Assembly: GCF_000337915.1 (NCBI RefSeq)
Contig: NZ_AOJE01000066.1
Coordinates: 1-52,333, forward strand
DNA: 52,333 nucleotides
From: Halorubrum saccharovorum DSM 1137
GTDB taxonomy: Archaea; Halobacteriota; Halobacteria; Halobacteriales; Haloferacaceae
Direction: 5' to 3'
This document shows positions 1 to 52,333 of the stretch, piece after piece (position 1 is the stretch's first letter; every line of letters starts with the position of its first letter). Made by a program: the position numbers and the translations under genes. The notes beneath the pieces were generated by a model that made no database searches, was not told where the DNA came from, and saw only the letters and a program-made list of their open reading frames with translations.

Positions 1-90
1 GATCGACCAGATCGACCAGATCGACCAGATCGACCAGATCGACCAGATCGACCAGATCGACCAGATCGACCAGATCGACCAGATCGACCT
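1..90. repeat. 9-bp tandem repeat (unit gatcgacca)
   Basis: Nine perfect head-to-tail copies of gatcgacca fill positions 1-81, followed by one copy with a changed last base at 82-90. The array is cut by the window edge, so its true length is unknown. Read in frame it would encode Ile-Asp-Gln, Asp-Arg-Pro or Ser-Thr-Arg tripeptides. Only the Ser-Thr-Arg frame meets a stop before the next gene (near 129-131), so it could be the C-terminal tail of an upstream gene. Equally it may be an intergenic minisatellite. Confidence 0.9.
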
Positions 91-154
91 CCGTCTCGAT
101 CCCCGCCCGGCTCCGAGAGGGAAGCGATTAGTCGCCGCCGCCGCAAGGGCCGGT

Positions 155-1381
155 ATGGAGTCGACGGAGACGACGACGGCGTTCCGCGGGCTGGAGAGCC
201 GCGCGTCGGGTCGCGTCCACGAGACGGCCGACCCGACGGCGGTGTCGGCGGAGGAACAGTCGCGGGGGCTCGACCCCGCCTACGACTACGACGCGGTCGA
301 TCCCGAGGCGCTGCTGGCGGGGCCGCAGGACGGGCCCGCCGGGACGGGCCGCGGGCACTGGCGCTTCGACGCGCTGCTCCCGTTCCCGGCCGAGGCGGCG
401 GTCTCGGCGGGCGAGGGCGCCACGCCGCTGGTCCCGACAGAGCGGCTCGCCGACGAGCTCGACGTCGACGCGGTGTACGTCAAAGACGAGGGGCGGAACC
501 CGACGGGGACCGTGCTCGACCGCGGGCTCTCGGTCGCGCTCACCGCGGTCGCGGCGCGGGCCGCCGAGGGACGGGACGTGGAGCCGCTCGCGTGCGCGAG
601 CCCGGGTAACGCCGGGCAGTCGATGGCGGCGTACGCGGGCCGGGCCGACCTGCGCTCGTACGCGTTCGTCCCCTCCCGCTGTGCGTTCTCGAACAAGGCC
701 ATGACGAACGTCCACGGCGGCGACATGCGCGTGGTCGGCGGGCGCTTTCCCGACGCGGCCGACGCGGTCGACGAGCAGCTGGAGACGGAGTACACCGACC
801 TCGGCGAGTTCGCGACGCCGTACCGCCACGACGGTGTGAAGACGCTCGCGTTCGAGCTGGTCGCCGACCTCGGCGCGGCGCCCGACGCCGTCGTCGTCCC
901 GACCGGATCCGGCGAGATCGTCGCCGGCGTTTACAAGGGGTTCGCGGAGCTGGAGCGCGTCGGCGCGATCGACGCGGTCCCGAAGATCGTCGCGGCGCAG
1001 GCCGCGGGCTGTGCGCCGATCGCGGCGGCGATCGAGCGCGACCTCGACGAGCCGGAGCCGTGGGAGACCCCCGACACGATCTGCGGCGAGCTGGAGATCG
1101 CCGACCCCGCGGGCGGCGCGGCGGCGGTCGAGGCGGTCCGCGAGAGCGGCGGCACGGCGGTGGGCGTCGAGGACGAGGACATCCTCGCGAGCGCGGTCGC
1201 GGTCGCCCAGAACGAGGTGATGGAGATGGGCGCCACCGGCGGCGCCGCGCCCGCCGGCGCCTGGGCGCTCACGGAGGAGGGCTTCTTCGACGGCGACGAG
1301 ACGGTGGTCCTGATCAACAGCGACGCCGGGCTCAAGACGCCGGACGTGCTGCGTAGCCACCTGATGGGCCAAGGGATTTAA
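155..1381 (+). CDS. Threonine synthase-like PLP-fold protein lacking the Schiff-base lysine
   Basis: A 408-aa protein of the threonine synthase / tryptophan synthase beta-like superfamily. Family hallmarks are visible: VKDEGRNPTG at residues 109-118, the phosphate/substrate loop SPGNAGQS near 150, and the glycine-rich PTGSGEIVAG near 250. In classical threonine synthase the segment after NPTG reads SFKDRG, and its lysine forms the aldimine with pyridoxal phosphate. Here it reads TVLDRG with Leu121 in the lysine position. The fold is therefore clear but ordinary PLP catalysis is doubtful. It could be a non-catalytic paralogue or use a different chemistry; a true thrC may lie elsewhere. It starts at an ATG just after a GC-rich leader and stands as a single gene, with a short gap to the next gene. 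Confidence 0.8.
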   Translation: MESTETTTAFRGLESRASGRVHETADPTAVSAEEQSRGLDPAYDYDAVDPEALLAGPQDGPAGTGRGHWRFDALLPFPAEAAVSAGEGATPLVPTERLADELDVDAVYVKDEGRNPTGTVLDRGLSVALTAVAARAAEGRDVEPLACASPGNAGQSMAAYAGRADLRSYAFVPSRCAFSNKAMTNVHGGDMRVVGGRFPDAADAVDEQLETEYTDLGEFATPYRHDGVKTLAFELVADLGAAPDAVVVPTGSGEIVAGVYKGFAELERVGAIDAVPKIVAAQAAGCAPIAAAIERDLDEPEPWETPDTICGELEIADPAGGAAAVEAVRESGGTAVGVEDEDILASAVAVAQNEVMEMGATGGAAPAGAWALTEEGFFDGDETVVLINSDAGLKTPDVLRSHLMGQGI

Positions 1382-1456
1382 AAAGCGGCCGACGCCCCGC
1401 GGCGACGCCGACCCCCACGGGGAACCGTTTTTACGTCGCCCGGCGTACGTGGATCC

Positions 1457-2044
1457 ATGTACGTCCGCGACGCCAAGAACCGTGACGAGGCGTGGTTACT
1501 GGACGCGATCGAGCAGTTGGGGCTCGACGACGTCGCCTTCCGGTCACGGGACTACGTGATCGCGGTCGACGAGGAGTCGGGCGACCGGGCCGGGTTCGGT
1601 CGGCTTCGCCTCCACCGCGGCGACGAGGGGGCGGACAACCGGATCGAACTCACCGGGATCGGCGTGCTCCCCGAGTGGCGCGGTCGAGGCGTCGGGGCGC
1701 ACGTCGTCGAGCGGCTCGTCGACACCGCGGCCACGGACCGGTTCGAGACGGTGTACGTGCTCACCGACCAGCCCGAGTACCTGACCCAGTTCGGCTTCGA
1801 GCGGATCGACACCGACGACCTCCCGGAGGCGCTCTCGGACCGGCTCACGGAGAAGCGCGAGTTCCTGGACGGCGACGTGGTCGGCCTGCAGTTGGCCGTC
1901 GACGACTTCGAGATGCCCGACCGGTTCCGCGAGGCGTTCAAGGCCGCCGAGCCGGCCGACGCCGCCGACGAGACGACCGAATCGCCCGAGGACTTCGGGA
2001 TCGACCCCGACTCGGCCACGTACAAGTACGACACCGGCCGATAG
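1457..2044 (+). CDS. GNAT family N-acetyltransferase
   Basis: A 195-aa protein with the GNAT core in residues about 1-140. Motif A is the acetyl-CoA pyrophosphate-binding loop (LPEWRGRGVGAHVVERLV, residues about 75-92). It is followed by the beta5/alpha4 region where a Tyr-containing YLTQFGFERI segment occurs, typical of the family. The last 50 residues are an acidic tail ending in YKYDTGR that belongs to no domain I recognise. The substrate cannot be told from sequence. The ATG at 1457 lies about 25 bases downstream of a TTTTTACG stretch that could be the TATA element of a short-leader transcript. Confidence 0.85.
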   Translation: MYVRDAKNRDEAWLLDAIEQLGLDDVAFRSRDYVIAVDEESGDRAGFGRLRLHRGDEGADNRIELTGIGVLPEWRGRGVGAHVVERLVDTAATDRFETVYVLTDQPEYLTQFGFERIDTDDLPEALSDRLTEKREFLDGDVVGLQLAVDDFEMPDRFREAFKAAEPADAADETTESPEDFGIDPDSATYKYDTGR

Positions 2045-2120
2045 ATCGCTTTCGGCTTGCCGTCGGCTCGTTTTCGACCGCGATCCGACCGCTTATCGGC
2101 GCGCCGGCCGACGCCAGCGT

Positions 2121-2522
2121 ATGGACCTGATCGAGGCCGCGCGCGACGCGCTCTCCGACGCGCACGTCCCGTACTCCGAGTACCGCGTCGGCGCCGCGCT
2201 CCGGACCGCCGACGGCACCGTCTACACCGGCTGTAACATCGAGAACGCCAACTACTCCAACAGCCTCCACGCCGAGGAGGTCGCGCTCGCGGAGGCGGTG
2301 AAGAACGGCCACCGCGAGTTCGATCGGATCGCCGTCGCCTCGGGCGTCCGCGACGGCGTCACCCCCTGCGGGATGTGCCGGCAGTCGCTCGCGGAGTTCG
2401 CGGCCGACGACCTCGTCGTCGTCTGCGACGAGGGCGACGGAGAGACGACCGAGTACACGCTCGGCGAACTCCTCCCGAACACCATCTCGGAGGGGACGCT
2501 GGACGACGCGCGGCAGATCTGA
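2121..2522 (+). CDS. cdd: Cytidine deaminase
   Basis: A 133-aa protein, the size of homotetrameric cytidine deaminases. It converts cytidine and deoxycytidine to uridine and deoxyuridine with a zinc-bound water. The zinc and catalytic motifs are present: HAEEVA (Cys-type enzymes have CAE here; His-Ala-Glu is the CxE/HxE variant, with the Glu as proton shuttle) and PCGMCRQ giving two zinc cysteines. The substrate motif GCNIENANYSNSLHAEE is also visible. It sits 75 bases upstream of a nucleoside phosphorylase on the same strand, so the pair would turn cytidine into uracil plus ribose-1-phosphate, consistent with nucleoside salvage or degradation. Confidence 0.93.
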   Translation: MDLIEAARDALSDAHVPYSEYRVGAALRTADGTVYTGCNIENANYSNSLHAEEVALAEAVKNGHREFDRIAVASGVRDGVTPCGMCRQSLAEFAADDLVVVCDEGDGETTEYTLGELLPNTISEGTLDDARQI

Positions 2523-2597
2523 GCGGGGACCGATCCCCGCCGAGCGACGGATCGCGAGACGGAACTGCTTTGAAACGCCTCGCCGAAGGGCGAGGAC

Positions 2598-3425
2598 ATG
2601 ACCGACACGAGCGACAAGAGCGAGGACCCCAACGACGAGGTCGGCTACCACGTCGAGGTCGGCCCCGACGACGTCGCAGACGCCGTGCTCCTCCCCGGAA
2701 ACCCCGAGCGCGTGGACAAGATCACGGCGCTGTGGGACGGCCACGAGGAGGTCGCGCACCACCGCGAGTACCGCACCGCGACCGGGACCTACGACGACGC
2801 CCCGATCTCCGTGACCTCCACCGGGATCGGCTCGCCGTCGGCTGCCATCGCCGTCGAGGAACTCGCCAGGGTCGGCGTCGACACGTTCATCCGGGTCGGC
2901 TCCTGCGGCGCGATCCAGCCGGGGATGGACGTGGGCGACCTGGTGATCACCACCGGCGCGGTCAGGCAGGAGGGGACCAGCGACGAGTACGTCCGCGAGG
3001 ACTACCCGGCGGCCGCCGACGGCGAGGCCGTCTCGGCGCTGATCGCGGCCGCCGAGCGGCTCGGATACGACTACCACACCGGCGTGACGATGAGCGCCGA
3101 CTCATTCTACGCCGGACAGGGCCGTCCCGGATTCGAGGGGTTCGAGGCGGCCGGGTCAGACGAGCTGGTCGCGGAGCTGCGGGACGCGAACGTGAAGAAC
3201 ATCGAGATGGAGGCGTCGGCGATCCTCACGATCGCGAACGTGTACGGGCTCCGCGCGGGCGCGGTCTGTTCCGTCTACGCGAACCGAGTCACCGGCGAGT
3301 TCCGGACCGAGGGCGAGTCGCGAGCGGCCGAGACCGCGAGCCTCGCCGTGAAGCTCCTCGCGCGGATGGACGAGGTCAAACGCGAGGCGGGCGCCGACCG
3401 CTGGCACGCCGGTCTCTCGCTGTAG
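2598..3425 (+). CDS. Nucleoside phosphorylase (uridine phosphorylase-like)
   Basis: A 275-aa member of the PNP/UDP phosphorylase family, which cleaves nucleosides with phosphate to a free base and ribose-1-phosphate. Recognisable parts are the N-terminal LLPGNPERVDKI (phosphate-binding Gly and Arg), the FIRVGSCGAIQ motif in the middle, and the nucleoside-binding IEMEASAIL near residue 200, where Glu-Met-Glu contacts the ribose. The EMEA and following sequence favour uridine phosphorylase over purine phosphorylase, and adjacency to cytidine deaminase supports this. The first 13 residues are a charged extension typical of halophile proteins. Substrate preference is inference. Confidence 0.88.
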   Translation: MTDTSDKSEDPNDEVGYHVEVGPDDVADAVLLPGNPERVDKITALWDGHEEVAHHREYRTATGTYDDAPISVTSTGIGSPSAAIAVEELARVGVDTFIRVGSCGAIQPGMDVGDLVITTGAVRQEGTSDEYVREDYPAAADGEAVSALIAAAERLGYDYHTGVTMSADSFYAGQGRPGFEGFEAAGSDELVAELRDANVKNIEMEASAILTIANVYGLRAGAVCSVYANRVTGEFRTEGESRAAETASLAVKLLARMDEVKREAGADRWHAGLSL

Positions 3426-3525
3426 GGCGAATCGCCGCTCGTCGAATCGCCGCGCGTTGGCCAACCGACGCCGGCGTCAGCGGCGTTCCAAAGCGACTTT
3501 ACCCGCGGACCGCGGAGCGACACGC

Positions 3526-4707
3526 ATGAGTACACAGGTCGTCGTCGTCGGCTCCGGGTACGCCGGCGCAGGGGCGGTGAAGGCGTTCGAAGACGAGGTC
3601 GGCGAGGGCGAGGCCGAGCTCACCTGGATCTCGGAACACGATTATCACCTCGTTCTCCACGAGGTTCACCGCGCGATCCGCAACCCCGCGGTCTCCGAGA
3701 AGATCACCATCCCGGTCGACGAGATCAAATCGCCCGAGTCCGACTTCGTACAGGGCCGGGTCGTCGACGTCGACACCGACGAGCGCGTCGTCGAGACCGA
3801 CGACGGGACGACCGTCGACTACGACTACCTCCTCTTGGCGGTCGGCTCCACGACCGCCTTCTTCGGCATCGACGGACTGAAAGAGCACGCCCACCAGCTC
3901 AAGGGCCTCGACGACGCGAAGGCGATCCACGAGGAGGTCCGGTCGGCCGCCGCCGAGGCGACCCGCTCCGACCCCGTCGAGGTCATCGTCGGCGGCGCCG
4001 GCCTCTCCGGCATCCAGACCGCGGGCGAGATCGCGGAGTACCGCGACAAACACCGCGCACCCATCGAGATCAAACTCGTCGAGGGGCTCGACGAGGTGTT
4101 CCCCGGCAACGATCCCCAGCTCCAGGGCGCGCTCCGCCAGCGGCTCGAAGACGCCGACGTCGAGATCCTCACCGGCGACTTCATCTCGAAGGCCGACGAG
4201 GACGCGGTCTACCTCGGCGGCGGCGAAGGCGAGGAGCCCGAGGAGCTCGGGTACGACGTGCTGATCTGGACCGGCGGCATCACCGGCCAGCCGGAACTAG
4301 AGAACGTCGAGGTCGAGAAGGACGACCGCTCGAACCGCGTCCACGCCGCCTCCGACTTCACCACCAGCGACGACCGCGTCTTCGCCATCGGCGACACCGC
4401 CCTCGTCGAGCAGGGCGACGACGACGTGGCGCCGCCGACCGCGCAGGCCGCCTGGCAGGCCGCCGAGGTCGCCGGCGAGAACCTCGCGCGAGCCGCCCGC
4501 GGCGCGCCGCTCCAGTCGTGGGAGCACAAGGACAAGGGGACCGTCATCTCGGTCGGCGAGGACGCGGTCGCCCACGACGTGATGGGGATGCCGATCAAGA
4601 CGTTCGGCGGTACCCCCGCGAAGCTGCTGAAGAAGTCCATCGCGGTGCGGTGGATCGCGAAGGTCTCCTCGGCCGGGCGCGCCGCGGGCGCGTTCGGCGA
4701 CATGTAG
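3526..4707 (+). CDS. NAD(P)/FAD-dependent oxidoreductase, NADH dehydrogenase type II-like
   Basis: I take the ATG at 3526 as start, because the product then begins MSTQVVVVGSGYAGAG, with the FAD-binding GxGxxG motif only a few residues in; the reading frame is open 23 codons further upstream without such support. The 393-aa product has a second Rossmann motif (VIVGGAGLSGIQTA, about 150-165) for NAD(P)H and the C-terminal FAD contact FAIGDTALVEQ. This is the layout of type II NADH dehydrogenases and sulfide:quinone-reductase relatives, which transfer electrons to quinone at the membrane face without proton pumping. No cysteine pair of the sulfide reductases is obvious, so NDH-2-like is preferred. 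Confidence 0.87.
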   Translation: MSTQVVVVGSGYAGAGAVKAFEDEVGEGEAELTWISEHDYHLVLHEVHRAIRNPAVSEKITIPVDEIKSPESDFVQGRVVDVDTDERVVETDDGTTVDYDYLLLAVGSTTAFFGIDGLKEHAHQLKGLDDAKAIHEEVRSAAAEATRSDPVEVIVGGAGLSGIQTAGEIAEYRDKHRAPIEIKLVEGLDEVFPGNDPQLQGALRQRLEDADVEILTGDFISKADEDAVYLGGGEGEEPEELGYDVLIWTGGITGQPELENVEVEKDDRSNRVHAASDFTTSDDRVFAIGDTALVEQGDDDVAPPTAQAAWQAAEVAGENLARAARGAPLQSWEHKDKGTVISVGEDAVAHDVMGMPIKTFGGTPAKLLKKSIAVRWIAKVSSAGRAAGAFGDM

Positions 4708-4883
4708 GACAGGCGGTCGCTGTCGGCTGTCAGCGCCAGCGCGTTCTCGACGCTAACTGCTACGTCTTCCTCGTGACGCCGTCCGCCGCGAGCGGCGGCG
4801 CGGCCGCTCGTCGATCGGAACACGGTGGTAACCTGTGCGACGCGGCGTGAGTTCCGTCGGCGGGAATCTGTCGCCGTACTGGC

Positions 4884-4973
4884 GGAACGGCGCGTGGTGG
4901 AACGGCGCGTGGTGGAACGGCGCGTGGTGGAACGGCGCGTGGTGGAACGGCGCGTGGTGGAACGGCGTGCGGC
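4884..4973. repeat. 15-bp tandem repeat (unit ggaacggcgcgtggt)
   Basis: Five perfect copies of a 15-base unit run from 4884 to 4958, and a sixth, diverged copy follows to 4973. The array lies between the convergent ends of the oxidoreductase gene and the wHTH regulator gene and overlaps neither except at the very edge. Because 15 is a multiple of three, it keeps reading frames open on the plus strand, giving pentapeptides such as Asn-Gly-Ala-Trp-Trp or Glu-Arg-Arg-Val-Val. I see no ribosome site or homologous domain for those frames and do not call a gene. Confidence 0.92.
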
Positions 4974-4976
4974 CGC

Positions 4977-5510
4977 TCAGTGCTCGGCCGGCTCGTCGGG
5001 CGCGCGCATGTCGTCGATCCGGAGAATAAGGACGTTGGCGGTGTCGTCTTTCCCGTCGACGGTCCCGTCGATGACGAGCTTCGAAAGGGGCGTCGGACCG
5101 ACGGTGACGGAGTCGCCCTCGTGAAAGTCGCGGACGGACCCCTGCACGTGGATCTCGGCGCGGCAGAGTTCGGGGTGGTGGACGCTGGAGAGGTCGATCC
5201 CGTCGACGTTGACCCCGGTCACTTCCTCGCCCCCGTGGTAGATGGGGACGTCCGCGGGCTCGTCCATGCGCTGGATGTCGAGCGCCTCGTACGCGTTCGA
5301 GGTGGGCTTGTACCCCCCTTTCGGCCCCGGTACGCCCTCGACCAACTGGAGGGCCTTCAGACTCTGCATCTGGTTGCGGATCGTCCCTGGATTGCGGTCG
5401 ACCTCCTCGGCGATCGCCTCGCCTTTGACGGCGTCCTCCTGTTCCCCGTACAGGTTGATGAGGGCCGAGAGGATGCTTTTCTGACTCGATGTGAGCTCGA
5501 TCGATGACAT
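4977..5510 (-). CDS. Winged-helix transcriptional regulator (Rrf2/COG2524-like)
   Basis: A 177-aa protein with an N-terminal winged helix (residues about 5-75: SQKSILSALINLYGEQEDAVKGEAIAE, then the recognition segment NPGTIRNQMQSLKALQLVEG). A C-terminal acidic domain of about 95 residues follows, with beta-rich character (IHVQGSVRDFHEGDSVTVGPTPLSKLVIDG). The N-terminus resembles archaeal Rrf2/COG2524 regulators; no CBS motif or iron-sulfur cysteines are evident. A CATTTAAGC stretch about 27 bases upstream of the ATG suggests a leaderless transcript. Target genes are unknown. It is transcribed convergently with the flavoprotein gene, with the 15-bp repeat array between them. Confidence 0.78.
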   Translation of the reverse strand: MSSIELTSSQKSILSALINLYGEQEDAVKGEAIAEEVDRNPGTIRNQMQSLKALQLVEGVPGPKGGYKPTSNAYEALDIQRMDEPADVPIYHGGEEVTGVNVDGIDLSSVHHPELCRAEIHVQGSVRDFHEGDSVTVGPTPLSKLVIDGTVDGKDDTANVLILRIDDMRAPDEPAEH

Positions 5511-5532
5511 GGTCGCGAATAGATGGCGACCC

Positions 5533-5541
5533 CGCTTAAAT
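5533..5541 (-). promoter_or_regulatory. TATA element of the wHTH regulator gene
   Basis: On the minus strand the sequence CATTTAAGC lies about 25-30 bases before the ATG at 5510. That is the archaeal TATA/TSS distance for a leaderless mRNA. A second AT-rich stretch (ATTTATAAG) lies some 20 bases further upstream. Confidence 0.45.
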
Positions 5542-5577
5542 GCGATGGAAGCTTCTTATAAATGATCGTGCGGTTTC

Positions 5578-5793
5578 TCAGGATCCGCTGAGGCGACGGA
5601 GTCGAACGTACGCGACCGGGCTGGAGAGCGCGACCACGGCGCCGACCCCGATCAGCGCGAGACCGAGGTCACCGACGAAAAAGGCGAGTCCGGCACCGAC
5701 GAGCCCGATCACGGCGCCGGTGAACGCGACGGCTATCATGGCACCGATCGGTTCGAGGTCGGCCGGATCGAAGTCGCCTTCGGAGCCGCTCAT
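5578..5793 (-). CDS. Small two-helix membrane protein of unknown function
   Basis: A 71-aa protein: a short acidic N-terminus (MSGSEGDFDPADLEP), two hydrophobic helices (about 16-38 and 42-60, separated by a Gly-Asp turn) and a basic C-terminal tail (YVRLRRLSGS). By the positive-inside rule the tail would lie in the cytoplasm. I do not recognise a family. The gene sits between two others and is divergent from arginase, whose start is 98 bases away. The clean start, stop and hydrophobic pattern argue that it is real. Confidence 0.65.
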   Translation of the reverse strand: MSGSEGDFDPADLEPIGAMIAVAFTGAVIGLVGAGLAFFVGDLGLALIGVGAVVALSSPVAYVRLRRLSGS

Positions 5794-5891
5794 ACCAGTC
5801 GTTGGCGTCCGACCGTGAAAACCTCACGCGATCCTCCGCGAGCGCGACGGGACCCCGATCATTCAAGCGTCGCCGGGGCGCTCTCTCGGAC

Positions 5892-6797
5892 ATGACCACA
5901 GTCAGGATCATCGGCGCGCCGACCGACTACGGGGCGAACCGACGCGGCGTGGACATGGGACCCTCAGCAATCCGCTACGCCGGGCTGGCCGACCAGCTCT
6001 CGGGCGCGGGCGTCGAGGCCGTCGACGCGGGCGACCTCGCGGTCCCCCGCGCAGAGGAGCGCGACCCGGACGCGGAGCCCCCGCGCGACGGGGACGCGAA
6101 GTTCCTCCGCGAGACGGCCGACGTCTGTCGCCGGCTCGCGGACGAGGTCGGCGAGACGCTCGCGGCGGGGGACGTGCCCCTCGCGCTCGGCGGGGACCAC
6201 TCGATCGCCATCGGCTCGCTCTCCGGGTCCGCGCGCGACGCGGACATCGGCGCGGTGTGGTTCGACGCCCACGCCGACCTCAACACCCCCGCGACGACGC
6301 CCTCCGGGAACGTCCACGGGATGCCGCTCGCGGCCGCGCTCGGGCTCGGCGAGTTCGCGGGGTCCGACTGGGCGAACGCGCCCGGACTCGACCCGGAGAA
6401 CGTCGCGCTGGTCGGGCTCCGCTCCGTCGACGACGCGGAGGTCGAGGTGATCCGCGACCACGGCTTCGCGGCGTACACGATGTCCGACATCGACGAGCGC
6501 GGGATCACGGACGTGACCGAGGAGGCGATGGCCGAGGCGTCCGCCGGCGTCGACGGCGTTCACGTCAGCCTCGACCTCGACTGGCTCGACCCCAAGGAGG
6601 CGCCCGGCGTCGGCACCCCGGTCCGCGGGGGGGTCACCTATCGGGAGGCGCACAGCGCGATGGAGGTCGTCGCCGAGAGCGACGCCGTCCGGTCGATGGA
6701 GCTCGTCGAGGTGAACCCGACGCTGGACCAGCACAACGAGACCGCGGAGCTCGCGACGGAGCTGGCCGCGAGCGCGTTCGGAAAGCGGGTGCTTTGA
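5892..6797 (+). CDS. Arginase family protein (ureohydrolase)
   Basis: Taking the ATG at 5892 gives a 301-aa protein starting MTTVRIIGAPTDYGANRRGVD, as family members do. The frame is open 30 codons further upstream but reads through low-quality sequence. Manganese-binding motifs are complete: GGDHS, DAHADLN and SLDLDWLDP. The N-terminal GANRRGVDMGPSAIRYAGL matches arginases more than agmatinases, so hydrolysis of arginine to ornithine and urea is the best guess, with agmatinase as the alternative. No urease or ornithine genes neighbour it in this window. Confidence 0.87.
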   Translation: MTTVRIIGAPTDYGANRRGVDMGPSAIRYAGLADQLSGAGVEAVDAGDLAVPRAEERDPDAEPPRDGDAKFLRETADVCRRLADEVGETLAAGDVPLALGGDHSIAIGSLSGSARDADIGAVWFDAHADLNTPATTPSGNVHGMPLAAALGLGEFAGSDWANAPGLDPENVALVGLRSVDDAEVEVIRDHGFAAYTMSDIDERGITDVTEEAMAEASAGVDGVHVSLDLDWLDPKEAPGVGTPVRGGVTYREAHSAMEVVAESDAVRSMELVEVNPTLDQHNETAELATELAASAFGKRVL

Positions 6798-6831
6798 GGC
6801 CGGGGCGACGCGGTCGGGCGAGACGGGTCCG

Positions 6832-7128
6832 TCAGGGGCTTCGGTCCAACTGGTCGACGACTCGCTGGAGGTTCGCCTCGCGCTCGATCTCGCGCTTGAT
6901 CTCCTCGCGGCGGCGGACCGCCGCGGAGTCGGCGTCGTACGCGCGCACGAACTCGGCGCGTGTGTGCTCGTCGAACGCGTGCCGGATCGCGAAGTACCCG
7001 TCCGGGACGATCGTGCCGCACACCTTACACTCGTGGCGCTGGTGGCCGTTCGTCTGGTGGACGATGGCCGACTCCACGTCGTCGAAGCCGGCGTCGCAGC
7101 CGTCGATTCCGCACGTCCAGCGGGGCAT
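6832..7128 (-). CDS. Small C2H2/CxxC zinc-finger-like protein
   Basis: A 98-aa protein starting MPRWTCGIDGCDAGFDD. The first 25 residues form a C2H2-like finger (two Cys five residues apart, later His at VHQTNGH). A CKVCG pair followed by RHAFDEH forms a second finger-like unit. The C-terminal half (about 60-98) is a charged helix rich in Arg and Glu. Such small zinc proteins are common in haloarchaea, with mostly unknown roles in nucleic-acid or protein binding. It is convergent with the arginase gene. The frame continues upstream of 7128 without support. Confidence 0.7.
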   Translation of the reverse strand: MPRWTCGIDGCDAGFDDVESAIVHQTNGHQRHECKVCGTIVPDGYFAIRHAFDEHTRAEFVRAYDADSAAVRRREEIKREIEREANLQRVVDQLDRSP

Positions 7129-7275
7129 GTCACCCTCTCTCCGCCCCGAGGGATTAACGGTTTCCCCCGCCGGCCGCCGCTCGGATCTCCCCGCGACCTC
7201 CCGTGACCGGCAGGGGTGGGAGCGGACTCGCCGTCGAACGATACGCCTTTGCTCGGCCACGAAGAACGTCCGCCC

Positions 7276-8067
7276 GTGACTCGATCGAGAACGCGCGTCG
7301 ACGCCCACGTGAAGGTGCTCGACGACGACGTCGTGGCCCTCGCGAAGGAACGGGGGATCGACGCACTCGTGTACGCCCCGCACTTCACCCGCCTGCCGAC
7401 GATCCGGAAACGCGCGGCTCGGTTCTCCGACGACGACTTGACAGTGATCCCCGCCCGCGAGGTGTTCACCGGCGACTGGGGGAACCGCCGGCACATCCTC
7501 GTTCTCGGCTTAGACGAGCCCGTCCCCGACTACATCACCTTCGAGGCGGCGATGGCCGAGGCCGACCGTCAAGACGCGGCCGTGCTCGCACCCCACCCGA
7601 GCTTCGCGACCATCTCGCTCACTCGACCGGAGATCGCGGCTCACGGCGCTCGGATCGACGCGGTCGAGACGTACAACACGAAGCTCCTTCCGCACCAGAA
7701 CGCCCGGACGCGCCGGATCGCCGAGGCCACCGACCAGCCGGGGTTCGGCTCGTCGTACGCCCACCTCCCCGGCACCGTCGGCGAGGCGTGGACCGAGTTC
7801 GACGGCGCCCTCGACGGCGTCGACGCGGTCGTCGACGCCTTCCGCGAGGCGCGGCCCCGAACCGTGATCCACCGTGGCGGGGCCGGCCACCAGCTCCGCG
7901 GGCTCGTGGAGTTCGCGCACCTCGCGTACGAGAACACGTGGGAGAAGCTCGACCGGCAGTTCCTCTCGGGCGACGAGCCGACCCTCCCGAGCAACGTCGC
8001 CTACGAGGGGCGGTTCAACGACGTGAGCGTCTACTCCGGGACGCTTTCGGACTACCGACCGAACTAG
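7276..8067 (+). CDS. PHP-domain metal-dependent phosphoesterase-like protein
   Basis: The likely start is the GTG at 7276, giving 263 aa beginning with TRSRTRVDAHVKVLDDD. An ATG at 7216 in frame would add 20 residues of unlikely sequence, and a possible TATA (ATACGCCTTTGC) fits the GTG. The product shows PHP features: VDAHVKV near the N-terminus, YAPHFTRLP, an invariant-looking acidic residue in VIPAREVFTG, then APHPSFATIS and VETYNTKLLPHQNARTRR. It resembles PHP-associated proteins. Only some of the metal ligands of canonical PHP enzymes are evident (the first motif is HVK, not HxH), so activity is uncertain. Confidence 0.75.
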   Translation: MTRSRTRVDAHVKVLDDDVVALAKERGIDALVYAPHFTRLPTIRKRAARFSDDDLTVIPAREVFTGDWGNRRHILVLGLDEPVPDYITFEAAMAEADRQDAAVLAPHPSFATISLTRPEIAAHGARIDAVETYNTKLLPHQNARTRRIAEATDQPGFGSSYAHLPGTVGEAWTEFDGALDGVDAVVDAFREARPRTVIHRGGAGHQLRGLVEFAHLAYENTWEKLDRQFLSGDEPTLPSNVAYEGRFNDVSVYSGTLSDYRPN

Positions 8068-8110
8068 GCCACGGTCGCAGTCTCGGCGAGTGCTCGCGCC
8101 CTCCGTCCCC

Positions 8111-8614
8111 TCAGATACCGATCCCCGCGGCCGCCTCCGAGGCGAGCGCGGAGACGTCCAGATCGAGGGTCACGACGTAGGTGTGGATCGCCCAGAAGAC
8201 CGCCAGTTCCACCGCGGTGACGATCACGGTGACGAGATCCGCGTACTTGCTGCTCGTCGTCACGCCGGTCGGCATCCCGTACTCGCGGTCGGACAGCGGG
8301 TGGAACAGCGCGATGCCGCGGCGGCTCCCGACCACGTCGAGGACGTAGTGGGTCAACACGCCGATCCAGACGTACTGGAGGTTGCCGAACACGATCGGGT
8401 ACGCGAGGAAGACCCCGAGCACCGGGAGGCTGTGGAGCGTCTTCCGGTGGCGGCCGAAGGCGGTGTCGACGTCGGGGAACAGCGCCCCCAACACGATCGG
8501 GACGGTGATCTCGGCGATCGTCCGCACGGTGGCCGCGCTGAGGCTGGGCTCGATGACGAAGCCGAGCCCGAGCGCGAGCAGTAGGCCGTTGAGAACGTGA
8601 CCCCGTTTGTTCAT
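8111..8614 (-). CDS. YdjM-like membrane-bound metal-dependent hydrolase
   Basis: A 167-aa protein starting MNKRGHVLNGLLLALGLGF. It has about four hydrophobic helices, with conserved His/Asp residues between them: H6 in the first helix, PDVDTAFGRHRKTLHSLP, and LTHYVLDVVGSRRGIALFHPL. This pattern is that of the LexA-binding/YdjM-type predicted inner-membrane hydrolases. Two further members, arranged in tandem, lie at 22.3-23.6 kb. The frame continues far upstream, but the His-containing N-terminus fixes the start. It is convergent with the PHP-domain gene. Confidence 0.75.
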   Translation of the reverse strand: MNKRGHVLNGLLLALGLGFVIEPSLSAATVRTIAEITVPIVLGALFPDVDTAFGRHRKTLHSLPVLGVFLAYPIVFGNLQYVWIGVLTHYVLDVVGSRRGIALFHPLSDREYGMPTGVTTSSKYADLVTVIVTAVELAVFWAIHTYVVTLDLDVSALASEAAAGIGI

Positions 8615-8776
8615 ACCTCGGGGTGGCCGGGACCGTAAGTGAAACCACCGACTCGGGTCGATCGACGAACGGGATCGGCGGGCGCGATCGGCGAATGAGG
8701 ACGGCGGGCGCGATCGGCGTAACGCGCGCAGGCGGCCAGCCGAAAGAGCCACGGCGCCCGCCGCCGAGCGACCGGC

Positions 8777-9880
8777 ATGGAGTACGAGGAGCCGAAGTTC
8801 TTCCACGTGATGCAGTACGCGGCCGGGGCCGAAGGAGACGTCATCGACATGGTGAGCGGCAACCCCGACTGGGAGCCGCCGGCCGCGCTGCGGGAGGCGC
8901 TCCGCGAGTACGCAGACCTCCCGCCGGACGCCTTCCAGTACCCGCCGAGCGAGGGGCTGCTGGAGCTCCGCGAGGCGATCGCCGAGCGCCGGAACGTCGA
9001 CCCCGACCGCGTGGTGGTCACGAACGGGACCGGTGAGGCGAACTACCTCGCGATGGCCCGCGCGTTCGAGCGCGACGCGGGCGACGAGGCGCTGCTGATG
9101 GATCCGGTGTACCCGTACTACCCCGGCAAGGTGGACATGCTCGGCGGGGAGTCGACGCTCGTCCCGACCGCGCGCGACGGGGGCCTCGACGTCGACGCGA
9201 TCCGGGAGGCCGCGAGCGAGGACACCGCGCTCGTCGTCTTGAACACGCCGAACAACCCGACCGGCGCCGTCTACGACCTCGACGCGCTCCGCGAGGCCGT
9301 CGCGGTCGCGGAGTCGGTCGACGCCCTCGTGATGGTCGACGAGGTGTACGACCACTTCGACCTGACCGGCGGGTTCGAGTCGGCGCTGACGCTGGAGTCG
9401 GACCGGCTGATCGCCACCAGCGGGTTCTCGAAGTCGATGGCGATCACCGGACTCCGGGTCGGGTACGGCGTCTTCCCAGAGGAACACGTCGGGGACGCCA
9501 AGACCCGACACATGCTCGTGAACGTCACCGGGGCACGCCCCTCGCAGTACGCGGTCCACCACGCGCTCGCGGAGACGCCCTCCGACTACTACGCGGAGGC
9601 CCGCGACCTGCTCGCCGACCGCGTCGACGCCTTCACCGACGCCCTCGACGCCGCCGGCGCGGAGTACACCCGCCCGGAGGGGGCGTTCTACGTGCTCGCC
9701 CGCTTCGACGACTTCCCCGGCACGATGGCGAACGTCAAGCGTCTCGTCGACGAGGCGGGCGTCGCCGGGATGCCGGGCGACGCGTTCGGCACCGCCCGCG
9801 ACGAGTGGATCCGGTTCGCCCTGGTAACGCCTCGGACCGCCGAGGCCGCCGAGCGCCTCGCCGACTACTTCGGGGACTGA
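8777..9880 (+). CDS. Pyridoxal-phosphate aminotransferase class I/II
   Basis: A 367-aa fold type I aminotransferase. The N-terminal DMVSGNPDWEPP and YPPSEGLLELREAI are the substrate-arm and start of the cofactor domain. NTPNNPTG (about 156-163) and MVDEVYDHF (187-194) bind PLP, and Lys219 in SGFSKSMAITGLRVGY is the Schiff-base lysine. The arginine that binds the substrate carboxylate lies in the C-terminal WIRFALV region. The family includes aspartate, alanine and aromatic aminotransferases; the amino acid used here cannot be settled. The GC-rich upstream stretch at 8640-8776 shows no obvious second gene. Confidence 0.9.
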   Translation: MEYEEPKFFHVMQYAAGAEGDVIDMVSGNPDWEPPAALREALREYADLPPDAFQYPPSEGLLELREAIAERRNVDPDRVVVTNGTGEANYLAMARAFERDAGDEALLMDPVYPYYPGKVDMLGGESTLVPTARDGGLDVDAIREAASEDTALVVLNTPNNPTGAVYDLDALREAVAVAESVDALVMVDEVYDHFDLTGGFESALTLESDRLIATSGFSKSMAITGLRVGYGVFPEEHVGDAKTRHMLVNVTGARPSQYAVHHALAETPSDYYAEARDLLADRVDAFTDALDAAGAEYTRPEGAFYVLARFDDFPGTMANVKRLVDEAGVAGMPGDAFGTARDEWIRFALVTPRTAEAAERLADYFGD

Positions 9881-9943
9881 ACCCCGGCTCGCGATGAGCG
9901 ACGACTCTCGATAGCCGATCGGCCGGACCGCCGTATACGTCGT

Positions 9944-10588
9944 CTACCCGAAGTTCTCGACCTTCGCGGCGTCGGCGTCGCCGCCGGCGGCCTGGACGGC
10001 GGCCTCGGCGTCGGCGACGAGGTCGGCGAAGCCGTACACGAAGACGGTCTCGCCTTTGTCGCCCGTCAGCGCCTCTGCGACCGCGCTGTCGAGGTCCTCG
10101 TCAGCGTCGAGGAGGGCGACCGCGGCGCCGCGCTCCTCCAGCGCGTCCAGCCGGTCCGAATGCGACACGTCGTCGTCGCGGTAGACGACCGCGGCCTCGG
10201 CGCCCTCGTCGAGCGCGCGCTCGGCGATGGCGACCGCCGGACCGACGCCGGGACCGCCCGCGATGACCACCGCACGCGGCTCGCCGTCGTAGTGCTGGTC
10301 GCCGAACGGGCCGGAGAGCGTCATCTCCGTACCGGCCTCGGCGTCGGCGAGGAACGCGGAGAAGTCGCCGCCCTCCTCGGGATCGATCCCGACCGTGACC
10401 TCGAAGGTGTCGCCGACCGTCGGCGACGAGAGGGTGTAGAACCGAGCGACCGACTCGCCGTCGATCTCGGTGCCGAGCTTGACGAACTGTCCGGGCTCGG
10501 CGGCGAACCCGTCTGGCGCGTCGAACCGGAGGGCGTACGTGTCGCGGCCGACCGTCTCGACCGATCTGACCGTCGCTGTCGTGTCCAT
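9944..10588 (-). CDS. Ferredoxin-NADP reductase-like FAD oxidoreductase
   Basis: A 214-aa protein with a beta-barrel FAD domain (EPGQFVKLG at 32-40 and the flavin motif RFYTLSSP at about 49-56) followed by a Rossmann NAD(P) domain with IAGGPGVGPAVAIAE (about 110-124). It is shorter than typical FNR and has no 2Fe-2S cysteine motif. It would pass electrons between NAD(P)H and a small carrier or acceptor; the partner is unknown. It ends 63 bases from the convergent aminotransferase gene and is divergent from korA. Confidence 0.82.
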   Translation of the reverse strand: MDTTATVRSVETVGRDTYALRFDAPDGFAAEPGQFVKLGTEIDGESVARFYTLSSPTVGDTFEVTVGIDPEEGGDFSAFLADAEAGTEMTLSGPFGDQHYDGEPRAVVIAGGPGVGPAVAIAERALDEGAEAAVVYRDDDVSHSDRLDALEERGAAVALLDADEDLDSAVAEALTGDKGETVFVYGFADLVADAEAAVQAAGGDADAAKVENFG

Positions 10589-10992
10589 GCCTCCGGTCCG
10601 GTCGGGAGACAGAAACGTGTTCCCGTCGCCGTCGGTGCTGCCCGCACCGCAAGCCGACGGTGAAAAGCGCCGCCGTCGCGGATGTCACCGGGGGCCACCG
10701 CGGACGTGATCGGGAGCCGCCGCGGACGTGATCGGGAGCCGCCGCGACCGTCGGGGGCTTCACCGGACACCAACCCGTCCGCTCCCCCTCGACGACCGTC
10801 GAACTCCCTCAAAAACACGAGGGTCGATCGTTAGGAATATGGAAAACGATCGTCCAATAACGATCCACATATCGGGATGTAGTGCCCCTCACAACCGTCA
10901 ATATTCGCGAGATAATAAACGAACGTTCAGAAATGGGTGGATAGCTCCTTCCAGAAGTCTTTTGATGAGTCCGGCGAAATCCCCCGTATAGC
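10589..10992. promoter_or_regulatory. Intergenic region with a 22-bp tandem repeat and an inverted repeat, upstream of korA
   Basis: The 404 bases between the divergent flavoprotein and korA hold no convincing gene. A 22-base unit starting cgcggacgtgatcggg is perfectly repeated at 10699-10720 and 10721-10742. Nearer korA, cgatcgtt (10825-10832) and aacgatcg (10845-10852) form a perfect 8-base inverted repeat with a 12-base spacer, and a further ataacgatcc follows. From about 10830 the sequence becomes AT-rich. TTTTGATGA around 10958 is placed for a TATA element of the korA ATG at 10993. Confidence 0.55.
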
Positions 10993-12750
10993 ATGCCTGC
11001 GGACTTCAACTGGGCCGTCGGCGGTGAGGCCGGCGACGGCATCGACTCGACCGGGAAGATCTTCGCGCAAGCGCTCTCTCGGGCGGGTCGACACGTGTTC
11101 ACGTCGAAGGACTTCGCCTCACGGATCCGAGGCGGTTACACCGCCTACAAGGTGCGAACCTCCGTCGACAAGGTACAGAGCGTCGTGGATCGCCTGGACG
11201 TCCTCATCGCGCTGACGCCCCGGACCATCGAGGAGAACCTCGAGGAGCTCCACGAGGGGTCGGTGATCATCTACGACGGCGAGCGGACCACGATGCAGGA
11301 CGTCGAGATCCCGGAGGGGATGATCGGGATCGACGTCCCGCTCAAGCGGCTCGCAGAGGAGGCCGGCGGGGCGATCATGCGGAACGTCGTCGCGCTCGGC
11401 GCGGCCTGCGAGGTCGCCGAGTTCCCCATCGAGAACCTCGACTCCGCGCTGGAGAAGCGCTTCTCGGACAAGGGCCAGAAGCTCGTCGACAACAACAAGG
11501 AGGCCGCCCGCGCCGGGCGGTCGTACGTCGCCGACGAGTACGACCACGAGTTCGACTACGACTTGGAGACCACCGACGAGGACTACGTCCTCCTCAACGG
11601 CGACGAGGCCATCGGCATGGGCGCCATCGCGGCCGGCTGCCGCTTCTACGCCGGCTACCCGATCACGCCCGCGACCGACGTGATGACGTACCTCACCGGT
11701 CGTATCGAGCGGTACGGCGGCCACGTCGTGCAGGCGGAAGACGAGCTGTCCGCGATCAACATGGCGCTCGGCGCCGCCCGCGGGGGCGCGCGGTCGATGA
11801 CCGCCACGTCCGGTCCCGGGATCGACCTGATGACGGAGACGTTCGGGCTCATCGCGACCTCGGAGACGCCGCTCGTCATCTGTAACGTGATGCGCTCCGG
11901 GCCGTCGACCGGGATGCCGACGAAACAGGAGCAGGGCGACTTAAATCAGATGCTGTACGGCGGCCACGGCGAGGTCCCCCGGTTCGTGCTCGCGCCGACG
12001 ACGATCGCGGAGTGCTTCTGGAAGACGGTCGAGGCGTTCAACCTCGCCGAGAAGTACCAGCTTCCGGTCTACCTCACCGCCGACCTCTCGATGGCGGTCA
12101 CCGAGCAGACGTTCACGCCGGACACCTTCGACATGGACGAGGTGGAGGTCGACCGCGGCAACGTCGTCGACGAGACGACGATCGACGATCACATGAGCGA
12201 GTCGGGCGGCTTCCAGCCCCACGAGATCACCGACGACGGGATCTCGCCGCGGGCGTTCCCCGGCACCGCCGACGGCGCGCACATGTCCACCGGGCTCGAA
12301 CACGACGAGCAGGGGCGCCGGACCGAGGACACGGAGATGCGCGTCGATCAGGTCGACAAGCGCAACCGGAAGGTCGAGACGGCCCGCGACCGAGAGGACT
12401 GGAGCCCGCGGGAGTTCGGCGACGCGGACGCCGACACGCTCGTGATCTCGTGGGGGTCGAACGAGGGCGCGCTCGCCGAGGCGGTCGAGTTCCTCGCGGA
12501 CGACGGCCTCGACGTGCGGGTGCTCTCGGTCCCGTACATCTTCCCGCGGCCGGATCTGACCGAAGACGTCGAGGCGGCGGAGAACGTCGTCGTCGTGGAG
12601 TGTAACGAGCAGGGGCAGTTCGCGGACCTGGTCGAACACGACGTGTTAGAGCGCGTCGATCGGGTGAACAAGTACAACGGCGTGCGATTCAAGGCGGACG
12701 AACTCGCAGACGACATCAAGGCGACCCTCGCGGAGGGGGTGGAGGCGTAA
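10993..12750 (+). CDS. korA: 2-oxoacid:ferredoxin oxidoreductase, alpha subunit (KorA type)
   Basis: A 585-aa subunit of the CoA-dependent 2-oxoacid:ferredoxin oxidoreductase, which in haloarchaea replaces the pyruvate or 2-oxoglutarate dehydrogenase complexes. Residues 1-190 are the gamma-type domain (GGEAGDGIDSTGKIFAQAL). From about 200 comes the pyrimidine-binding alpha domain (AIGMGAIAAGCRFYAGYPITPATDVM, then TATSGPGIDLMTET), and the C-terminal third is the transketolase-like domain. This gamma-alpha fusion with a separate beta subunit is the standard haloarchaeal layout. Length near 585 and the partner near 287 fit KorAB (2-oxoglutarate) better than the longer PorAB, but substrate is inferred. 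The stop is followed 3 bases later by korB. Confidence 0.9.
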   Translation: MPADFNWAVGGEAGDGIDSTGKIFAQALSRAGRHVFTSKDFASRIRGGYTAYKVRTSVDKVQSVVDRLDVLIALTPRTIEENLEELHEGSVIIYDGERTTMQDVEIPEGMIGIDVPLKRLAEEAGGAIMRNVVALGAACEVAEFPIENLDSALEKRFSDKGQKLVDNNKEAARAGRSYVADEYDHEFDYDLETTDEDYVLLNGDEAIGMGAIAAGCRFYAGYPITPATDVMTYLTGRIERYGGHVVQAEDELSAINMALGAARGGARSMTATSGPGIDLMTETFGLIATSETPLVICNVMRSGPSTGMPTKQEQGDLNQMLYGGHGEVPRFVLAPTTIAECFWKTVEAFNLAEKYQLPVYLTADLSMAVTEQTFTPDTFDMDEVEVDRGNVVDETTIDDHMSESGGFQPHEITDDGISPRAFPGTADGAHMSTGLEHDEQGRRTEDTEMRVDQVDKRNRKVETARDREDWSPREFGDADADTLVISWGSNEGALAEAVEFLADDGLDVRVLSVPYIFPRPDLTEDVEAAENVVVVECNEQGQFADLVEHDVLERVDRVNKYNGVRFKADELADDIKATLAEGVEA

Positions 12751-12753
12751 CCA

Positions 12754-13617
12754 ATGAGCTCAGACATTCGATTCACCGACTTCAAGTCCGACAAGCAGCC
12801 GACGTGGTGTCCGGGATGCGGCGACTTCGGCACCATGAACGGGATGATGAAGGCGCTGGCGGAGACGGGCAACGACCCCGACAACACCTTCGTCGTCGCC
12901 GGGATCGGCTGTTCCGGCAAGATCGGCACGTACATGCACAGCTACGCGCTCCACGGCGTTCACGGACGCGCGCTCCCGGTCGGGACCGGCGTCAAGATGG
13001 CCCGTCCCGACATCGAAGTGATGGTCGCCGGCGGCGACGGCGACGGCTACTCCATCGGCGCGGGCCACTTCGTCCACGCCGTCCGGCGGAACGTCGACAT
13101 GACGTACGTCGTGATGGACAACCGCATCTACGGGCTGACGAAGGGGCAGGCCTCGCCCACCTCGCGCGAGGACTTCGAGACCTCGACGAGCCCCGAGGGC
13201 CCCAAACAGCCCCCGGTGAACCCGCACGCGCTGGCGCTGGCGTCGGGCGCGACGTTCATCGCGCAGTCGTTCTCCTCGGACGCGCTCCGCCACCAAGAGA
13301 TCATCCAGAAGGCGGTCGAACACGACGGGTTCGGCTTCGTGAACGTCTACTCGCCGTGCGTCACGTTCAACGACGTTGACACCTACGACTACTTCCGCGA
13401 CTCGCTGGTCGACCTGAAGGAAACGGACCACGACCCCAGCGACAAGCAGGCCGCCAAAGAGGTCATCTTCGACGACGACACGGAGCACCAGGGGATCATC
13501 TACCAGGACGAGGAGTCGGTGCCGTACCACGAGCGTCACGGCGTCGACGAGGACATGTCCGTCATCCCGGACGGCGCGCCCGAGGGCGCGACGGACCTCG
13601 TCCGAGAGTTCTACTGA
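12754..13617 (+). CDS. korB: 2-oxoacid:ferredoxin oxidoreductase, beta subunit (KorB type)
   Basis: A 287-aa thiamine-diphosphate-binding subunit starting 3 bases after the korA stop, so the two are certainly co-transcribed. The cysteine motif WCPGCGDFG near residue 22 and further cysteines (GIGCSGKIG) supply ligands for the Fe-S cluster. The TPP motif is GGDGDGYSIGAG followed by VVMDNRIYGLTKGQ. The complex oxidatively decarboxylates a 2-oxoacid to acyl-CoA with reduction of ferredoxin. The C-terminal 60 residues are an acidic extension typical of halophilic homologues. Confidence 0.91.
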   Translation: MSSDIRFTDFKSDKQPTWCPGCGDFGTMNGMMKALAETGNDPDNTFVVAGIGCSGKIGTYMHSYALHGVHGRALPVGTGVKMARPDIEVMVAGGDGDGYSIGAGHFVHAVRRNVDMTYVVMDNRIYGLTKGQASPTSREDFETSTSPEGPKQPPVNPHALALASGATFIAQSFSSDALRHQEIIQKAVEHDGFGFVNVYSPCVTFNDVDTYDYFRDSLVDLKETDHDPSDKQAAKEVIFDDDTEHQGIIYQDEESVPYHERHGVDEDMSVIPDGAPEGATDLVREFY

Positions 13618-13811
13618 ACCGCCGGCGAGCACGCGGGAAATCCCTTCGCGGTATCCCCGTTTTCGGCCGACACCGTTTCTGATCGGGACCGCGATCCCCG
13701 TCAGAATTCCGACCTCATCGAACCGCCAAAATCTGCCGACCGAGCCGGGTTACGACCTGTTTGCGACCGGTTTCAGCAAGCCTAATTACGTGGGTCCGTA
13801 TTCACGGGTAT

Positions 13812-15044
13812 ATGGTTGATCGCTACGACGTCGTGATCGCGGGTGCCGGACCGGCGGGCGCCCAGTGCGCTCGCGACCTGGCGACGCGAGGCTACGACGT
13901 CGTCGTTCTCGAAACGGAGTCGGAAGACGAGTTCCCCCGCCAGAGCAACAAATCGACCGCCGGGACGTTCCCGTCGATGATGTCCTCCTTCGGGGTCCCC
14001 GACGACGTGGTGATGTCGTACACCGACGACGTGGTGTTGGAGTCGCCCAACAGCCACTACAAGAGCTACCAGCCCGGCGCGGTGCTGGAGTTCGCCGAGT
14101 TCAAGCGGTTCCTCGTCGCGGACGGCCGTGAGAACGGCGCCGAGTACCGCTTCGACTCGCGGGTCTCGCGGCCGATCCTCGACGACGACGGCGTCATCGA
14201 GGGGGTGCGGTACAACGGCGACGAGGAGGTGTACGCCGAGGTGGTCGTCGACGCCACGGGTCCCGCGGCGCCGATCGCGAGCGCGCTCGACGTGGTCGAC
14301 CTCGAACGCGAGAACCAGGCGATCGGCATCGAGTACGAGATGGAGGGCGTCGAGATGAACCACCCGGAGTACGCCGACCTCCGGCGGGCGATGATGCTCC
14401 GACTCGACCACGACATCGCGCCCGGCGGCTACTCGTGGATCTTCGCCACCGGCGAGGACACCGCGAAGGTCGGGCTCTGTTACATCCAGAACGACCGCCA
14501 CCGCGAGTTCGCACAGGAGAGCCAGACCGTCGACGGCTACCTCGACGCGTGGGTCGACCGCGACCCGCGTTTCGCCGACGCCGAGAAGATCGACGGGAAG
14601 ATCCACCGCGGCTCGGCGCACATCCAGATGCCCGACGAGATGCACACCGACCGCTTCCTCGCGATCGGCGACACGGTCCCCTCTATCGACCCGCTGTGGG
14701 GCGAGGGGATCCACAAGGGGATGAAGTCGGCTCGCGCCGCCGCGGCCACCGTGGACCGGTGTCTCACCGACTCGGAGCGCCGCCTCGACGCCGAGAGCCT
14801 GGCCGTCTACGAGCGGCTCTGGCACCGCGACGTGGCCCCGCGGATGAAGTCGCGGCTGATGCTCACGCGGCTGCTGTACCTCGCCCCCAACGAGCGCTAC
14901 GACCGGTTCATGCGCGACCTCCGACGGGCGGACGAGAACACGCTCGAGAAGGCGAACCGCGGGGAGAAGGCGTCGATGGCGAAGCTGCTCCACCTCGACG
15001 ACGTCCCGCTCTTGGCGAAGTTCGCGCGCGAGCAGCTGTCGTAG
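13812..15044 (+). CDS. Geranylgeranyl reductase family flavoprotein
   Basis: The ATG at 13812 is chosen because the product then opens MVDRYDVVIAGAGPAGAQCARD, with the FAD Rossmann motif. The frame extends 17 codons upstream without support. The 410-aa protein has the family features: a Cys/Gln-containing segment after the FAD motif (RQSNKSTAG), VVDATGPAAPIA, and the second FAD motif FLAIGDTVPSIDPLWGEGIHKGM. Relatives reduce the isoprenoid chains of archaeal membrane lipids or quinones. A digeranylgeranylglycerophospholipid reductase role is likely but unproven. A 194-base gap separates it from korB, with an AT-rich CCTAATTACG before the start. Confidence 0.82.
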   Translation: MVDRYDVVIAGAGPAGAQCARDLATRGYDVVVLETESEDEFPRQSNKSTAGTFPSMMSSFGVPDDVVMSYTDDVVLESPNSHYKSYQPGAVLEFAEFKRFLVADGRENGAEYRFDSRVSRPILDDDGVIEGVRYNGDEEVYAEVVVDATGPAAPIASALDVVDLERENQAIGIEYEMEGVEMNHPEYADLRRAMMLRLDHDIAPGGYSWIFATGEDTAKVGLCYIQNDRHREFAQESQTVDGYLDAWVDRDPRFADAEKIDGKIHRGSAHIQMPDEMHTDRFLAIGDTVPSIDPLWGEGIHKGMKSARAAAATVDRCLTDSERRLDAESLAVYERLWHRDVAPRMKSRLMLTRLLYLAPNERYDRFMRDLRRADENTLEKANRGEKASMAKLLHLDDVPLLAKFAREQLS

Positions 15045-15124
15045 CGGCGACCGCGTCGCAGCGACGACCACTTCGATTCTCGCCCTCCAGAACCGTTTTG
15101 TCCGGCGGTTGCGCACTACCGATC

Positions 15125-16324
15125 ATGCTCGATTACGTGGGACTAGAGGCCGACCTCGGCGAAGAGGAGCGGCTGATCCGCGACGCGGCCCGGGAGTTCG
15201 TCGACGAGCGGGTGCGACCCGACATCGGCGACCACTTCCAGGCGGGGACGTTCCCGACGGACCTGATCGAGGAGATGGGCGAGATGGGGTTTTACGCGCC
15301 GAACCTCGACGGATACGGGCTGCCGAACGTCTCCGAGACGGCCTACGGAATCCTGATGCAGGAGCTGGAGGCGTGCGACTCGGGGCTCCGGTCGATGGCG
15401 AGCGTGCAGGGCGCCTTAGTGATGTACCCGATTCACGCCTACGGCAGCGACGAACAGAAGGAGCGGTGGCTGCCGGCGCTCGGCCAGGGCGAGGCGGTCG
15501 GCTGTTTCGGCCTGACGGAGCCGGACCACGGCTCGGACCCCGCGGGGATGGAGACGACGGCGCGGAAGGAGGGCGACGCCTACGTCCTCGACGGTTCGAA
15601 GACGTGGATCACGAACGCACCGATCGCCGACGTAGCGGTGGTCTGGGCGCGCGACGAGTCGGGAGCCGGATCGGTCGACGGGGAGGACGGCGCGGGGGCC
15701 GACGAGGCCCCCGTCCGCGGCTTCCTCGTCGAGACGGACCGCGACGGCGTGACCACGAACGAGATCGGCGACAAGCTCTCGCTGCGCGCCTCGATCACCG
15801 GCGAGATCAGTTTACAGGGCGCCCGCGTCCCCGAGGAGAACGTCCTGCCCGGCGTCTCCGGGATGAAGGGGCCGCTCTCGTGTCTCACGCAGGCCCGCTA
15901 CGGGATCGCGTGGGGCGCGGTGGGGGCGGCGCGGGACTGCTTCGAACAGGCGCGCGAATACGCGCTCGACCGCGACCAGTTCGGCGGGCCGATCGCCCGG
16001 TTCCAGCTCCAACAGGAGAAGCTCGCGGAGATGGCCACCCAGATCACCACCGCCCAGCTGCTCGCGTACCGGCTCGCGGAGCTGAAGGAGCGCGGCGACC
16101 TCACCCCCCAGCACGTCTCGATGGCGAAGCGGAACAACGTCCGCACGGCGCGCGACCAGTCGCGGGTCGCCCGGGAGATGCTCGGCGGCAACGGGATCAC
16201 GACCGACTACTCGCCGATGCGCCACATGGCGAACATGGAGACGGTGTACACCTACGAGGGCACCCACGACATCCACACGCTCGTGCTCGGCGAGGACCTG
16301 ACCGGTATCGCGGCGTACGAGTAG
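15125..16324 (+). CDS. Acyl-CoA dehydrogenase, glutaryl-CoA dehydrogenase-like
   Basis: A 399-aa flavoenzyme starting MLDYVGLEADLGEEERLIRD; the frame is open upstream but the family N-terminus fixes this ATG. Visible are the FAD/substrate motifs GCFGLTEPDHGSDP (about 120-133) and the C-terminal catalytic base: Glu in TYEGTHDIHTLVLG, about residue 377. The GLTEPDHGSDP and YEGTHDIH combination, with 'SMASVQGALVMYPIHAYGS', matches glutaryl-CoA dehydrogenases more than short-chain acyl-CoA dehydrogenases. An insert at about 178-200, rich in Gly and acidic residues, looks like a halophile loop. The electron acceptor would be ETF. Substrate is inferred. Confidence 0.86.
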   Translation: MLDYVGLEADLGEEERLIRDAAREFVDERVRPDIGDHFQAGTFPTDLIEEMGEMGFYAPNLDGYGLPNVSETAYGILMQELEACDSGLRSMASVQGALVMYPIHAYGSDEQKERWLPALGQGEAVGCFGLTEPDHGSDPAGMETTARKEGDAYVLDGSKTWITNAPIADVAVVWARDESGAGSVDGEDGAGADEAPVRGFLVETDRDGVTTNEIGDKLSLRASITGEISLQGARVPEENVLPGVSGMKGPLSCLTQARYGIAWGAVGAARDCFEQAREYALDRDQFGGPIARFQLQQEKLAEMATQITTAQLLAYRLAELKERGDLTPQHVSMAKRNNVRTARDQSRVAREMLGGNGITTDYSPMRHMANMETVYTYEGTHDIHTLVLGEDLTGIAAYE

Positions 16325-16433
16325 CGGGGATCGAGGGGCGCGATCTGCGGGCCGTCGCCGGCCGGATATCGACGAAACCCGCCGGTTTAATGCGACGTAG
16401 CCAGTGTTTTGAAACCAAGAGCCGTGATGGACG

Positions 16434-17576
16434 ATGGATGACGTGGAACTGTCCGAGGGCGACGCCCTGCGCCGGATGTACCGGATCACCGCGGAGCAGG
16501 AGCGGTCGTTCGAGAGCAAGCTCCCGGACCTCCTCGACCTGGGCTGCGTGTATCTCGGCGTCGAGACCGGCTTTCTGACCGAGATCGACGACGATACCCA
16601 GCACATCGTGGCGGCGAGCGGCGACCACGAACTGCTCCAACCGGGGCGGAGCTGCCCGCTGTCGAAGGCGTACTGCAGGAAGACGGTCGACGTCGACGGC
16701 GCGTTGACGGTCCAGCACGCGCGCGTCGAGGGGTGGGAAGACGACGCCGCCTACGAGGAGTTCGGGCTGGAGACGTACATCGGCGCCAAGGTCGTCGTCA
16801 ACCGCGAGGTGTACGGTACCTTCTGTTTCGCGGACGCGGAGGCGCGCGACCGTCCCTTCTCCGAGGATGAGGAGACGTTCGTGGAGCTGATGGCTCAGTG
16901 GGTGAGCTACGAGATATTTCAGAAGCAGGCCACCGAGCGGATACAGCAACAGCGCGACCAGTTAGAGGAGTTCACCCGCGTCGTCTCCCACGACATCCGG
17001 AACCCGCTCGGGATCGTCGACGGCTACCTCGACATGGCCGAACGGACCGGCGACCCCGAGCACTTCCAGCGGTGCCGCGACGCGATAGATCGGATGGAGT
17101 CGCTGATCGACGACCTGCTGTTCCTCACCCGCGAGGGACAGACGATCGGCGGCCGCGAGGAGATCCGGATCGACGAGCTCGCTCGGGAGTGCTGGTCATT
17201 CGTGAACGCGGCCGACGCGACGCTGGAGGTCGACACCGACCGCGTCGTCCTCGGCGACTGGAGCCGCCTCCAGCAGGTGTTCGAGAACCTGTTCCGGAAC
17301 GCGCTCGAACACGGGGGCGAGGAAGTGACGATCCGCGTCGGCGATCTGGACGACGGCGACGGCGTCTACGTCGAGGACGACGGCGCGGGGATCCCCGAAG
17401 ACGAGCGCGACCAGGTGTTTGTCGACGGGTTCACCACCGGCGAGTCCGGGACCGGACTCGGACTGACGATCATCCAACAGGTGGTCTCGGCGCACGGTTG
17501 GGAGGTGTCCGTGACTGAGAGCGACGCGGGCGGTGCCCGCTTCGAGATCCGCGGGATGGAGCCGGTCGAGGAGTGA
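16434..17576 (+). CDS. GAF-domain sensor histidine kinase
   Basis: A 380-aa soluble histidine kinase with no membrane segment. Residues about 20-160 form a GAF sensory domain with several cysteines (Cys38, Cys74, Cys81, Cys131) that might bind a redox cofactor. After a short coiled coil (QQQRDQLEEF) comes the HisKA domain with phospho-acceptor His186 in VVSHDIRNPLG. The ATPase domain has the N box FENLFRNALEHGG, G1 EDDGAGIP and the G2-like GTGLGLTIIQQ. No response regulator is adjacent, so the partner is unknown. The gene ends convergently with purNH. Confidence 0.9.
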   Translation: MDDVELSEGDALRRMYRITAEQERSFESKLPDLLDLGCVYLGVETGFLTEIDDDTQHIVAASGDHELLQPGRSCPLSKAYCRKTVDVDGALTVQHARVEGWEDDAAYEEFGLETYIGAKVVVNREVYGTFCFADAEARDRPFSEDEETFVELMAQWVSYEIFQKQATERIQQQRDQLEEFTRVVSHDIRNPLGIVDGYLDMAERTGDPEHFQRCRDAIDRMESLIDDLLFLTREGQTIGGREEIRIDELARECWSFVNAADATLEVDTDRVVLGDWSRLQQVFENLFRNALEHGGEEVTIRVGDLDDGDGVYVEDDGAGIPEDERDQVFVDGFTTGESGTGLGLTIIQQVVSAHGWEVSVTESDAGGARFEIRGMEPVEE

Positions 17577-17606
17577 TCGACCGCGGGCACACCGGTGCCG
17601 ATCGCC

Positions 17607-19211
17607 TCAGTCGTGGCGGAAGCAGCGCGAGCCCGTAAAGGCCATCGCCATGTCGTGTTCGTCGGCCGCGGCGATCACGTCCTCGTCGTTGACGGAGCCG
17701 CCGGGCTGGATAACGGCCTCGATGCCGGCCTCGGCCGCCTCCTCGATCGCGTCCGGGAAGGGGAAGAAGGCGTCCGAGGCCATCACCGCGCCCTCGGCGG
17801 ACTTCCCGTCGGCGTCCTTCTCCGCCTTCATCGCCGCGAGCGTGACGGCGTCGACGCGGGACACCTGTCCCATCCCGACGCCGACCGTCTCCGTCCCGGT
17901 CGCGAACAGGATGCCGTTCGATTTCACGTGTTTGAGCGTCTTCCACGCGAACAGCATCGTCTCCAGCTGCTCGTCGGTGGGTTCGCGCTCGGTGACCACG
18001 TCGAGGTCGGCGGCGGTCGGCGACTGGCGGTCCCGCTCCTGCACGAGTCGCCCGCCGACGACCGGCTTCTCGGTGAACCGCTCGGAGAAGCGGTCGTCGC
18101 CCTCGCCGAGGGGCCCCACGTCGAGCACGCGGAGGTTCTTCTTCTCTCGGAGCACGTCGAGCGCGCTGTCGGTGTAGCCGGGCGCGACGACGACCTCCTT
18201 GAAGGAGTCGACGACGGCGTCGGCGGTGTCGGCGTCGCACTCGCGGTTCAGCGCGACGATGCCGCCGAACGCGGACTTCGCGTCGGTGCGGAGCGCGCGG
18301 TCGTACGCGTCCGCGAGCGCGTCGCTGGTCGCGCAGCCGGCCGGGTTCGTGTGCTTGATCACGGCGGCGGCGGGATCGTCGAACTCCTTGACGAGGTTCA
18401 ACGCGGCGTCGGCGTCGTTGTAGTTGTTGTACCCCATCCCCTTCGCGCCGGGGTTCAGCTGTGGCGCGTCGACGACGCTCGCCTCCTCGCAGCCGTCGTC
18501 GACGTAGAGCGCGGCGTCCTGATGGGGGTTCTCCCCGTACCGCAGCGTGTCGGCGCGCTCCTCGGAGACGAACCGGCGCTCGGGGAAGTCGCCGCCGGCG
18601 TCGCCGTCGACGGTCACGCTCACGGGCGCGTCGTCGTCGTCGCGCTCGACCGTCACCCGACCTTCCGCGAACCACCGCACCGCCCGCGGGTACGCGGTGA
18701 ACTCGGCGTCGTGAAGCACACGGTCCTTCAGCGCGTCGGCGTCGTCGCCCTCGTAGACGGGCACCGGCTCCTGCGTGACGATCGGGCCGGCGTCGACCTC
18801 CTCGGTGGCGACGTGGACGGTACAGCCGGTCGTGCGGACGCCGGCGTCGATCACCTGCTCGTGGGCGTCCGCGCCGGGGAACGCGGGTAACAGCGAGGGG
18901 TGGACGTTCAGCGTCGTGGGGGTCGCGTCGAGGAACTCGTCGGTGAGCACGCGCATGTAGCCGTCCAGACAGACCAGATCGAAGTCGTACCCCGCCAGTC
19001 GGTCCAAGATCCGTCGCTCGTGCGACTCTCGCGACTCGTCCGCCTCGCGCTCGACGACCTCGGTGGGGATCCGCCGCTCCGTGGCGGCCTCCAGCACGGG
19101 CGCCTGTTCGCGGTTGGTCAGGACGACCGACAACTCCGCGCCCCCCGGCGCGGCGTCGGCGATGTGTCTGAGGTTCCGCCCCCGGTTGCTCGCGAGTCCG
19201 GCGATCTTCAT
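17607..19211 (-). CDS. purNH: Fused GAR transformylase (PurN) and AICAR transformylase (PurH domain)
   Basis: A 534-aa bifunctional purine-synthesis protein. Residues 1-190 are phosphoribosylglycinamide formyltransferase: KIAGLASNRGRNLRHI, then catalytic Asn-His in TTLNVHPSLLPAFPG and later GCTVHVATEEVDAGPIV. After a linker, residues about 225-534 are the AICAR formyltransferase part of PurH (LRYGENPHQDAALY, VIKHTNPAGCA, SAFGGIVALNRE, VIQPGGSVND). The N-terminal IMP cyclohydrolase domain of bacterial PurH is missing; archaea use a separate cyclohydrolase (PurO). The ATG at 19211 is the family N-terminus (MKIAGLASNRGRN), although the frame stays open further. It is divergent from purB, with the promoters in between. 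Confidence 0.93.
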   Translation of the reverse strand: MKIAGLASNRGRNLRHIADAAPGGAELSVVLTNREQAPVLEAATERRIPTEVVEREADESRESHERRILDRLAGYDFDLVCLDGYMRVLTDEFLDATPTTLNVHPSLLPAFPGADAHEQVIDAGVRTTGCTVHVATEEVDAGPIVTQEPVPVYEGDDADALKDRVLHDAEFTAYPRAVRWFAEGRVTVERDDDDAPVSVTVDGDAGGDFPERRFVSEERADTLRYGENPHQDAALYVDDGCEEASVVDAPQLNPGAKGMGYNNYNDADAALNLVKEFDDPAAAVIKHTNPAGCATSDALADAYDRALRTDAKSAFGGIVALNRECDADTADAVVDSFKEVVVAPGYTDSALDVLREKKNLRVLDVGPLGEGDDRFSERFTEKPVVGGRLVQERDRQSPTAADLDVVTEREPTDEQLETMLFAWKTLKHVKSNGILFATGTETVGVGMGQVSRVDAVTLAAMKAEKDADGKSAEGAVMASDAFFPFPDAIEEAAEAGIEAVIQPGGSVNDEDVIAAADEHDMAMAFTGSRCFRHD

Positions 19212-19224
19212 ACGCGAGTGGTCC

Positions 19225-19240
19225 GACCGATCGCGTATAT
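19225..19240 (-). promoter_or_regulatory. TATA element of purNH
   Basis: The minus-strand reading of the stretch 19225-19240 is CGATATACGCGATCGG, placing an AT-rich TATA-like core about 25 bases before the purNH ATG. This fits a leaderless transcript. On the other strand the same 168-base spacer carries the purB promoter, so the spacer is a shared divergent regulatory region for two purine genes. Confidence 0.45.
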
Positions 19241-19346
19241 CGATTGCGGTCCGGACCGGTGGTGTATCCACGTTTGCGGATATCTCTCGGCTGTGTTCCC
19301 GGCAGAGATCGAAAACGGATCCACGTCCGTGCGATTCCCCATCGAC

Positions 19347-19357
19347 ACGCTTTTGCT
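19347..19357 (+). promoter_or_regulatory. TATA-like element of purB
   Basis: ACGCTTTTGCT ends about 23 bases before the purB ATG at 19380, the distance expected for a haloarchaeal leaderless mRNA. It supports the choice of this start codon. Confidence 0.4.
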
Positions 19358-19379
19358 GGCTCCGGCGGCAGTCGCGGAC

Positions 19380-20861
19380 ATGACCGACGACTCCACGCCG
19401 ACGGCCGACGACTCCACGCCGACGGCCGACGAACCGATCCCCGGGCTGTCGCGCTCGGACCCGCTCGCGGCGGTGTCCCCGCTCGACGGGCGGTACGCCT
19501 CCCGGACCGCGCCGCTGTCGCCGTACGCGAGCGAGGCCGCGCTCATGCGCTCCCGGGCCCGCGTCGAGGTCGAGTACCTGATCGAACTCGCCGCGCTCGA
19601 CGCGACTCCGATCGCGATCGACGAGGCGGCCGAAGAGGCCCTCAGAGCGGTCTACGACGACTTTTCCGTCGAGGACGCTCGCCTGATCAAGGCGCTGGAG
19701 GTCGAGGGCGCCGAGGGGTACGACGCGACCAACCACGACGTGAAGGCGGTCGAGTACTTCCTGCGGGTCCGGCTCGACGAGTTCGAGGAGTCCGGCGCTA
19801 TCGCCGACAGCGAGGCGCTGTACCCGTGGATCCACTTCGGGCTCACGAGCGAGGACGTGAACAACCTCGCGCACCGCCTCCTGGTGAAGCGGGCGGTGAG
19901 CGAGGCGGTCGTGCCCGCGATCCGCGAGGTCCGGGACGCGCTCGCCGACCTCGCGCGAGAGCACCGGGACACCCCCATGCTGGCCCGCACCCACGGCCAG
20001 CCGGCGACGCCGACGACGTTCGGCAAGGAGATGGCCGTGTACGCCTCGCGGCTCGGCCGCGCGCTCGGTCGGGTCGTCGTCGCGAACGGCGACCTCTCCG
20101 GGAAGCTCGCCGGCGCCTCGGGCACCTACGCCGCCCACGACGCGGCCTACCCCGAGGTCGACTGGCGGGCGTTCGCCGAGTCGTTCGTGCGCGGGCTCGA
20201 TCTGGAACACACGCCGCTCGCGACGCAGGTGAACCCCTGCGACGATCTCGCGGCGCTGTTCGACGCGCTGCGCGGGGTCAACAACGTCCTCCTCGATCTG
20301 GACCTGGACGCGTGGCTGTACGTCTCCGACCGCTACCTCGGCCAGCGGACCGTCGAGGGCGAGACCGGCTCATCGACGATGCCGCACAAGGTGAACCCGA
20401 TCGACTTCGAGAACAGCGAGGGGAACCTCTCGAAGGCGAACTCGGACCTCACCTTCCTCGCCGACTACGTGACGACCTCGCGGCTCCAGCGCGACCTCTC
20501 CGATTCGACCGTCAAGCGCAACGTGGGCGCCGCCTTGGCCCACTGCCTGATCGGCTACTCGAAGGCCGGCGACGGGCTCGAAACGGTGGTCCCGAACGAG
20601 ACCGTCATGCGCGAGGAGCTAGAGGGGACCCCCGAGGTGATCGGCGAGGCCGTCCAGACGATCCTCCGGCGCGAGGGGGACACGGGCGCCTACGAGCGCG
20701 TGAAGGAGCTCACCCGCGGGAAGCGCGTCACCCTCGACGACTTCCGCGACCTCTTCGACGACCTCGACGTCGACGAGGGCGTCCGCGAGGAGCTGAAGGC
20801 GCTGACTCCGGCGAGCTACGTCGGCGTCGCCGACGACCTGGTCGACGAGATCGACGAGTAG
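19380..20861 (+). CDS. purB: Adenylosuccinate lyase
   Basis: A 493-aa enzyme of the fumarase/aspartase superfamily. It releases fumarate from SAICAR and adenylosuccinate in purine synthesis. The signature GSSTMPHKVNPIDFENSEGN lies near residues 335-354, with catalytic Ser in the flexible loop and the Lys/Asn for substrate. Earlier, TARTHGQPATPTTFGKE and the N-terminal SPLDGRYAS are also classic. The start at 19380 gives a 30-residue acidic extension made partly of a duplicated heptapeptide (DDSTPTA twice) encoded by a perfect 21-bp tandem repeat at 19386-19427. That extension may be strain-variable. The gene is divergent from purNH. Confidence 0.93.
   Translation: MTDDSTPTADDSTPTADEPIPGLSRSDPLAAVSPLDGRYASRTAPLSPYASEAALMRSRARVEVEYLIELAALDATPIAIDEAAEEALRAVYDDFSVEDARLIKALEVEGAEGYDATNHDVKAVEYFLRVRLDEFEESGAIADSEALYPWIHFGLTSEDVNNLAHRLLVKRAVSEAVVPAIREVRDALADLAREHRDTPMLARTHGQPATPTTFGKEMAVYASRLGRALGRVVVANGDLSGKLAGASGTYAAHDAAYPEVDWRAFAESFVRGLDLEHTPLATQVNPCDDLAALFDALRGVNNVLLDLDLDAWLYVSDRYLGQRTVEGETGSSTMPHKVNPIDFENSEGNLSKANSDLTFLADYVTTSRLQRDLSDSTVKRNVGAALAHCLIGYSKAGDGLETVVPNETVMREELEGTPEVIGEAVQTILRREGDTGAYERVKELTRGKRVTLDDFRDLFDDLDVDEGVREELKALTPASYVGVADDLVDEIDE
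19386..19427. repeat. 21-bp tandem duplication in the purB N-terminus
   Basis: The unit beginning gacgactccacgccgacg occurs at 19386-19406 and again at 19407-19427 without a mismatch. It duplicates seven codons in frame, ahead of the conserved part of adenylosuccinate lyase. It looks like a recent slippage event. Confidence 0.88.
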
Positions 20862-20902
20862 CGCCACAAGAGGTTTAGTCGTCGCGGGAGCAGGTGACGA
20901 CG

Positions 20903-21256
20903 ATGCCCTCCGACGACAGCGAGACGGAGTACTCCGTCTTCGACGACGACCGGACCGACGAACGGACCGACGACCGCGACCGCGCGACCGACGATCGGGG
21001 TCGCTCGGCTGACACGCGCGACCGCGCGACTGACGACCGTCCCGACTCGATCGCCGCCGGCGACGGCCACGGCTGTCCGAAATGCGGCGGCGAGGAGACC
21101 GAGACGGACGAGATTGCCACGAGCGGCACCGGCCTCACCAAGATGTTCGACGTACAGAACCGCCGATTCACGGTGGTCTCGTGCGCTGACTGCGGCTACT
21201 CGGAGCTGTACAAGGGGCGCTCGACCAGCGACGCGATCGACTTCTTCATCGGGTAG
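20903..21256 (+). CDS. Zinc-ribbon protein with low-complexity acidic/basic N-terminus
   Basis: A 117-aa protein whose C-terminal 65 residues form a zinc ribbon: CPKCGGEETETDEIATSG, then SCADCGYSELYKG, giving two CxxC pairs. This resembles the YpzJ-like predicted nucleic-acid-binding zinc-ribbon family. The first 45 residues are a repeated string of Asp, Arg and Thr (DRTDERTDDRDRATDDR and similar), probably disordered. I prefer the ATG at 20903 over a GTG three codons earlier. The gene starts 41 bases after purB and could be read from the same transcript; its role is unknown. Confidence 0.75.
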   Translation: MPSDDSETEYSVFDDDRTDERTDDRDRATDDRGRSADTRDRATDDRPDSIAAGDGHGCPKCGGEETETDEIATSGTGLTKMFDVQNRRFTVVSCADCGYSELYKGRSTSDAIDFFIG

Positions 21257-21356
21257 GCGATCGCGGCGCGGCGCGTCGGGGTGACCCGTTTCTCCACCTC
21301 CCGCCCCGTCGATTGCGACCGATTTATGTCGGCGGGGAGAAACGTTACGGTCGCGC

Positions 21357-22241
21357 ATGGTCTCCCTCCGCTCGCTCTCGACCCTCCCGGTCGTCGGCGT
21401 CCTCGTCGACGGCCGAACGTACAGACACCTGTTGTACCTCCTGCTCGCGATCCCGCTCGGGTTCGTCTACTCGATGCTGTTCTCGTTCGGGTTCGCGTTC
21501 GGACTCCTGCTCTCGGTGGTGCTCGTCGGGCTCGTCATCCTCGTCGCGACCCTCCTCGGCGCCCGCATCGCCGCCGGCTTCGAGCGCTGGCTCGCCAACC
21601 GGCTGTTGGGCACGGACCTCGACCGATACGACGACGTGCCCGACGACGCGGACGGCGCGATCGCGGGGGTCCGGAAGTACGTCGACGCGGCGTCGACGTG
21701 GCGGGGCGTCGGCTTCCTCTCGCTGAAGTTCTTCGTCACCGCCCTCGCGTTCGTCCCGCTGTTCGCGCTCGCGAACGGTATCCCGCTGGTTCTCGCCCCG
21801 CTGCGGTACCCCTACGTGGCGAACTTCGGCGAGTCCAACGGGGAGCCGGTGACGTGGGCGATCGACACGCTCCCCGAGGCGCTGCTGGCGGTTCCGGTCG
21901 GAGTCGTCGCGGTGCTCGTGGCGCTGCACGTCACGAACATCGTCGCGTACGTCTGCCGACAGATGGCGACCGCGCTGCTCGGGAAACCGAGGGGGGACGA
22001 AGGGACGGCAGTTGACGATTCGGTGACGGTCGACGGCTCGACGACGACCGACGAGTCGACGGCGACTGACGGCGTGCCGGGAGATGGTGAACCGGCACAC
22101 GAGGGGTCCGCCGAACCTACACCTTCCGAACCTACACCACCCGAACCTGATGAGTTCGTCCCGGCGGACGCCGTCGAGCCGAAATCGGACAACGACACGG
22201 CCGGAGACGACGCGCCGACTCGGGATAGAGACGGCTCCTGA
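21357..22241 (+). CDS. Four-helix membrane protein (putative 'sensor' domain) with acidic tail
   Basis: A 294-aa protein with four hydrophobic segments (about 25-45, 48-68, 122-150 and 175-200). The stretch YLLLAIPLGFVYSMLFSFGF resembles the Sensor domain (PF13796-type) found in archaeal and actinobacterial membrane proteins. The last 95 residues are hydrophilic, rich in Thr, Asp, Glu and Pro (PTPSEPTPPEPDE), and probably disordered. No enzymatic motif is visible. It lies 66 bases before a tandem pair of YdjM-like genes on the same strand and could be co-transcribed with them. Confidence 0.68.
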   Translation: MVSLRSLSTLPVVGVLVDGRTYRHLLYLLLAIPLGFVYSMLFSFGFAFGLLLSVVLVGLVILVATLLGARIAAGFERWLANRLLGTDLDRYDDVPDDADGAIAGVRKYVDAASTWRGVGFLSLKFFVTALAFVPLFALANGIPLVLAPLRYPYVANFGESNGEPVTWAIDTLPEALLAVPVGVVAVLVALHVTNIVAYVCRQMATALLGKPRGDEGTAVDDSVTVDGSTTTDESTATDGVPGDGEPAHEGSAEPTPSEPTPPEPDEFVPADAVEPKSDNDTAGDDAPTRDRDGS

Positions 22242-22307
22242 CCCGTCCGCGATCGCGGTGCGCTCGACCCCCGGAGCGCTTATTCTCGTGCGACCGTCAG
22301 GAGTGGT

Positions 22308-22964
22308 ATGGCTCCGACGCTCGTCGCCGCCGCCGTCGGCGCGCTGCTGGCGGCCGCCCTGCTCGGCGCCGCGTTCGACCGGCGGGCGGTCGCGGTCGTC
22401 GTCGCGGCCGCGATCGCCCCCGACCTCGACGCGGTCGCGAGCCTCGTCGTTCCGGGGGCGACGAACGCGCTTCTCCACGCCCTCTGGCTCCCCCTGTTCG
22501 CGGCGGCGGCGCTCCACTGGGACACCGCCGTGCGCGGGGAGTCCCGGCTCCGCGCCCGGTTCGGGTGGCGCGGGGCGCGGGTCGCGTGGGTGGCGCTCGC
22601 GGCGTTCCTCGTCGCCGGAATCGGTTCTGACCTGTTCGGGTCGGCGGGGGCGAACCTGCTGTACCCCGTCCACGACGCCTACTACCGGATCGACGGGCGA
22701 CTCGTGTTCTCGACGCAGGAGGGGATCGTCCAGACGTTCGTCGCGCTCGGCGCTGACGGCCGAAAAATCCTCCCGCTCGCGAGTCCGGGAACGACCGACT
22801 CGCACGCGATTCCGACCTTCGTGAACCCCGACGGGCGACCGGGGCTCTCGCTCGACGCCGACCGCGAGCTGTCGCTCGTCCGGAGCGGGTGGCAGCTGGT
22901 CGTCGTCGCGGCCGCGGCGGCGACACTCGCGGTCCGGTTCGGACGACGGGAGGTGACCGAGTAG
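22308..22964 (+). CDS. YdjM-like membrane hydrolase, degenerate paralogue
   Basis: A 218-aa membrane protein homologous over its length to the next gene. Compare LVFSTQEGIVQTFVAL here with ILLSTADGFVQTFVDV there, and the shared layout of N-terminal helices, WRGARVAWVAL/ RWVAVAWVAI and a final helix. The conserved His/Asp positions of the neighbour (GHN, SAHVALDWTH) are changed here (LHA, AGIGSDLFG), so metal binding is probably impaired. The stop overlaps the GTG of the next gene by one base, indicating translational coupling. Function unknown. Confidence 0.72.
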   Translation: MAPTLVAAAVGALLAAALLGAAFDRRAVAVVVAAAIAPDLDAVASLVVPGATNALLHALWLPLFAAAALHWDTAVRGESRLRARFGWRGARVAWVALAAFLVAGIGSDLFGSAGANLLYPVHDAYYRIDGRLVFSTQEGIVQTFVALGADGRKILPLASPGTTDSHAIPTFVNPDGRPGLSLDADRELSLVRSGWQLVVVAAAAATLAVRFGRREVTE

Positions 22965-23638
22965 TGCCCTCGACGGTCGTTCACGCCGGGTTCGCGCTGT
23001 TGCTCGCTGCGGCGTTGCTCGGAGACTACTACGACCGACGGGCGCTCGCGGCCCTCCTCGTCGTGCTGGTTCTCCCCGAGGTCGACAGCTTCCTCGGGCC
23101 GGTCATGCCCGGCGCTCACCGGACGGTCGGACACAACCTCGTCGTTCCCGCGATCGGCGCGCTCTGTCTGTACTACGACACCCGCGTTCGGAACCGATCG
23201 CTGGTCCGCGACCGGCTCTCCGACCGATGGGTCGCGGTCGCGTGGGTGGCGATCTTCGTCCACGTCTCCGCGCACGTCGCACTCGACTGGACCCACCTCG
23301 ACGGGGTGAACCTCTTCTGGCCGCTTCGGGACCAGTTCCTCGCGCTCGACGGCGAGATCCTGCTCTCGACCGCCGACGGCTTCGTGCAGACCTTCGTCGA
23401 CGTGCGGATCGACCCGGAGACGGGCGCGCGGAGCGTCGACGCCGGAGCGACGGGGTCGACCGAGACTGTCCACGTCAACAACCCGGTCGAGCCGCGGGAC
23501 CCGGACGTCGTCACCGAGGAGCCGGTGGATCGACGGTTCCCGGTCGCGAACGGCGGCTGGCGCCTCTACCTGATCGGGCTAGGGCTCTTCGCGGTCGTCG
23601 CGAGGCGGGTGCAGGAGTCGGGGCCGGGGTCGGAGTGA
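22964..23638 (+). CDS. YdjM-like predicted membrane metal-dependent hydrolase
   Basis: A 224-aa membrane protein with GTG start at 22964, overlapping the stop codon of the preceding gene. It has an N-terminal helix with His (VVHAGFALLLAAALLG), the motif LPEVDSFLGPVMPGAHRTVGHN, and SAHVALDWTHLDGVNLFWPL. Together these hold the His and Asp residues of the YdjM/LexA-binding family of predicted integral-membrane hydrolases. The domain between about 130 and 190 is soluble. With its degenerate neighbour it forms a tandem duplication. Confidence 0.75.
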   Translation: MPSTVVHAGFALLLAAALLGDYYDRRALAALLVVLVLPEVDSFLGPVMPGAHRTVGHNLVVPAIGALCLYYDTRVRNRSLVRDRLSDRWVAVAWVAIFVHVSAHVALDWTHLDGVNLFWPLRDQFLALDGEILLSTADGFVQTFVDVRIDPETGARSVDAGATGSTETVHVNNPVEPRDPDVVTEEPVDRRFPVANGGWRLYLIGLGLFAVVARRVQESGPGSE

Positions 23639-23741
23639 CCTCTTCGAACGCGAGCGTTGAGCGACGAGAACCGCGGCTGGCGTTTACGCGAACACGGCGG
23701 GGGACCGTCGGTCCCCGGAGCGCGGCGAGCGCGAAGCGCTC

Positions 23742-25070
23742 TCAGCGACTCGGCTCCGCGTTCCCGTCGGGGACCGGCGTCGGGAGCGCCCGGTGCGTCC
23801 GCGGCGGGACGAGGTAACTCCCCCACCGACGGACGCGGAGGTACTGGAGAATACCGTTGCTCTGCCGCGGACCGAGTCCGTACTGGCCGAACTCCTCGCC
23901 GAGCATCGCCTCGCGTGCGCGCCTGAACTCGCCGATGCCGCGCTGCAGCGAGACGAAGTGGACGCCGGCGATGTCGCCGTCGGTCGTGTTGACGTCTCGC
24001 CGAAGCAGCAGCGGTTCGCCGTCCTCGCGCGCCCGGGCCACTTTCTGAGCGTGCCCCACGGCACCGTACTCGCGAGCGTGATCATGGATTTCGTCTACGA
24101 CCCCCGCGACGCCGGTCGCGGTGCCGAGTTTCTCGCCGTACTCGCCGACCGCCTCGCGTTCGGCGTGCGCGGGGCTGAACATCCGTGCGACGCGGTGGGA
24201 GTGGTCGTTGTCCTCGAACCAGACCTCAAGGTCGAGTGCGATGGTCTCGAAGTGCTGGGTCGCCCCGCCGGCGAACGGGCCCTCCCGAATCGTCACCCGG
24301 TCCTCGGTCGCCTGATTCTCACGAAACCCCGAGCGAAAGCCCATGAAGAATGGTGCCTCCTCGGGGACGGGCTCCCCGTCGGGGATGCCGTCGAGGCCCT
24401 CCTGCCGGTCGGCGGGCATCCCGGGGCCGACGAACCCCGTCCGGCGGGTCGATCGATCGAACACCGAGTCGAGCGTCGCCGACAGCGACCGTCCGTTGAG
24501 CCGGTCACGCTCACCGAACAGCGCCTCTTCGACAGCGAGTATCGCGGCACCGTCGTCGCTCGCGAGATGAAGCAGCGCGTCGTCCGTGTCGACCGTCACC
24601 TGGCTCTCGACGGTGAGGGCGACGATCGGATCGGGAGCCGGCAGATCGACCGCGTCGGCGAGGGACGGCTCGAACCTGTCGAAGTACGCCGGCGTGTAGC
24701 CCAGCGTGAACAGGACCCCGTCGGCGCTGCGCTCGACCGCCCGTTCGACGTCGGCGAGCGCCGCGGCCACCGTCTCGCGCGCCGCGTCGTCCGGGTCGCT
24801 CGACAGCGCCAGCCCGAGGAAGACGTGGTGTTCGGGCGGCCGGACGTTACCGTCGTCATCGGTCGGCAACGACCCGTTCCACGCGTGCTGTCGGTCGGGA
24901 AGCGACGCGGGATTCGTCGCTCCCTCGGGAGCGTCCAGCGACGACTCCTCGCCGAGACAGGCCGACAGCGCGGCGCTCCCACCGGTCGCCACCGCTGCGC
25001 GGACGAATGCCCGCCGCGAGAGCGGCGTCTCCCAGTCGTCGCGAGTCGCACGGCCGTTCGGTGGACACAT
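23742..25070 (-). CDS. Tat-exported DyP-type peroxidase-like lipoprotein
   Basis: A 442-aa protein with a twin-arginine signal (LSRRAFVRAAVATGGSAALS, residues 17-36) running into a lipobox with Cys38 (LSAC), so it should be folded in the cytoplasm, exported and lipid-anchored. The mature part resembles DyP-type haem peroxidases: two ferredoxin-like halves, a central PFFMGFRSGFRENQATED segment, and an NDHSHRVARMFSPAH stretch whose His could be a haem ligand. The canonical GxxDG motif is not evident, so the match is distant. It starts 12 bases after the upstream amine-oxidase-like gene and is surely in the same operon. DyP proteins use hydrogen peroxide. Confidence 0.68.
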   Translation of the reverse strand: MCPPNGRATRDDWETPLSRRAFVRAAVATGGSAALSACLGEESSLDAPEGATNPASLPDRQHAWNGSLPTDDDGNVRPPEHHVFLGLALSSDPDDAARETVAAALADVERAVERSADGVLFTLGYTPAYFDRFEPSLADAVDLPAPDPIVALTVESQVTVDTDDALLHLASDDGAAILAVEEALFGERDRLNGRSLSATLDSVFDRSTRRTGFVGPGMPADRQEGLDGIPDGEPVPEEAPFFMGFRSGFRENQATEDRVTIREGPFAGGATQHFETIALDLEVWFEDNDHSHRVARMFSPAHAEREAVGEYGEKLGTATGVAGVVDEIHDHAREYGAVGHAQKVARAREDGEPLLLRRDVNTTDGDIAGVHFVSLQRGIGEFRRAREAMLGEEFGQYGLGPRQSNGILQYLRVRRWGSYLVPPRTHRALPTPVPDGNAEPSR

Positions 25071-25082
25071 CTGGATTCGGTC

Positions 25083-27029
25083 TCAGTACCCCGACAGCGA
25101 CAGCTGTGCGGTCGTGGTGAAGTTCGTCGTCCCCGCGGGGTGAGGCATCTGATTGGTGGCGCCGATCATCAGCAGCCAGACGATGACGCGCTCGCCTTGG
25201 ATGGAGTCGCCGTCGACGTACTGCGCCGGGTGGTAGAGCTCCGACGGCGTCTCCTCGTCTTCGAGCCGCTGTGCGGTGGCGTCGCCGGGACCGATCTCGC
25301 TCTCGTCGCGCTGAACCACGACGAGTTCCATGTCGCCGTCGAGGGGAACGTCGACCGTCTCCGAGCCGTCCGGGTTGCCGAACCGGGCGATCATCCCTCG
25401 TTCGCCCTCGACGTAGAACTCCTCTTCGGGCGTCGTCCACTCGTCGCCGTCGAACAGTTCGACTTCGACGCCGTCCTCCGTGCCGGGCGTGATATCGATC
25501 GCCTGCGTCGAGGTGTAATGTTGAACCACCGGTTCCTCGTAGTTTCCGTCCTCCCCGTACGTGTCGTCGTTCGCCTGCACCTTGTTAACGAACTGGTTGA
25601 CGAACCCCGGACCGGTCCGACGGAACACCGGAGAGAACACGCCGTCGTCGTAGAACTCGTAGGCGATGTCGTAGTTGTACGGCCCGAACCGAACTCCCGA
25701 GTGGAAGTCGACGCTCTCCAGGCCGACCGCGCCGGTGTGGTAGTGGCTCTTGAGCTGGAACCCGCTCGGGGTGTCGCCGGTCGCCGGGAAGTCGAGTTTG
25801 CCGATCAGTCCCGGACCGCCGAAATCAGTACCGTGGACGTCCCAGAACATGAGGTCGCCGTTGAACACGGGTTCGTCGTCCGGGAAGTACCACTCGCGGG
25901 TGTTCCGTCCCTCGCGCGGAGGTAGGTAGTAGCCCGTGATGGTGATCGGCGTGTTCATCGCCTCGAAGACGGGGCTGTCCTCGTACGACCCCGAGATAGT
26001 CGCCCCCTGATACTCGGCGGGCGTCCACTCGATGGACCAGCTGTCCTGCTCGAACGACTCCTCGGGGGGTTCGATCCGGTGGTACCCCCCGTTGGCGGTG
26101 TAGTAGGGCCGCTGTGCCATCGGGACGTTCGGAACGGCGTCCAGAACCGACGCCTCGGCGGGTTCGATCGCCGCCGCTATCTCGTGCAGCGGGTACTCGA
26201 CGGCGTCGTCGAGGACGACGACGTTGACGATCTCGGGTTCGTCCCCGGACCCGTCGATGAACGCGCTGATGATCCGCAGTTCGTCGCCGTCCTGTACGTA
26301 CATCACGGCCGTCGCGCCGTTGCCGTGCTGCAGGTCGGCCTGACCGAGACCGGTGAACCCGCCGCCCGCGCTCTTCCACGACGGATACCAGCTCATCTCC
26401 GTCACGTCGCCGAACGCGTCCTGCACGGCGTCGGTCTCGTGGATCATCTGTCCGATCTCAATTTCGTCGGGACTCTGCGTCTTCGTCCAACTGACGTCCT
26501 CCGGATCGGTGATCTCTAGCGCGACGATCTCGTCGCGGTGACGGTCGATCAGCCCGTACACGGTCTGTCGATTCTCCGCCGTGATCTCGAACTCCGCTTC
26601 CTCGCCGTCCGGGAAGCCGCTCTCCTCGATGCTCAGATTCGTGGGGCCCTGGAGGCTAACCGTCTCCAAGTGGTTCGACAGCACCTCGTACACCTCGAAG
26701 CCGCCGATCCAGTCGCTGACGATCTCGTTGACATCCGGGTCGGACAGTAGCGTCTCGATGGCGCGCTGCTTTCGGTGTGCGTGTATCCGCTCGTAGTTTG
26801 CGTTGTCGAACTGGCGGGCGCCGACGTAGTCCGCGGTCTCCATCCTGACCTCCGGTATCTGGGCCGGCGACGGGTCGCTCGTCTCCGTGGCCGTCGCGGT
26901 GGCCGTTTCCCCATCGGTCGCTTCGCTCGCCTCCTGTTCCAAGCTCCCACAGCCGGCGAGCCCGGCGATGCCGCCGCTGAAGGCGGCCAACTTCAGGTAG
27001 TCGCGTCGTGGTATGTCTTCGTCGGACAT
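25083..27029 (-). CDS. Tat-exported copper-amine-oxidase-like lipoprotein
   Basis: A 648-aa protein with a Tat signal (IPRRDYLKLAAF, residues 6-17) and lipobox Cys27 (LAGC), then a Thr/Glu-rich linker and a long beta-rich domain. Residues 451-463 read YNYDIAYEFYDDG, matching the Asn-Tyr-Asp/Glu site whose tyrosine becomes topaquinone in copper amine oxidases. QHYTSTQAIDI at 503-513 lies 51 residues later, like the HxH copper site, and GERVIVWLLMIGATNQMPH near the C-terminus resembles the family's last segment. Of three copper histidines only His504 is clearly kept; the other positions appear to be Val502 and Asn627. So the fold is likely but activity is uncertain. It is the first gene of an operon with the DyP-like protein. 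Confidence 0.6.
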   Translation of the reverse strand: MSDEDIPRRDYLKLAAFSGGIAGLAGCGSLEQEASEATDGETATATATETSDPSPAQIPEVRMETADYVGARQFDNANYERIHAHRKQRAIETLLSDPDVNEIVSDWIGGFEVYEVLSNHLETVSLQGPTNLSIEESGFPDGEEAEFEITAENRQTVYGLIDRHRDEIVALEITDPEDVSWTKTQSPDEIEIGQMIHETDAVQDAFGDVTEMSWYPSWKSAGGGFTGLGQADLQHGNGATAVMYVQDGDELRIISAFIDGSGDEPEIVNVVVLDDAVEYPLHEIAAAIEPAEASVLDAVPNVPMAQRPYYTANGGYHRIEPPEESFEQDSWSIEWTPAEYQGATISGSYEDSPVFEAMNTPITITGYYLPPREGRNTREWYFPDDEPVFNGDLMFWDVHGTDFGGPGLIGKLDFPATGDTPSGFQLKSHYHTGAVGLESVDFHSGVRFGPYNYDIAYEFYDDGVFSPVFRRTGPGFVNQFVNKVQANDDTYGEDGNYEEPVVQHYTSTQAIDITPGTEDGVEVELFDGDEWTTPEEEFYVEGERGMIARFGNPDGSETVDVPLDGDMELVVVQRDESEIGPGDATAQRLEDEETPSELYHPAQYVDGDSIQGERVIVWLLMIGATNQMPHPAGTTNFTTTAQLSLSGY

Positions 27030-27053
27030 GGCAATGCAGAGACTAATAGGAGG

Positions 27054-27063
27054 TTACATAAGG
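27054..27063 (-). promoter_or_regulatory. TATA element of the amine-oxidase-like operon
   Basis: On the minus strand CCTTATGTAA sits about 29 bases before the ATG at 27029, the distance for a leaderless haloarchaeal transcript. The 120 bases beyond it (27060-27180) are strikingly AT-rich compared with everything before and hold no gene I can support. Confidence 0.5.
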
Positions 27064-27310
27064 TTTGGCTTATGAATAATTTAAAGACATATATGGCATC
27101 ATCTGTAGTAGATTTTTGTATATTAGTACACAGAATACGGTATATATGTAGAATATTAGTGTATTTGTCTTTTCTACGGGTAGTTCTGGATGTCGTTCCG
27201 AGATGCGGTCAACCTCGGTCGACTAGTAGGTCGACGGCACGGAAGCGTTCGGTACCGCGACGGTCGCGGCGCAGGCGGTGCCTCGCCGTCATTCGTGAGG
27301 TCCAGCCGGA

Positions 27311-27430
27311 TCACGGTTGGCACTCTCTCTTGTCGAGAGCCGGACGCTGCTCGCGTTCACTCTCATCGATCGGAAGTCCACAGAACTCACAGCAGACCGG
27401 GTCGAGGGCCGTTTCCTCGGACGCGGTCAT
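27311..27430 (-). CDS. 39-aa CxxC zinc mini-protein
   Basis: Too short for normal gene calling, but it has an ATG at 27430, a stop at 27311-27313 and a meaningful sequence. About 12 acidic residues are followed by CCEFCG at 13-18, then Cys37 two residues before the end (ECQP). Its last 27 residues resemble the C-terminus of the partial protein at 52229-52333: both have CEFCG, an intervening Arg-Gln-Arg, an Ala-Leu pair and a final Cys-Gln-Pro. The three or four cysteines could hold one zinc. A perfect 8-base hairpin touches the start codon. Role unknown; such small zinc proteins in haloarchaea are often regulators or partners. Confidence 0.6.
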   Translation of the reverse strand: MTASEETALDPVCCEFCGLPIDESEREQRPALDKRECQP

Positions 27431-27454
27431 CGGTTCTCACCCCTTAGAGAACCG
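27431..27454 (-). promoter_or_regulatory. Inverted repeat abutting the mini-protein start codon
   Basis: cggttctc (27431-27438) and gagaaccg (27447-27454) are perfect reverse complements separated by 8 bases. They lie directly before the ATG at 27430. As RNA it would fold into a stem that could hide the start; as DNA it is a candidate operator. Confidence 0.6.
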
Positions 27455-27689
27455 CACGACTGCGGCGACCCGCCTTCGGACCCCGCAACTAATCGTTTCT
27501 TCGAGGGGAGGGGTCCGGATCGGTATTTTGACGTTAACGCGCAGTAGAGTGTTTCTACTCCGAGTTTAAGAACAACCGGTATAACGGAGGAATCGGAGTG
27601 GACTCGCGGGGGCTTGCTCAATACGGGTGCCTGCCGAGGCTATGGTAGAAGACGCACCGTTTCCGCGTGGAGTGGAGTGTATCATCCGA

Positions 27690-28763
27690 CTACATCCCCT
27701 CTATGAAGTCACGGCGAATCTGCATTTTTTCGCGCTCAGTACGCTCGTCGTAGTGCTGATCGAGGATCTCCTTCGACACGTTCGATCGGTCAGTAACGAC
27801 CTCTTGGGGCGTCCCAGTTCGCAGGTGCTGCGTGATCGATCCACGACGGATGTCGTGTGGAGAGTGAGACGAGGGACAACCAGCCCGCTGACTGTGCTGT
27901 CTCCATTTACACGTCTCTGGCTCCCTGTCGTGAGGACATTCACCGATTTCGCACGGCTGAGTGAGACGGTAGATCGTTTCCCGGATCGACGGATCGCTGA
28001 GACGTCCGTACTGGCTAGTGATGAGAGGACGTCGACCGTGATCGTCAGTTGATTCTTGACGATTGTGGTCGATGTAGTCCTGAATCACGTCACAGTAATG
28101 TGGGCCCACCGCGATCGAACGCTCCGCAGCCTGTTTGTTTTTCAACGGAGTATCCGATTCCGGCTGATGCCGTAAGTCGAGACACTGCTGCTCCGGATCG
28201 AAATTCTCGACGTCGAACGTTCGCAGGCTCCCGAGTCGGATCCCAGTGTGCCAGAGAAGAGCCATGATGACATGGTCTCGGCTGGCGTACGAGAACCGCT
28301 CAAGATGATCCAGGATCTCTTCGGCTCGGTTGGCCTTCAGAAACACGTCACGGGCTTCTTCGCCCGAATCGATATCGGGAAGTTTGACGCGCTCTCTCAG
28401 CCCGGGCTCGACAGCCTCGATAGACGCACAGAATTCGAGGAAGACCCGGAACGTTTGAAGCTCACCTTGGAGAGTAACTGGCTGGATGTCTTTACTTCTC
28501 CAGGTGCGGTAGCGATGGAGATCTCTGCCAGTCAAGGCGTTCATCTCCTCGATTTCGTATTCGGTACAGAACTCAAGGAACCGTTCCAGCCGATAACCCT
28601 GGTTCTGATGTGACTTCTCAGAGAGGTCCGACTCTCGTTCAGCGAGGTACCACTCCACGGCCTCGGCAGGCGTCGTGGGTTCGAGGTTCTCGCTCATAGG
28701 ACCTCTTCTGTCCTGAACCTCGGAACCCTCAAAGGTACTTCGGCGTCCGTCAGCTTCACTCAT
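27690..28763 (-). CDS. Tyrosine-type site-specific integrase
   Basis: A tyrosine recombinase of 357 aa from the ATG at 28763. The more family-like start is Met23 (28697), where the sequence reads MSENLEPTTPAEAVEWYL. An N-terminal SAM-like core-binding domain (about 25-130) precedes the catalytic domain, with Arg in HTGIRLGSLR, the HxxR box in SPHDIRRGS and the nucleophile Tyr in LDQHYDERTE near the C-terminus. Several cysteines (CEIGECPHDREPETCKW) between them suggest a zinc-binding insert. The long start overlaps the upstream gene by 8 bases, suggesting coupling. This is presumably the integrase of the island; no tRNA or obvious att site is next to it. Confidence 0.9.
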   Translation of the reverse strand: MSEADGRRSTFEGSEVQDRRGPMSENLEPTTPAEAVEWYLAERESDLSEKSHQNQGYRLERFLEFCTEYEIEEMNALTGRDLHRYRTWRSKDIQPVTLQGELQTFRVFLEFCASIEAVEPGLRERVKLPDIDSGEEARDVFLKANRAEEILDHLERFSYASRDHVIMALLWHTGIRLGSLRTFDVENFDPEQQCLDLRHQPESDTPLKNKQAAERSIAVGPHYCDVIQDYIDHNRQESTDDHGRRPLITSQYGRLSDPSIRETIYRLTQPCEIGECPHDREPETCKWRQHSQRAGCPSSHSPHDIRRGSITQHLRTGTPQEVVTDRSNVSKEILDQHYDERTEREKMQIRRDFIEGM

Positions 28764-29130
28764 CCTGCACCTCAGCGTGGTTCGACGGAATCTCCGGCTC
28801 GTGGAAAATCTCGTTTAGCGACTTGGAGCGGGTTCCCTCCCGTTTTTCCGTCCACTCTGCAGCCCTTTCGATGAGGTGTAGAAGTGTTGTGGCCTCATCG
28901 AGTTGTTTGATCGCGTCGTCGAGTTCTCGAAATTCATCAGAGAGGAGAACGGATCGAATTTCTCCGTTCTCACCCTTCCGACGCTCTTGGACGTTTGCGA
29001 TTCGCGCAAGCGCGTCTTCTGCGTCCTTCGTTGCGGACCAGTAGAGCTCTTCCTCACCCTCGGTGAGGGTATCGGCGTACGGGTAGTCGTAGTCGATGCG
29101 TTCGCGGTGAACGTTGGTGTCGATTTGCAT
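28756..29130 (-). CDS. Small hypothetical protein coupled to the integrase
   Basis: A 124-aa protein from the ATG at 29130 (MQIDTNVHRERIDYDYPYAD); the frame is open 22 codons further but those codons read as unlikely arginine-rich sequence. It is mostly helical and charged, with a likely coiled coil (EFRELDDAIKQLDEATTLLHLIERA, about 65-90). I recognise no family. Its stop overlaps the start of the integrase (28763 version) by 8 bases. A role beside the integrase, for example as an accessory factor, is only suggested by position. Confidence 0.62.
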   Translation of the reverse strand: MQIDTNVHRERIDYDYPYADTLTEGEEELYWSATKDAEDALARIANVQERRKGENGEIRSVLLSDEFRELDDAIKQLDEATTLLHLIERAAEWTEKREGTRSKSLNEIFHEPEIPSNHAEVQDE

Positions 29131-29154
29131 TCGTTCGGTGTGTCGCCGATTTTG

Positions 29155-29246
29155 GGTCCGGCGAACCCGGAGCGAACGCGAGTGAGGAAAACGCATTTAC
29201 CGTACGCCTGCGAAGGCAGGCATACGGAGCGCCGTTCCCCGGTTCG
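29155..29246. repeat. Nested inverted repeats upstream of the integrase operon
   Basis: The 213-base gap between 29131 and 29343 carries ggagcgaac (29169-29177) and its exact complement gttcgctcc (29241-29249). Between these outer arms is a hairpin of gcctgc and gcaggc around 29205-29222, embedded in cgtacgcctgc and ggcaggcatacg. This may be an operator, a recombination-related site or a replication-type iteron. No gene is seen here. Confidence 0.45.
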
Positions 29247-29343
29247 CTCCTGATTGGTCGGTTTGACGCGTTGGGGATTGGTTTAGGGCCTTCCCCTCGC
29301 GTCATTCGATTCTTCTTAGCGAGTCACGACTCAGGCACCCCAG

Positions 29344-29481
29344 TTAGTTCTTCGCCTCGTCTGGATCGTATTGCGTGACCATATTCCGGAGGAGATCGTC
29401 GTATGTTTCTCCACCGCGTTTCTGGGCTTTGACTAGATCACGCGTGGCGTGTGAGACGGGAATTCTGGTATCGGTCGTCAT
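29344..29481 (-). CDS. Ribbon-helix-helix-like mini-protein (antitoxin/regulator type)
   Basis: A 45-aa protein beginning MTTDTRIPVSHATRDLVKAQ and continuing KRGGETYDDLLRNMVTQYD. The pattern of a short beta strand, then 'VSHATRD' helix and 'ETYDDLLRNM' second helix is that of haloarchaeal ribbon-helix-helix proteins, which serve as antitoxins or small DNA-binding regulators. An ATG at 29526 would give 60 aa. I prefer the shorter form because the AT-rich TATA-like stretch at 29540-29550 is too close to 29526. It is divergent from the next gene. No toxin partner is adjacent. Confidence 0.6.
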   Translation of the reverse strand: MTTDTRIPVSHATRDLVKAQKRGGETYDDLLRNMVTQYDPDEAKN

Positions 29482-29539
29482 TGCTGGGTCGTGCTTCGCC
29501 GCCTTTGCGGCAGCATTGATAGACATGGTACACCCCGGT

Positions 29540-29550
29540 AAATATATTTC
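29540..29550. promoter_or_regulatory. Divergent TATA-like element
   Basis: AAATATATTTC-type sequence in the 100-base gap between the RHH-like gene and the gene at 29582. It is about 37 bases before the latter ATG, so it could drive that gene with a short leader, and it could also serve the RHH-like gene on the other strand. Confidence 0.4.
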
Positions 29551-29581
29551 CACTGAGTAGTAATGAGGAAATGACTTTACT

Positions 29582-30721
29582 ATGTCGTCTGCAACAGATC
29601 GGCCTCGAGGGTTTCTCACACCGGCAGATAGAGAATTCTTGATCGGACTCAAGGAGTACGATCATAAACAACAATACTCGAATCGTCGACAGGACATCCG
29701 AGAACGAACGGCGAACGCTCTCCTTGACTTTTCTCTTCTCCAGTACTCACTTCGGGATCGAGACCGAAAACGGATCTTTCAGAGTCCAGCTGAGGAAGCC
29801 GGTGTCGAGGGGGTACAGTTTCAGGAGAGTATTCAATCGATGCTCTATTGGACATATCTGGGCCTCAAAGAGCAACGATACGACTTTGAAGGACTGCTAG
29901 TACGGGCCATCGAAGAGGCTGAGAAGGATTTCGCTCGGAAGTATTTCGGTGAAACTGTTGAGATATCCGTGAGCTTCGACGTTGATATCATCCGTTCACA
30001 CGATATTGATACACTCCTCGCCCAGATCGAATCGGGAGGTCCAGTTCCGGCAAATCGACTTTACGATTTACTTCAACTATCGAAAGGTGTCCCGATCGAT
30101 ATTGACGATTTGAGTACGCTTCGTGTCTGGTTCAAATCGGGATATCCTGACGGAGAGAAAGCTGTCCTAGACACCCTTTTTTCAGAGTATTTGGGCAGTG
30201 ATATTGATATTGTTGACGCCCAAGCACGGATCGATCCCAGCGAACTCGGTGTGGAGAAAGAGGATGCGGTCATAGACTCTGATGTTTCATCCGACGATCC
30301 TCTCGAAATAAAGAATAAACCGGATCTAGACTATTCTCCGTCTGAGGAAACTATAGAGGAGATCAAGCAGGAGGAAATGGAACGGCGAATTCGACATGGA
30401 AGAAAAGACAAATCGGAAGACACCACCTCGATAACCGAAGCGGCTATCGACCCAATATTCGAAGAATCTGATAGCACTCCTCGGTCGATCTATACCGTTA
30501 TCGAGAACGAGTCAATACAGGGACAAGATGTGACGCCCGAGAACGTCATCGAACTTCTCAAAGACGTTCGAGAGCAGCTTGTTAGTACTGAAGACGTGGC
30601 AGCAGCGTTCGGATGTAACCCCGATATTGCACGCAATGCACTCTCAGAGATCTCCGAATTGAAGCCGCAATCTGTATTGGATACCCAGCAGAGTCGCCTA
30701 GAGATCTGGAGGTGGGCTTGA
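29582..30721 (+). CDS. Haloarchaeal conserved protein with C-terminal HTH-like segment
   Basis: A 379-aa protein. Its N-terminus (GFLTPADREFLIGLKEYDHK, then RQDIRERTANALLDFSLL) resembles a domain I associate with haloarchaeal mobile elements, but I have no function for it. Residues about 230-290 are acidic and probably disordered. The last 75 residues (DVTPENVIELLKDVREQLVSTEDVAAAFGCNPDIARNALSEI is the centre) look like a helix-turn-helix with an AFGCN...ARNAL recognition helix. This suggests a DNA-binding regulator of the island. Codon use is far more AT-rich than the core genome. It ends convergently with the gene at 30912. Confidence 0.68.
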   Translation: MSSATDRPRGFLTPADREFLIGLKEYDHKQQYSNRRQDIRERTANALLDFSLLQYSLRDRDRKRIFQSPAEEAGVEGVQFQESIQSMLYWTYLGLKEQRYDFEGLLVRAIEEAEKDFARKYFGETVEISVSFDVDIIRSHDIDTLLAQIESGGPVPANRLYDLLQLSKGVPIDIDDLSTLRVWFKSGYPDGEKAVLDTLFSEYLGSDIDIVDAQARIDPSELGVEKEDAVIDSDVSSDDPLEIKNKPDLDYSPSEETIEEIKQEEMERRIRHGRKDKSEDTTSITEAAIDPIFEESDSTPRSIYTVIENESIQGQDVTPENVIELLKDVREQLVSTEDVAAAFGCNPDIARNALSEISELKPQSVLDTQQSRLEIWRWA

Positions 30722-30833
30722 TGAAGTTCCCAGTAGAATCATCTCTACGTCTAACTGGGCCATATCGGAGTCTCATGTACCGATCAATCCTTTGAGTTAA
30801 TCGGTATCCATCAAAAACGCCGTGCAGGATACA

Positions 30834-30872
30834 GTGTGTCGTCTAGATAACATGTTGTTCTAGGAGACACAC
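30834..30872. terminator. Strong hairpin between convergent genes
   Basis: gtgtgtcgtctaga (30834-30847) and tctaggagacacac (30859-30872) are complementary at 12 of 14 positions, around an 11-base loop. It lies between the stop at 30721 and the convergent stop at 30912, where a bidirectional terminator is expected. No oligo-T tract is prominent. Confidence 0.5.
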
Positions 30873-30911
30873 TTGACGAGGCTTAGAACAGCAGTCGGTC
30901 GATATCTCGTT

Positions 30912-31268
30912 TTATCGCTCGTCCAAGTGTTCGATGAATACCGTTACGAGAACGAATTCATTGGGATGTGTCTTCTCATATTCTTCGGAGTTCTTTTCGT
31001 ACGTTATTTCGGAATATGTGTATTCAACATCCAGAACAAGGAACGTAATATCACCCATCTCGAACTCAGCATTTTCTGTTCCGACTTGTTCAGGCGTCGG
31101 TGCGGAAAGGCTCCCGAAAGAGACACGACTACCAATTTCAGGTACTGGGAGATTACTAGCAGAACGGCGAGCAATGATCTCGCCATCTACTGTGACGAAA
31201 TTAGCGATGACAGCAGGTTGTTCGTCCCCTTCAAGGGGAGTACGCTGAAGGTTTCGATCGGAGGTCAT
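30912..31268 (-). CDS. Hypothetical protein, second gene of a regulator operon
   Basis: A 118-aa protein, mainly predicted beta strands (AVIANFVTVDGEIIA, DITFLVLDVEYTYSEITYE, FVLVTVFIEHLDER), without a membrane segment or recognisable motif. Its ATG overlaps the stop of the HTH gene upstream by one base (TAATG arrangement), so translation is coupled and the two probably act together. I do not recognise the family. Confidence 0.65.
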   Translation of the reverse strand: MTSDRNLQRTPLEGDEQPAVIANFVTVDGEIIARRSASNLPVPEIGSRVSFGSLSAPTPEQVGTENAEFEMGDITFLVLDVEYTYSEITYEKNSEEYEKTHPNEFVLVTVFIEHLDER

Positions 31269-32041
31269 TACCTTTTTTCAACGGACTGAGTAGGCTGCTT
31301 TTCGTCCACAACGGTCCCATTTTCTGTCGATTGGAAGACATTATTCATCTCGTCCTCAACGGCAGCACGGGCCACTTTTTCACGGTTCTCATCAAACTTG
31401 GTATGAACCACTTTGGCACTACCTGATTCAAGATGAGATTCTCTTGGGGCGTCGTCTGAGCCAAATCGATGGAATTTTTGTGCGATTCGCTTTTGAGGGA
31501 TTTTTGAAGAGACTGCCGCTATGCGCTCACGAGCGGTCAAAGCATTTTCTTGCACAGTCGTTAAAGCCCCTTTCAATTTTTCCGCTGAGGGACTCTCTTC
31601 TTGTCTGCCCGTGCCAAATCCTTTTGCAGCCTCTTCTAGTGTCAGATCGTCCTCGTCAGCATCGAGTTCCAACTCGGCTTCATCTACTTGGTCGCGAACA
31701 ATGAACTCAACAAGGTTATCTAACTGTCGCTCGCCCCGCGAGGTCAGGCGGTAGTATGAGTAGTTCCCCGCCTCATCATGGCTGGATCGAGATTCATTTT
31801 CGACTAGTCCCTCGTCGACAAGTCGACCGATGTGATATGATAAATTAGACTCTGACAGTCCAATTGTATCGGCGATCTCGCTGGCACTCTCAATCTCGGT
31901 CTCTTCGAGATATACGAGAATCCGAACCCGATGAGCTGAACTGAATTCCTCGAAAAGCTCAGAGTAGTGCTCGAGACAGGGTGCATCTTCCCCAGCAATA
32001 CTCTCGACTGCGTAAAAGCCATCTGTCTCTTCTGAGGTCAT
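31268..32041 (-). CDS. ArsR-like winged-helix transcriptional regulator
   Basis: A 257-aa protein starting MTSEETDGFYAVESIAG (an ATG four codons earlier is also open). Residues about 30-110 are a winged helix of the ArsR/helix-turn-helix type: SSAHRVRILVYLEETEIESA, IADTIGLSESNLSYHIGRLVDEGLVE, then a wing of YSYYRLTSRG. The remaining 140 residues are charged and largely helical with no known domain. No metal-binding cysteine motif is seen in the HTH. It is coupled to the small gene downstream. Upstream, 32042-32287 is AT-rich and carries cgaattcg palindromic pieces that could be its operator. Confidence 0.78.
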   Translation of the reverse strand: MTSEETDGFYAVESIAGEDAPCLEHYSELFEEFSSAHRVRILVYLEETEIESASEIADTIGLSESNLSYHIGRLVDEGLVENESRSSHDEAGNYSYYRLTSRGERQLDNLVEFIVRDQVDEAELELDADEDDLTLEEAAKGFGTGRQEESPSAEKLKGALTTVQENALTARERIAAVSSKIPQKRIAQKFHRFGSDDAPRESHLESGSAKVVHTKFDENREKVARAAVEDEMNNVFQSTENGTVVDEKQPTQSVEKR

Positions 32042-32287
32042 GATTGGGTGCAAGGAGGGACAGCATCCGTCATCTCCTTTCGTGTTTCGTATAGAATAGA
32101 GTGGGATATTAAAACTTCGAATTCGATAACTATTAAAGTCGAATATGCGAAATCCGTTGTAGTACCTATAACAGGGCGATTCAAGGTCTAAAAGCGGATT
32201 AAGAGACTTTTGAAATCGAATTCCACATGTGAGTAAATTATTACTACCCGTCTCGCATAATGTGGGTACGACACAGACGAGATCAAA

Positions 32288-32947
32288 ATGTCCAAGACTT
32301 CAGACTATGGAAATCTCGTTGTTGCACTCACACATATAACTGGAAAATCAGAGTCTCTCTCTCCAGTATCTGGATTCAAAAGACTCGTGTTTGTTCTGTC
32401 CTGGGCAGATGTATCTAATGAATCTGATGATGCCTATTCTACTTGTGAACAGACGCGCTCAGAACTACGATCAGACAATTCACGATATCGCTCTTTGAAT
32501 GCATTTACACAAGATGACCTCAATTCGTTTATTAAGAAAATAAAACTCTCACGGAGGCGTGGAATTCGACATGTCGCGCGAAATTCGATGCTTACTGTTA
32601 TTATTTGTACCGAAGAGATGCGATCGTCTGAGCCCAGCGACCATGTCAAAGATATCCTCCGGGATTTTTCAACCGATTCGGTTCCAATAGAGGTCCACGA
32701 ACGCGTTCAGATTGTTCTCTTAAATCCGGAGAAAGGATCTTCACAGGACCCCACTAGTGAGGGTCACGCCAATGACCGGCTTGAACTGAGTGCGGAACAT
32801 CTACCTGGAACCTGGGGAACAGATCAACCGAACTCCAAGGATGCTACAGAGATTGCCGGCCTTGCTAGCGAAAAGATCCGGAATGTGGAAAACAACCTCG
32901 GGAGTAGTACTGGTATCGAAGATAAGCCCGGAGACTATTGGAAATAA
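32288..32947 (+). CDS. Hypothetical island protein
   Basis: A 219-aa protein of no family I know. The first 140 residues mix strands and helices (NLVVALTHITG, RLVFVLSWADV, RHVARNSMLTVIICTEEM, VHERVQIVLLNPE). The rest is hydrophilic and rich in Ser, Asp and Glu. There is no membrane segment, signal or catalytic motif. Composition is AT-rich like the rest of the island. It is divergent from the ArsR-like gene and ends 10 bases from the convergent membrane protein gene. Confidence 0.55.
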   Translation: MSKTSDYGNLVVALTHITGKSESLSPVSGFKRLVFVLSWADVSNESDDAYSTCEQTRSELRSDNSRYRSLNAFTQDDLNSFIKKIKLSRRRGIRHVARNSMLTVIICTEEMRSSEPSDHVKDILRDFSTDSVPIEVHERVQIVLLNPEKGSSQDPTSEGHANDRLELSAEHLPGTWGTDQPNSKDATEIAGLASEKIRNVENNLGSSTGIEDKPGDYWK

Positions 32948-32957
32948 TATTGCCTAG

Positions 32958-33488
32958 TCAAATGATGCCGTTCACCCGGCTAAATCTGGAGAGAATTCCA
33001 GATTTCCGACTTTCCTTAGACTCCAATTGTAATTTATGCAGATGTTTTCTTAAAGCCTCTTTTCTGTCAACTGTCGGGATCTCTTCTTGAACCATGATAT
33101 AGCACTGTTGAAGAAGCTTTAATCGGTTGACGACATCGCCCACTTCATCTCTATCTACATCCGATGGTGGCGTTTTTCCGATAAGATTCGTAATTTGGTT
33201 ATCTGCCGACTCGGGAATTCCGTTATTTGCGTCCCGCTCAAGTTCAGTGAGGGCACTCTCAGCGTCGTCTTGAATAGATTGCAGCCAATTGTTGCGTCTT
33301 CGCTTGATTCTAAACCGGTTGAGAATAGTCTCCTCAGCTATCGTCGTGATAACTTTCTCCAATATATTTCTAACTATCTTAAATACAAATTTAATAATCA
33401 TTCCTAGAGCTATACCAATTATTAATCCGTACTTCTGAGTCGAAAATATATCAAATAAATTGACTGTGACCTGTTCCGGTATCAGCAT
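32958..33488 (-). CDS. Hypothetical protein with an N-terminal membrane helix
   Basis: A 176-aa protein. One hydrophobic segment (YGLIIGIALGMIIKFVFKIV, about 20-39) is followed by a basic stretch (RFRIKRRRNNW) and a long, mostly helical cytoplasmic part (SIQDDAESALTELERDAN..., RLKLLQQCYIMVQEE). This single-span protein with a helical body has no recognised domain. It faces the gene at 32288 and could be its partner, with one membrane-bound and one soluble product, but that is only positional. Confidence 0.55.
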   Translation of the reverse strand: MLIPEQVTVNLFDIFSTQKYGLIIGIALGMIIKFVFKIVRNILEKVITTIAEETILNRFRIKRRRNNWLQSIQDDAESALTELERDANNGIPESADNQITNLIGKTPPSDVDRDEVGDVVNRLKLLQQCYIMVQEEIPTVDRKEALRKHLHKLQLESKESRKSGILSRFSRVNGII

Positions 33489-33950
33489 ATCTGTTTTTAA
33501 TTTCGCACCTGTTAATAACTATATCACTTTGGCCATCAAATACTTTTGTCGTAGTGATAAGGTAACGGCGGCTACAAACTTGGTGAAGCCAACACAACCG
33601 AATGATGGCAGAAACATACTTAATTAAGTGGTCAACCACAGTTCGTAGTTGGCAGTGATGGGATACTCTACCCCACATGCGCTCTATTTCTCATGCGTGT
33701 CCAAACATCACGTTGAACTAAAAAATCACAGTGTCCTGTATGCAGAATTCAGTAAAGGTGGTTTCTATGTGATATATCTCTGAATAATTGAATTTCAACA
33801 GAGCCAGTAGCAGCAAACAAGGATCGATGGTAGTACGTGTAATCGAGTTATTCTATAACCCGATTACGAACTAGCCATTGAACGGCATTAGCCGGTGAAG
33901 TTGGTCTCATGAGAAGAAACCTATAACCGGGTTTACTATGATATCCGATT
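33489..33950. other. Gene-free, AT-rich stretch with palindromes
   Basis: About 460 bases without a supportable gene. It contains a perfect 12-base palindrome acttaattaagt (33618-33629) and the long inverted repeat at 33839-33867. It ends with the promoter region of the short recombinase. The frames here are broken by many stops on both strands. Confidence 0.6.
33839..33867. promoter_or_regulatory. 13-bp inverted repeat, candidate operator or recombination core
   Basis: gtaatcgagttat (33839-33851) and ataacccgattac (33855-33867) are complementary at 12 of 13 positions, separated by three bases. It lies 84 bases before the short tyrosine recombinase gene. A related element (cctataaccgggttt) recurs at about 33920-33934, again with TATAACC. 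It may be bound by the recombinase or by a regulator. Confidence 0.6.
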
Positions 33951-34544
33951 ATGGTCCGCATCGACGACAGCGATGACGTGACGAAGTGCTGGCTCTCCCC
34001 TGACGAACTGAATCGGCTGGAACGAACAGCTGGGGAGAACGGCTGGGAGCGTGAGGTGGCGGTCCAGCTGATGGGACGATGCGGGCTCAGGGCGTCAGAA
34101 GTGAGTTATCCGAACGATAGCAACCTCCGATACTCCGACGATGGCGACATCTGGCTCTTCGAGATCCAGGGGAAGAATACAAAAGGCGGGTCAAAGACGA
34201 CACGTGACGCATGGATGCCCGACGACGTTGCCGAGGATATCCACAAATACAGCCGTGAACGTGACCTCAGCCTATCCGACTCGTGGGTCGACGCCAGTAC
34301 CCCCTCTATTCGTCGATGGGTTAAGGAAGCGGCTCACGCCGTTTCAGAGAAAACTGACGACCCACGCTGGCAGTCAGTCTCGTCGCATGATCTCCGTCGG
34401 TCTTGGGCGACGTATCACCTCGTCGAGCGACAGGTCGATGTCCGGACTATGATGAGCGTCGGTGGATGGTCTGACTATTCTGCTATCGAGCCCTACCTTG
34501 CAGAGCCGACCGAGGCGCGTATCGGAGAGGCGATGCGGACATAG
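33951..34544 (+). CDS. Short tyrosine recombinase (catalytic domain only)
   Basis: A 197-aa XerC/D-like protein consisting almost entirely of the catalytic domain. Catalytic residues are complete: Arg47 (GRCGLRASEV), Lys75 or Lys78 (QGKNTKGGS), His146-Asp-Leu-Arg149 (SSHDLRRSW), the Trp173 position in VGGWSDYS, and Tyr182 in IEPYLAE. The N-terminal core-binding domain is missing or reduced to 15 residues, as in several haloarchaeal mini-recombinases. It is followed by the MNT-HEPN pair 88 bases on and preceded by a conspicuous inverted repeat. It may resolve or invert element DNA. Confidence 0.88.
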   Translation: MVRIDDSDDVTKCWLSPDELNRLERTAGENGWEREVAVQLMGRCGLRASEVSYPNDSNLRYSDDGDIWLFEIQGKNTKGGSKTTRDAWMPDDVAEDIHKYSRERDLSLSDSWVDASTPSIRRWVKEAAHAVSEKTDDPRWQSVSSHDLRRSWATYHLVERQVDVRTMMSVGGWSDYSAIEPYLAEPTEARIGEAMRT

Positions 34545-34616
34545 GGGCCGAACCAAGAAAGCCGAATCCAGCATTCCGTCGTTGGATCAGTTCACCGCCA
34601 GAGCTTTCAGACTCTT

Positions 34617-34627
34617 TCCTAATAGGA
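34617..34627. promoter_or_regulatory. Perfect palindrome TCCTAATAGGA upstream of the MNT gene
   Basis: The 11-base palindrome ends five bases before the ATG at 34633, and its half CCTAAT recurs as cctaatggg just inside the gene. The position suits an operator bound by the HTH of the MNT antitoxin for autoregulation. This is inference from position only. Confidence 0.5.
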
Positions 34628-34632
34628 ATCAT

Positions 34633-35298
34633 ATGCCTAATGGGAAAGAATCTATCTCGATCGCGTTGCAATACCCGTTTCCGGAGGATCGAGTATTCCG
34701 ATACCAAGCTATGCAGGACGTTCTTGACGTTCTCATCGATCAACCGTATGCGACGTACTCGATGAGCGAGCTTGCGAATCTCACAGGGGCAAATCAAGGG
34801 ACGATCTCAAAGGCGGTCAGGCTGCTTTCCGAGCTCGATGTCATTGAAACAGCACAGGACGGACGAACCCAGCAAGTCCGGATCAATCGTGACCGGCTCA
34901 CGAAATCGGACCCGATTCTCTCGATCCCACAGGACGAGTTTCACCAACCAGTCCGGGCATTTCTGCAACAACTCCAAGATGAGTTGGACGAGTTAGTCGG
35001 GGTCGTCCTGTTCGGAAGCGTCGCACGGGGAGAGGCAGACAGGACCAGCGACATCGACCTCTTGGTGATTGTCGACGAGGATAGAACCGCAGCTCGCCGG
35101 ACTGTTCAGTCGGTCGTTAGTGATTTCGAAGACCAACGGTTCGAGGGGAACCGGTACACGTACCAGCCGCTCGTCGAATCGACGAACAGCGTCCAAAGAA
35201 TTGGTGACCAGCTTCGTCCCCAGTTCGACGACGGGATTACGCTGGTCGGCTCTGATCAACTCTCCGAGCTCCGGACCGAGGTGTACGCCGATGAATGA
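34633..35298 (+). CDS. MNT nucleotidyltransferase antitoxin with N-terminal winged helix
   Basis: A 221-aa protein starting MPNGKESISIALQYPFPED. Residues about 22-90 form a winged helix (SMSELANLTGANQGTISKAVRLLSELDVIE). Residues about 115-215 are a minimal nucleotidyltransferase with the complete signature G128-S129-x10-D140-x-D142 (LFGSVARGEADRTSDIDLLVIV). In MNT-HEPN toxin-antitoxin systems this enzyme adds AMP units to a tyrosine of the HEPN toxin and so blocks it. The gene overlaps the HEPN gene by 8 bases. The HTH fusion suggests the antitoxin also represses its own operon. It likely stabilises the island or acts in defence. Confidence 0.9.
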   Translation: MPNGKESISIALQYPFPEDRVFRYQAMQDVLDVLIDQPYATYSMSELANLTGANQGTISKAVRLLSELDVIETAQDGRTQQVRINRDRLTKSDPILSIPQDEFHQPVRAFLQQLQDELDELVGVVLFGSVARGEADRTSDIDLLVIVDEDRTAARRTVQSVVSDFEDQRFEGNRYTYQPLVESTNSVQRIGDQLRPQFDDGITLVGSDQLSELRTEVYADE

Positions 35299-35779
35299 CG
35301 ATATCCGAGACCAATTGACGGAGGCCGAGCGAACCTTCGAGGGCAGCCCTGGAACGATTGAGGAGGGATTGGATGTCGACGACGCAGAGTTAGTCCAACT
35401 TCGCCGTGCCTGCCGGCTGTTGGAGGTCGGTTCGAACCTCCTCAACCAAGGGTACTACACGGTCGTAATCGAGTCGGCGTTCGTTGCCATCGAGCGCACT
35501 ATCCAGTTCCGGTTGATCCACGACGGGGCAATGTCCGCAGCGGAGGTCATCAGCAGCCACCGACGACTCTACCAACGTGGTGCCGAGATTGGCCTCTACG
35601 ACGACGCGTTTGGGGAGGACCTTGCCGAGCTGTGGAACCGGAACCGAACGAAGACCTACTACAGGCTTGGCATCGCGACGAGGGAGCAGGCCGAGGCAAT
35701 GTACCGACTCGCCGACGACATCCACCGGCACCTCGTCGATATGACTCGGGTGTCACACGAGTGTCTCTGTCGGGGGTGA
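35291..35779 (+). CDS. HEPN-domain protein with altered catalytic histidine
   Basis: A 162-aa helical protein overlapping the MNT gene by 8 bases, hence the toxin partner. The HEPN bundle is visible in residues 33-155 (LRRACRLLEVGSNLLNQGYYTVVIESAFVAIERTIQF is the first part). The family's RNase motif is R-x4-H-x-Y. Here residues 117-124 read RNRTKTYY, so Arg117 and Tyr124 are kept but Thr122 replaces the catalytic His. Tyr124 corresponds to the residue AMPylated by MNT. The toxin might be weakened, rely on another residue, or belong to a haloarchaeal subgroup with this change. Confidence 0.85.
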   Translation: MNDDIRDQLTEAERTFEGSPGTIEEGLDVDDAELVQLRRACRLLEVGSNLLNQGYYTVVIESAFVAIERTIQFRLIHDGAMSAAEVISSHRRLYQRGAEIGLYDDAFGEDLAELWNRNRTKTYYRLGIATREQAEAMYRLADDIHRHLVDMTRVSHECLCRG

Positions 35780-36595
35780 TGGATACTCCACAAGTGGATA
35801 GGGCCGCCACTGAGGACCGGGATGGGCCGGGAGAGAAACAGGAGATCGACAGTGAGGAAGATTCCCGGTGGAGGTAAATCCGATCTATCCGTAGAACCGG
35901 AATCTCGCTCGGCCGGAACGTCGAAATTCGGATTAGAGATACGGGTACAACCGTTGGGGGACTTGGGAGGGGGCTCCCCGGCTCATCAGAATAAATCAGT
36001 CGGGTAATGGCCGAACGCTGGCAGGCTTCAGTGAGCAACACATGAACGGGTCGGCGAATAACTCCGTTCCGTCGTGAGAATCGCCTTTCTCGCCGGGCGA
36101 AATAGCTGTATTCGTTTTCGCGAGGGTAGGGACTATTCCCTATCGACCGGGGGGGAAATGGTTGAAGACCGACCCCTCGACCCCGGTAATCGCCGGGGAC
36201 TCCCTGGTGACGACGAAGATCGCCTTCGGTTTCAAACGTTGTGGATCATTCTATCGGCTAAACCGCTATCTTCGCCGGGCGAAACGACCGTATCTGGATT
36301 ATACAGGAGCCGGGCTCGTCATCTATTAAGCCGAGTGCGGTTGGTCGGGGACACCTCCAATACCGCTTGCAGTTGGTCGGGGTAGTTGGATATCAGTTGA
36401 ACACGACTCGTGATACCAGGTTTTGTCGGATAAACGGCTTTTTCGCCGGCTAAAACATCCGAATTCGGTTCGATAAATGTATCCCAAGGTCTCGGGTCGG
36501 CCATATGTTCGGGGGATCGGTTGGAAGTCATCAGCAACCGGTGCGCCCGAGATATCGACGTAACAGACTGGTACAAACAGAACGGGCCGGAAGCC
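35780..36595. other. Gene-poor stretch with repeated TTCGCCGGGCGAA palindromes
   Basis: No credible gene is seen on either strand. A palindromic element recurs about every 175 bases: tcgccgggcgaaa at 36090-36102, the perfect ttcgccgggcgaa at 36271-36283, and ttcgccggctaaa at 36442-36454. The sequence around the last two is also similar (tcggctaaaccgct... versus tcggataaacggct...). A more diverged copy may lie at 35900-35937. Also cagttggtcgggg and ggttggtcgggg are repeated near 36340-36380. These look like decayed repeats of a mobile element or binding sites. Confidence 0.5.
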
Positions 36596-37065
36596 TCAAT
36601 CTATTCTTTCTCCCTTGATGGTTGTACGACCTCCCCAAGCGACCGGACCAACTGCACTCCATCTCGTAGTCGGTGGTGGTCTGATCCCCTCCTCGTCCTG
36701 TTCGACGACCCCCACAGTGGGGTGGGCGAGGAGCTGAAGGGCAGACCGGACCTCTTCGGTGATCGGGACATCATCGGAGTCTTCCATGTCTACAACAATC
36801 CAACGTACGTCCTCTACCGTCTCCGTGGCCACGTCAGCGCGTTCGAAGGCCCGGATGACTGCGAGGAGGATCTCTCCGGAGTCAACGCGGTCCTGAATGG
36901 ACTTGTCGAGAAGGTCAGGCCTATCGTCCGGCGGGCCCCGGAGTGGGTCAGGAGAGTAAGGGTCTCCTCCAGGGGAATGACGTATCGGTCCCGTCGGTCG
37001 ACGACGCCGATCGTGTCCTCGACGGCGAGAGTAGTCAGGTTGATCGTCTCGGCATTGTTGATGAC
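36596..37065 (-). pseudogene. Frameshifted, start-less gene remnant
   Basis: On the minus strand two adjoining frames give protein-like acidic sequence. From 37065 one reads NAETINLTTLAVEDTIGVV and ends at ...TLLTHSGAR. After a frame change near 36935-36950 the other continues DRPDLLDKSIQDRVDSG and runs to ETVEDVRWIVVDMEDSDD, VRSALQLLAHPTVG and a stop at 36596. There is a stop codon directly before the first part and no start codon, so the gene is broken at both places. I do not recognise the family. The plus-strand frame over the same region reads as the complement and is not credible. Confidence 0.45.
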
Positions 37066-37196
37066 CTATGAGCGAATCCTAAGCTAACCATGGTACATGA
37101 TGGCCTCAAGTTGGTGTCGGCATATGTGTTGGTGATTTTAAGAAATCGTTTGCGTCACTCCTGCAATGGGGAGTATTCTATTCAGACATACAACTA

Positions 37197-37207
37197 GGAT
37201 ATATAAG
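37197..37207 (+). promoter_or_regulatory. TATA element of drmE
   Basis: GGATATATAAG ends 33 bases before the ATG at 37241, the arrangement of haloarchaeal promoters with no or short leaders. It lies inside the frame that would start at 37166, which argues for the 37241 start. Confidence 0.6.
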
Positions 37208-37240
37208 CCCGCCCTCATTCATGATAGTAGAACGACTAAA

Positions 37241-39733
37241 ATGGGGAAGATTAGGTTAGTTTCTCTTGGCAGCGACGAATATCAGCTACCACCTACCGAA
37301 GAGACGCATATTCAGTTGGTTAGAAGTGCAATTCGGCAAGAGCGAGATCTCTGTATCATATCACCAACACTGAGGCAAGAATACCTTGACCGGCACACGC
37401 TGGCTGGCTTGTTTGAGATGATGGGAATGAACCGGCGTGCAGTGATGATTATGTCTCGAAATAGTGATATTCGAGACCGATATGAGCGCATGAAAGGTGC
37501 GTTCGAATATTCCACTGGTCGATGGCCACTTGCATCAGTGAAGTCCGACGGATCTCTAGCCCATCGCACACATCATTATGTAACTGAAGACGCCCCACCG
37601 GCAGTCATATATGCGAAATGGGCTACGCGACTCCCTAATTCAGAACATGCTGATGAGATTCAGGCTGTACTTTACGATGAAGGAGTAGGATTTGACGAAG
37701 AGCGGTTCGATGAGTTCCAAGAGTGGCGTGATAACGCAGAGATTCCTACAGTAGTCTACTATATTCGCGATCCTCTCGGACAGACATACAACCGTATTTC
37801 GGGAGAGGTGGATACGACATGGGCATGGAGTCTTCCTTCATTGAATATGGTAATTTCGGCAGAACAGAATGGGAGAACCGATGCGTCTAACGAGAATAAA
37901 GAAGTTGTGCCGAGCTGTACAAAAAGAGAGCGAGACCATCTCCAACGGAAGGTAGATGGACAATCGTATGAAGCACGAATCTGTCCACCAGGGACCGTCA
38001 CAGACCAATTTTCCAGGCTGTGGGAAGCTTATCAAGAATTCGATTCCACTGTCAACGAAGTTGGAACCAAACAGCTAAAATTCGCCAGATATTATCTTAA
38101 AGATACAATTTCTGCCTTTTCAAGGAACCTATCGAACCTTTCTCAGAGCAATATCTACCGAGCACAACACGCTATGGCAACTACTCTTTCTGGACGAGTA
38201 GGAGCTCTTCGTCAAATGAAATCAAACCTGTCTGGTGATTCACAGGCAGGAGGGACTGGCCTTCAGAATGCGATCTACGATCTTGAGGATCTCTGTGAGA
38301 TGCTAGATAATGATGAGAATTTGTCTTGGAAACGGGGTAGAGTACTCTCGGAGATGCTCAACGCGACAGACAATAATGAATCTCTAATTATTGTTGCGCC
38401 GGATGACCCAGAAGCAGAAGCTTTGCGTGCAGATATGTATATTAATAGGAAAGAATTTTGGCTTGAAGCTCAAGAGTCTGTAACTATTCAGACCCCCTCT
38501 GAATTAACCCGATCATACTCTGCAGACCGTCTTATGCTGTATGGACCGCCAAAATACTCCGATCGATGGCTCTTGCGTTCGCCACATGGAGGCGAAGTTA
38601 CTATTCTCACATATCCTCATGAGTTGGGTCTACTATTTTCACAGGCTTCCAATCTCAACTCTACAATGAATGAGGCTACCCCACACAAAGACGATATTTT
38701 GAACCCGCAAGAAGGGAGTATCTTAAAAGAGTTAGAAGAAGAACTGCCGAGCGCAGAACTCCCGCCAAGTGAGGGCAATTCTTCGCCGACAATCGCCTCT
38801 CCTGGCATTGATGGAATCAGGATCAATATTCCAGATGAAGATGAGACATCATCTGGTTCTTCGACGTTTAAGAATCACGAGACCAAGGACCCGAACAAGC
38901 GTGAAAGGTTGAGAGAACTGATCGAACAGAAGAATAACGTCTCTAACTCGTCTAATGGGCAATATCAGCCAACCCACTCTGGGTCCGATAATTCAAAACA
39001 GTCCACTTGGAGTCGGCGTGATATTGATGGTTGTATCGAACTTGTTGCTGGAGATGGTTACCGAATGGCTGATAAACCAGATACATCCGTTGAGGTTGTT
39101 AGAATGGACGCGAAAGTACGTACGTCTAAGTCACTTCGAGAAGTAAACGTCGGGGAATACGTCGTCAGTGTTCGAGATCGGATGGAAATCCGAACGCACG
39201 TTGAACGACAGCTCTATGATATGGGAGAAGCGAGTATCGTGGTCAAAGCCAACAAGTGGAAGGATCTGCTACAACGGGAGATCGACCTACGAGACCACAG
39301 CTTCGAGGATTTTGTAGAACAAATGAATAGCACAGAGATTACCCCTAAAAACAAATCTACCTACAGAGACTGGTATCATGGTGAGGTGACTATGCCGAAA
39401 TCAAAGGATTCCTTATATTATATCGCAGATGCATACGACCTAGATGAAATTAAGAACCAACTCGATGAATGCTGGAATGCGAATAGGACAATACGACGCG
39501 TCAAAAGCGAATTGATTGATAAGTGGCTCGACGAGGCTCAGGAAGAACTCCTCTCTGAAGATATGGAAGTAGAGGACCTACTTAGAAACGATCAGGGCCT
39601 AGACATCCGGGTATCTGACTTTGAGAAGTTCGACGAAGATAATGAACCACTCGTCCTGGCTCATAAGGTAACCTCAATTGAGTATGACGTTACTCGTTCG
39701 TACAGCTACCTTGGTAGATGGCGTTCGACGTAG
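37241..39733 (+). CDS. drmE: DISARM class 2 component DrmE
   Basis: An 830-aa protein starting MGKIRLVSLGSDEYQL; an in-frame ATG at 37166 would lie upstream of the TATA box. No catalytic motif is obvious. Residues 1-250 look like an alpha/beta domain, the middle (about 270-380) is helical, about 500-600 is a low-complexity acidic/Ser-rich linker, and the C-terminal 220 residues (from DGCIELVAGDGYRMADKP) form a separate domain. Assignment as DrmE rests on length (family near 800 aa) and on its place directly before drmA in the order known for class 2 DISARM. DrmE's biochemical role is not established. The gene is AT-rich, like the rest of the island. Confidence 0.75.
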   Translation: MGKIRLVSLGSDEYQLPPTEETHIQLVRSAIRQERDLCIISPTLRQEYLDRHTLAGLFEMMGMNRRAVMIMSRNSDIRDRYERMKGAFEYSTGRWPLASVKSDGSLAHRTHHYVTEDAPPAVIYAKWATRLPNSEHADEIQAVLYDEGVGFDEERFDEFQEWRDNAEIPTVVYYIRDPLGQTYNRISGEVDTTWAWSLPSLNMVISAEQNGRTDASNENKEVVPSCTKRERDHLQRKVDGQSYEARICPPGTVTDQFSRLWEAYQEFDSTVNEVGTKQLKFARYYLKDTISAFSRNLSNLSQSNIYRAQHAMATTLSGRVGALRQMKSNLSGDSQAGGTGLQNAIYDLEDLCEMLDNDENLSWKRGRVLSEMLNATDNNESLIIVAPDDPEAEALRADMYINRKEFWLEAQESVTIQTPSELTRSYSADRLMLYGPPKYSDRWLLRSPHGGEVTILTYPHELGLLFSQASNLNSTMNEATPHKDDILNPQEGSILKELEEELPSAELPPSEGNSSPTIASPGIDGIRINIPDEDETSSGSSTFKNHETKDPNKRERLRELIEQKNNVSNSSNGQYQPTHSGSDNSKQSTWSRRDIDGCIELVAGDGYRMADKPDTSVEVVRMDAKVRTSKSLREVNVGEYVVSVRDRMEIRTHVERQLYDMGEASIVVKANKWKDLLQREIDLRDHSFEDFVEQMNSTEITPKNKSTYRDWYHGEVTMPKSKDSLYYIADAYDLDEIKNQLDECWNANRTIRRVKSELIDKWLDEAQEELLSEDMEVEDLLRNDQGLDIRVSDFEKFDEDNEPLVLAHKVTSIEYDVTRSYSYLGRWRST

Positions 39734-39758
39734 TTTCATAAAAAAATTCTTGAACATA

Positions 39759-39767
39759 GTTTTATCA
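39759..39767 (+). promoter_or_regulatory. TATA-like element before drmA
   Basis: AGTTTTATC in the 62-base gap between drmE and drmA is centred about 32 bases before the drmA ATG. It may give drmA a promoter of its own besides read-through from drmE. Confidence 0.35.
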
Positions 39768-39795
39768 ACCGTCGAACTATTGGAATTGTCATATT

Positions 39796-42700
39796 ATGTC
39801 ACGGGACGCTCCTCCGTCGAATGCGCCACGATACACACGCCCGCCATCAGAAGCGTATGAGGAAGATAGTAATGTCGAATATATTCGACGACAATTAATC
39901 AACAACGTTCTGACGAACGATCTATCAGAGCGAATCACTGGACGTGGGAGCCAATACGAATCCCTGTATGGCAGCCGTCCCCAGAACCAGTTTTTTGCGG
40001 CTGCCTTACCCTCTCAGTATGAGTATCGCGAGGCCAAGGCGAACGAGGAGTCTTTTGAAAATGTAGCTAAAAAGGTTGCACCATTCAAAATTGGAGTTAC
40101 CTTCCGCCTCCCGCGCACAATTTCTGATGATGCAGAGATTTCGATTTTCCCTCGAGCATCTGCCTTCCAGCGCCGATTCCCGACATATGACGAACAGATG
40201 CGGGAATCCAACGACAACGAAACGGCATCGGTTCTAGACCAAGACCGAGAGACATCTCCTACCGATGCCGAAGATAGCGATAGTGACTCTAGCGTCATGG
40301 ACACAGATGAGGTCACAGATCTACTCCGTACCTACGAAAGATTAGACCCAGATTGGAGTGCCGTTACGGTAAGTGGGAGCGAAGTAAAGTCACTTATAGA
40401 GGATAGTGATTCAAGAGTATTCGAACTTGATCTGTCCAAACTCTACAAGGAAGCGTACGATGTAGATAGACGATTTCGGAAAAGAACTGAAGGAGTTGAT
40501 GAAAACGAAGCGTCACTGCTTGACCAGGAAACGCTTGCTTCCAAGCAGGCGTTCGAAAATCATCTCGCGGACTCATATGCCAGAGACGAAATCCCGCCTC
40601 TGTGGGATGCACATCTTGAGTTCGATGTGAAAGCGGACGAAGACGGTGACTACCTGTTAGTTACTGCCCGTCTAATCAACACCCATGGGTCAGACTACCA
40701 ATCTGAAGATGAGGAATATCAAGAGAGAAACGATCCAGGATATGAGGACTGGCGATCAACGTTCTTTGATGTCGAAGTCGCAGTCACTATTGAGGGCGAA
40801 CCTCTGAAAACATTCGATTCCAACGAGATTGAGGATAAATATCAATACGACGGTCGTATCTTCGCTGTGGGAGAGAACACGGCAACAGAGCCTGTACATC
40901 CCGTACACCTCGATTCTTCGGGCATACCTGATCGGTCACAATATTCTGAGAATCCAACACTGGATGACCCAGTTGGTGTCCGAACGGAATTGGTCCCGAC
41001 ATACGAGCAGTCACGATACCTGTCCCGGAATCCGGATGATATTGCAGCTCCAATGGATACCCTCGCAGGAATGAATGGGGATGCAGCACTGTTCAATTGC
41101 TTGGAAGACCTGGCTGACGGAATGGAGGCTGCTGTCTCCGACTATCGAGAAATCAAGTCGGAGATGACCCATAATAAATCACGGGAAGCAGAGAATGATT
41201 TCGATTCCTCGGTCGAGAGTTTCCAATCACACCGGGATCGGATGGTTACTGGAATAGAATGCCTCCGGCAAGATTCTCGAGCACTTGAATCGTTTAAGCG
41301 AATGAACGAATCATTCGTCAAGATGGGATTCGATAAGTGGCGAACCTTCCAGATCGTATTCATCCTGATGACGATCCCGGATATGCTGAAGCAGGCAGAT
41401 CAGGTTGGAGATGATATAGAGATCGATTGGGAGGAAGATCAGTTCACAGAGCAATTAGATGTCGCTGATGTCATCTATTTCCCGACAGGAGGTGGGAAAA
41501 CTGAGGCCTATTTGGGGTTAGTAACGTTCACAGCATTCCACGATCGGTTTAGAGGGAAAACGCACGGAATGACTGCCTTCGCAAAATTTCCGCTTCGGTT
41601 CTTGAGTCTGCAGCAACTCCAAAGAATTGCGAATGTCCTTGCAATGGCCGAAGAGATTAGGCGTAGAGATGACATCGGCGGGGAATCTTTCTCGGTCGGA
41701 TACCTCGTTGGATCCGATAACACGCCGAACAAACTCTCTAGTGGTAAATATACAAATTACATCCGGGACGCCCAGAACGATGAGGAGTTCAAAAGCTCAG
41801 TAAAGTATGTTAACAATTGTCCATTCTGTGGTGAGGATAGTGTTATCATCGATGGCGATCTCGAGCAAGGTCGAATTCTACACAAGTGCGAGAATCCGGA
41901 GTGTGATGAAGTACAGAGGAATGGTGGCGATCCCGCGCCACTCCCAGTCTACGTTACAGACCAAGAGATTTATCGATATACGCCGACTTTCGTAGTTGCT
42001 ACAATCGATAAAATCTCAATTATTGGAATGCAGCGACGGATGCGTACTGCTCTCTTTGGGCGGACTCTTCTTCGGTGTGATAAACACGGATTCTCTGGAG
42101 AGGACCGTTGCATTGCTAATACGCGGATACTGAATGAGGGCGGGGAATGTGGTCCCGATGACTGGGTAGAAATCGATCCGGTGGATCCACCTAGTCTGTT
42201 AATCCAAGACGAGCTACACTTACTTCGTGAAGAATTCGGCTCGTTTGACTCTCACTATGAGACTCTGATCCAGCAGCTTAATGCTGTCTTCACAGATGGG
42301 AATTGGAATACAAAAGTAGTCGCTGCAACGGCGACGATTAAAGGGGCTGAACAGCAGGTTGAAGCACTATATATGAAAGAAACAAATATTTTCCCATCAC
42401 AGAGCCCTCGGCTCAAGCAGTCTTTTTACGCATACGCTCATCCCACGCGAATCCAGAGACGAATGATCGGGGCGCTTCCGCGCTCACTATCCCGAACGTA
42501 CGCAATTGAGAAAGTTCACGAGGAATACGCTCGCGCGATCCAAGAGTACCGTGCAGAACCTGCAGATCTCCGTGACGAAATGGCAGATGTGGCAGATACC
42601 TACTCTGTTGATCAAGCCAACCTCCCTACGGATGTTGATAAGTACGGACCAGAACTGAATAAGATATTAAACGATTACGAGACTCAGGTTTCCTACCATT

Positions 42701-43623
42701 ATTCTCGTGACAATACAGATCTAATAAAAAGGGTTCTACGGACGATGATAAATGTCCACCTCTCTGACGATGGAGATCCATATTATCCACTAAATGGTCA
42801 GTTGATGACTGGGCAAACAGCTCTTGAAGACGTGAGTTCTGTTCTTGATGTACTCGAGAATTTGGACAAACTGGACGACCCGGCTGAGGCCGTGCATATG
42901 TTAATCGCCACGTCTATGATCAGCCACGGGGTTGACGTCGACGCACTGGGATTCATCGGCTTCTTCGGATTACCACGAAACACGGCTGAGTATATTCAGT
43001 CATACTCTCGTGTGGGACGCAAATGGCCTGGATCTGTGTTCTTATTGTTTGATCCGATGCGAACCAGAGATCGGTCACACTACAAGCACTTCCAGTACCA
43101 CCAGGAGTACCAGGACCTCCTCGTAGAAGCTACACCACTGGAACGATGGGCAGAATATGGCATCAAATGCACAATGCCTGGTGTAGTTTGTGCGCTTCTG
43201 CTCCAGTACTTCGATGAGAAACTAGCGGGCAAAACCAGTCAACGCCTCTACGATGGTGAAGGAGTTCAACAAGCAGTCACAAATGGCTATCTGGGTTATA
43301 ACGAAGTGCTGGCGATGGTTCGGAATGCGTATGGGCTCGATCACGAACTCGTCAACAGGAGCTCAAATACGGGTGTAGAGCTCTATCGACGTCAGATCGA
43401 GGCTCGTTTTGACGATATTTGGGATGCATTAATCGACCCACAGAACCTCATCGAGCGTCAGCGAGCAAATAACCCGAATTCTGATGAATCCAACTTCCTT
43501 AGTGCTGTCCTTGAACGAGGAGACCAACGAGCTCCAATGCTGAACCTGCGCGACATCGACGAACAGCTTACAATCGCCTTGGACAATGACACGTCCAGTA
43601 TAATTAATGGGTATCGTGGATGA
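39796..43623 (+). CDS. drmA: DISARM helicase DrmA
   Basis: A 1275-aa superfamily 2 helicase, the hallmark of DISARM. Walker A is PTGGGKT at 563-569 and the DExH box is DELH at 805-808 (LLIQDELHLLREEFGSFDSHYETL). Motifs V and VI are ATSMISHGVDVDALGFIGFF and YIQSYSRVGRK, with the arginine finger at about 1075. Between motifs I and II a zinc site CPFCG (675-679) and CENPEC is present. The first 500 residues are an N-terminal region that in characterised DrmA helps bind DNA. DrmA with DrmB forms the core DNA-recognition complex. Together with the downstream DrmB, DrmC and DrmMII the identification is secure. Confidence 0.93.
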   Translation: MSRDAPPSNAPRYTRPPSEAYEEDSNVEYIRRQLINNVLTNDLSERITGRGSQYESLYGSRPQNQFFAAALPSQYEYREAKANEESFENVAKKVAPFKIGVTFRLPRTISDDAEISIFPRASAFQRRFPTYDEQMRESNDNETASVLDQDRETSPTDAEDSDSDSSVMDTDEVTDLLRTYERLDPDWSAVTVSGSEVKSLIEDSDSRVFELDLSKLYKEAYDVDRRFRKRTEGVDENEASLLDQETLASKQAFENHLADSYARDEIPPLWDAHLEFDVKADEDGDYLLVTARLINTHGSDYQSEDEEYQERNDPGYEDWRSTFFDVEVAVTIEGEPLKTFDSNEIEDKYQYDGRIFAVGENTATEPVHPVHLDSSGIPDRSQYSENPTLDDPVGVRTELVPTYEQSRYLSRNPDDIAAPMDTLAGMNGDAALFNCLEDLADGMEAAVSDYREIKSEMTHNKSREAENDFDSSVESFQSHRDRMVTGIECLRQDSRALESFKRMNESFVKMGFDKWRTFQIVFILMTIPDMLKQADQVGDDIEIDWEEDQFTEQLDVADVIYFPTGGGKTEAYLGLVTFTAFHDRFRGKTHGMTAFAKFPLRFLSLQQLQRIANVLAMAEEIRRRDDIGGESFSVGYLVGSDNTPNKLSSGKYTNYIRDAQNDEEFKSSVKYVNNCPFCGEDSVIIDGDLEQGRILHKCENPECDEVQRNGGDPAPLPVYVTDQEIYRYTPTFVVATIDKISIIGMQRRMRTALFGRTLLRCDKHGFSGEDRCIANTRILNEGGECGPDDWVEIDPVDPPSLLIQDELHLLREEFGSFDSHYETLIQQLNAVFTDGNWNTKVVAATATIKGAEQQVEALYMKETNIFPSQSPRLKQSFYAYAHPTRIQRRMIGALPRSLSRTYAIEKVHEEYARAIQEYRAEPADLRDEMADVADTYSVDQANLPTDVDKYGPELNKILNDYETQVSYHYSRDNTDLIKRVLRTMINVHLSDDGDPYYPLNGQLMTGQTALEDVSSVLDVLENLDKLDDPAEAVHMLIATSMISHGVDVDALGFIGFFGLPRNTAEYIQSYSRVGRKWPGSVFLLFDPMRTRDRSHYKHFQYHQEYQDLLVEATPLERWAEYGIKCTMPGVVCALLLQYFDEKLAGKTSQRLYDGEGVQQAVTNGYLGYNEVLAMVRNAYGLDHELVNRSSNTGVELYRRQIEARFDDIWDALIDPQNLIERQRANNPNSDESNFLSAVLERGDQRAPMLNLRDIDEQLTIALDNDTSSIINGYRG

Positions 43624-43701
43624 ATCTTGTAAACTCACACACTAGCTTGGCGAGTTGTTCTAACAGAAGAACAGCAGTGCAATCCCCTAAAACTACGGAC
43701 A

Positions 43702-45666
43702 ATGACAGATAACGATTTGGAGATGGAGCGTGGTCGCGCACAGGCAATGCACTCATTCGGCGAAGCGAACGTCGTCGACATGGGTGACCTAGGAGTAACT
43801 GCTGAGGTTCGACCATGGCGGAACTCTTATGAAATAGACGACATCGACAAGGAACGAATAGTCGCTGAAATAAACAATCGGGCAGAGAGGCATCAGAACC
43901 GAACGACTGGTGATACTTGGGATGATCTTACATCAAGTGACATAGATATATATCAAGTCTATCGATCGATCGAAACACGGTTGTTTCCGACAATTTTCTA
44001 CTGTGAAGATTGTAAGAAGATACATAGTACGGCTCGTGAGTATCCACAACAGCTTCCAAGCGATGGTAAATGCGAGGTCTGTGACGGAAAGCTAACTCAG
44101 TTGTCTTTCGTCAACGTTTGTAGATGTGGACGACTTGAGGATCCAAGCCCCCCAAAGCCGTGCTCAAATCACGCATTCGAGGATTATCGGATACAAAAGA
44201 CTTCGAGTGGTCCTGCTTCATGGCGGTTCAGGTGTAATAAATGCGGAAATTCGATGGGAGGAATGTCCAAATCATGTGGAGTGTGCAACGAGATGGATGG
44301 TCCCTTACCCACAGCATCCTCAAGAATATACTATTCACAACGATTCGTGAGGGCAAACATCCCTCTTGTTGACATTGAACCAGAAGAAATGCCCACGTAT
44401 CAGCAGTGGGCTAGAGTCTTGGCTGCGGTATATCTCGGTTATCAAGATCCGGACGATATGACCATCGAAGAATTAGCAACTGAGGAAGGAAAATCAAGTC
44501 AATTTGAGGAGATGGTTGAGGATGGGGAAGATCCTGAGACAGTAAAACGGATTTTGGAAGGGATGGGAATTCCTCTCGAAGGACGTGGGCTTGCACTGGA
44601 GGATACAGAACATATTGTCCCCTTCGACGCACAAAAAGAATTCCACTCTGAGGAAGCAGACCGCAAACTTGCGTGGTCGAACACGTCTCATGCACTATTC
44701 ACGTTCATGAGAACCACAGATGGGTATGACGGCGACCCAGAGAAAATCAAGCAATTGGATTATCCGAATCCGACTGATCTCGAGATTTACACCTCAGATC
44801 CCGAGTTCCGATCTGACCACCCTCAGAGCAGTAGGTACAGGGACCAATTAAACAAGACGAACATCAGTCAAGCGTGGGTCGTGGACCAATTTCCCTTGCT
44901 CAACGTGCTCTACGGGTACAGTCGCGGCGATCCGGAACCAAGAAACACGGATCTAAAACGATTCACGCATCCTCGTGGAAAAAATACTGTCCCTGTTTTT
45001 GCAGACCGAGCACCATCTGAGGCGATCGTCCTCGAGATCGATCGAGCTGCGATCATTAACTGGCTGGTTGCCAACGACCTCCTTGATGAGTCTGCTCCAG
45101 AAGACAGCAGATACTCTGTTCCGGACACATCCGATGAACGGGCGCTAAAAGAATGGTTTTTGACCAATATTGCGACAACAGAACTGGAGAATCCGTTTGC
45201 AGACATTGAAGATGAGATCACCGAGGCGGTGTATACACTGTTACATTCGATGAGCCACTGTCTACTTGCACGAGCTGGCGAGCAGTGTGGACTCGCTACG
45301 GATACACTTGGAGAGCGCGTGTTCAGTAATATTCCTGCGATTGTGATCTATGCATCAACCACGGAATCATTCTCGATCGGCAGTATGTCGACGTTATTCA
45401 AAACTCGTCTTCACCCGTGGCTATCTCAGGCACGAGACCTCGCAGAAGATTGCCTCTTAGACCCGGCATGTTCGGAAGATACAGAGGGTGCCGCTTGCGA
45501 TGCCTGTATTCATATCTCAGAGACTTCTTGTGAATTTTTCAATCATTCATTAGACCGTAGATTGCTCGAAGGAAAAGATAAGATTACAGGATTTTGGGAA
45601 CCAGCAATTCAGAATAGCTCCGAAAGAACTAGCGACATGAATTCAATCGACGAAGAAACTGAGTAG
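43702..45666 (+). CDS. drmB: DISARM protein DrmB (DUF1998)
   Basis: A 654-aa protein with two cysteine clusters in the N-terminal third (YCEDCKKIH, CEVCDGK, CRCGRL; then RCNKCG, CGVCNEMDG). A C-terminal DUF1998 domain follows, with SMSHCLLARAGEQCG, YASTTESFSIGSMSTL and the late cysteines CLLDPACSEDTEGAACDAC. All these would bind zinc. DUF1998 proteins accompany DrmA-type helicases; in DISARM, DrmB binds DrmA. The gene follows drmA after 78 bases and precedes drmC by 35. Confidence 0.92.
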   Translation: MTDNDLEMERGRAQAMHSFGEANVVDMGDLGVTAEVRPWRNSYEIDDIDKERIVAEINNRAERHQNRTTGDTWDDLTSSDIDIYQVYRSIETRLFPTIFYCEDCKKIHSTAREYPQQLPSDGKCEVCDGKLTQLSFVNVCRCGRLEDPSPPKPCSNHAFEDYRIQKTSSGPASWRFRCNKCGNSMGGMSKSCGVCNEMDGPLPTASSRIYYSQRFVRANIPLVDIEPEEMPTYQQWARVLAAVYLGYQDPDDMTIEELATEEGKSSQFEEMVEDGEDPETVKRILEGMGIPLEGRGLALEDTEHIVPFDAQKEFHSEEADRKLAWSNTSHALFTFMRTTDGYDGDPEKIKQLDYPNPTDLEIYTSDPEFRSDHPQSSRYRDQLNKTNISQAWVVDQFPLLNVLYGYSRGDPEPRNTDLKRFTHPRGKNTVPVFADRAPSEAIVLEIDRAAIINWLVANDLLDESAPEDSRYSVPDTSDERALKEWFLTNIATTELENPFADIEDEITEAVYTLLHSMSHCLLARAGEQCGLATDTLGERVFSNIPAIVIYASTTESFSIGSMSTLFKTRLHPWLSQARDLAEDCLLDPACSEDTEGAACDACIHISETSCEFFNHSLDRRLLEGKDKITGFWEPAIQNSSERTSDMNSIDEETE

Positions 45667-45701
45667 GTCACTGGAAAACATACGATAATCAAGATCATCA
45701 T

Positions 45702-46712
45702 ATGAATCGACAAGCCCGGTTACTGGACGGATCTCCAATCTGTAGTGATTTCTCTATTGTGGATGTGATTCCAGATCCAAAGCGAATCGAATCGATACGT
45801 CTTGCACTTGCTTTATTGGGAAGTACTACTCCCATCGGTACGCAATCGACCACTAATACTGGTAATGTAGACATTCGTTATTTCGATGGACTACCATTTC
45901 CGATCCGATGCCGGACATACGCATTTAAACAGGATCACCTAAACAAGGTTCTTGCTGCGTTCGATGAACAAATCACTTCGAGAGAATTCAATGCCCTGGC
46001 GACAACGCTCTGCAACAACGGTGTAGCAATAGAAAAGACAACAAGTCGGGGATACGCAGACTACCGAATAGAAGTCACTGACCCACTCAGTGCTCTCCGG
46101 ATTCTTGACCAAATCATAATCGCAACATATAGTCAAGTGAGTAATTCTACTGGTTCCTCAAACAAGGAGAATTCTTCCGTAGAAATTGTTTCAACTCTTC
46201 CGAAAGAAGTCATCGCCTCTAAACAGGGAAAATTCAGCCCAATTCGCATATCCATTCGTAAGCAGCTCGCGAATGCGTCTGAAATTGTCCGAATTGCAAA
46301 TCCCTATTTTGATACTACAGACCATGTAATAGATGATTTAGCGGCTATTCCCCGTCGTGGCGTCCAGTTACGACTTATCACCCGCGAGGCTGAAGCCGAT
46401 GAGCCAAATCAGTCTACGCTAGACGCTCTAGAGAAGATTATTTCGCAATTATCGGACTCAAAAGGCGCAAGTGAGAATCTATCAATCCGTGATTTCTACG
46501 AGACAAACCGCTGGAATCGGCAGACAGGTGCAACTCACGCAAAGGCCATAGTTATTGACGATACAGTTGCGTATTTGGGGAGTGCTAATCTAACACGTCT
46601 TTCTTTGTCTGGTAATTTTGAATTGGGCGTTCTCCTCCGAGGAGAAGTCGTCCAGGAAGTGATCGATATATTTGATGCAATGTTCGATTACGCTACGCCG
46701 ATACGGTTCTAA
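45702..46712 (+). CDS. drmC: DISARM phospholipase D-like protein DrmC
   Basis: A 336-aa PLD-superfamily protein with one HKD motif: His279-x-Lys281-x4-Asp286 in THAKAIVIDDTVAYLGSANLTRLSLSGNFELG. One motif per chain implies that a dimer forms the active site, as in PLD-type nucleases. The N-terminal half (1-150) has no recognised motif, and the central EIVRIANPYFDTTDHVIDDLAAI leads into the PLD fold. In DISARM, DrmC is a candidate nuclease, although deleting it is reported to have little effect in the tested bacterium. It starts 35 bases after drmB. Confidence 0.9.
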   Translation: MNRQARLLDGSPICSDFSIVDVIPDPKRIESIRLALALLGSTTPIGTQSTTNTGNVDIRYFDGLPFPIRCRTYAFKQDHLNKVLAAFDEQITSREFNALATTLCNNGVAIEKTTSRGYADYRIEVTDPLSALRILDQIIIATYSQVSNSTGSSNKENSSVEIVSTLPKEVIASKQGKFSPIRISIRKQLANASEIVRIANPYFDTTDHVIDDLAAIPRRGVQLRLITREAEADEPNQSTLDALEKIISQLSDSKGASENLSIRDFYETNRWNRQTGATHAKAIVIDDTVAYLGSANLTRLSLSGNFELGVLLRGEVVQEVIDIFDAMFDYATPIRF

Positions 46713-47099
46713 TCAGAGATGATTCTCAAGTCGTAACACGAGTCTGTGGGAACACGGTTACAGAGGGGGATTTCAGAGATACTTGTTCTTTGTTAGTATA
46801 CTGGGAAACAAACAAGTAACACAGTCAAATAGATGACGCCAATATATCACATTTCCAAAGGACAGTTCAGCAAAACCACCGGATTCAGTCTTAGCAGCCC
46901 ATCGGGAATTACACGGATTCACGCGGTAGCGTTTAGACAGCAGAGATTAATATTTTGAAAGAAATATTAAATATAAATTTGAAACAGTACCTGTAAAATA
47001 ATTTGACACCTACTAAACTCATCCGAGCGAATGTGCGGAATATAGATAGACACCGTTCAACCGATAAATATAGACGTCGGGGATAGACAATATTAGACG
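46713..47099. promoter_or_regulatory. Spacer between drmC and drmMII, with inverted repeat and promoter
   Basis: No gene is seen in these 387 AT-rich bases. acttgtt (46781-46787) and aacaagt (46811-46817) are complementary and could fold as a terminator of the drmEABC transcript. Near the end, CGATAAATATAG (47062-47073) is centred about 30 bases before the drmMII ATG and fits a TATA element of a leaderless transcript. The methylase therefore probably has its own promoter. Confidence 0.5.
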
Positions 47100-48326
47100 A
47101 TGAGTAAGGGGAAGGTTGTTGACCTGTTCTGCGGTGCTGGCGGAGCATCGCTTGGGTTCGTTCAGGCAGGATATGAGGTAGTAGGTGCGGTTGATGCGTA
47201 CGAACGAGCGCTGAACACCTATCAGAAGAACCTCTGTCAACGATCACTCGACGAATACTCTGGCAGTGTTTCTTTCGATGCACCGCTTCAGGCGGACCTG
47301 AGCCGTGGATACGAAGATAACGATGTCGATAATGAACTTCCAACGGTCACCTTTGAGGATATTCGGGAGGAGTTCGACCTTGAGAAGGGAGATATAGACG
47401 TGATCTGTGGATGTCCTCCTTGCCAAAATTTTAGTGGCCTCCGAGATACAGACCCTTGGCCCAGCGGAAAGCCTAAGGATAACCTTCTGCGTGCCTACGT
47501 CGAATTTATTGAAGAAGAGATTCCCGATGTCGTCTTCTTCGAAAATGTTAGTAATATTATGAACGCTGGTGAGGAGGTTCCAACCGATTACATCGATTGG
47601 CTAGTACGGCGGATGGCTACCATGACTCGAAGTGAGGATACACTAGACAATGGCGGTTACGGGTACGAATTAGATGTTGTTAACGCTGCTAATTACGGCG
47701 TCCCACAAAAGCGGAACCGAACAATTGGAATGTTCGTCTATGGTGCCGAAGATTCTGACATCGAACTTCCAGAACCAACACACGCAGAAAGTCCGGGAGA
47801 CGACGAAGATCTCAGAAAATGGACGACAGTTCGGGACACAATTCGACGGGATGATCTAAAGGAAGATCTTGACCTTGGTCAAAAACAAGTTGGTATCGAT
47901 GGTTATCCGGATGATCCGGCGCATCGTGCTCACCGACACCAAGATAGTACCGTTAAAATGATCAGAGCAATCCGCCGTCATGGCGGGAGTTGGAGAGATC
48001 TCCGAGGGACTGAGGACGAGAATCTTATCAAAGAGTGTCATCAAAACCTAAATTCAGGTGCGTCTTCCGCTTACGGTATCATGAACTGGGACGAGCCGGC
48101 CCCAACTATGACCACTCGTTGCACTAATGTAAGTTCGGGGCGATTTACTCACCCGTCAGAAGATCGTGGTATCACCTTTCGGGAGGCAGCGCTACTGATG
48201 GATTTCCCGATTTGGTATGAGCTACCGAGTACAAACCAAGATGCTGAACGGGTCGTTGGGAATGCAGTTCCCCCAACTCTAGTAAAAAGGACAATTAATG
48301 GAACAGAGGGTGTTAAGATTAGATGA
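47100..48326 (+). CDS. drmMII: DISARM cytosine-5 DNA methyltransferase DrmMII
   Basis: A 408-aa C5-cytosine methyltransferase. Motif I is VVDLFCGAGGASLGF at residues 6-20 (S-adenosylmethionine site). Motif IV has the catalytic Cys108 in CGCPPCQNFSG, motif VI is FFENVSN with Glu148, and motif VIII is NYGVPQKRNRTIG. The C-terminal motifs IX-X end with ERVVGNAVPPTLV. The target-recognition region between VIII and IX (about 225-330) is specific to this enzyme. In class 2 DISARM this methylase protects host DNA (CCWGG in the studied bacterium); the site here is unknown. It lies after drmC, as in the known order. Confidence 0.92.
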   Translation: MSKGKVVDLFCGAGGASLGFVQAGYEVVGAVDAYERALNTYQKNLCQRSLDEYSGSVSFDAPLQADLSRGYEDNDVDNELPTVTFEDIREEFDLEKGDIDVICGCPPCQNFSGLRDTDPWPSGKPKDNLLRAYVEFIEEEIPDVVFFENVSNIMNAGEEVPTDYIDWLVRRMATMTRSEDTLDNGGYGYELDVVNAANYGVPQKRNRTIGMFVYGAEDSDIELPEPTHAESPGDDEDLRKWTTVRDTIRRDDLKEDLDLGQKQVGIDGYPDDPAHRAHRHQDSTVKMIRAIRRHGGSWRDLRGTEDENLIKECHQNLNSGASSAYGIMNWDEPAPTMTTRCTNVSSGRFTHPSEDRGITFREAALLMDFPIWYELPSTNQDAERVVGNAVPPTLVKRTINGTEGVKIR

Positions 48327-48973
48327 TGGCATTGTGGAGAGCTGCAGAGGCTTTGACCCAGCGATCTACTGATTTCCAGGAGCTATAGTGGGAGAACCGG
48401 CTATAGAAGAGCCTGGTTCGGTACTTGGGAAGGCCGAACCTGGCTTCGATCAAAGACCGTTCCCCCACGTTTCACGGCGTGAATCACAGAGATTGAGATC
48501 ATCAAGCGCCCAGTTGCACCACGGTCCGCGATCCACGAGAACAACTGGTTCACCGCGACACCGCTCGAGGACTTGTTTGACGAACAGCAAGGCATCGAGG
48601 TCAGATCGGCCGGGAGAGACCTCGATGTGGAGACGTTCGAAGTCACCCACATCGACTGCCGCCCAGACGTAGACCTCAGTCTCTTCGACTTTCAGCTTGG
48701 TCTCATCGATAGCGACAGTCGAATGGTAGTCGTGAACTGGGTCGAATAGGTGCGCCAAGCGGTGATACCACTGACGTACGGCCTCGTATGAGCGCCCGAC
48801 TGCTCGCTCATCGCGCCGATACGAGAGACCGGCGTGATACAAAAATACTGTTTCGACGCGGTGTTCCGTCGGCGTATCTTCACGCGAAAATACCTCTTGA
48901 TCGCGTGCTTTCGCAACGCGCGGTCGAGCAATTTCGAGTCACCAACTCGCCCTTGCTCGGCTGCACTCTTCAC
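48319..48973 (-). pseudogene. IS6-like insertion sequence transposase, frameshifted
   Basis: Minus strand, in three frames. The N-terminus from 48973 (KSAAEQGRVGDSKLLDRAL...KRYF) shifts at about 48880-48886, where an extra CG dinucleotide seems present, to the frame reading YHAGLSYRRDERAVGRS, AIDETKLKVEETEVYVWAAVD and VVLVDRGPWCNWALDDL. A second shift near 48455 leads to GERSLIEARFGL and a final ALHNAII stop at 48319. The DDE triad is recognisable (Asp in AIDET, Asp in LVDRG, Glu in LIEAR), of the IS6-like haloarchaeal type. Two frameshifts make it inactive. Its stop lies inside the last codons of drmMII on the other strand. No clear terminal repeats were identified. Confidence 0.82.
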
Positions 48974-49050
48974 GCTAAGGTTGACATCCCCCCGTTCTTA
49001 AGCTATTCTACTATCTAATTTTGTGTTTGGTAGCGCGTACTATATGATGA

Positions 49051-49060
49051 TTTTATATAT
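49051..49060 (+). promoter_or_regulatory. TATA element of the exonuclease-like gene
   Basis: TTTTATATAT lies 23-32 bases before the ATG at 49083, the exact spacing for a leaderless transcript. It rules against the earlier in-frame ATGs at 49023 and nearby, which lie upstream of or within the box. Confidence 0.6.
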
Positions 49061-49082
49061 GACGGTGATAGAAAATCGCCTG

Positions 49083-50063
49083 ATGGAACTCCCTCGCACT
49101 ACGAAGCCAGATATCGAAGACCGCGAAGCAATTGACATTGTTGGAAAAGTGATTCAGGGAAAATCGTTCGATAATGGTGATCAAAAATATCGGATGCTCG
49201 ATCCAGAGCAAAACGAAATCGAGCTGAAAATTTGGGCGAGTGAATCCGATAACTACGATATTGAGGCTGGTCACTGGTATTTGCTAGAGAGGGCAGAGGG
49301 TGACGAATACAAAGGCGATCGTAAATTGAGCTCAAATAGAGGGGAAATGGGCGTTACGCTCCTTGAGGAACCACCGGAGTTCGTCAAAGTACCAGAAGAT
49401 AATCATTCACCTCCGCTGGTTGAGGGGGGTGTGCTGGCTGTAGATATCGAGACCGTCTCAACAGTTCCAGAGCATCAGCTCGATCTAGATAACTCAGACC
49501 ATATCGAGTTACTGTGTATTGGGGTCGGGTTCACACCGCAGGCAGGTTCGCCGGGCCGTTCTCAAGTTCTGTTCAGAGAAGGTACTGGCGTTGATGACGA
49601 GCGAGAACTGCTCGAACAGTTCTGTGAATTCGTTAATTCTCGCTCTCCCGATCAACTTCGCTTGTTCAAGGGTGATTTTGATATACAACACCTCCAAGGC
49701 CGGGGAAAACGGGTTGATTCCGGTTCGGGTCTTGAAGATCGCGTTCGAGAAATATTTGAGACGTACGAGATCAATAACCTCGACCCACTTGGAACACTGG
49801 AGGAAAACTACAACACACCAAACACATATTGGGATATCTACAACCATTCGCTGAATCCTGCTGATTGGCGAAAAGATCATCCAAATTACGACGGGGACGT
49901 AGATGATCCGACGGTTAGTAACAAGGACATCCCATATTTCGGAGAGAGATTCTTGGAACTGTGCGACCAGAAGGAAATAACACGGGAGCACCGCACGCTC
50001 CGTGAGCTTATTCGCCATTACACCGTCGCAGATATTGATCCTCTTTTTGACGAAACCGAGTAG
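49083..50063 (+). CDS. OB-fold plus DEDD 3'-5' exonuclease-like protein
   Basis: A 326-aa protein beginning MELPRTTKPDIEDREAIDIVG. Residues about 14-95 resemble an RPA-type OB fold (DIVGKVIQGKSF...KYRMLDPEQNEIELKIWASES...GHWYLLERAEGDEY), which would bind single-stranded nucleic acid. Residues 115-322 resemble a DEDD exonuclease of the DnaQ/DNA polymerase B type: Asp121-x-Glu123 (VLAVDIETVS), FKGDFDIQHL with Asp200 as motif II, and HYTVADIDPL giving Tyr313-x3-Asp317 as motif III. All four acidic residues are present. It lies beyond DISARM, with the IS remnant in between, on the same strand. Function in defence or repair is inferred only. Confidence 0.72.
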   Translation: MELPRTTKPDIEDREAIDIVGKVIQGKSFDNGDQKYRMLDPEQNEIELKIWASESDNYDIEAGHWYLLERAEGDEYKGDRKLSSNRGEMGVTLLEEPPEFVKVPEDNHSPPLVEGGVLAVDIETVSTVPEHQLDLDNSDHIELLCIGVGFTPQAGSPGRSQVLFREGTGVDDERELLEQFCEFVNSRSPDQLRLFKGDFDIQHLQGRGKRVDSGSGLEDRVREIFETYEINNLDPLGTLEENYNTPNTYWDIYNHSLNPADWRKDHPNYDGDVDDPTVSNKDIPYFGERFLELCDQKEITREHRTLRELIRHYTVADIDPLFDETE

Positions 50064-50172
50064 CTCCGGAAGACTATTCGTTCTATAAGTTCGTCCTGTC
50101 AGATGTCAATCCCTGTTTCATGTGGATCATGTGGAACTCTGCGGGGATGGGAGGTACTTTTTCTCGCCAGTG

Positions 50173-50195
50173 CCCTTAGGCACACTCCCTAAGGG
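50173..50195 (+). terminator. Hairpin after the exonuclease-like gene
   Basis: cccttagg (50173-50180) and cctaaggg (50188-50195) are perfect complements with a 7-base loop, 110 bases past the stop at 50063 and followed by more G. The gap 50064-50354 also holds a tandem tcatgtgga pair near 50117-50134 but no gene. It probably ends the plus-strand transcript facing the gene at 50355. Confidence 0.5.
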
Positions 50196-50354
50196 GGGCG
50201 TCCCACCGACTGGGAAACGAGCGCGATATTGACGAGCAAAGAGACGACCTGCTGAGAGAACAAAACGCTCAGTCAACCCAAACCGCCCGGAATTACCCGC
50301 AAAAAGAGCCGATTCTAGGTGTATTGGATAGTGTTGCCACTCACGAGTCCCGCG

Positions 50355-51971
50355 CTAGCGGCGGGTGTTTACGCTCACCTTCCCCACCTGCCAAGATTCC
50401 GGACTGGTCCGCCACTTGACTCGTGCCTCAAGGAGGTCTAACGGGTCACGCCCTTCACTCCGCCACGCGTTGAGCGCTTCCTGGAGGACCTCGTCGACAC
50501 ACGGCAGCGATGAACTCTTCAGCTCCGAAAGGACCGTATCGATTCGAACGGTTGGATGTCCGTCGTCGCCCGTCTCGCTGATGCGCGCAGCGTACTTCTC
50601 ACACCACTTTTGCCAAGCGCTTGATGCGGCTTGTCGCGTTTCTAGGTTGAGAATCTTCGCTGCCCGGTCAGCGGCGTTCTCGATCTGATGCTCAGTGCTC
50701 TCAACGATGCCCGAAATCTCCTGCTCAAGCTTCTTGCTGGCGAACGACACCGATGCCCCATCGTTGCGAACGATCCCTTGGAGGCGCTCTAGCGCTCGAT
50801 AGACGGTACTGATTCCTCGTCCCGTCTGATCCGCCAAGGCCTGTGGATGTCGTTCCCCGCCATCGGAAACGAGCGACTCGAGCATCTCGACGTCGCTGTC
50901 ACAGAGGTCACGGAGGACAGTGACGAGGAGTGCCTCCTGATTGGTCTCCATTTCGGGCGTCGGGTCGGACTGACGCTGGATGCTCTTCTCCGCCTCGTTG
51001 ACACTGAAGTGCTTATCCGGAACGAACGTCGTCTGATCCGGCCTGACTGGGACCTCGCTCCAATCGAGGACGTTGATGAGCGTCTCATCGATCTCCCGCT
51101 TGAGTTCGTCTCGCTCGGACCAGTTGAACGAGTGGCCGGTGAGAGACTTCTTGAGAAGCACTCCGACCTTCGGGTGGTACAGCGGGTCCCCCTCGTCGTT
51201 GTTACGGACGTGCTTCGGGTGGTAGTGTTTGATCTGCTTCCCGAACCGGTGTCCGGAAATTAGTCGCTGCGCGTCCCGCTTGGGGAGAATAACGCGGTGA
51301 TTGTAGCCGACGATATCCTCGTTGTCGACACGATACTCGAACTTACTTCCCTTCTCGGTCGCACAGAGGTGCATTAGCCGCTGCATGACACCAGCGCGAC
51401 CCACGATCTTCTGGCTCCAGTTTCGATTGACCCGAACGTACCGCTCGTAGGTCGTGATGTTGCTCATCTCGTTGACGGAGCCACCGAAATACTCGGGGTT
51501 GACGTGAACGTCCGCCTCCTGAGCAACGTCCTGGACGAGTAGTGATAGCAGCCGTCGGAGTTCGTCCGGTTCGAGGTTTGAGCTCGAGAACCGAACGTTG
51601 ACTCCTTCGTCTTCGTTGATGTGGTCGAACGGTGTCGAAATCTCGTCGTCCGTCTCGTAGTGTCGCATGTCGACGAAACGCGGCTGAATCAGGAAGTTTG
51701 CCTTGCGTTCGCCGTTTCCATACGCACCGAGACGGAACTCGTAGAGCCGGTCACCACCGACGTCGTCCTCCGGGCGCGGGGCGATACCGCTCTGTTGGTA
51801 CGTGAGTGAGACGGTCCACGTCTCGCCATCGATTTCCGTTTCGATGTCGCCGGAGTAGCCGTCGAACCCGGCGGTGAGAACCTTCCCGATGATCCAGTAC
51901 GGACTCAGTCCGTGCTCGGTGAAGATGAGATTGCCCTCGCACTCGTGCGGGGCCGTCTCGACGTGCGTCAC
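50355..51971 (-). CDS. Haloarchaeal plasmid/provirus-type protein with central winged helix
   Basis: A 538-aa protein from a GTG at 51971 (reading THVETAPHECEGNLIF after the start). The N-terminal 330 residues are a large beta-rich domain that I associate with a haloarchaeal family (DUF7845-like, from memory) common in integrated elements and plasmids; its function is unknown. Residues about 340-420 carry a winged helix (ETNQEALLVTVLRDLCDSDVEML, then HPQALADQTGRGISTVYRALERLQG). The C-terminal part is helical (LEQEISGIVESTEHQIENA). A replication or control function for the element is plausible. It is GC-richer than the DISARM genes, so it may belong to a different layer of the island or to the flanking chromosome. 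Confidence 0.7.
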   Translation of the reverse strand: MTHVETAPHECEGNLIFTEHGLSPYWIIGKVLTAGFDGYSGDIETEIDGETWTVSLTYQQSGIAPRPEDDVGGDRLYEFRLGAYGNGERKANFLIQPRFVDMRHYETDDEISTPFDHINEDEGVNVRFSSSNLEPDELRRLLSLLVQDVAQEADVHVNPEYFGGSVNEMSNITTYERYVRVNRNWSQKIVGRAGVMQRLMHLCATEKGSKFEYRVDNEDIVGYNHRVILPKRDAQRLISGHRFGKQIKHYHPKHVRNNDEGDPLYHPKVGVLLKKSLTGHSFNWSERDELKREIDETLINVLDWSEVPVRPDQTTFVPDKHFSVNEAEKSIQRQSDPTPEMETNQEALLVTVLRDLCDSDVEMLESLVSDGGERHPQALADQTGRGISTVYRALERLQGIVRNDGASVSFASKKLEQEISGIVESTEHQIENAADRAAKILNLETRQAASSAWQKWCEKYAARISETGDDGHPTVRIDTVLSELKSSSLPCVDEVLQEALNAWRSEGRDPLDLLEARVKWRTSPESWQVGKVSVNTRR

Positions 51972-52054
51972 GCGTCCCCTCCGAGGTGGGTGCCAACCCA
52001 GTCGTCACATGTCGAATCTGGACCGCACGTGTACACCCCTGTGTGAGCCCGTCC

Positions 52055-52072
52055 GGCGCGATCTCTCGCGCC
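52055..52072 (-). promoter_or_regulatory. Perfect hairpin upstream of the winged-helix protein
   Basis: ggcgcga (52055-52061) and tcgcgcc (52066-52072) pair perfectly around a TCTC loop, 84-101 bases before the GTG at 51971 on the minus strand. It lies between that start and the stop of the zinc mini-protein gene at 52229, so it could end the upstream transcript or regulate the downstream gene. No gene was found in 51972-52228. Confidence 0.5.
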
Positions 52073-52228
52073 GTAACGTTCAACACACCCCAAGGAGAGG
52101 TTACACACGCCTGACCACCTCCTTTACCGGAGCTGGTCGGCGTTCAATCGGTACGTCTGAACACGTACTCCCACCGGCGCGGGTAACTGCCTTGGAACAG
52201 TTTGTGGCCCGCGCAGGGTGGTTTCTGG

Positions 52229-52333
52229 TCACGGCTGACACCTCCCATCCTCGAGCGCTGCGCAGCGCTGTCTCGGATGTTCGATCTCACAGCCGCAGAA
52301 CTCACAGATGAGCAGGGGGCCCTCTGTCGGGTC
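52229..52333 (-). CDS. Partial CxxC zinc mini-protein (start beyond window edge)
   Basis: The last 34 codons and stop (52229-52231) of a minus-strand gene cut by the window edge. The sequence has CEFCGCE in the middle, then RQRCAALEDGRCQP to the end. It resembles the 39-aa protein at 27311-27430 in the CEFCG motif, the Arg-Gln-Arg, the Ala-Leu pair and the final Cys-Gln-Pro. Five cysteines could bind zinc. It lies 257 bases before the start of the winged-helix protein gene. The N-terminus is not visible. Confidence 0.6.
   Translation of the reverse strand, partial: DPTEGPLLICEFCGCEIEHPRQRCAALEDGRCQP

Follow-up and report, generated by a model that had tools for sequence, protein, structure and literature searches.

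A haloarchaeal class 2 DISARM locus with a DrmE that resembles an inactive helicase and a methylase of discordant phylogeny

The window analysed here is contig NZ_AOJE01000066.1 of Halorubrum saccharovorum DSM 1137 in its entirety (52,333 nucleotides, from a genome of 3.42 Mb). Between positions 37241 and 48326 it carries five genes, drmE, drmA, drmB, drmC and drmMII, all on the plus strand and all with open, full-length reading frames, separated in that order by gaps of 62, 78, 35 and 387 b (Table 1). A preliminary description had seen in this block a complete class 2 DISARM system in a haloarchaeal genomic island, its five genes in canonical order and free of frameshifts, in low-GC DNA with recombinases nearby, and on each of these points the picture was borne out: DrmE, DrmA, DrmB and DrmC are all matched by PADLOC profiles, and the GC content of the block is 45–48% against about 67–72% over the first 25 kb of the window. 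Similarity to the genome of a close relative (G315) ends at 26811, close to the drop in GC. Two tyrosine-recombinase genes lie upstream of the block, the fuller of them encoding a 357 aa integrase close to the GC boundary (27690-28763) and the other (33951-34544) a catalytic domain alone that is possibly truncated. No att-type direct repeat of at least 22 b was found across 26.5-52.3 kb, and the right boundary of the island is out of view because the contig stops at 52333.

Table 1. Features of the DISARM block, with positions in the window.
Feature	Position	Strand	Description	Basis
TATA-like element, candidate drmE promoter	37192..37208	+	GGATATATAAG, about 41 b before ATG 37241	
drmE	37241..39733	+	830 aa	PADLOC DrmE, NCBIfam DrmE_fam, AlphaFold2 models and fold searches
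drmA	39796..43623	+	1275 aa SF2 helicase, DISARM core	PADLOC DrmA, 7s9v_A match, motifs
drmB	43702..45666	+	654 aa, DUF1998-type zinc-cluster protein	PADLOC DrmB, 7s9v_B, cysteines
drmC	45702..46712	+	336 aa, predicted PLD-family nuclease	PADLOC DrmC, Pfam PLDc_2
drmMII	47100..48326	+	408 aa C5 cytosine DNA methylase	Pfam DNA_methylase, PADLOC MTase_II

In class 2 DISARM the genes run drmE, drmA, drmB, drmC and a C5 methylase, and the class is said to have been described from Bacillus paralicheniformis by Ofir et al. in 2018. The Halorubrum locus resembles the Bacillus system in having drmE, drmA, drmB, drmC and a C5 methylase gene in this order, and the first four are matched by PADLOC over their whole length or the greater part of it: DrmE by PDLC02636 (331.8 bits, E 2e-99, residues 40-853, nearly full length), DrmA (1013.7 bits), DrmB by PDLC02582 (444.3 bits, E 2e-133) and DrmC (167.9 bits, with a further 75.9 bits for Pfam PLDc_2). 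A mismatch of the DrmE or the DrmB profile had been named beforehand as grounds for giving up the assignment; both matched, and DrmE also exceeds the NCBIfam DrmE_fam cut-off (94.5 versus 80). The locus differs from the Bacillus system in that its DrmA and DrmB fall below their NCBIfam cut-offs (422 versus 950 and 115 versus 240, respectively), which we read as the mark of a divergent haloarchaeal branch that the PADLOC models cover and the NCBIfam equivalogs do not. A DrmA SF2 helicase whose ATPase motifs are intact, a DrmB with a DUF1998-type cysteine cluster, a DrmC of the PLD nuclease family and, for class 2, a DrmE are all present, and no unassigned ORF of the size of the class 1 protein DrmD occurs among those listed from 22 to 52 kb. 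The locus is a haloarchaeal class 2 DISARM, an ordinary addition to an already known type of system, and its drmA is the sole DrmA match in its own genome.

The motifs that had been picked out at the outset, PTGGGKT, DELH and SYSRVGR in DrmA and a single HKD motif in DrmC (HAKAIVIDD), are intact. DrmA aligns with the solved DrmA of Serratia (7s9v_A, E 1.3e-68), and its Walker A, DELH, SAT and motif VI residues, together with R610 and K739, are kept across 13 homologues, as is a C-terminal LRD(I/V)D motif. When the C-terminal 157-aa fragment was compared with the region of Serratia R1294/V1296 there was no direct match, and from its spacing alone the LRD(I/V)D motif would correspond to these residues; an acidic stretch of variable length at about 137-175 may sit roughly at the position of the Serratia trigger loop. 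DrmB matches the solved DrmB (7s9v_B, E 5e-10; profile E 4e-25) and has paired cysteines, with invariant ones at positions 101, 104, 124, 127, 154, 178, 181, 584, 590, 599, 602 and 610. It had been called a DUF1998 protein with zinc clusters, and although Pfam did not find DUF1998 at E 0.01, the DrmB profiles and the alignment to 7s9v_B speak for that identity. Serratia DrmAB (PDB 7s9v/7s9w, class 1) resembles the window proteins, by sequence, in the folds of DrmA and DrmB and in the helicase motifs, whereas the Halorubrum locus is unlike the Serratia system in having DrmE, and neither DrmD nor an adenine methylase was seen in the locus.

The longest drmE frame opens at 37166 and contains a second ATG at 37241, the start given in the preliminary description. 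We also prefer the second ATG, because a TATA-like element lies between the two, at -41 relative to 37241, and because the homologue in locus L045 has an internal Met that matches it. Within the block, such an element at -45..-24 precedes only 6 of 244 ATGs.

DrmE was modelled with AlphaFold2 on nine homologues, and the full-length model reaches a pLDDT of 71 (moderate confidence), with most of the core at 75-90. Residues of about 26-561 were placed on SF2 helicases by both Foldseek (E 3.7e-7 for the core) and VIA, the latter with 814 chains at Z of at least 8 and a best Z of 14.1, the top structures being DDX39A (302 aligned, rmsd 4.6) and RIG-I (412 aligned, rmsd 7.7). The two RecA-like domains of the SF2 fold are present in the predicted model, but the Walker A motif and the DExH/D Walker B motif of an active SF2 helicase are not: the window DrmE has no GKT/S and no DE.H/D, the site reading SPTLRQEYL and YDEGV, and a P-loop is absent from the expected position in 10 of 10 haloarchaeal DrmEs. 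The C-terminal 239 residues are modelled with a pLDDT of 89.6. About 65-80 of them resemble a Hint/intein fold (Z up to 9.1), with an HTH-like insert (Z 6.8); Foldseek alone returned no match for this domain at E 0.001, so the Hint/HTH reading is the weaker one. Overall, DrmE looks like a C-terminal domain attached to a two-RecA SF2 helicase core with no ATP site, and is probably not an enzyme. With an HTH-like part and a helicase fold that lacks an ATP site, it could act as a DNA-binding scaffold or sensor alongside DrmA. Since the proteins upstream of drmA in Rubrobacter and Allocoleopsis match no DrmE profile, the dead-helicase reading is limited to haloarchaea; a search of viral contigs found no DrmE. 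The dead-helicase reading offers a first structural hypothesis for DrmE, the role of which was left to future study (PMC9142583).

The E-A-B-C order is also found in Halobacterium GSL-19, Halobaculum and further haloarchaea, and the class 2 relatives in Halobacterium, Halorhabdus and Halobaculum are plasmid-borne. The core closest to that of the window is the one on plasmid pGSL19_284 of Halobacterium sp. GSL-19 (L121), jointly with the GSL-19-type locus L044, the DrmA of which is 57% identical to ours; the GSL-19 system differs in its own methylase, which lies on the opposite strand and is distant (43% identical for the L044 copy). The plasmid pHTIA of Halorhabdus tiamatea (L123), on the other hand, has a same-strand methylase directly after drmC that is 60% identical to that of the window, but two extra genes stand between its drmE and drmA and its core is just 29-49% identical. 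DrmE is carried by plasmids of Halobacterium (10 records), Halobaculum magnesiiphilum, Haloplanus sp. GX21, Halorhabdus tiamatea and Halomicrobium urmianum, and several of these related proteins have already been named as such by NCBI; no plasmid DNA near-identical to the block was found. A DrmA-family match (E 0.001) occurs in 57 of 293 sampled genomes of the order, many of them weak and partial, and DrmE in 22 of 391 genomes of the class, some weak.

The methylase has a separate story. All of its C5 motifs are intact, including PCQ, ENV, QKRNR and GNAVPP, it scores 162 bits against Pfam DNA_methylase, and it is the only C5 (PF00145) gene found in the genome, such that any 5-methylcytosine motif found there would be its mark. 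Its nearest relatives lie outside DISARM: one is 79% identical and comes from a genome with no DrmA match (G225), and three others (G261, 66%; G167, 65%; the Halorhabdus chromosome G119:C2, 62%) adjoin GHKL ATPases that PADLOC names REase_II, GHKL-type restriction genes of such kind having been described (PMC2292703). In the methylase tree the window sequence groups with that of G225 (100/99) and then with the GHKL-linked methylases (98/95); this group excludes the Halorhabdus DISARM methylase (100/97), and that of Halobacterium is distant. The DrmA tree unites the window with Halobacterium and Halobaculum (100/100) and separates it from Halorhabdus (100/100). This strongly supported conflict indicates that methylase and core have different histories, and in our reading of the two trees the methylase has been exchanged, as a replaceable module probably acquired from restriction-modification systems. 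The name drmMII is best taken as positional, since a generic type II profile scores better (PADLOC MTase_II 235.9 versus DrmMII 133.3) and the phylogeny is unlike that of the core; the C5 methylase with intact PCQ and ENV that the preliminary description had reported is there, but its identity as DrmMII is doubtful.

The methylase may not serve the DISARM system. It may simply be an unrelated solitary or type II enzyme, the leftover of a restriction-modification system that has lost its nuclease, beside a DrmEABC core that works without 5-methylcytosine or with another mark. We consider this unlikely, though several features are in its favour: the grouping with non-DISARM and GHKL-restriction-linked methylases, three of them with REase_II alongside; the 387 b gap after drmC, with an AT-rich stretch upstream of the methylase itself; the different, divergently placed methylase of the closest core; and an IS240-type transposase fragment on the opposite strand directly 3' of the gene (48450-48842). 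Against it stand the 60% identical methylases of Halorhabdus tiamatea and of genome G384, which occupy the same place and orientation after drmC, the fact that Halobacterium too retains a methylase beside its core, and the failure to find a second C5 methylase in the genome.

Much of what can be proposed about mechanism comes from Serratia, where an autoinhibited DrmAB loads on 5'-overhang ssDNA, unmethylated DNA raises its ATPase activity and 5-methylcytosine lowers it, and mutants of DrmA residues that contact DNA or nucleotide give reduced protection (PMC9142583). By homology, DrmA and DrmB would work as a complex powered by ATP, loading onto incoming DNA that is unmethylated and has single-stranded 5' ends, and blocking or unwinding it. 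DrmC, a PLD-type nuclease, would have an accessory part, the C5 methylase would label host DNA as self, and DrmE would be the DNA-binding scaffold or sensor that partners DrmA. The best explanation of the whole is that a mobile Halorubrum island bears an intact antiviral system, a class 2 DISARM, working in this way, and we put the probability of this explanation at a little over 90%. The methylation site in Bacillus DISARM is CCWGG (PMC5957327), and a replaceable methylase module is in keeping with a core repressed by methylation generally and not bound to one site. A fuller version, in which a working DrmA is paired with DrmE, a dead SF2 helicase whose C-terminal domain binds DNA, as sensor or loading scaffold, the methylase is an exchangeable cassette that comes from restriction-modification systems and the core reads any 5-methylcytosine, is put forward tentatively, at somewhat less than even odds. 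The methylase swap lends itself as a natural experiment on whether the DISARM core is blind to the methylation site.

That the block is a decaying, inactive copy, its genes divergent and its defence lost behind intact frames, is very improbable: the branch of the window DrmA is indeed long (0.66 changes per column), the curated NCBIfam cut-offs are missed, and decay is seen in related loci, for instance in Halobacterium salinarum NRC-1, where drmE lies beside IS elements, but the frames here are full length, the family-invariant catalytic residues are retained and a promoter-like element precedes drmE.

Other haloarchaeal loci show a range of arrangements. On pNRC200 of NRC-1 (L122:9941-15370), drmE is alone, drmA-B-C are not annotated and ISH32 and ISH8B transposases occupy the position that drmA-B-C have in GSL-19, a natural remnant. 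Halorubrum aquaticum (G021:C15) has tandem full-length drmE genes ahead of drmABC (54811-57270 and 59929-62364), separated by an 810 aa ORF. In loci L036-L042 a protein of 920-1400 aa replaces drmE ahead of drmABC; it matched no PADLOC model, and in three genomes it resembles the DrmE profile weakly and locally. A conserved pair of genes of about 335 and 217-254 aa (L031:15669-17433; L043:11740-13400), with no Pfam or PADLOC match, follows drmC in some loci and lies between drmE and drmA in Halorhabdus; the second of the pair may be PIN-like, judged by eye. Many haloarchaeal drm(E)ABC loci (L031-L035, L079, L080, L130-L140) adjoin triads of PDC-M33A/B/C, a PADLOC candidate module in which M33A carries a GHKL-like 'FVREVLQNANDQ' motif; M33A was found in 21 genomes, 12 of which have DrmA matched on the same contig. 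A C5 methylase lies beyond the triads in these loci, and the notion of a methylase-less DISARM (drmEABC with PDC-M33) was dropped because almost all of the loci followed outward had one past the M33 genes.

The flanks of the block in the window hold further genes. Upstream, 34462-35779 is likely an MNT/HEPN-type pair, the first gene encoding a nucleotidyltransferase with an HTH (PADLOC PDC-M05A, Pfam NTP_transf_2) and the second a helical protein with RNRTKTYY. Downstream, a 346 aa protein (49023-50063) was matched by neither PADLOC nor PHROG and gave a weak, below cut-off match to the exonuclease domain of B-family polymerases (E 0.002). It is followed at 50355-51971 by a DUF7845 protein, a relative of the 'transcriptional regulator' that Halorubrum pleomorphic viruses encode as ORF9 (27-29% identity over nearly the full length), which suggests that a virus-derived element adjoins the DISARM locus.
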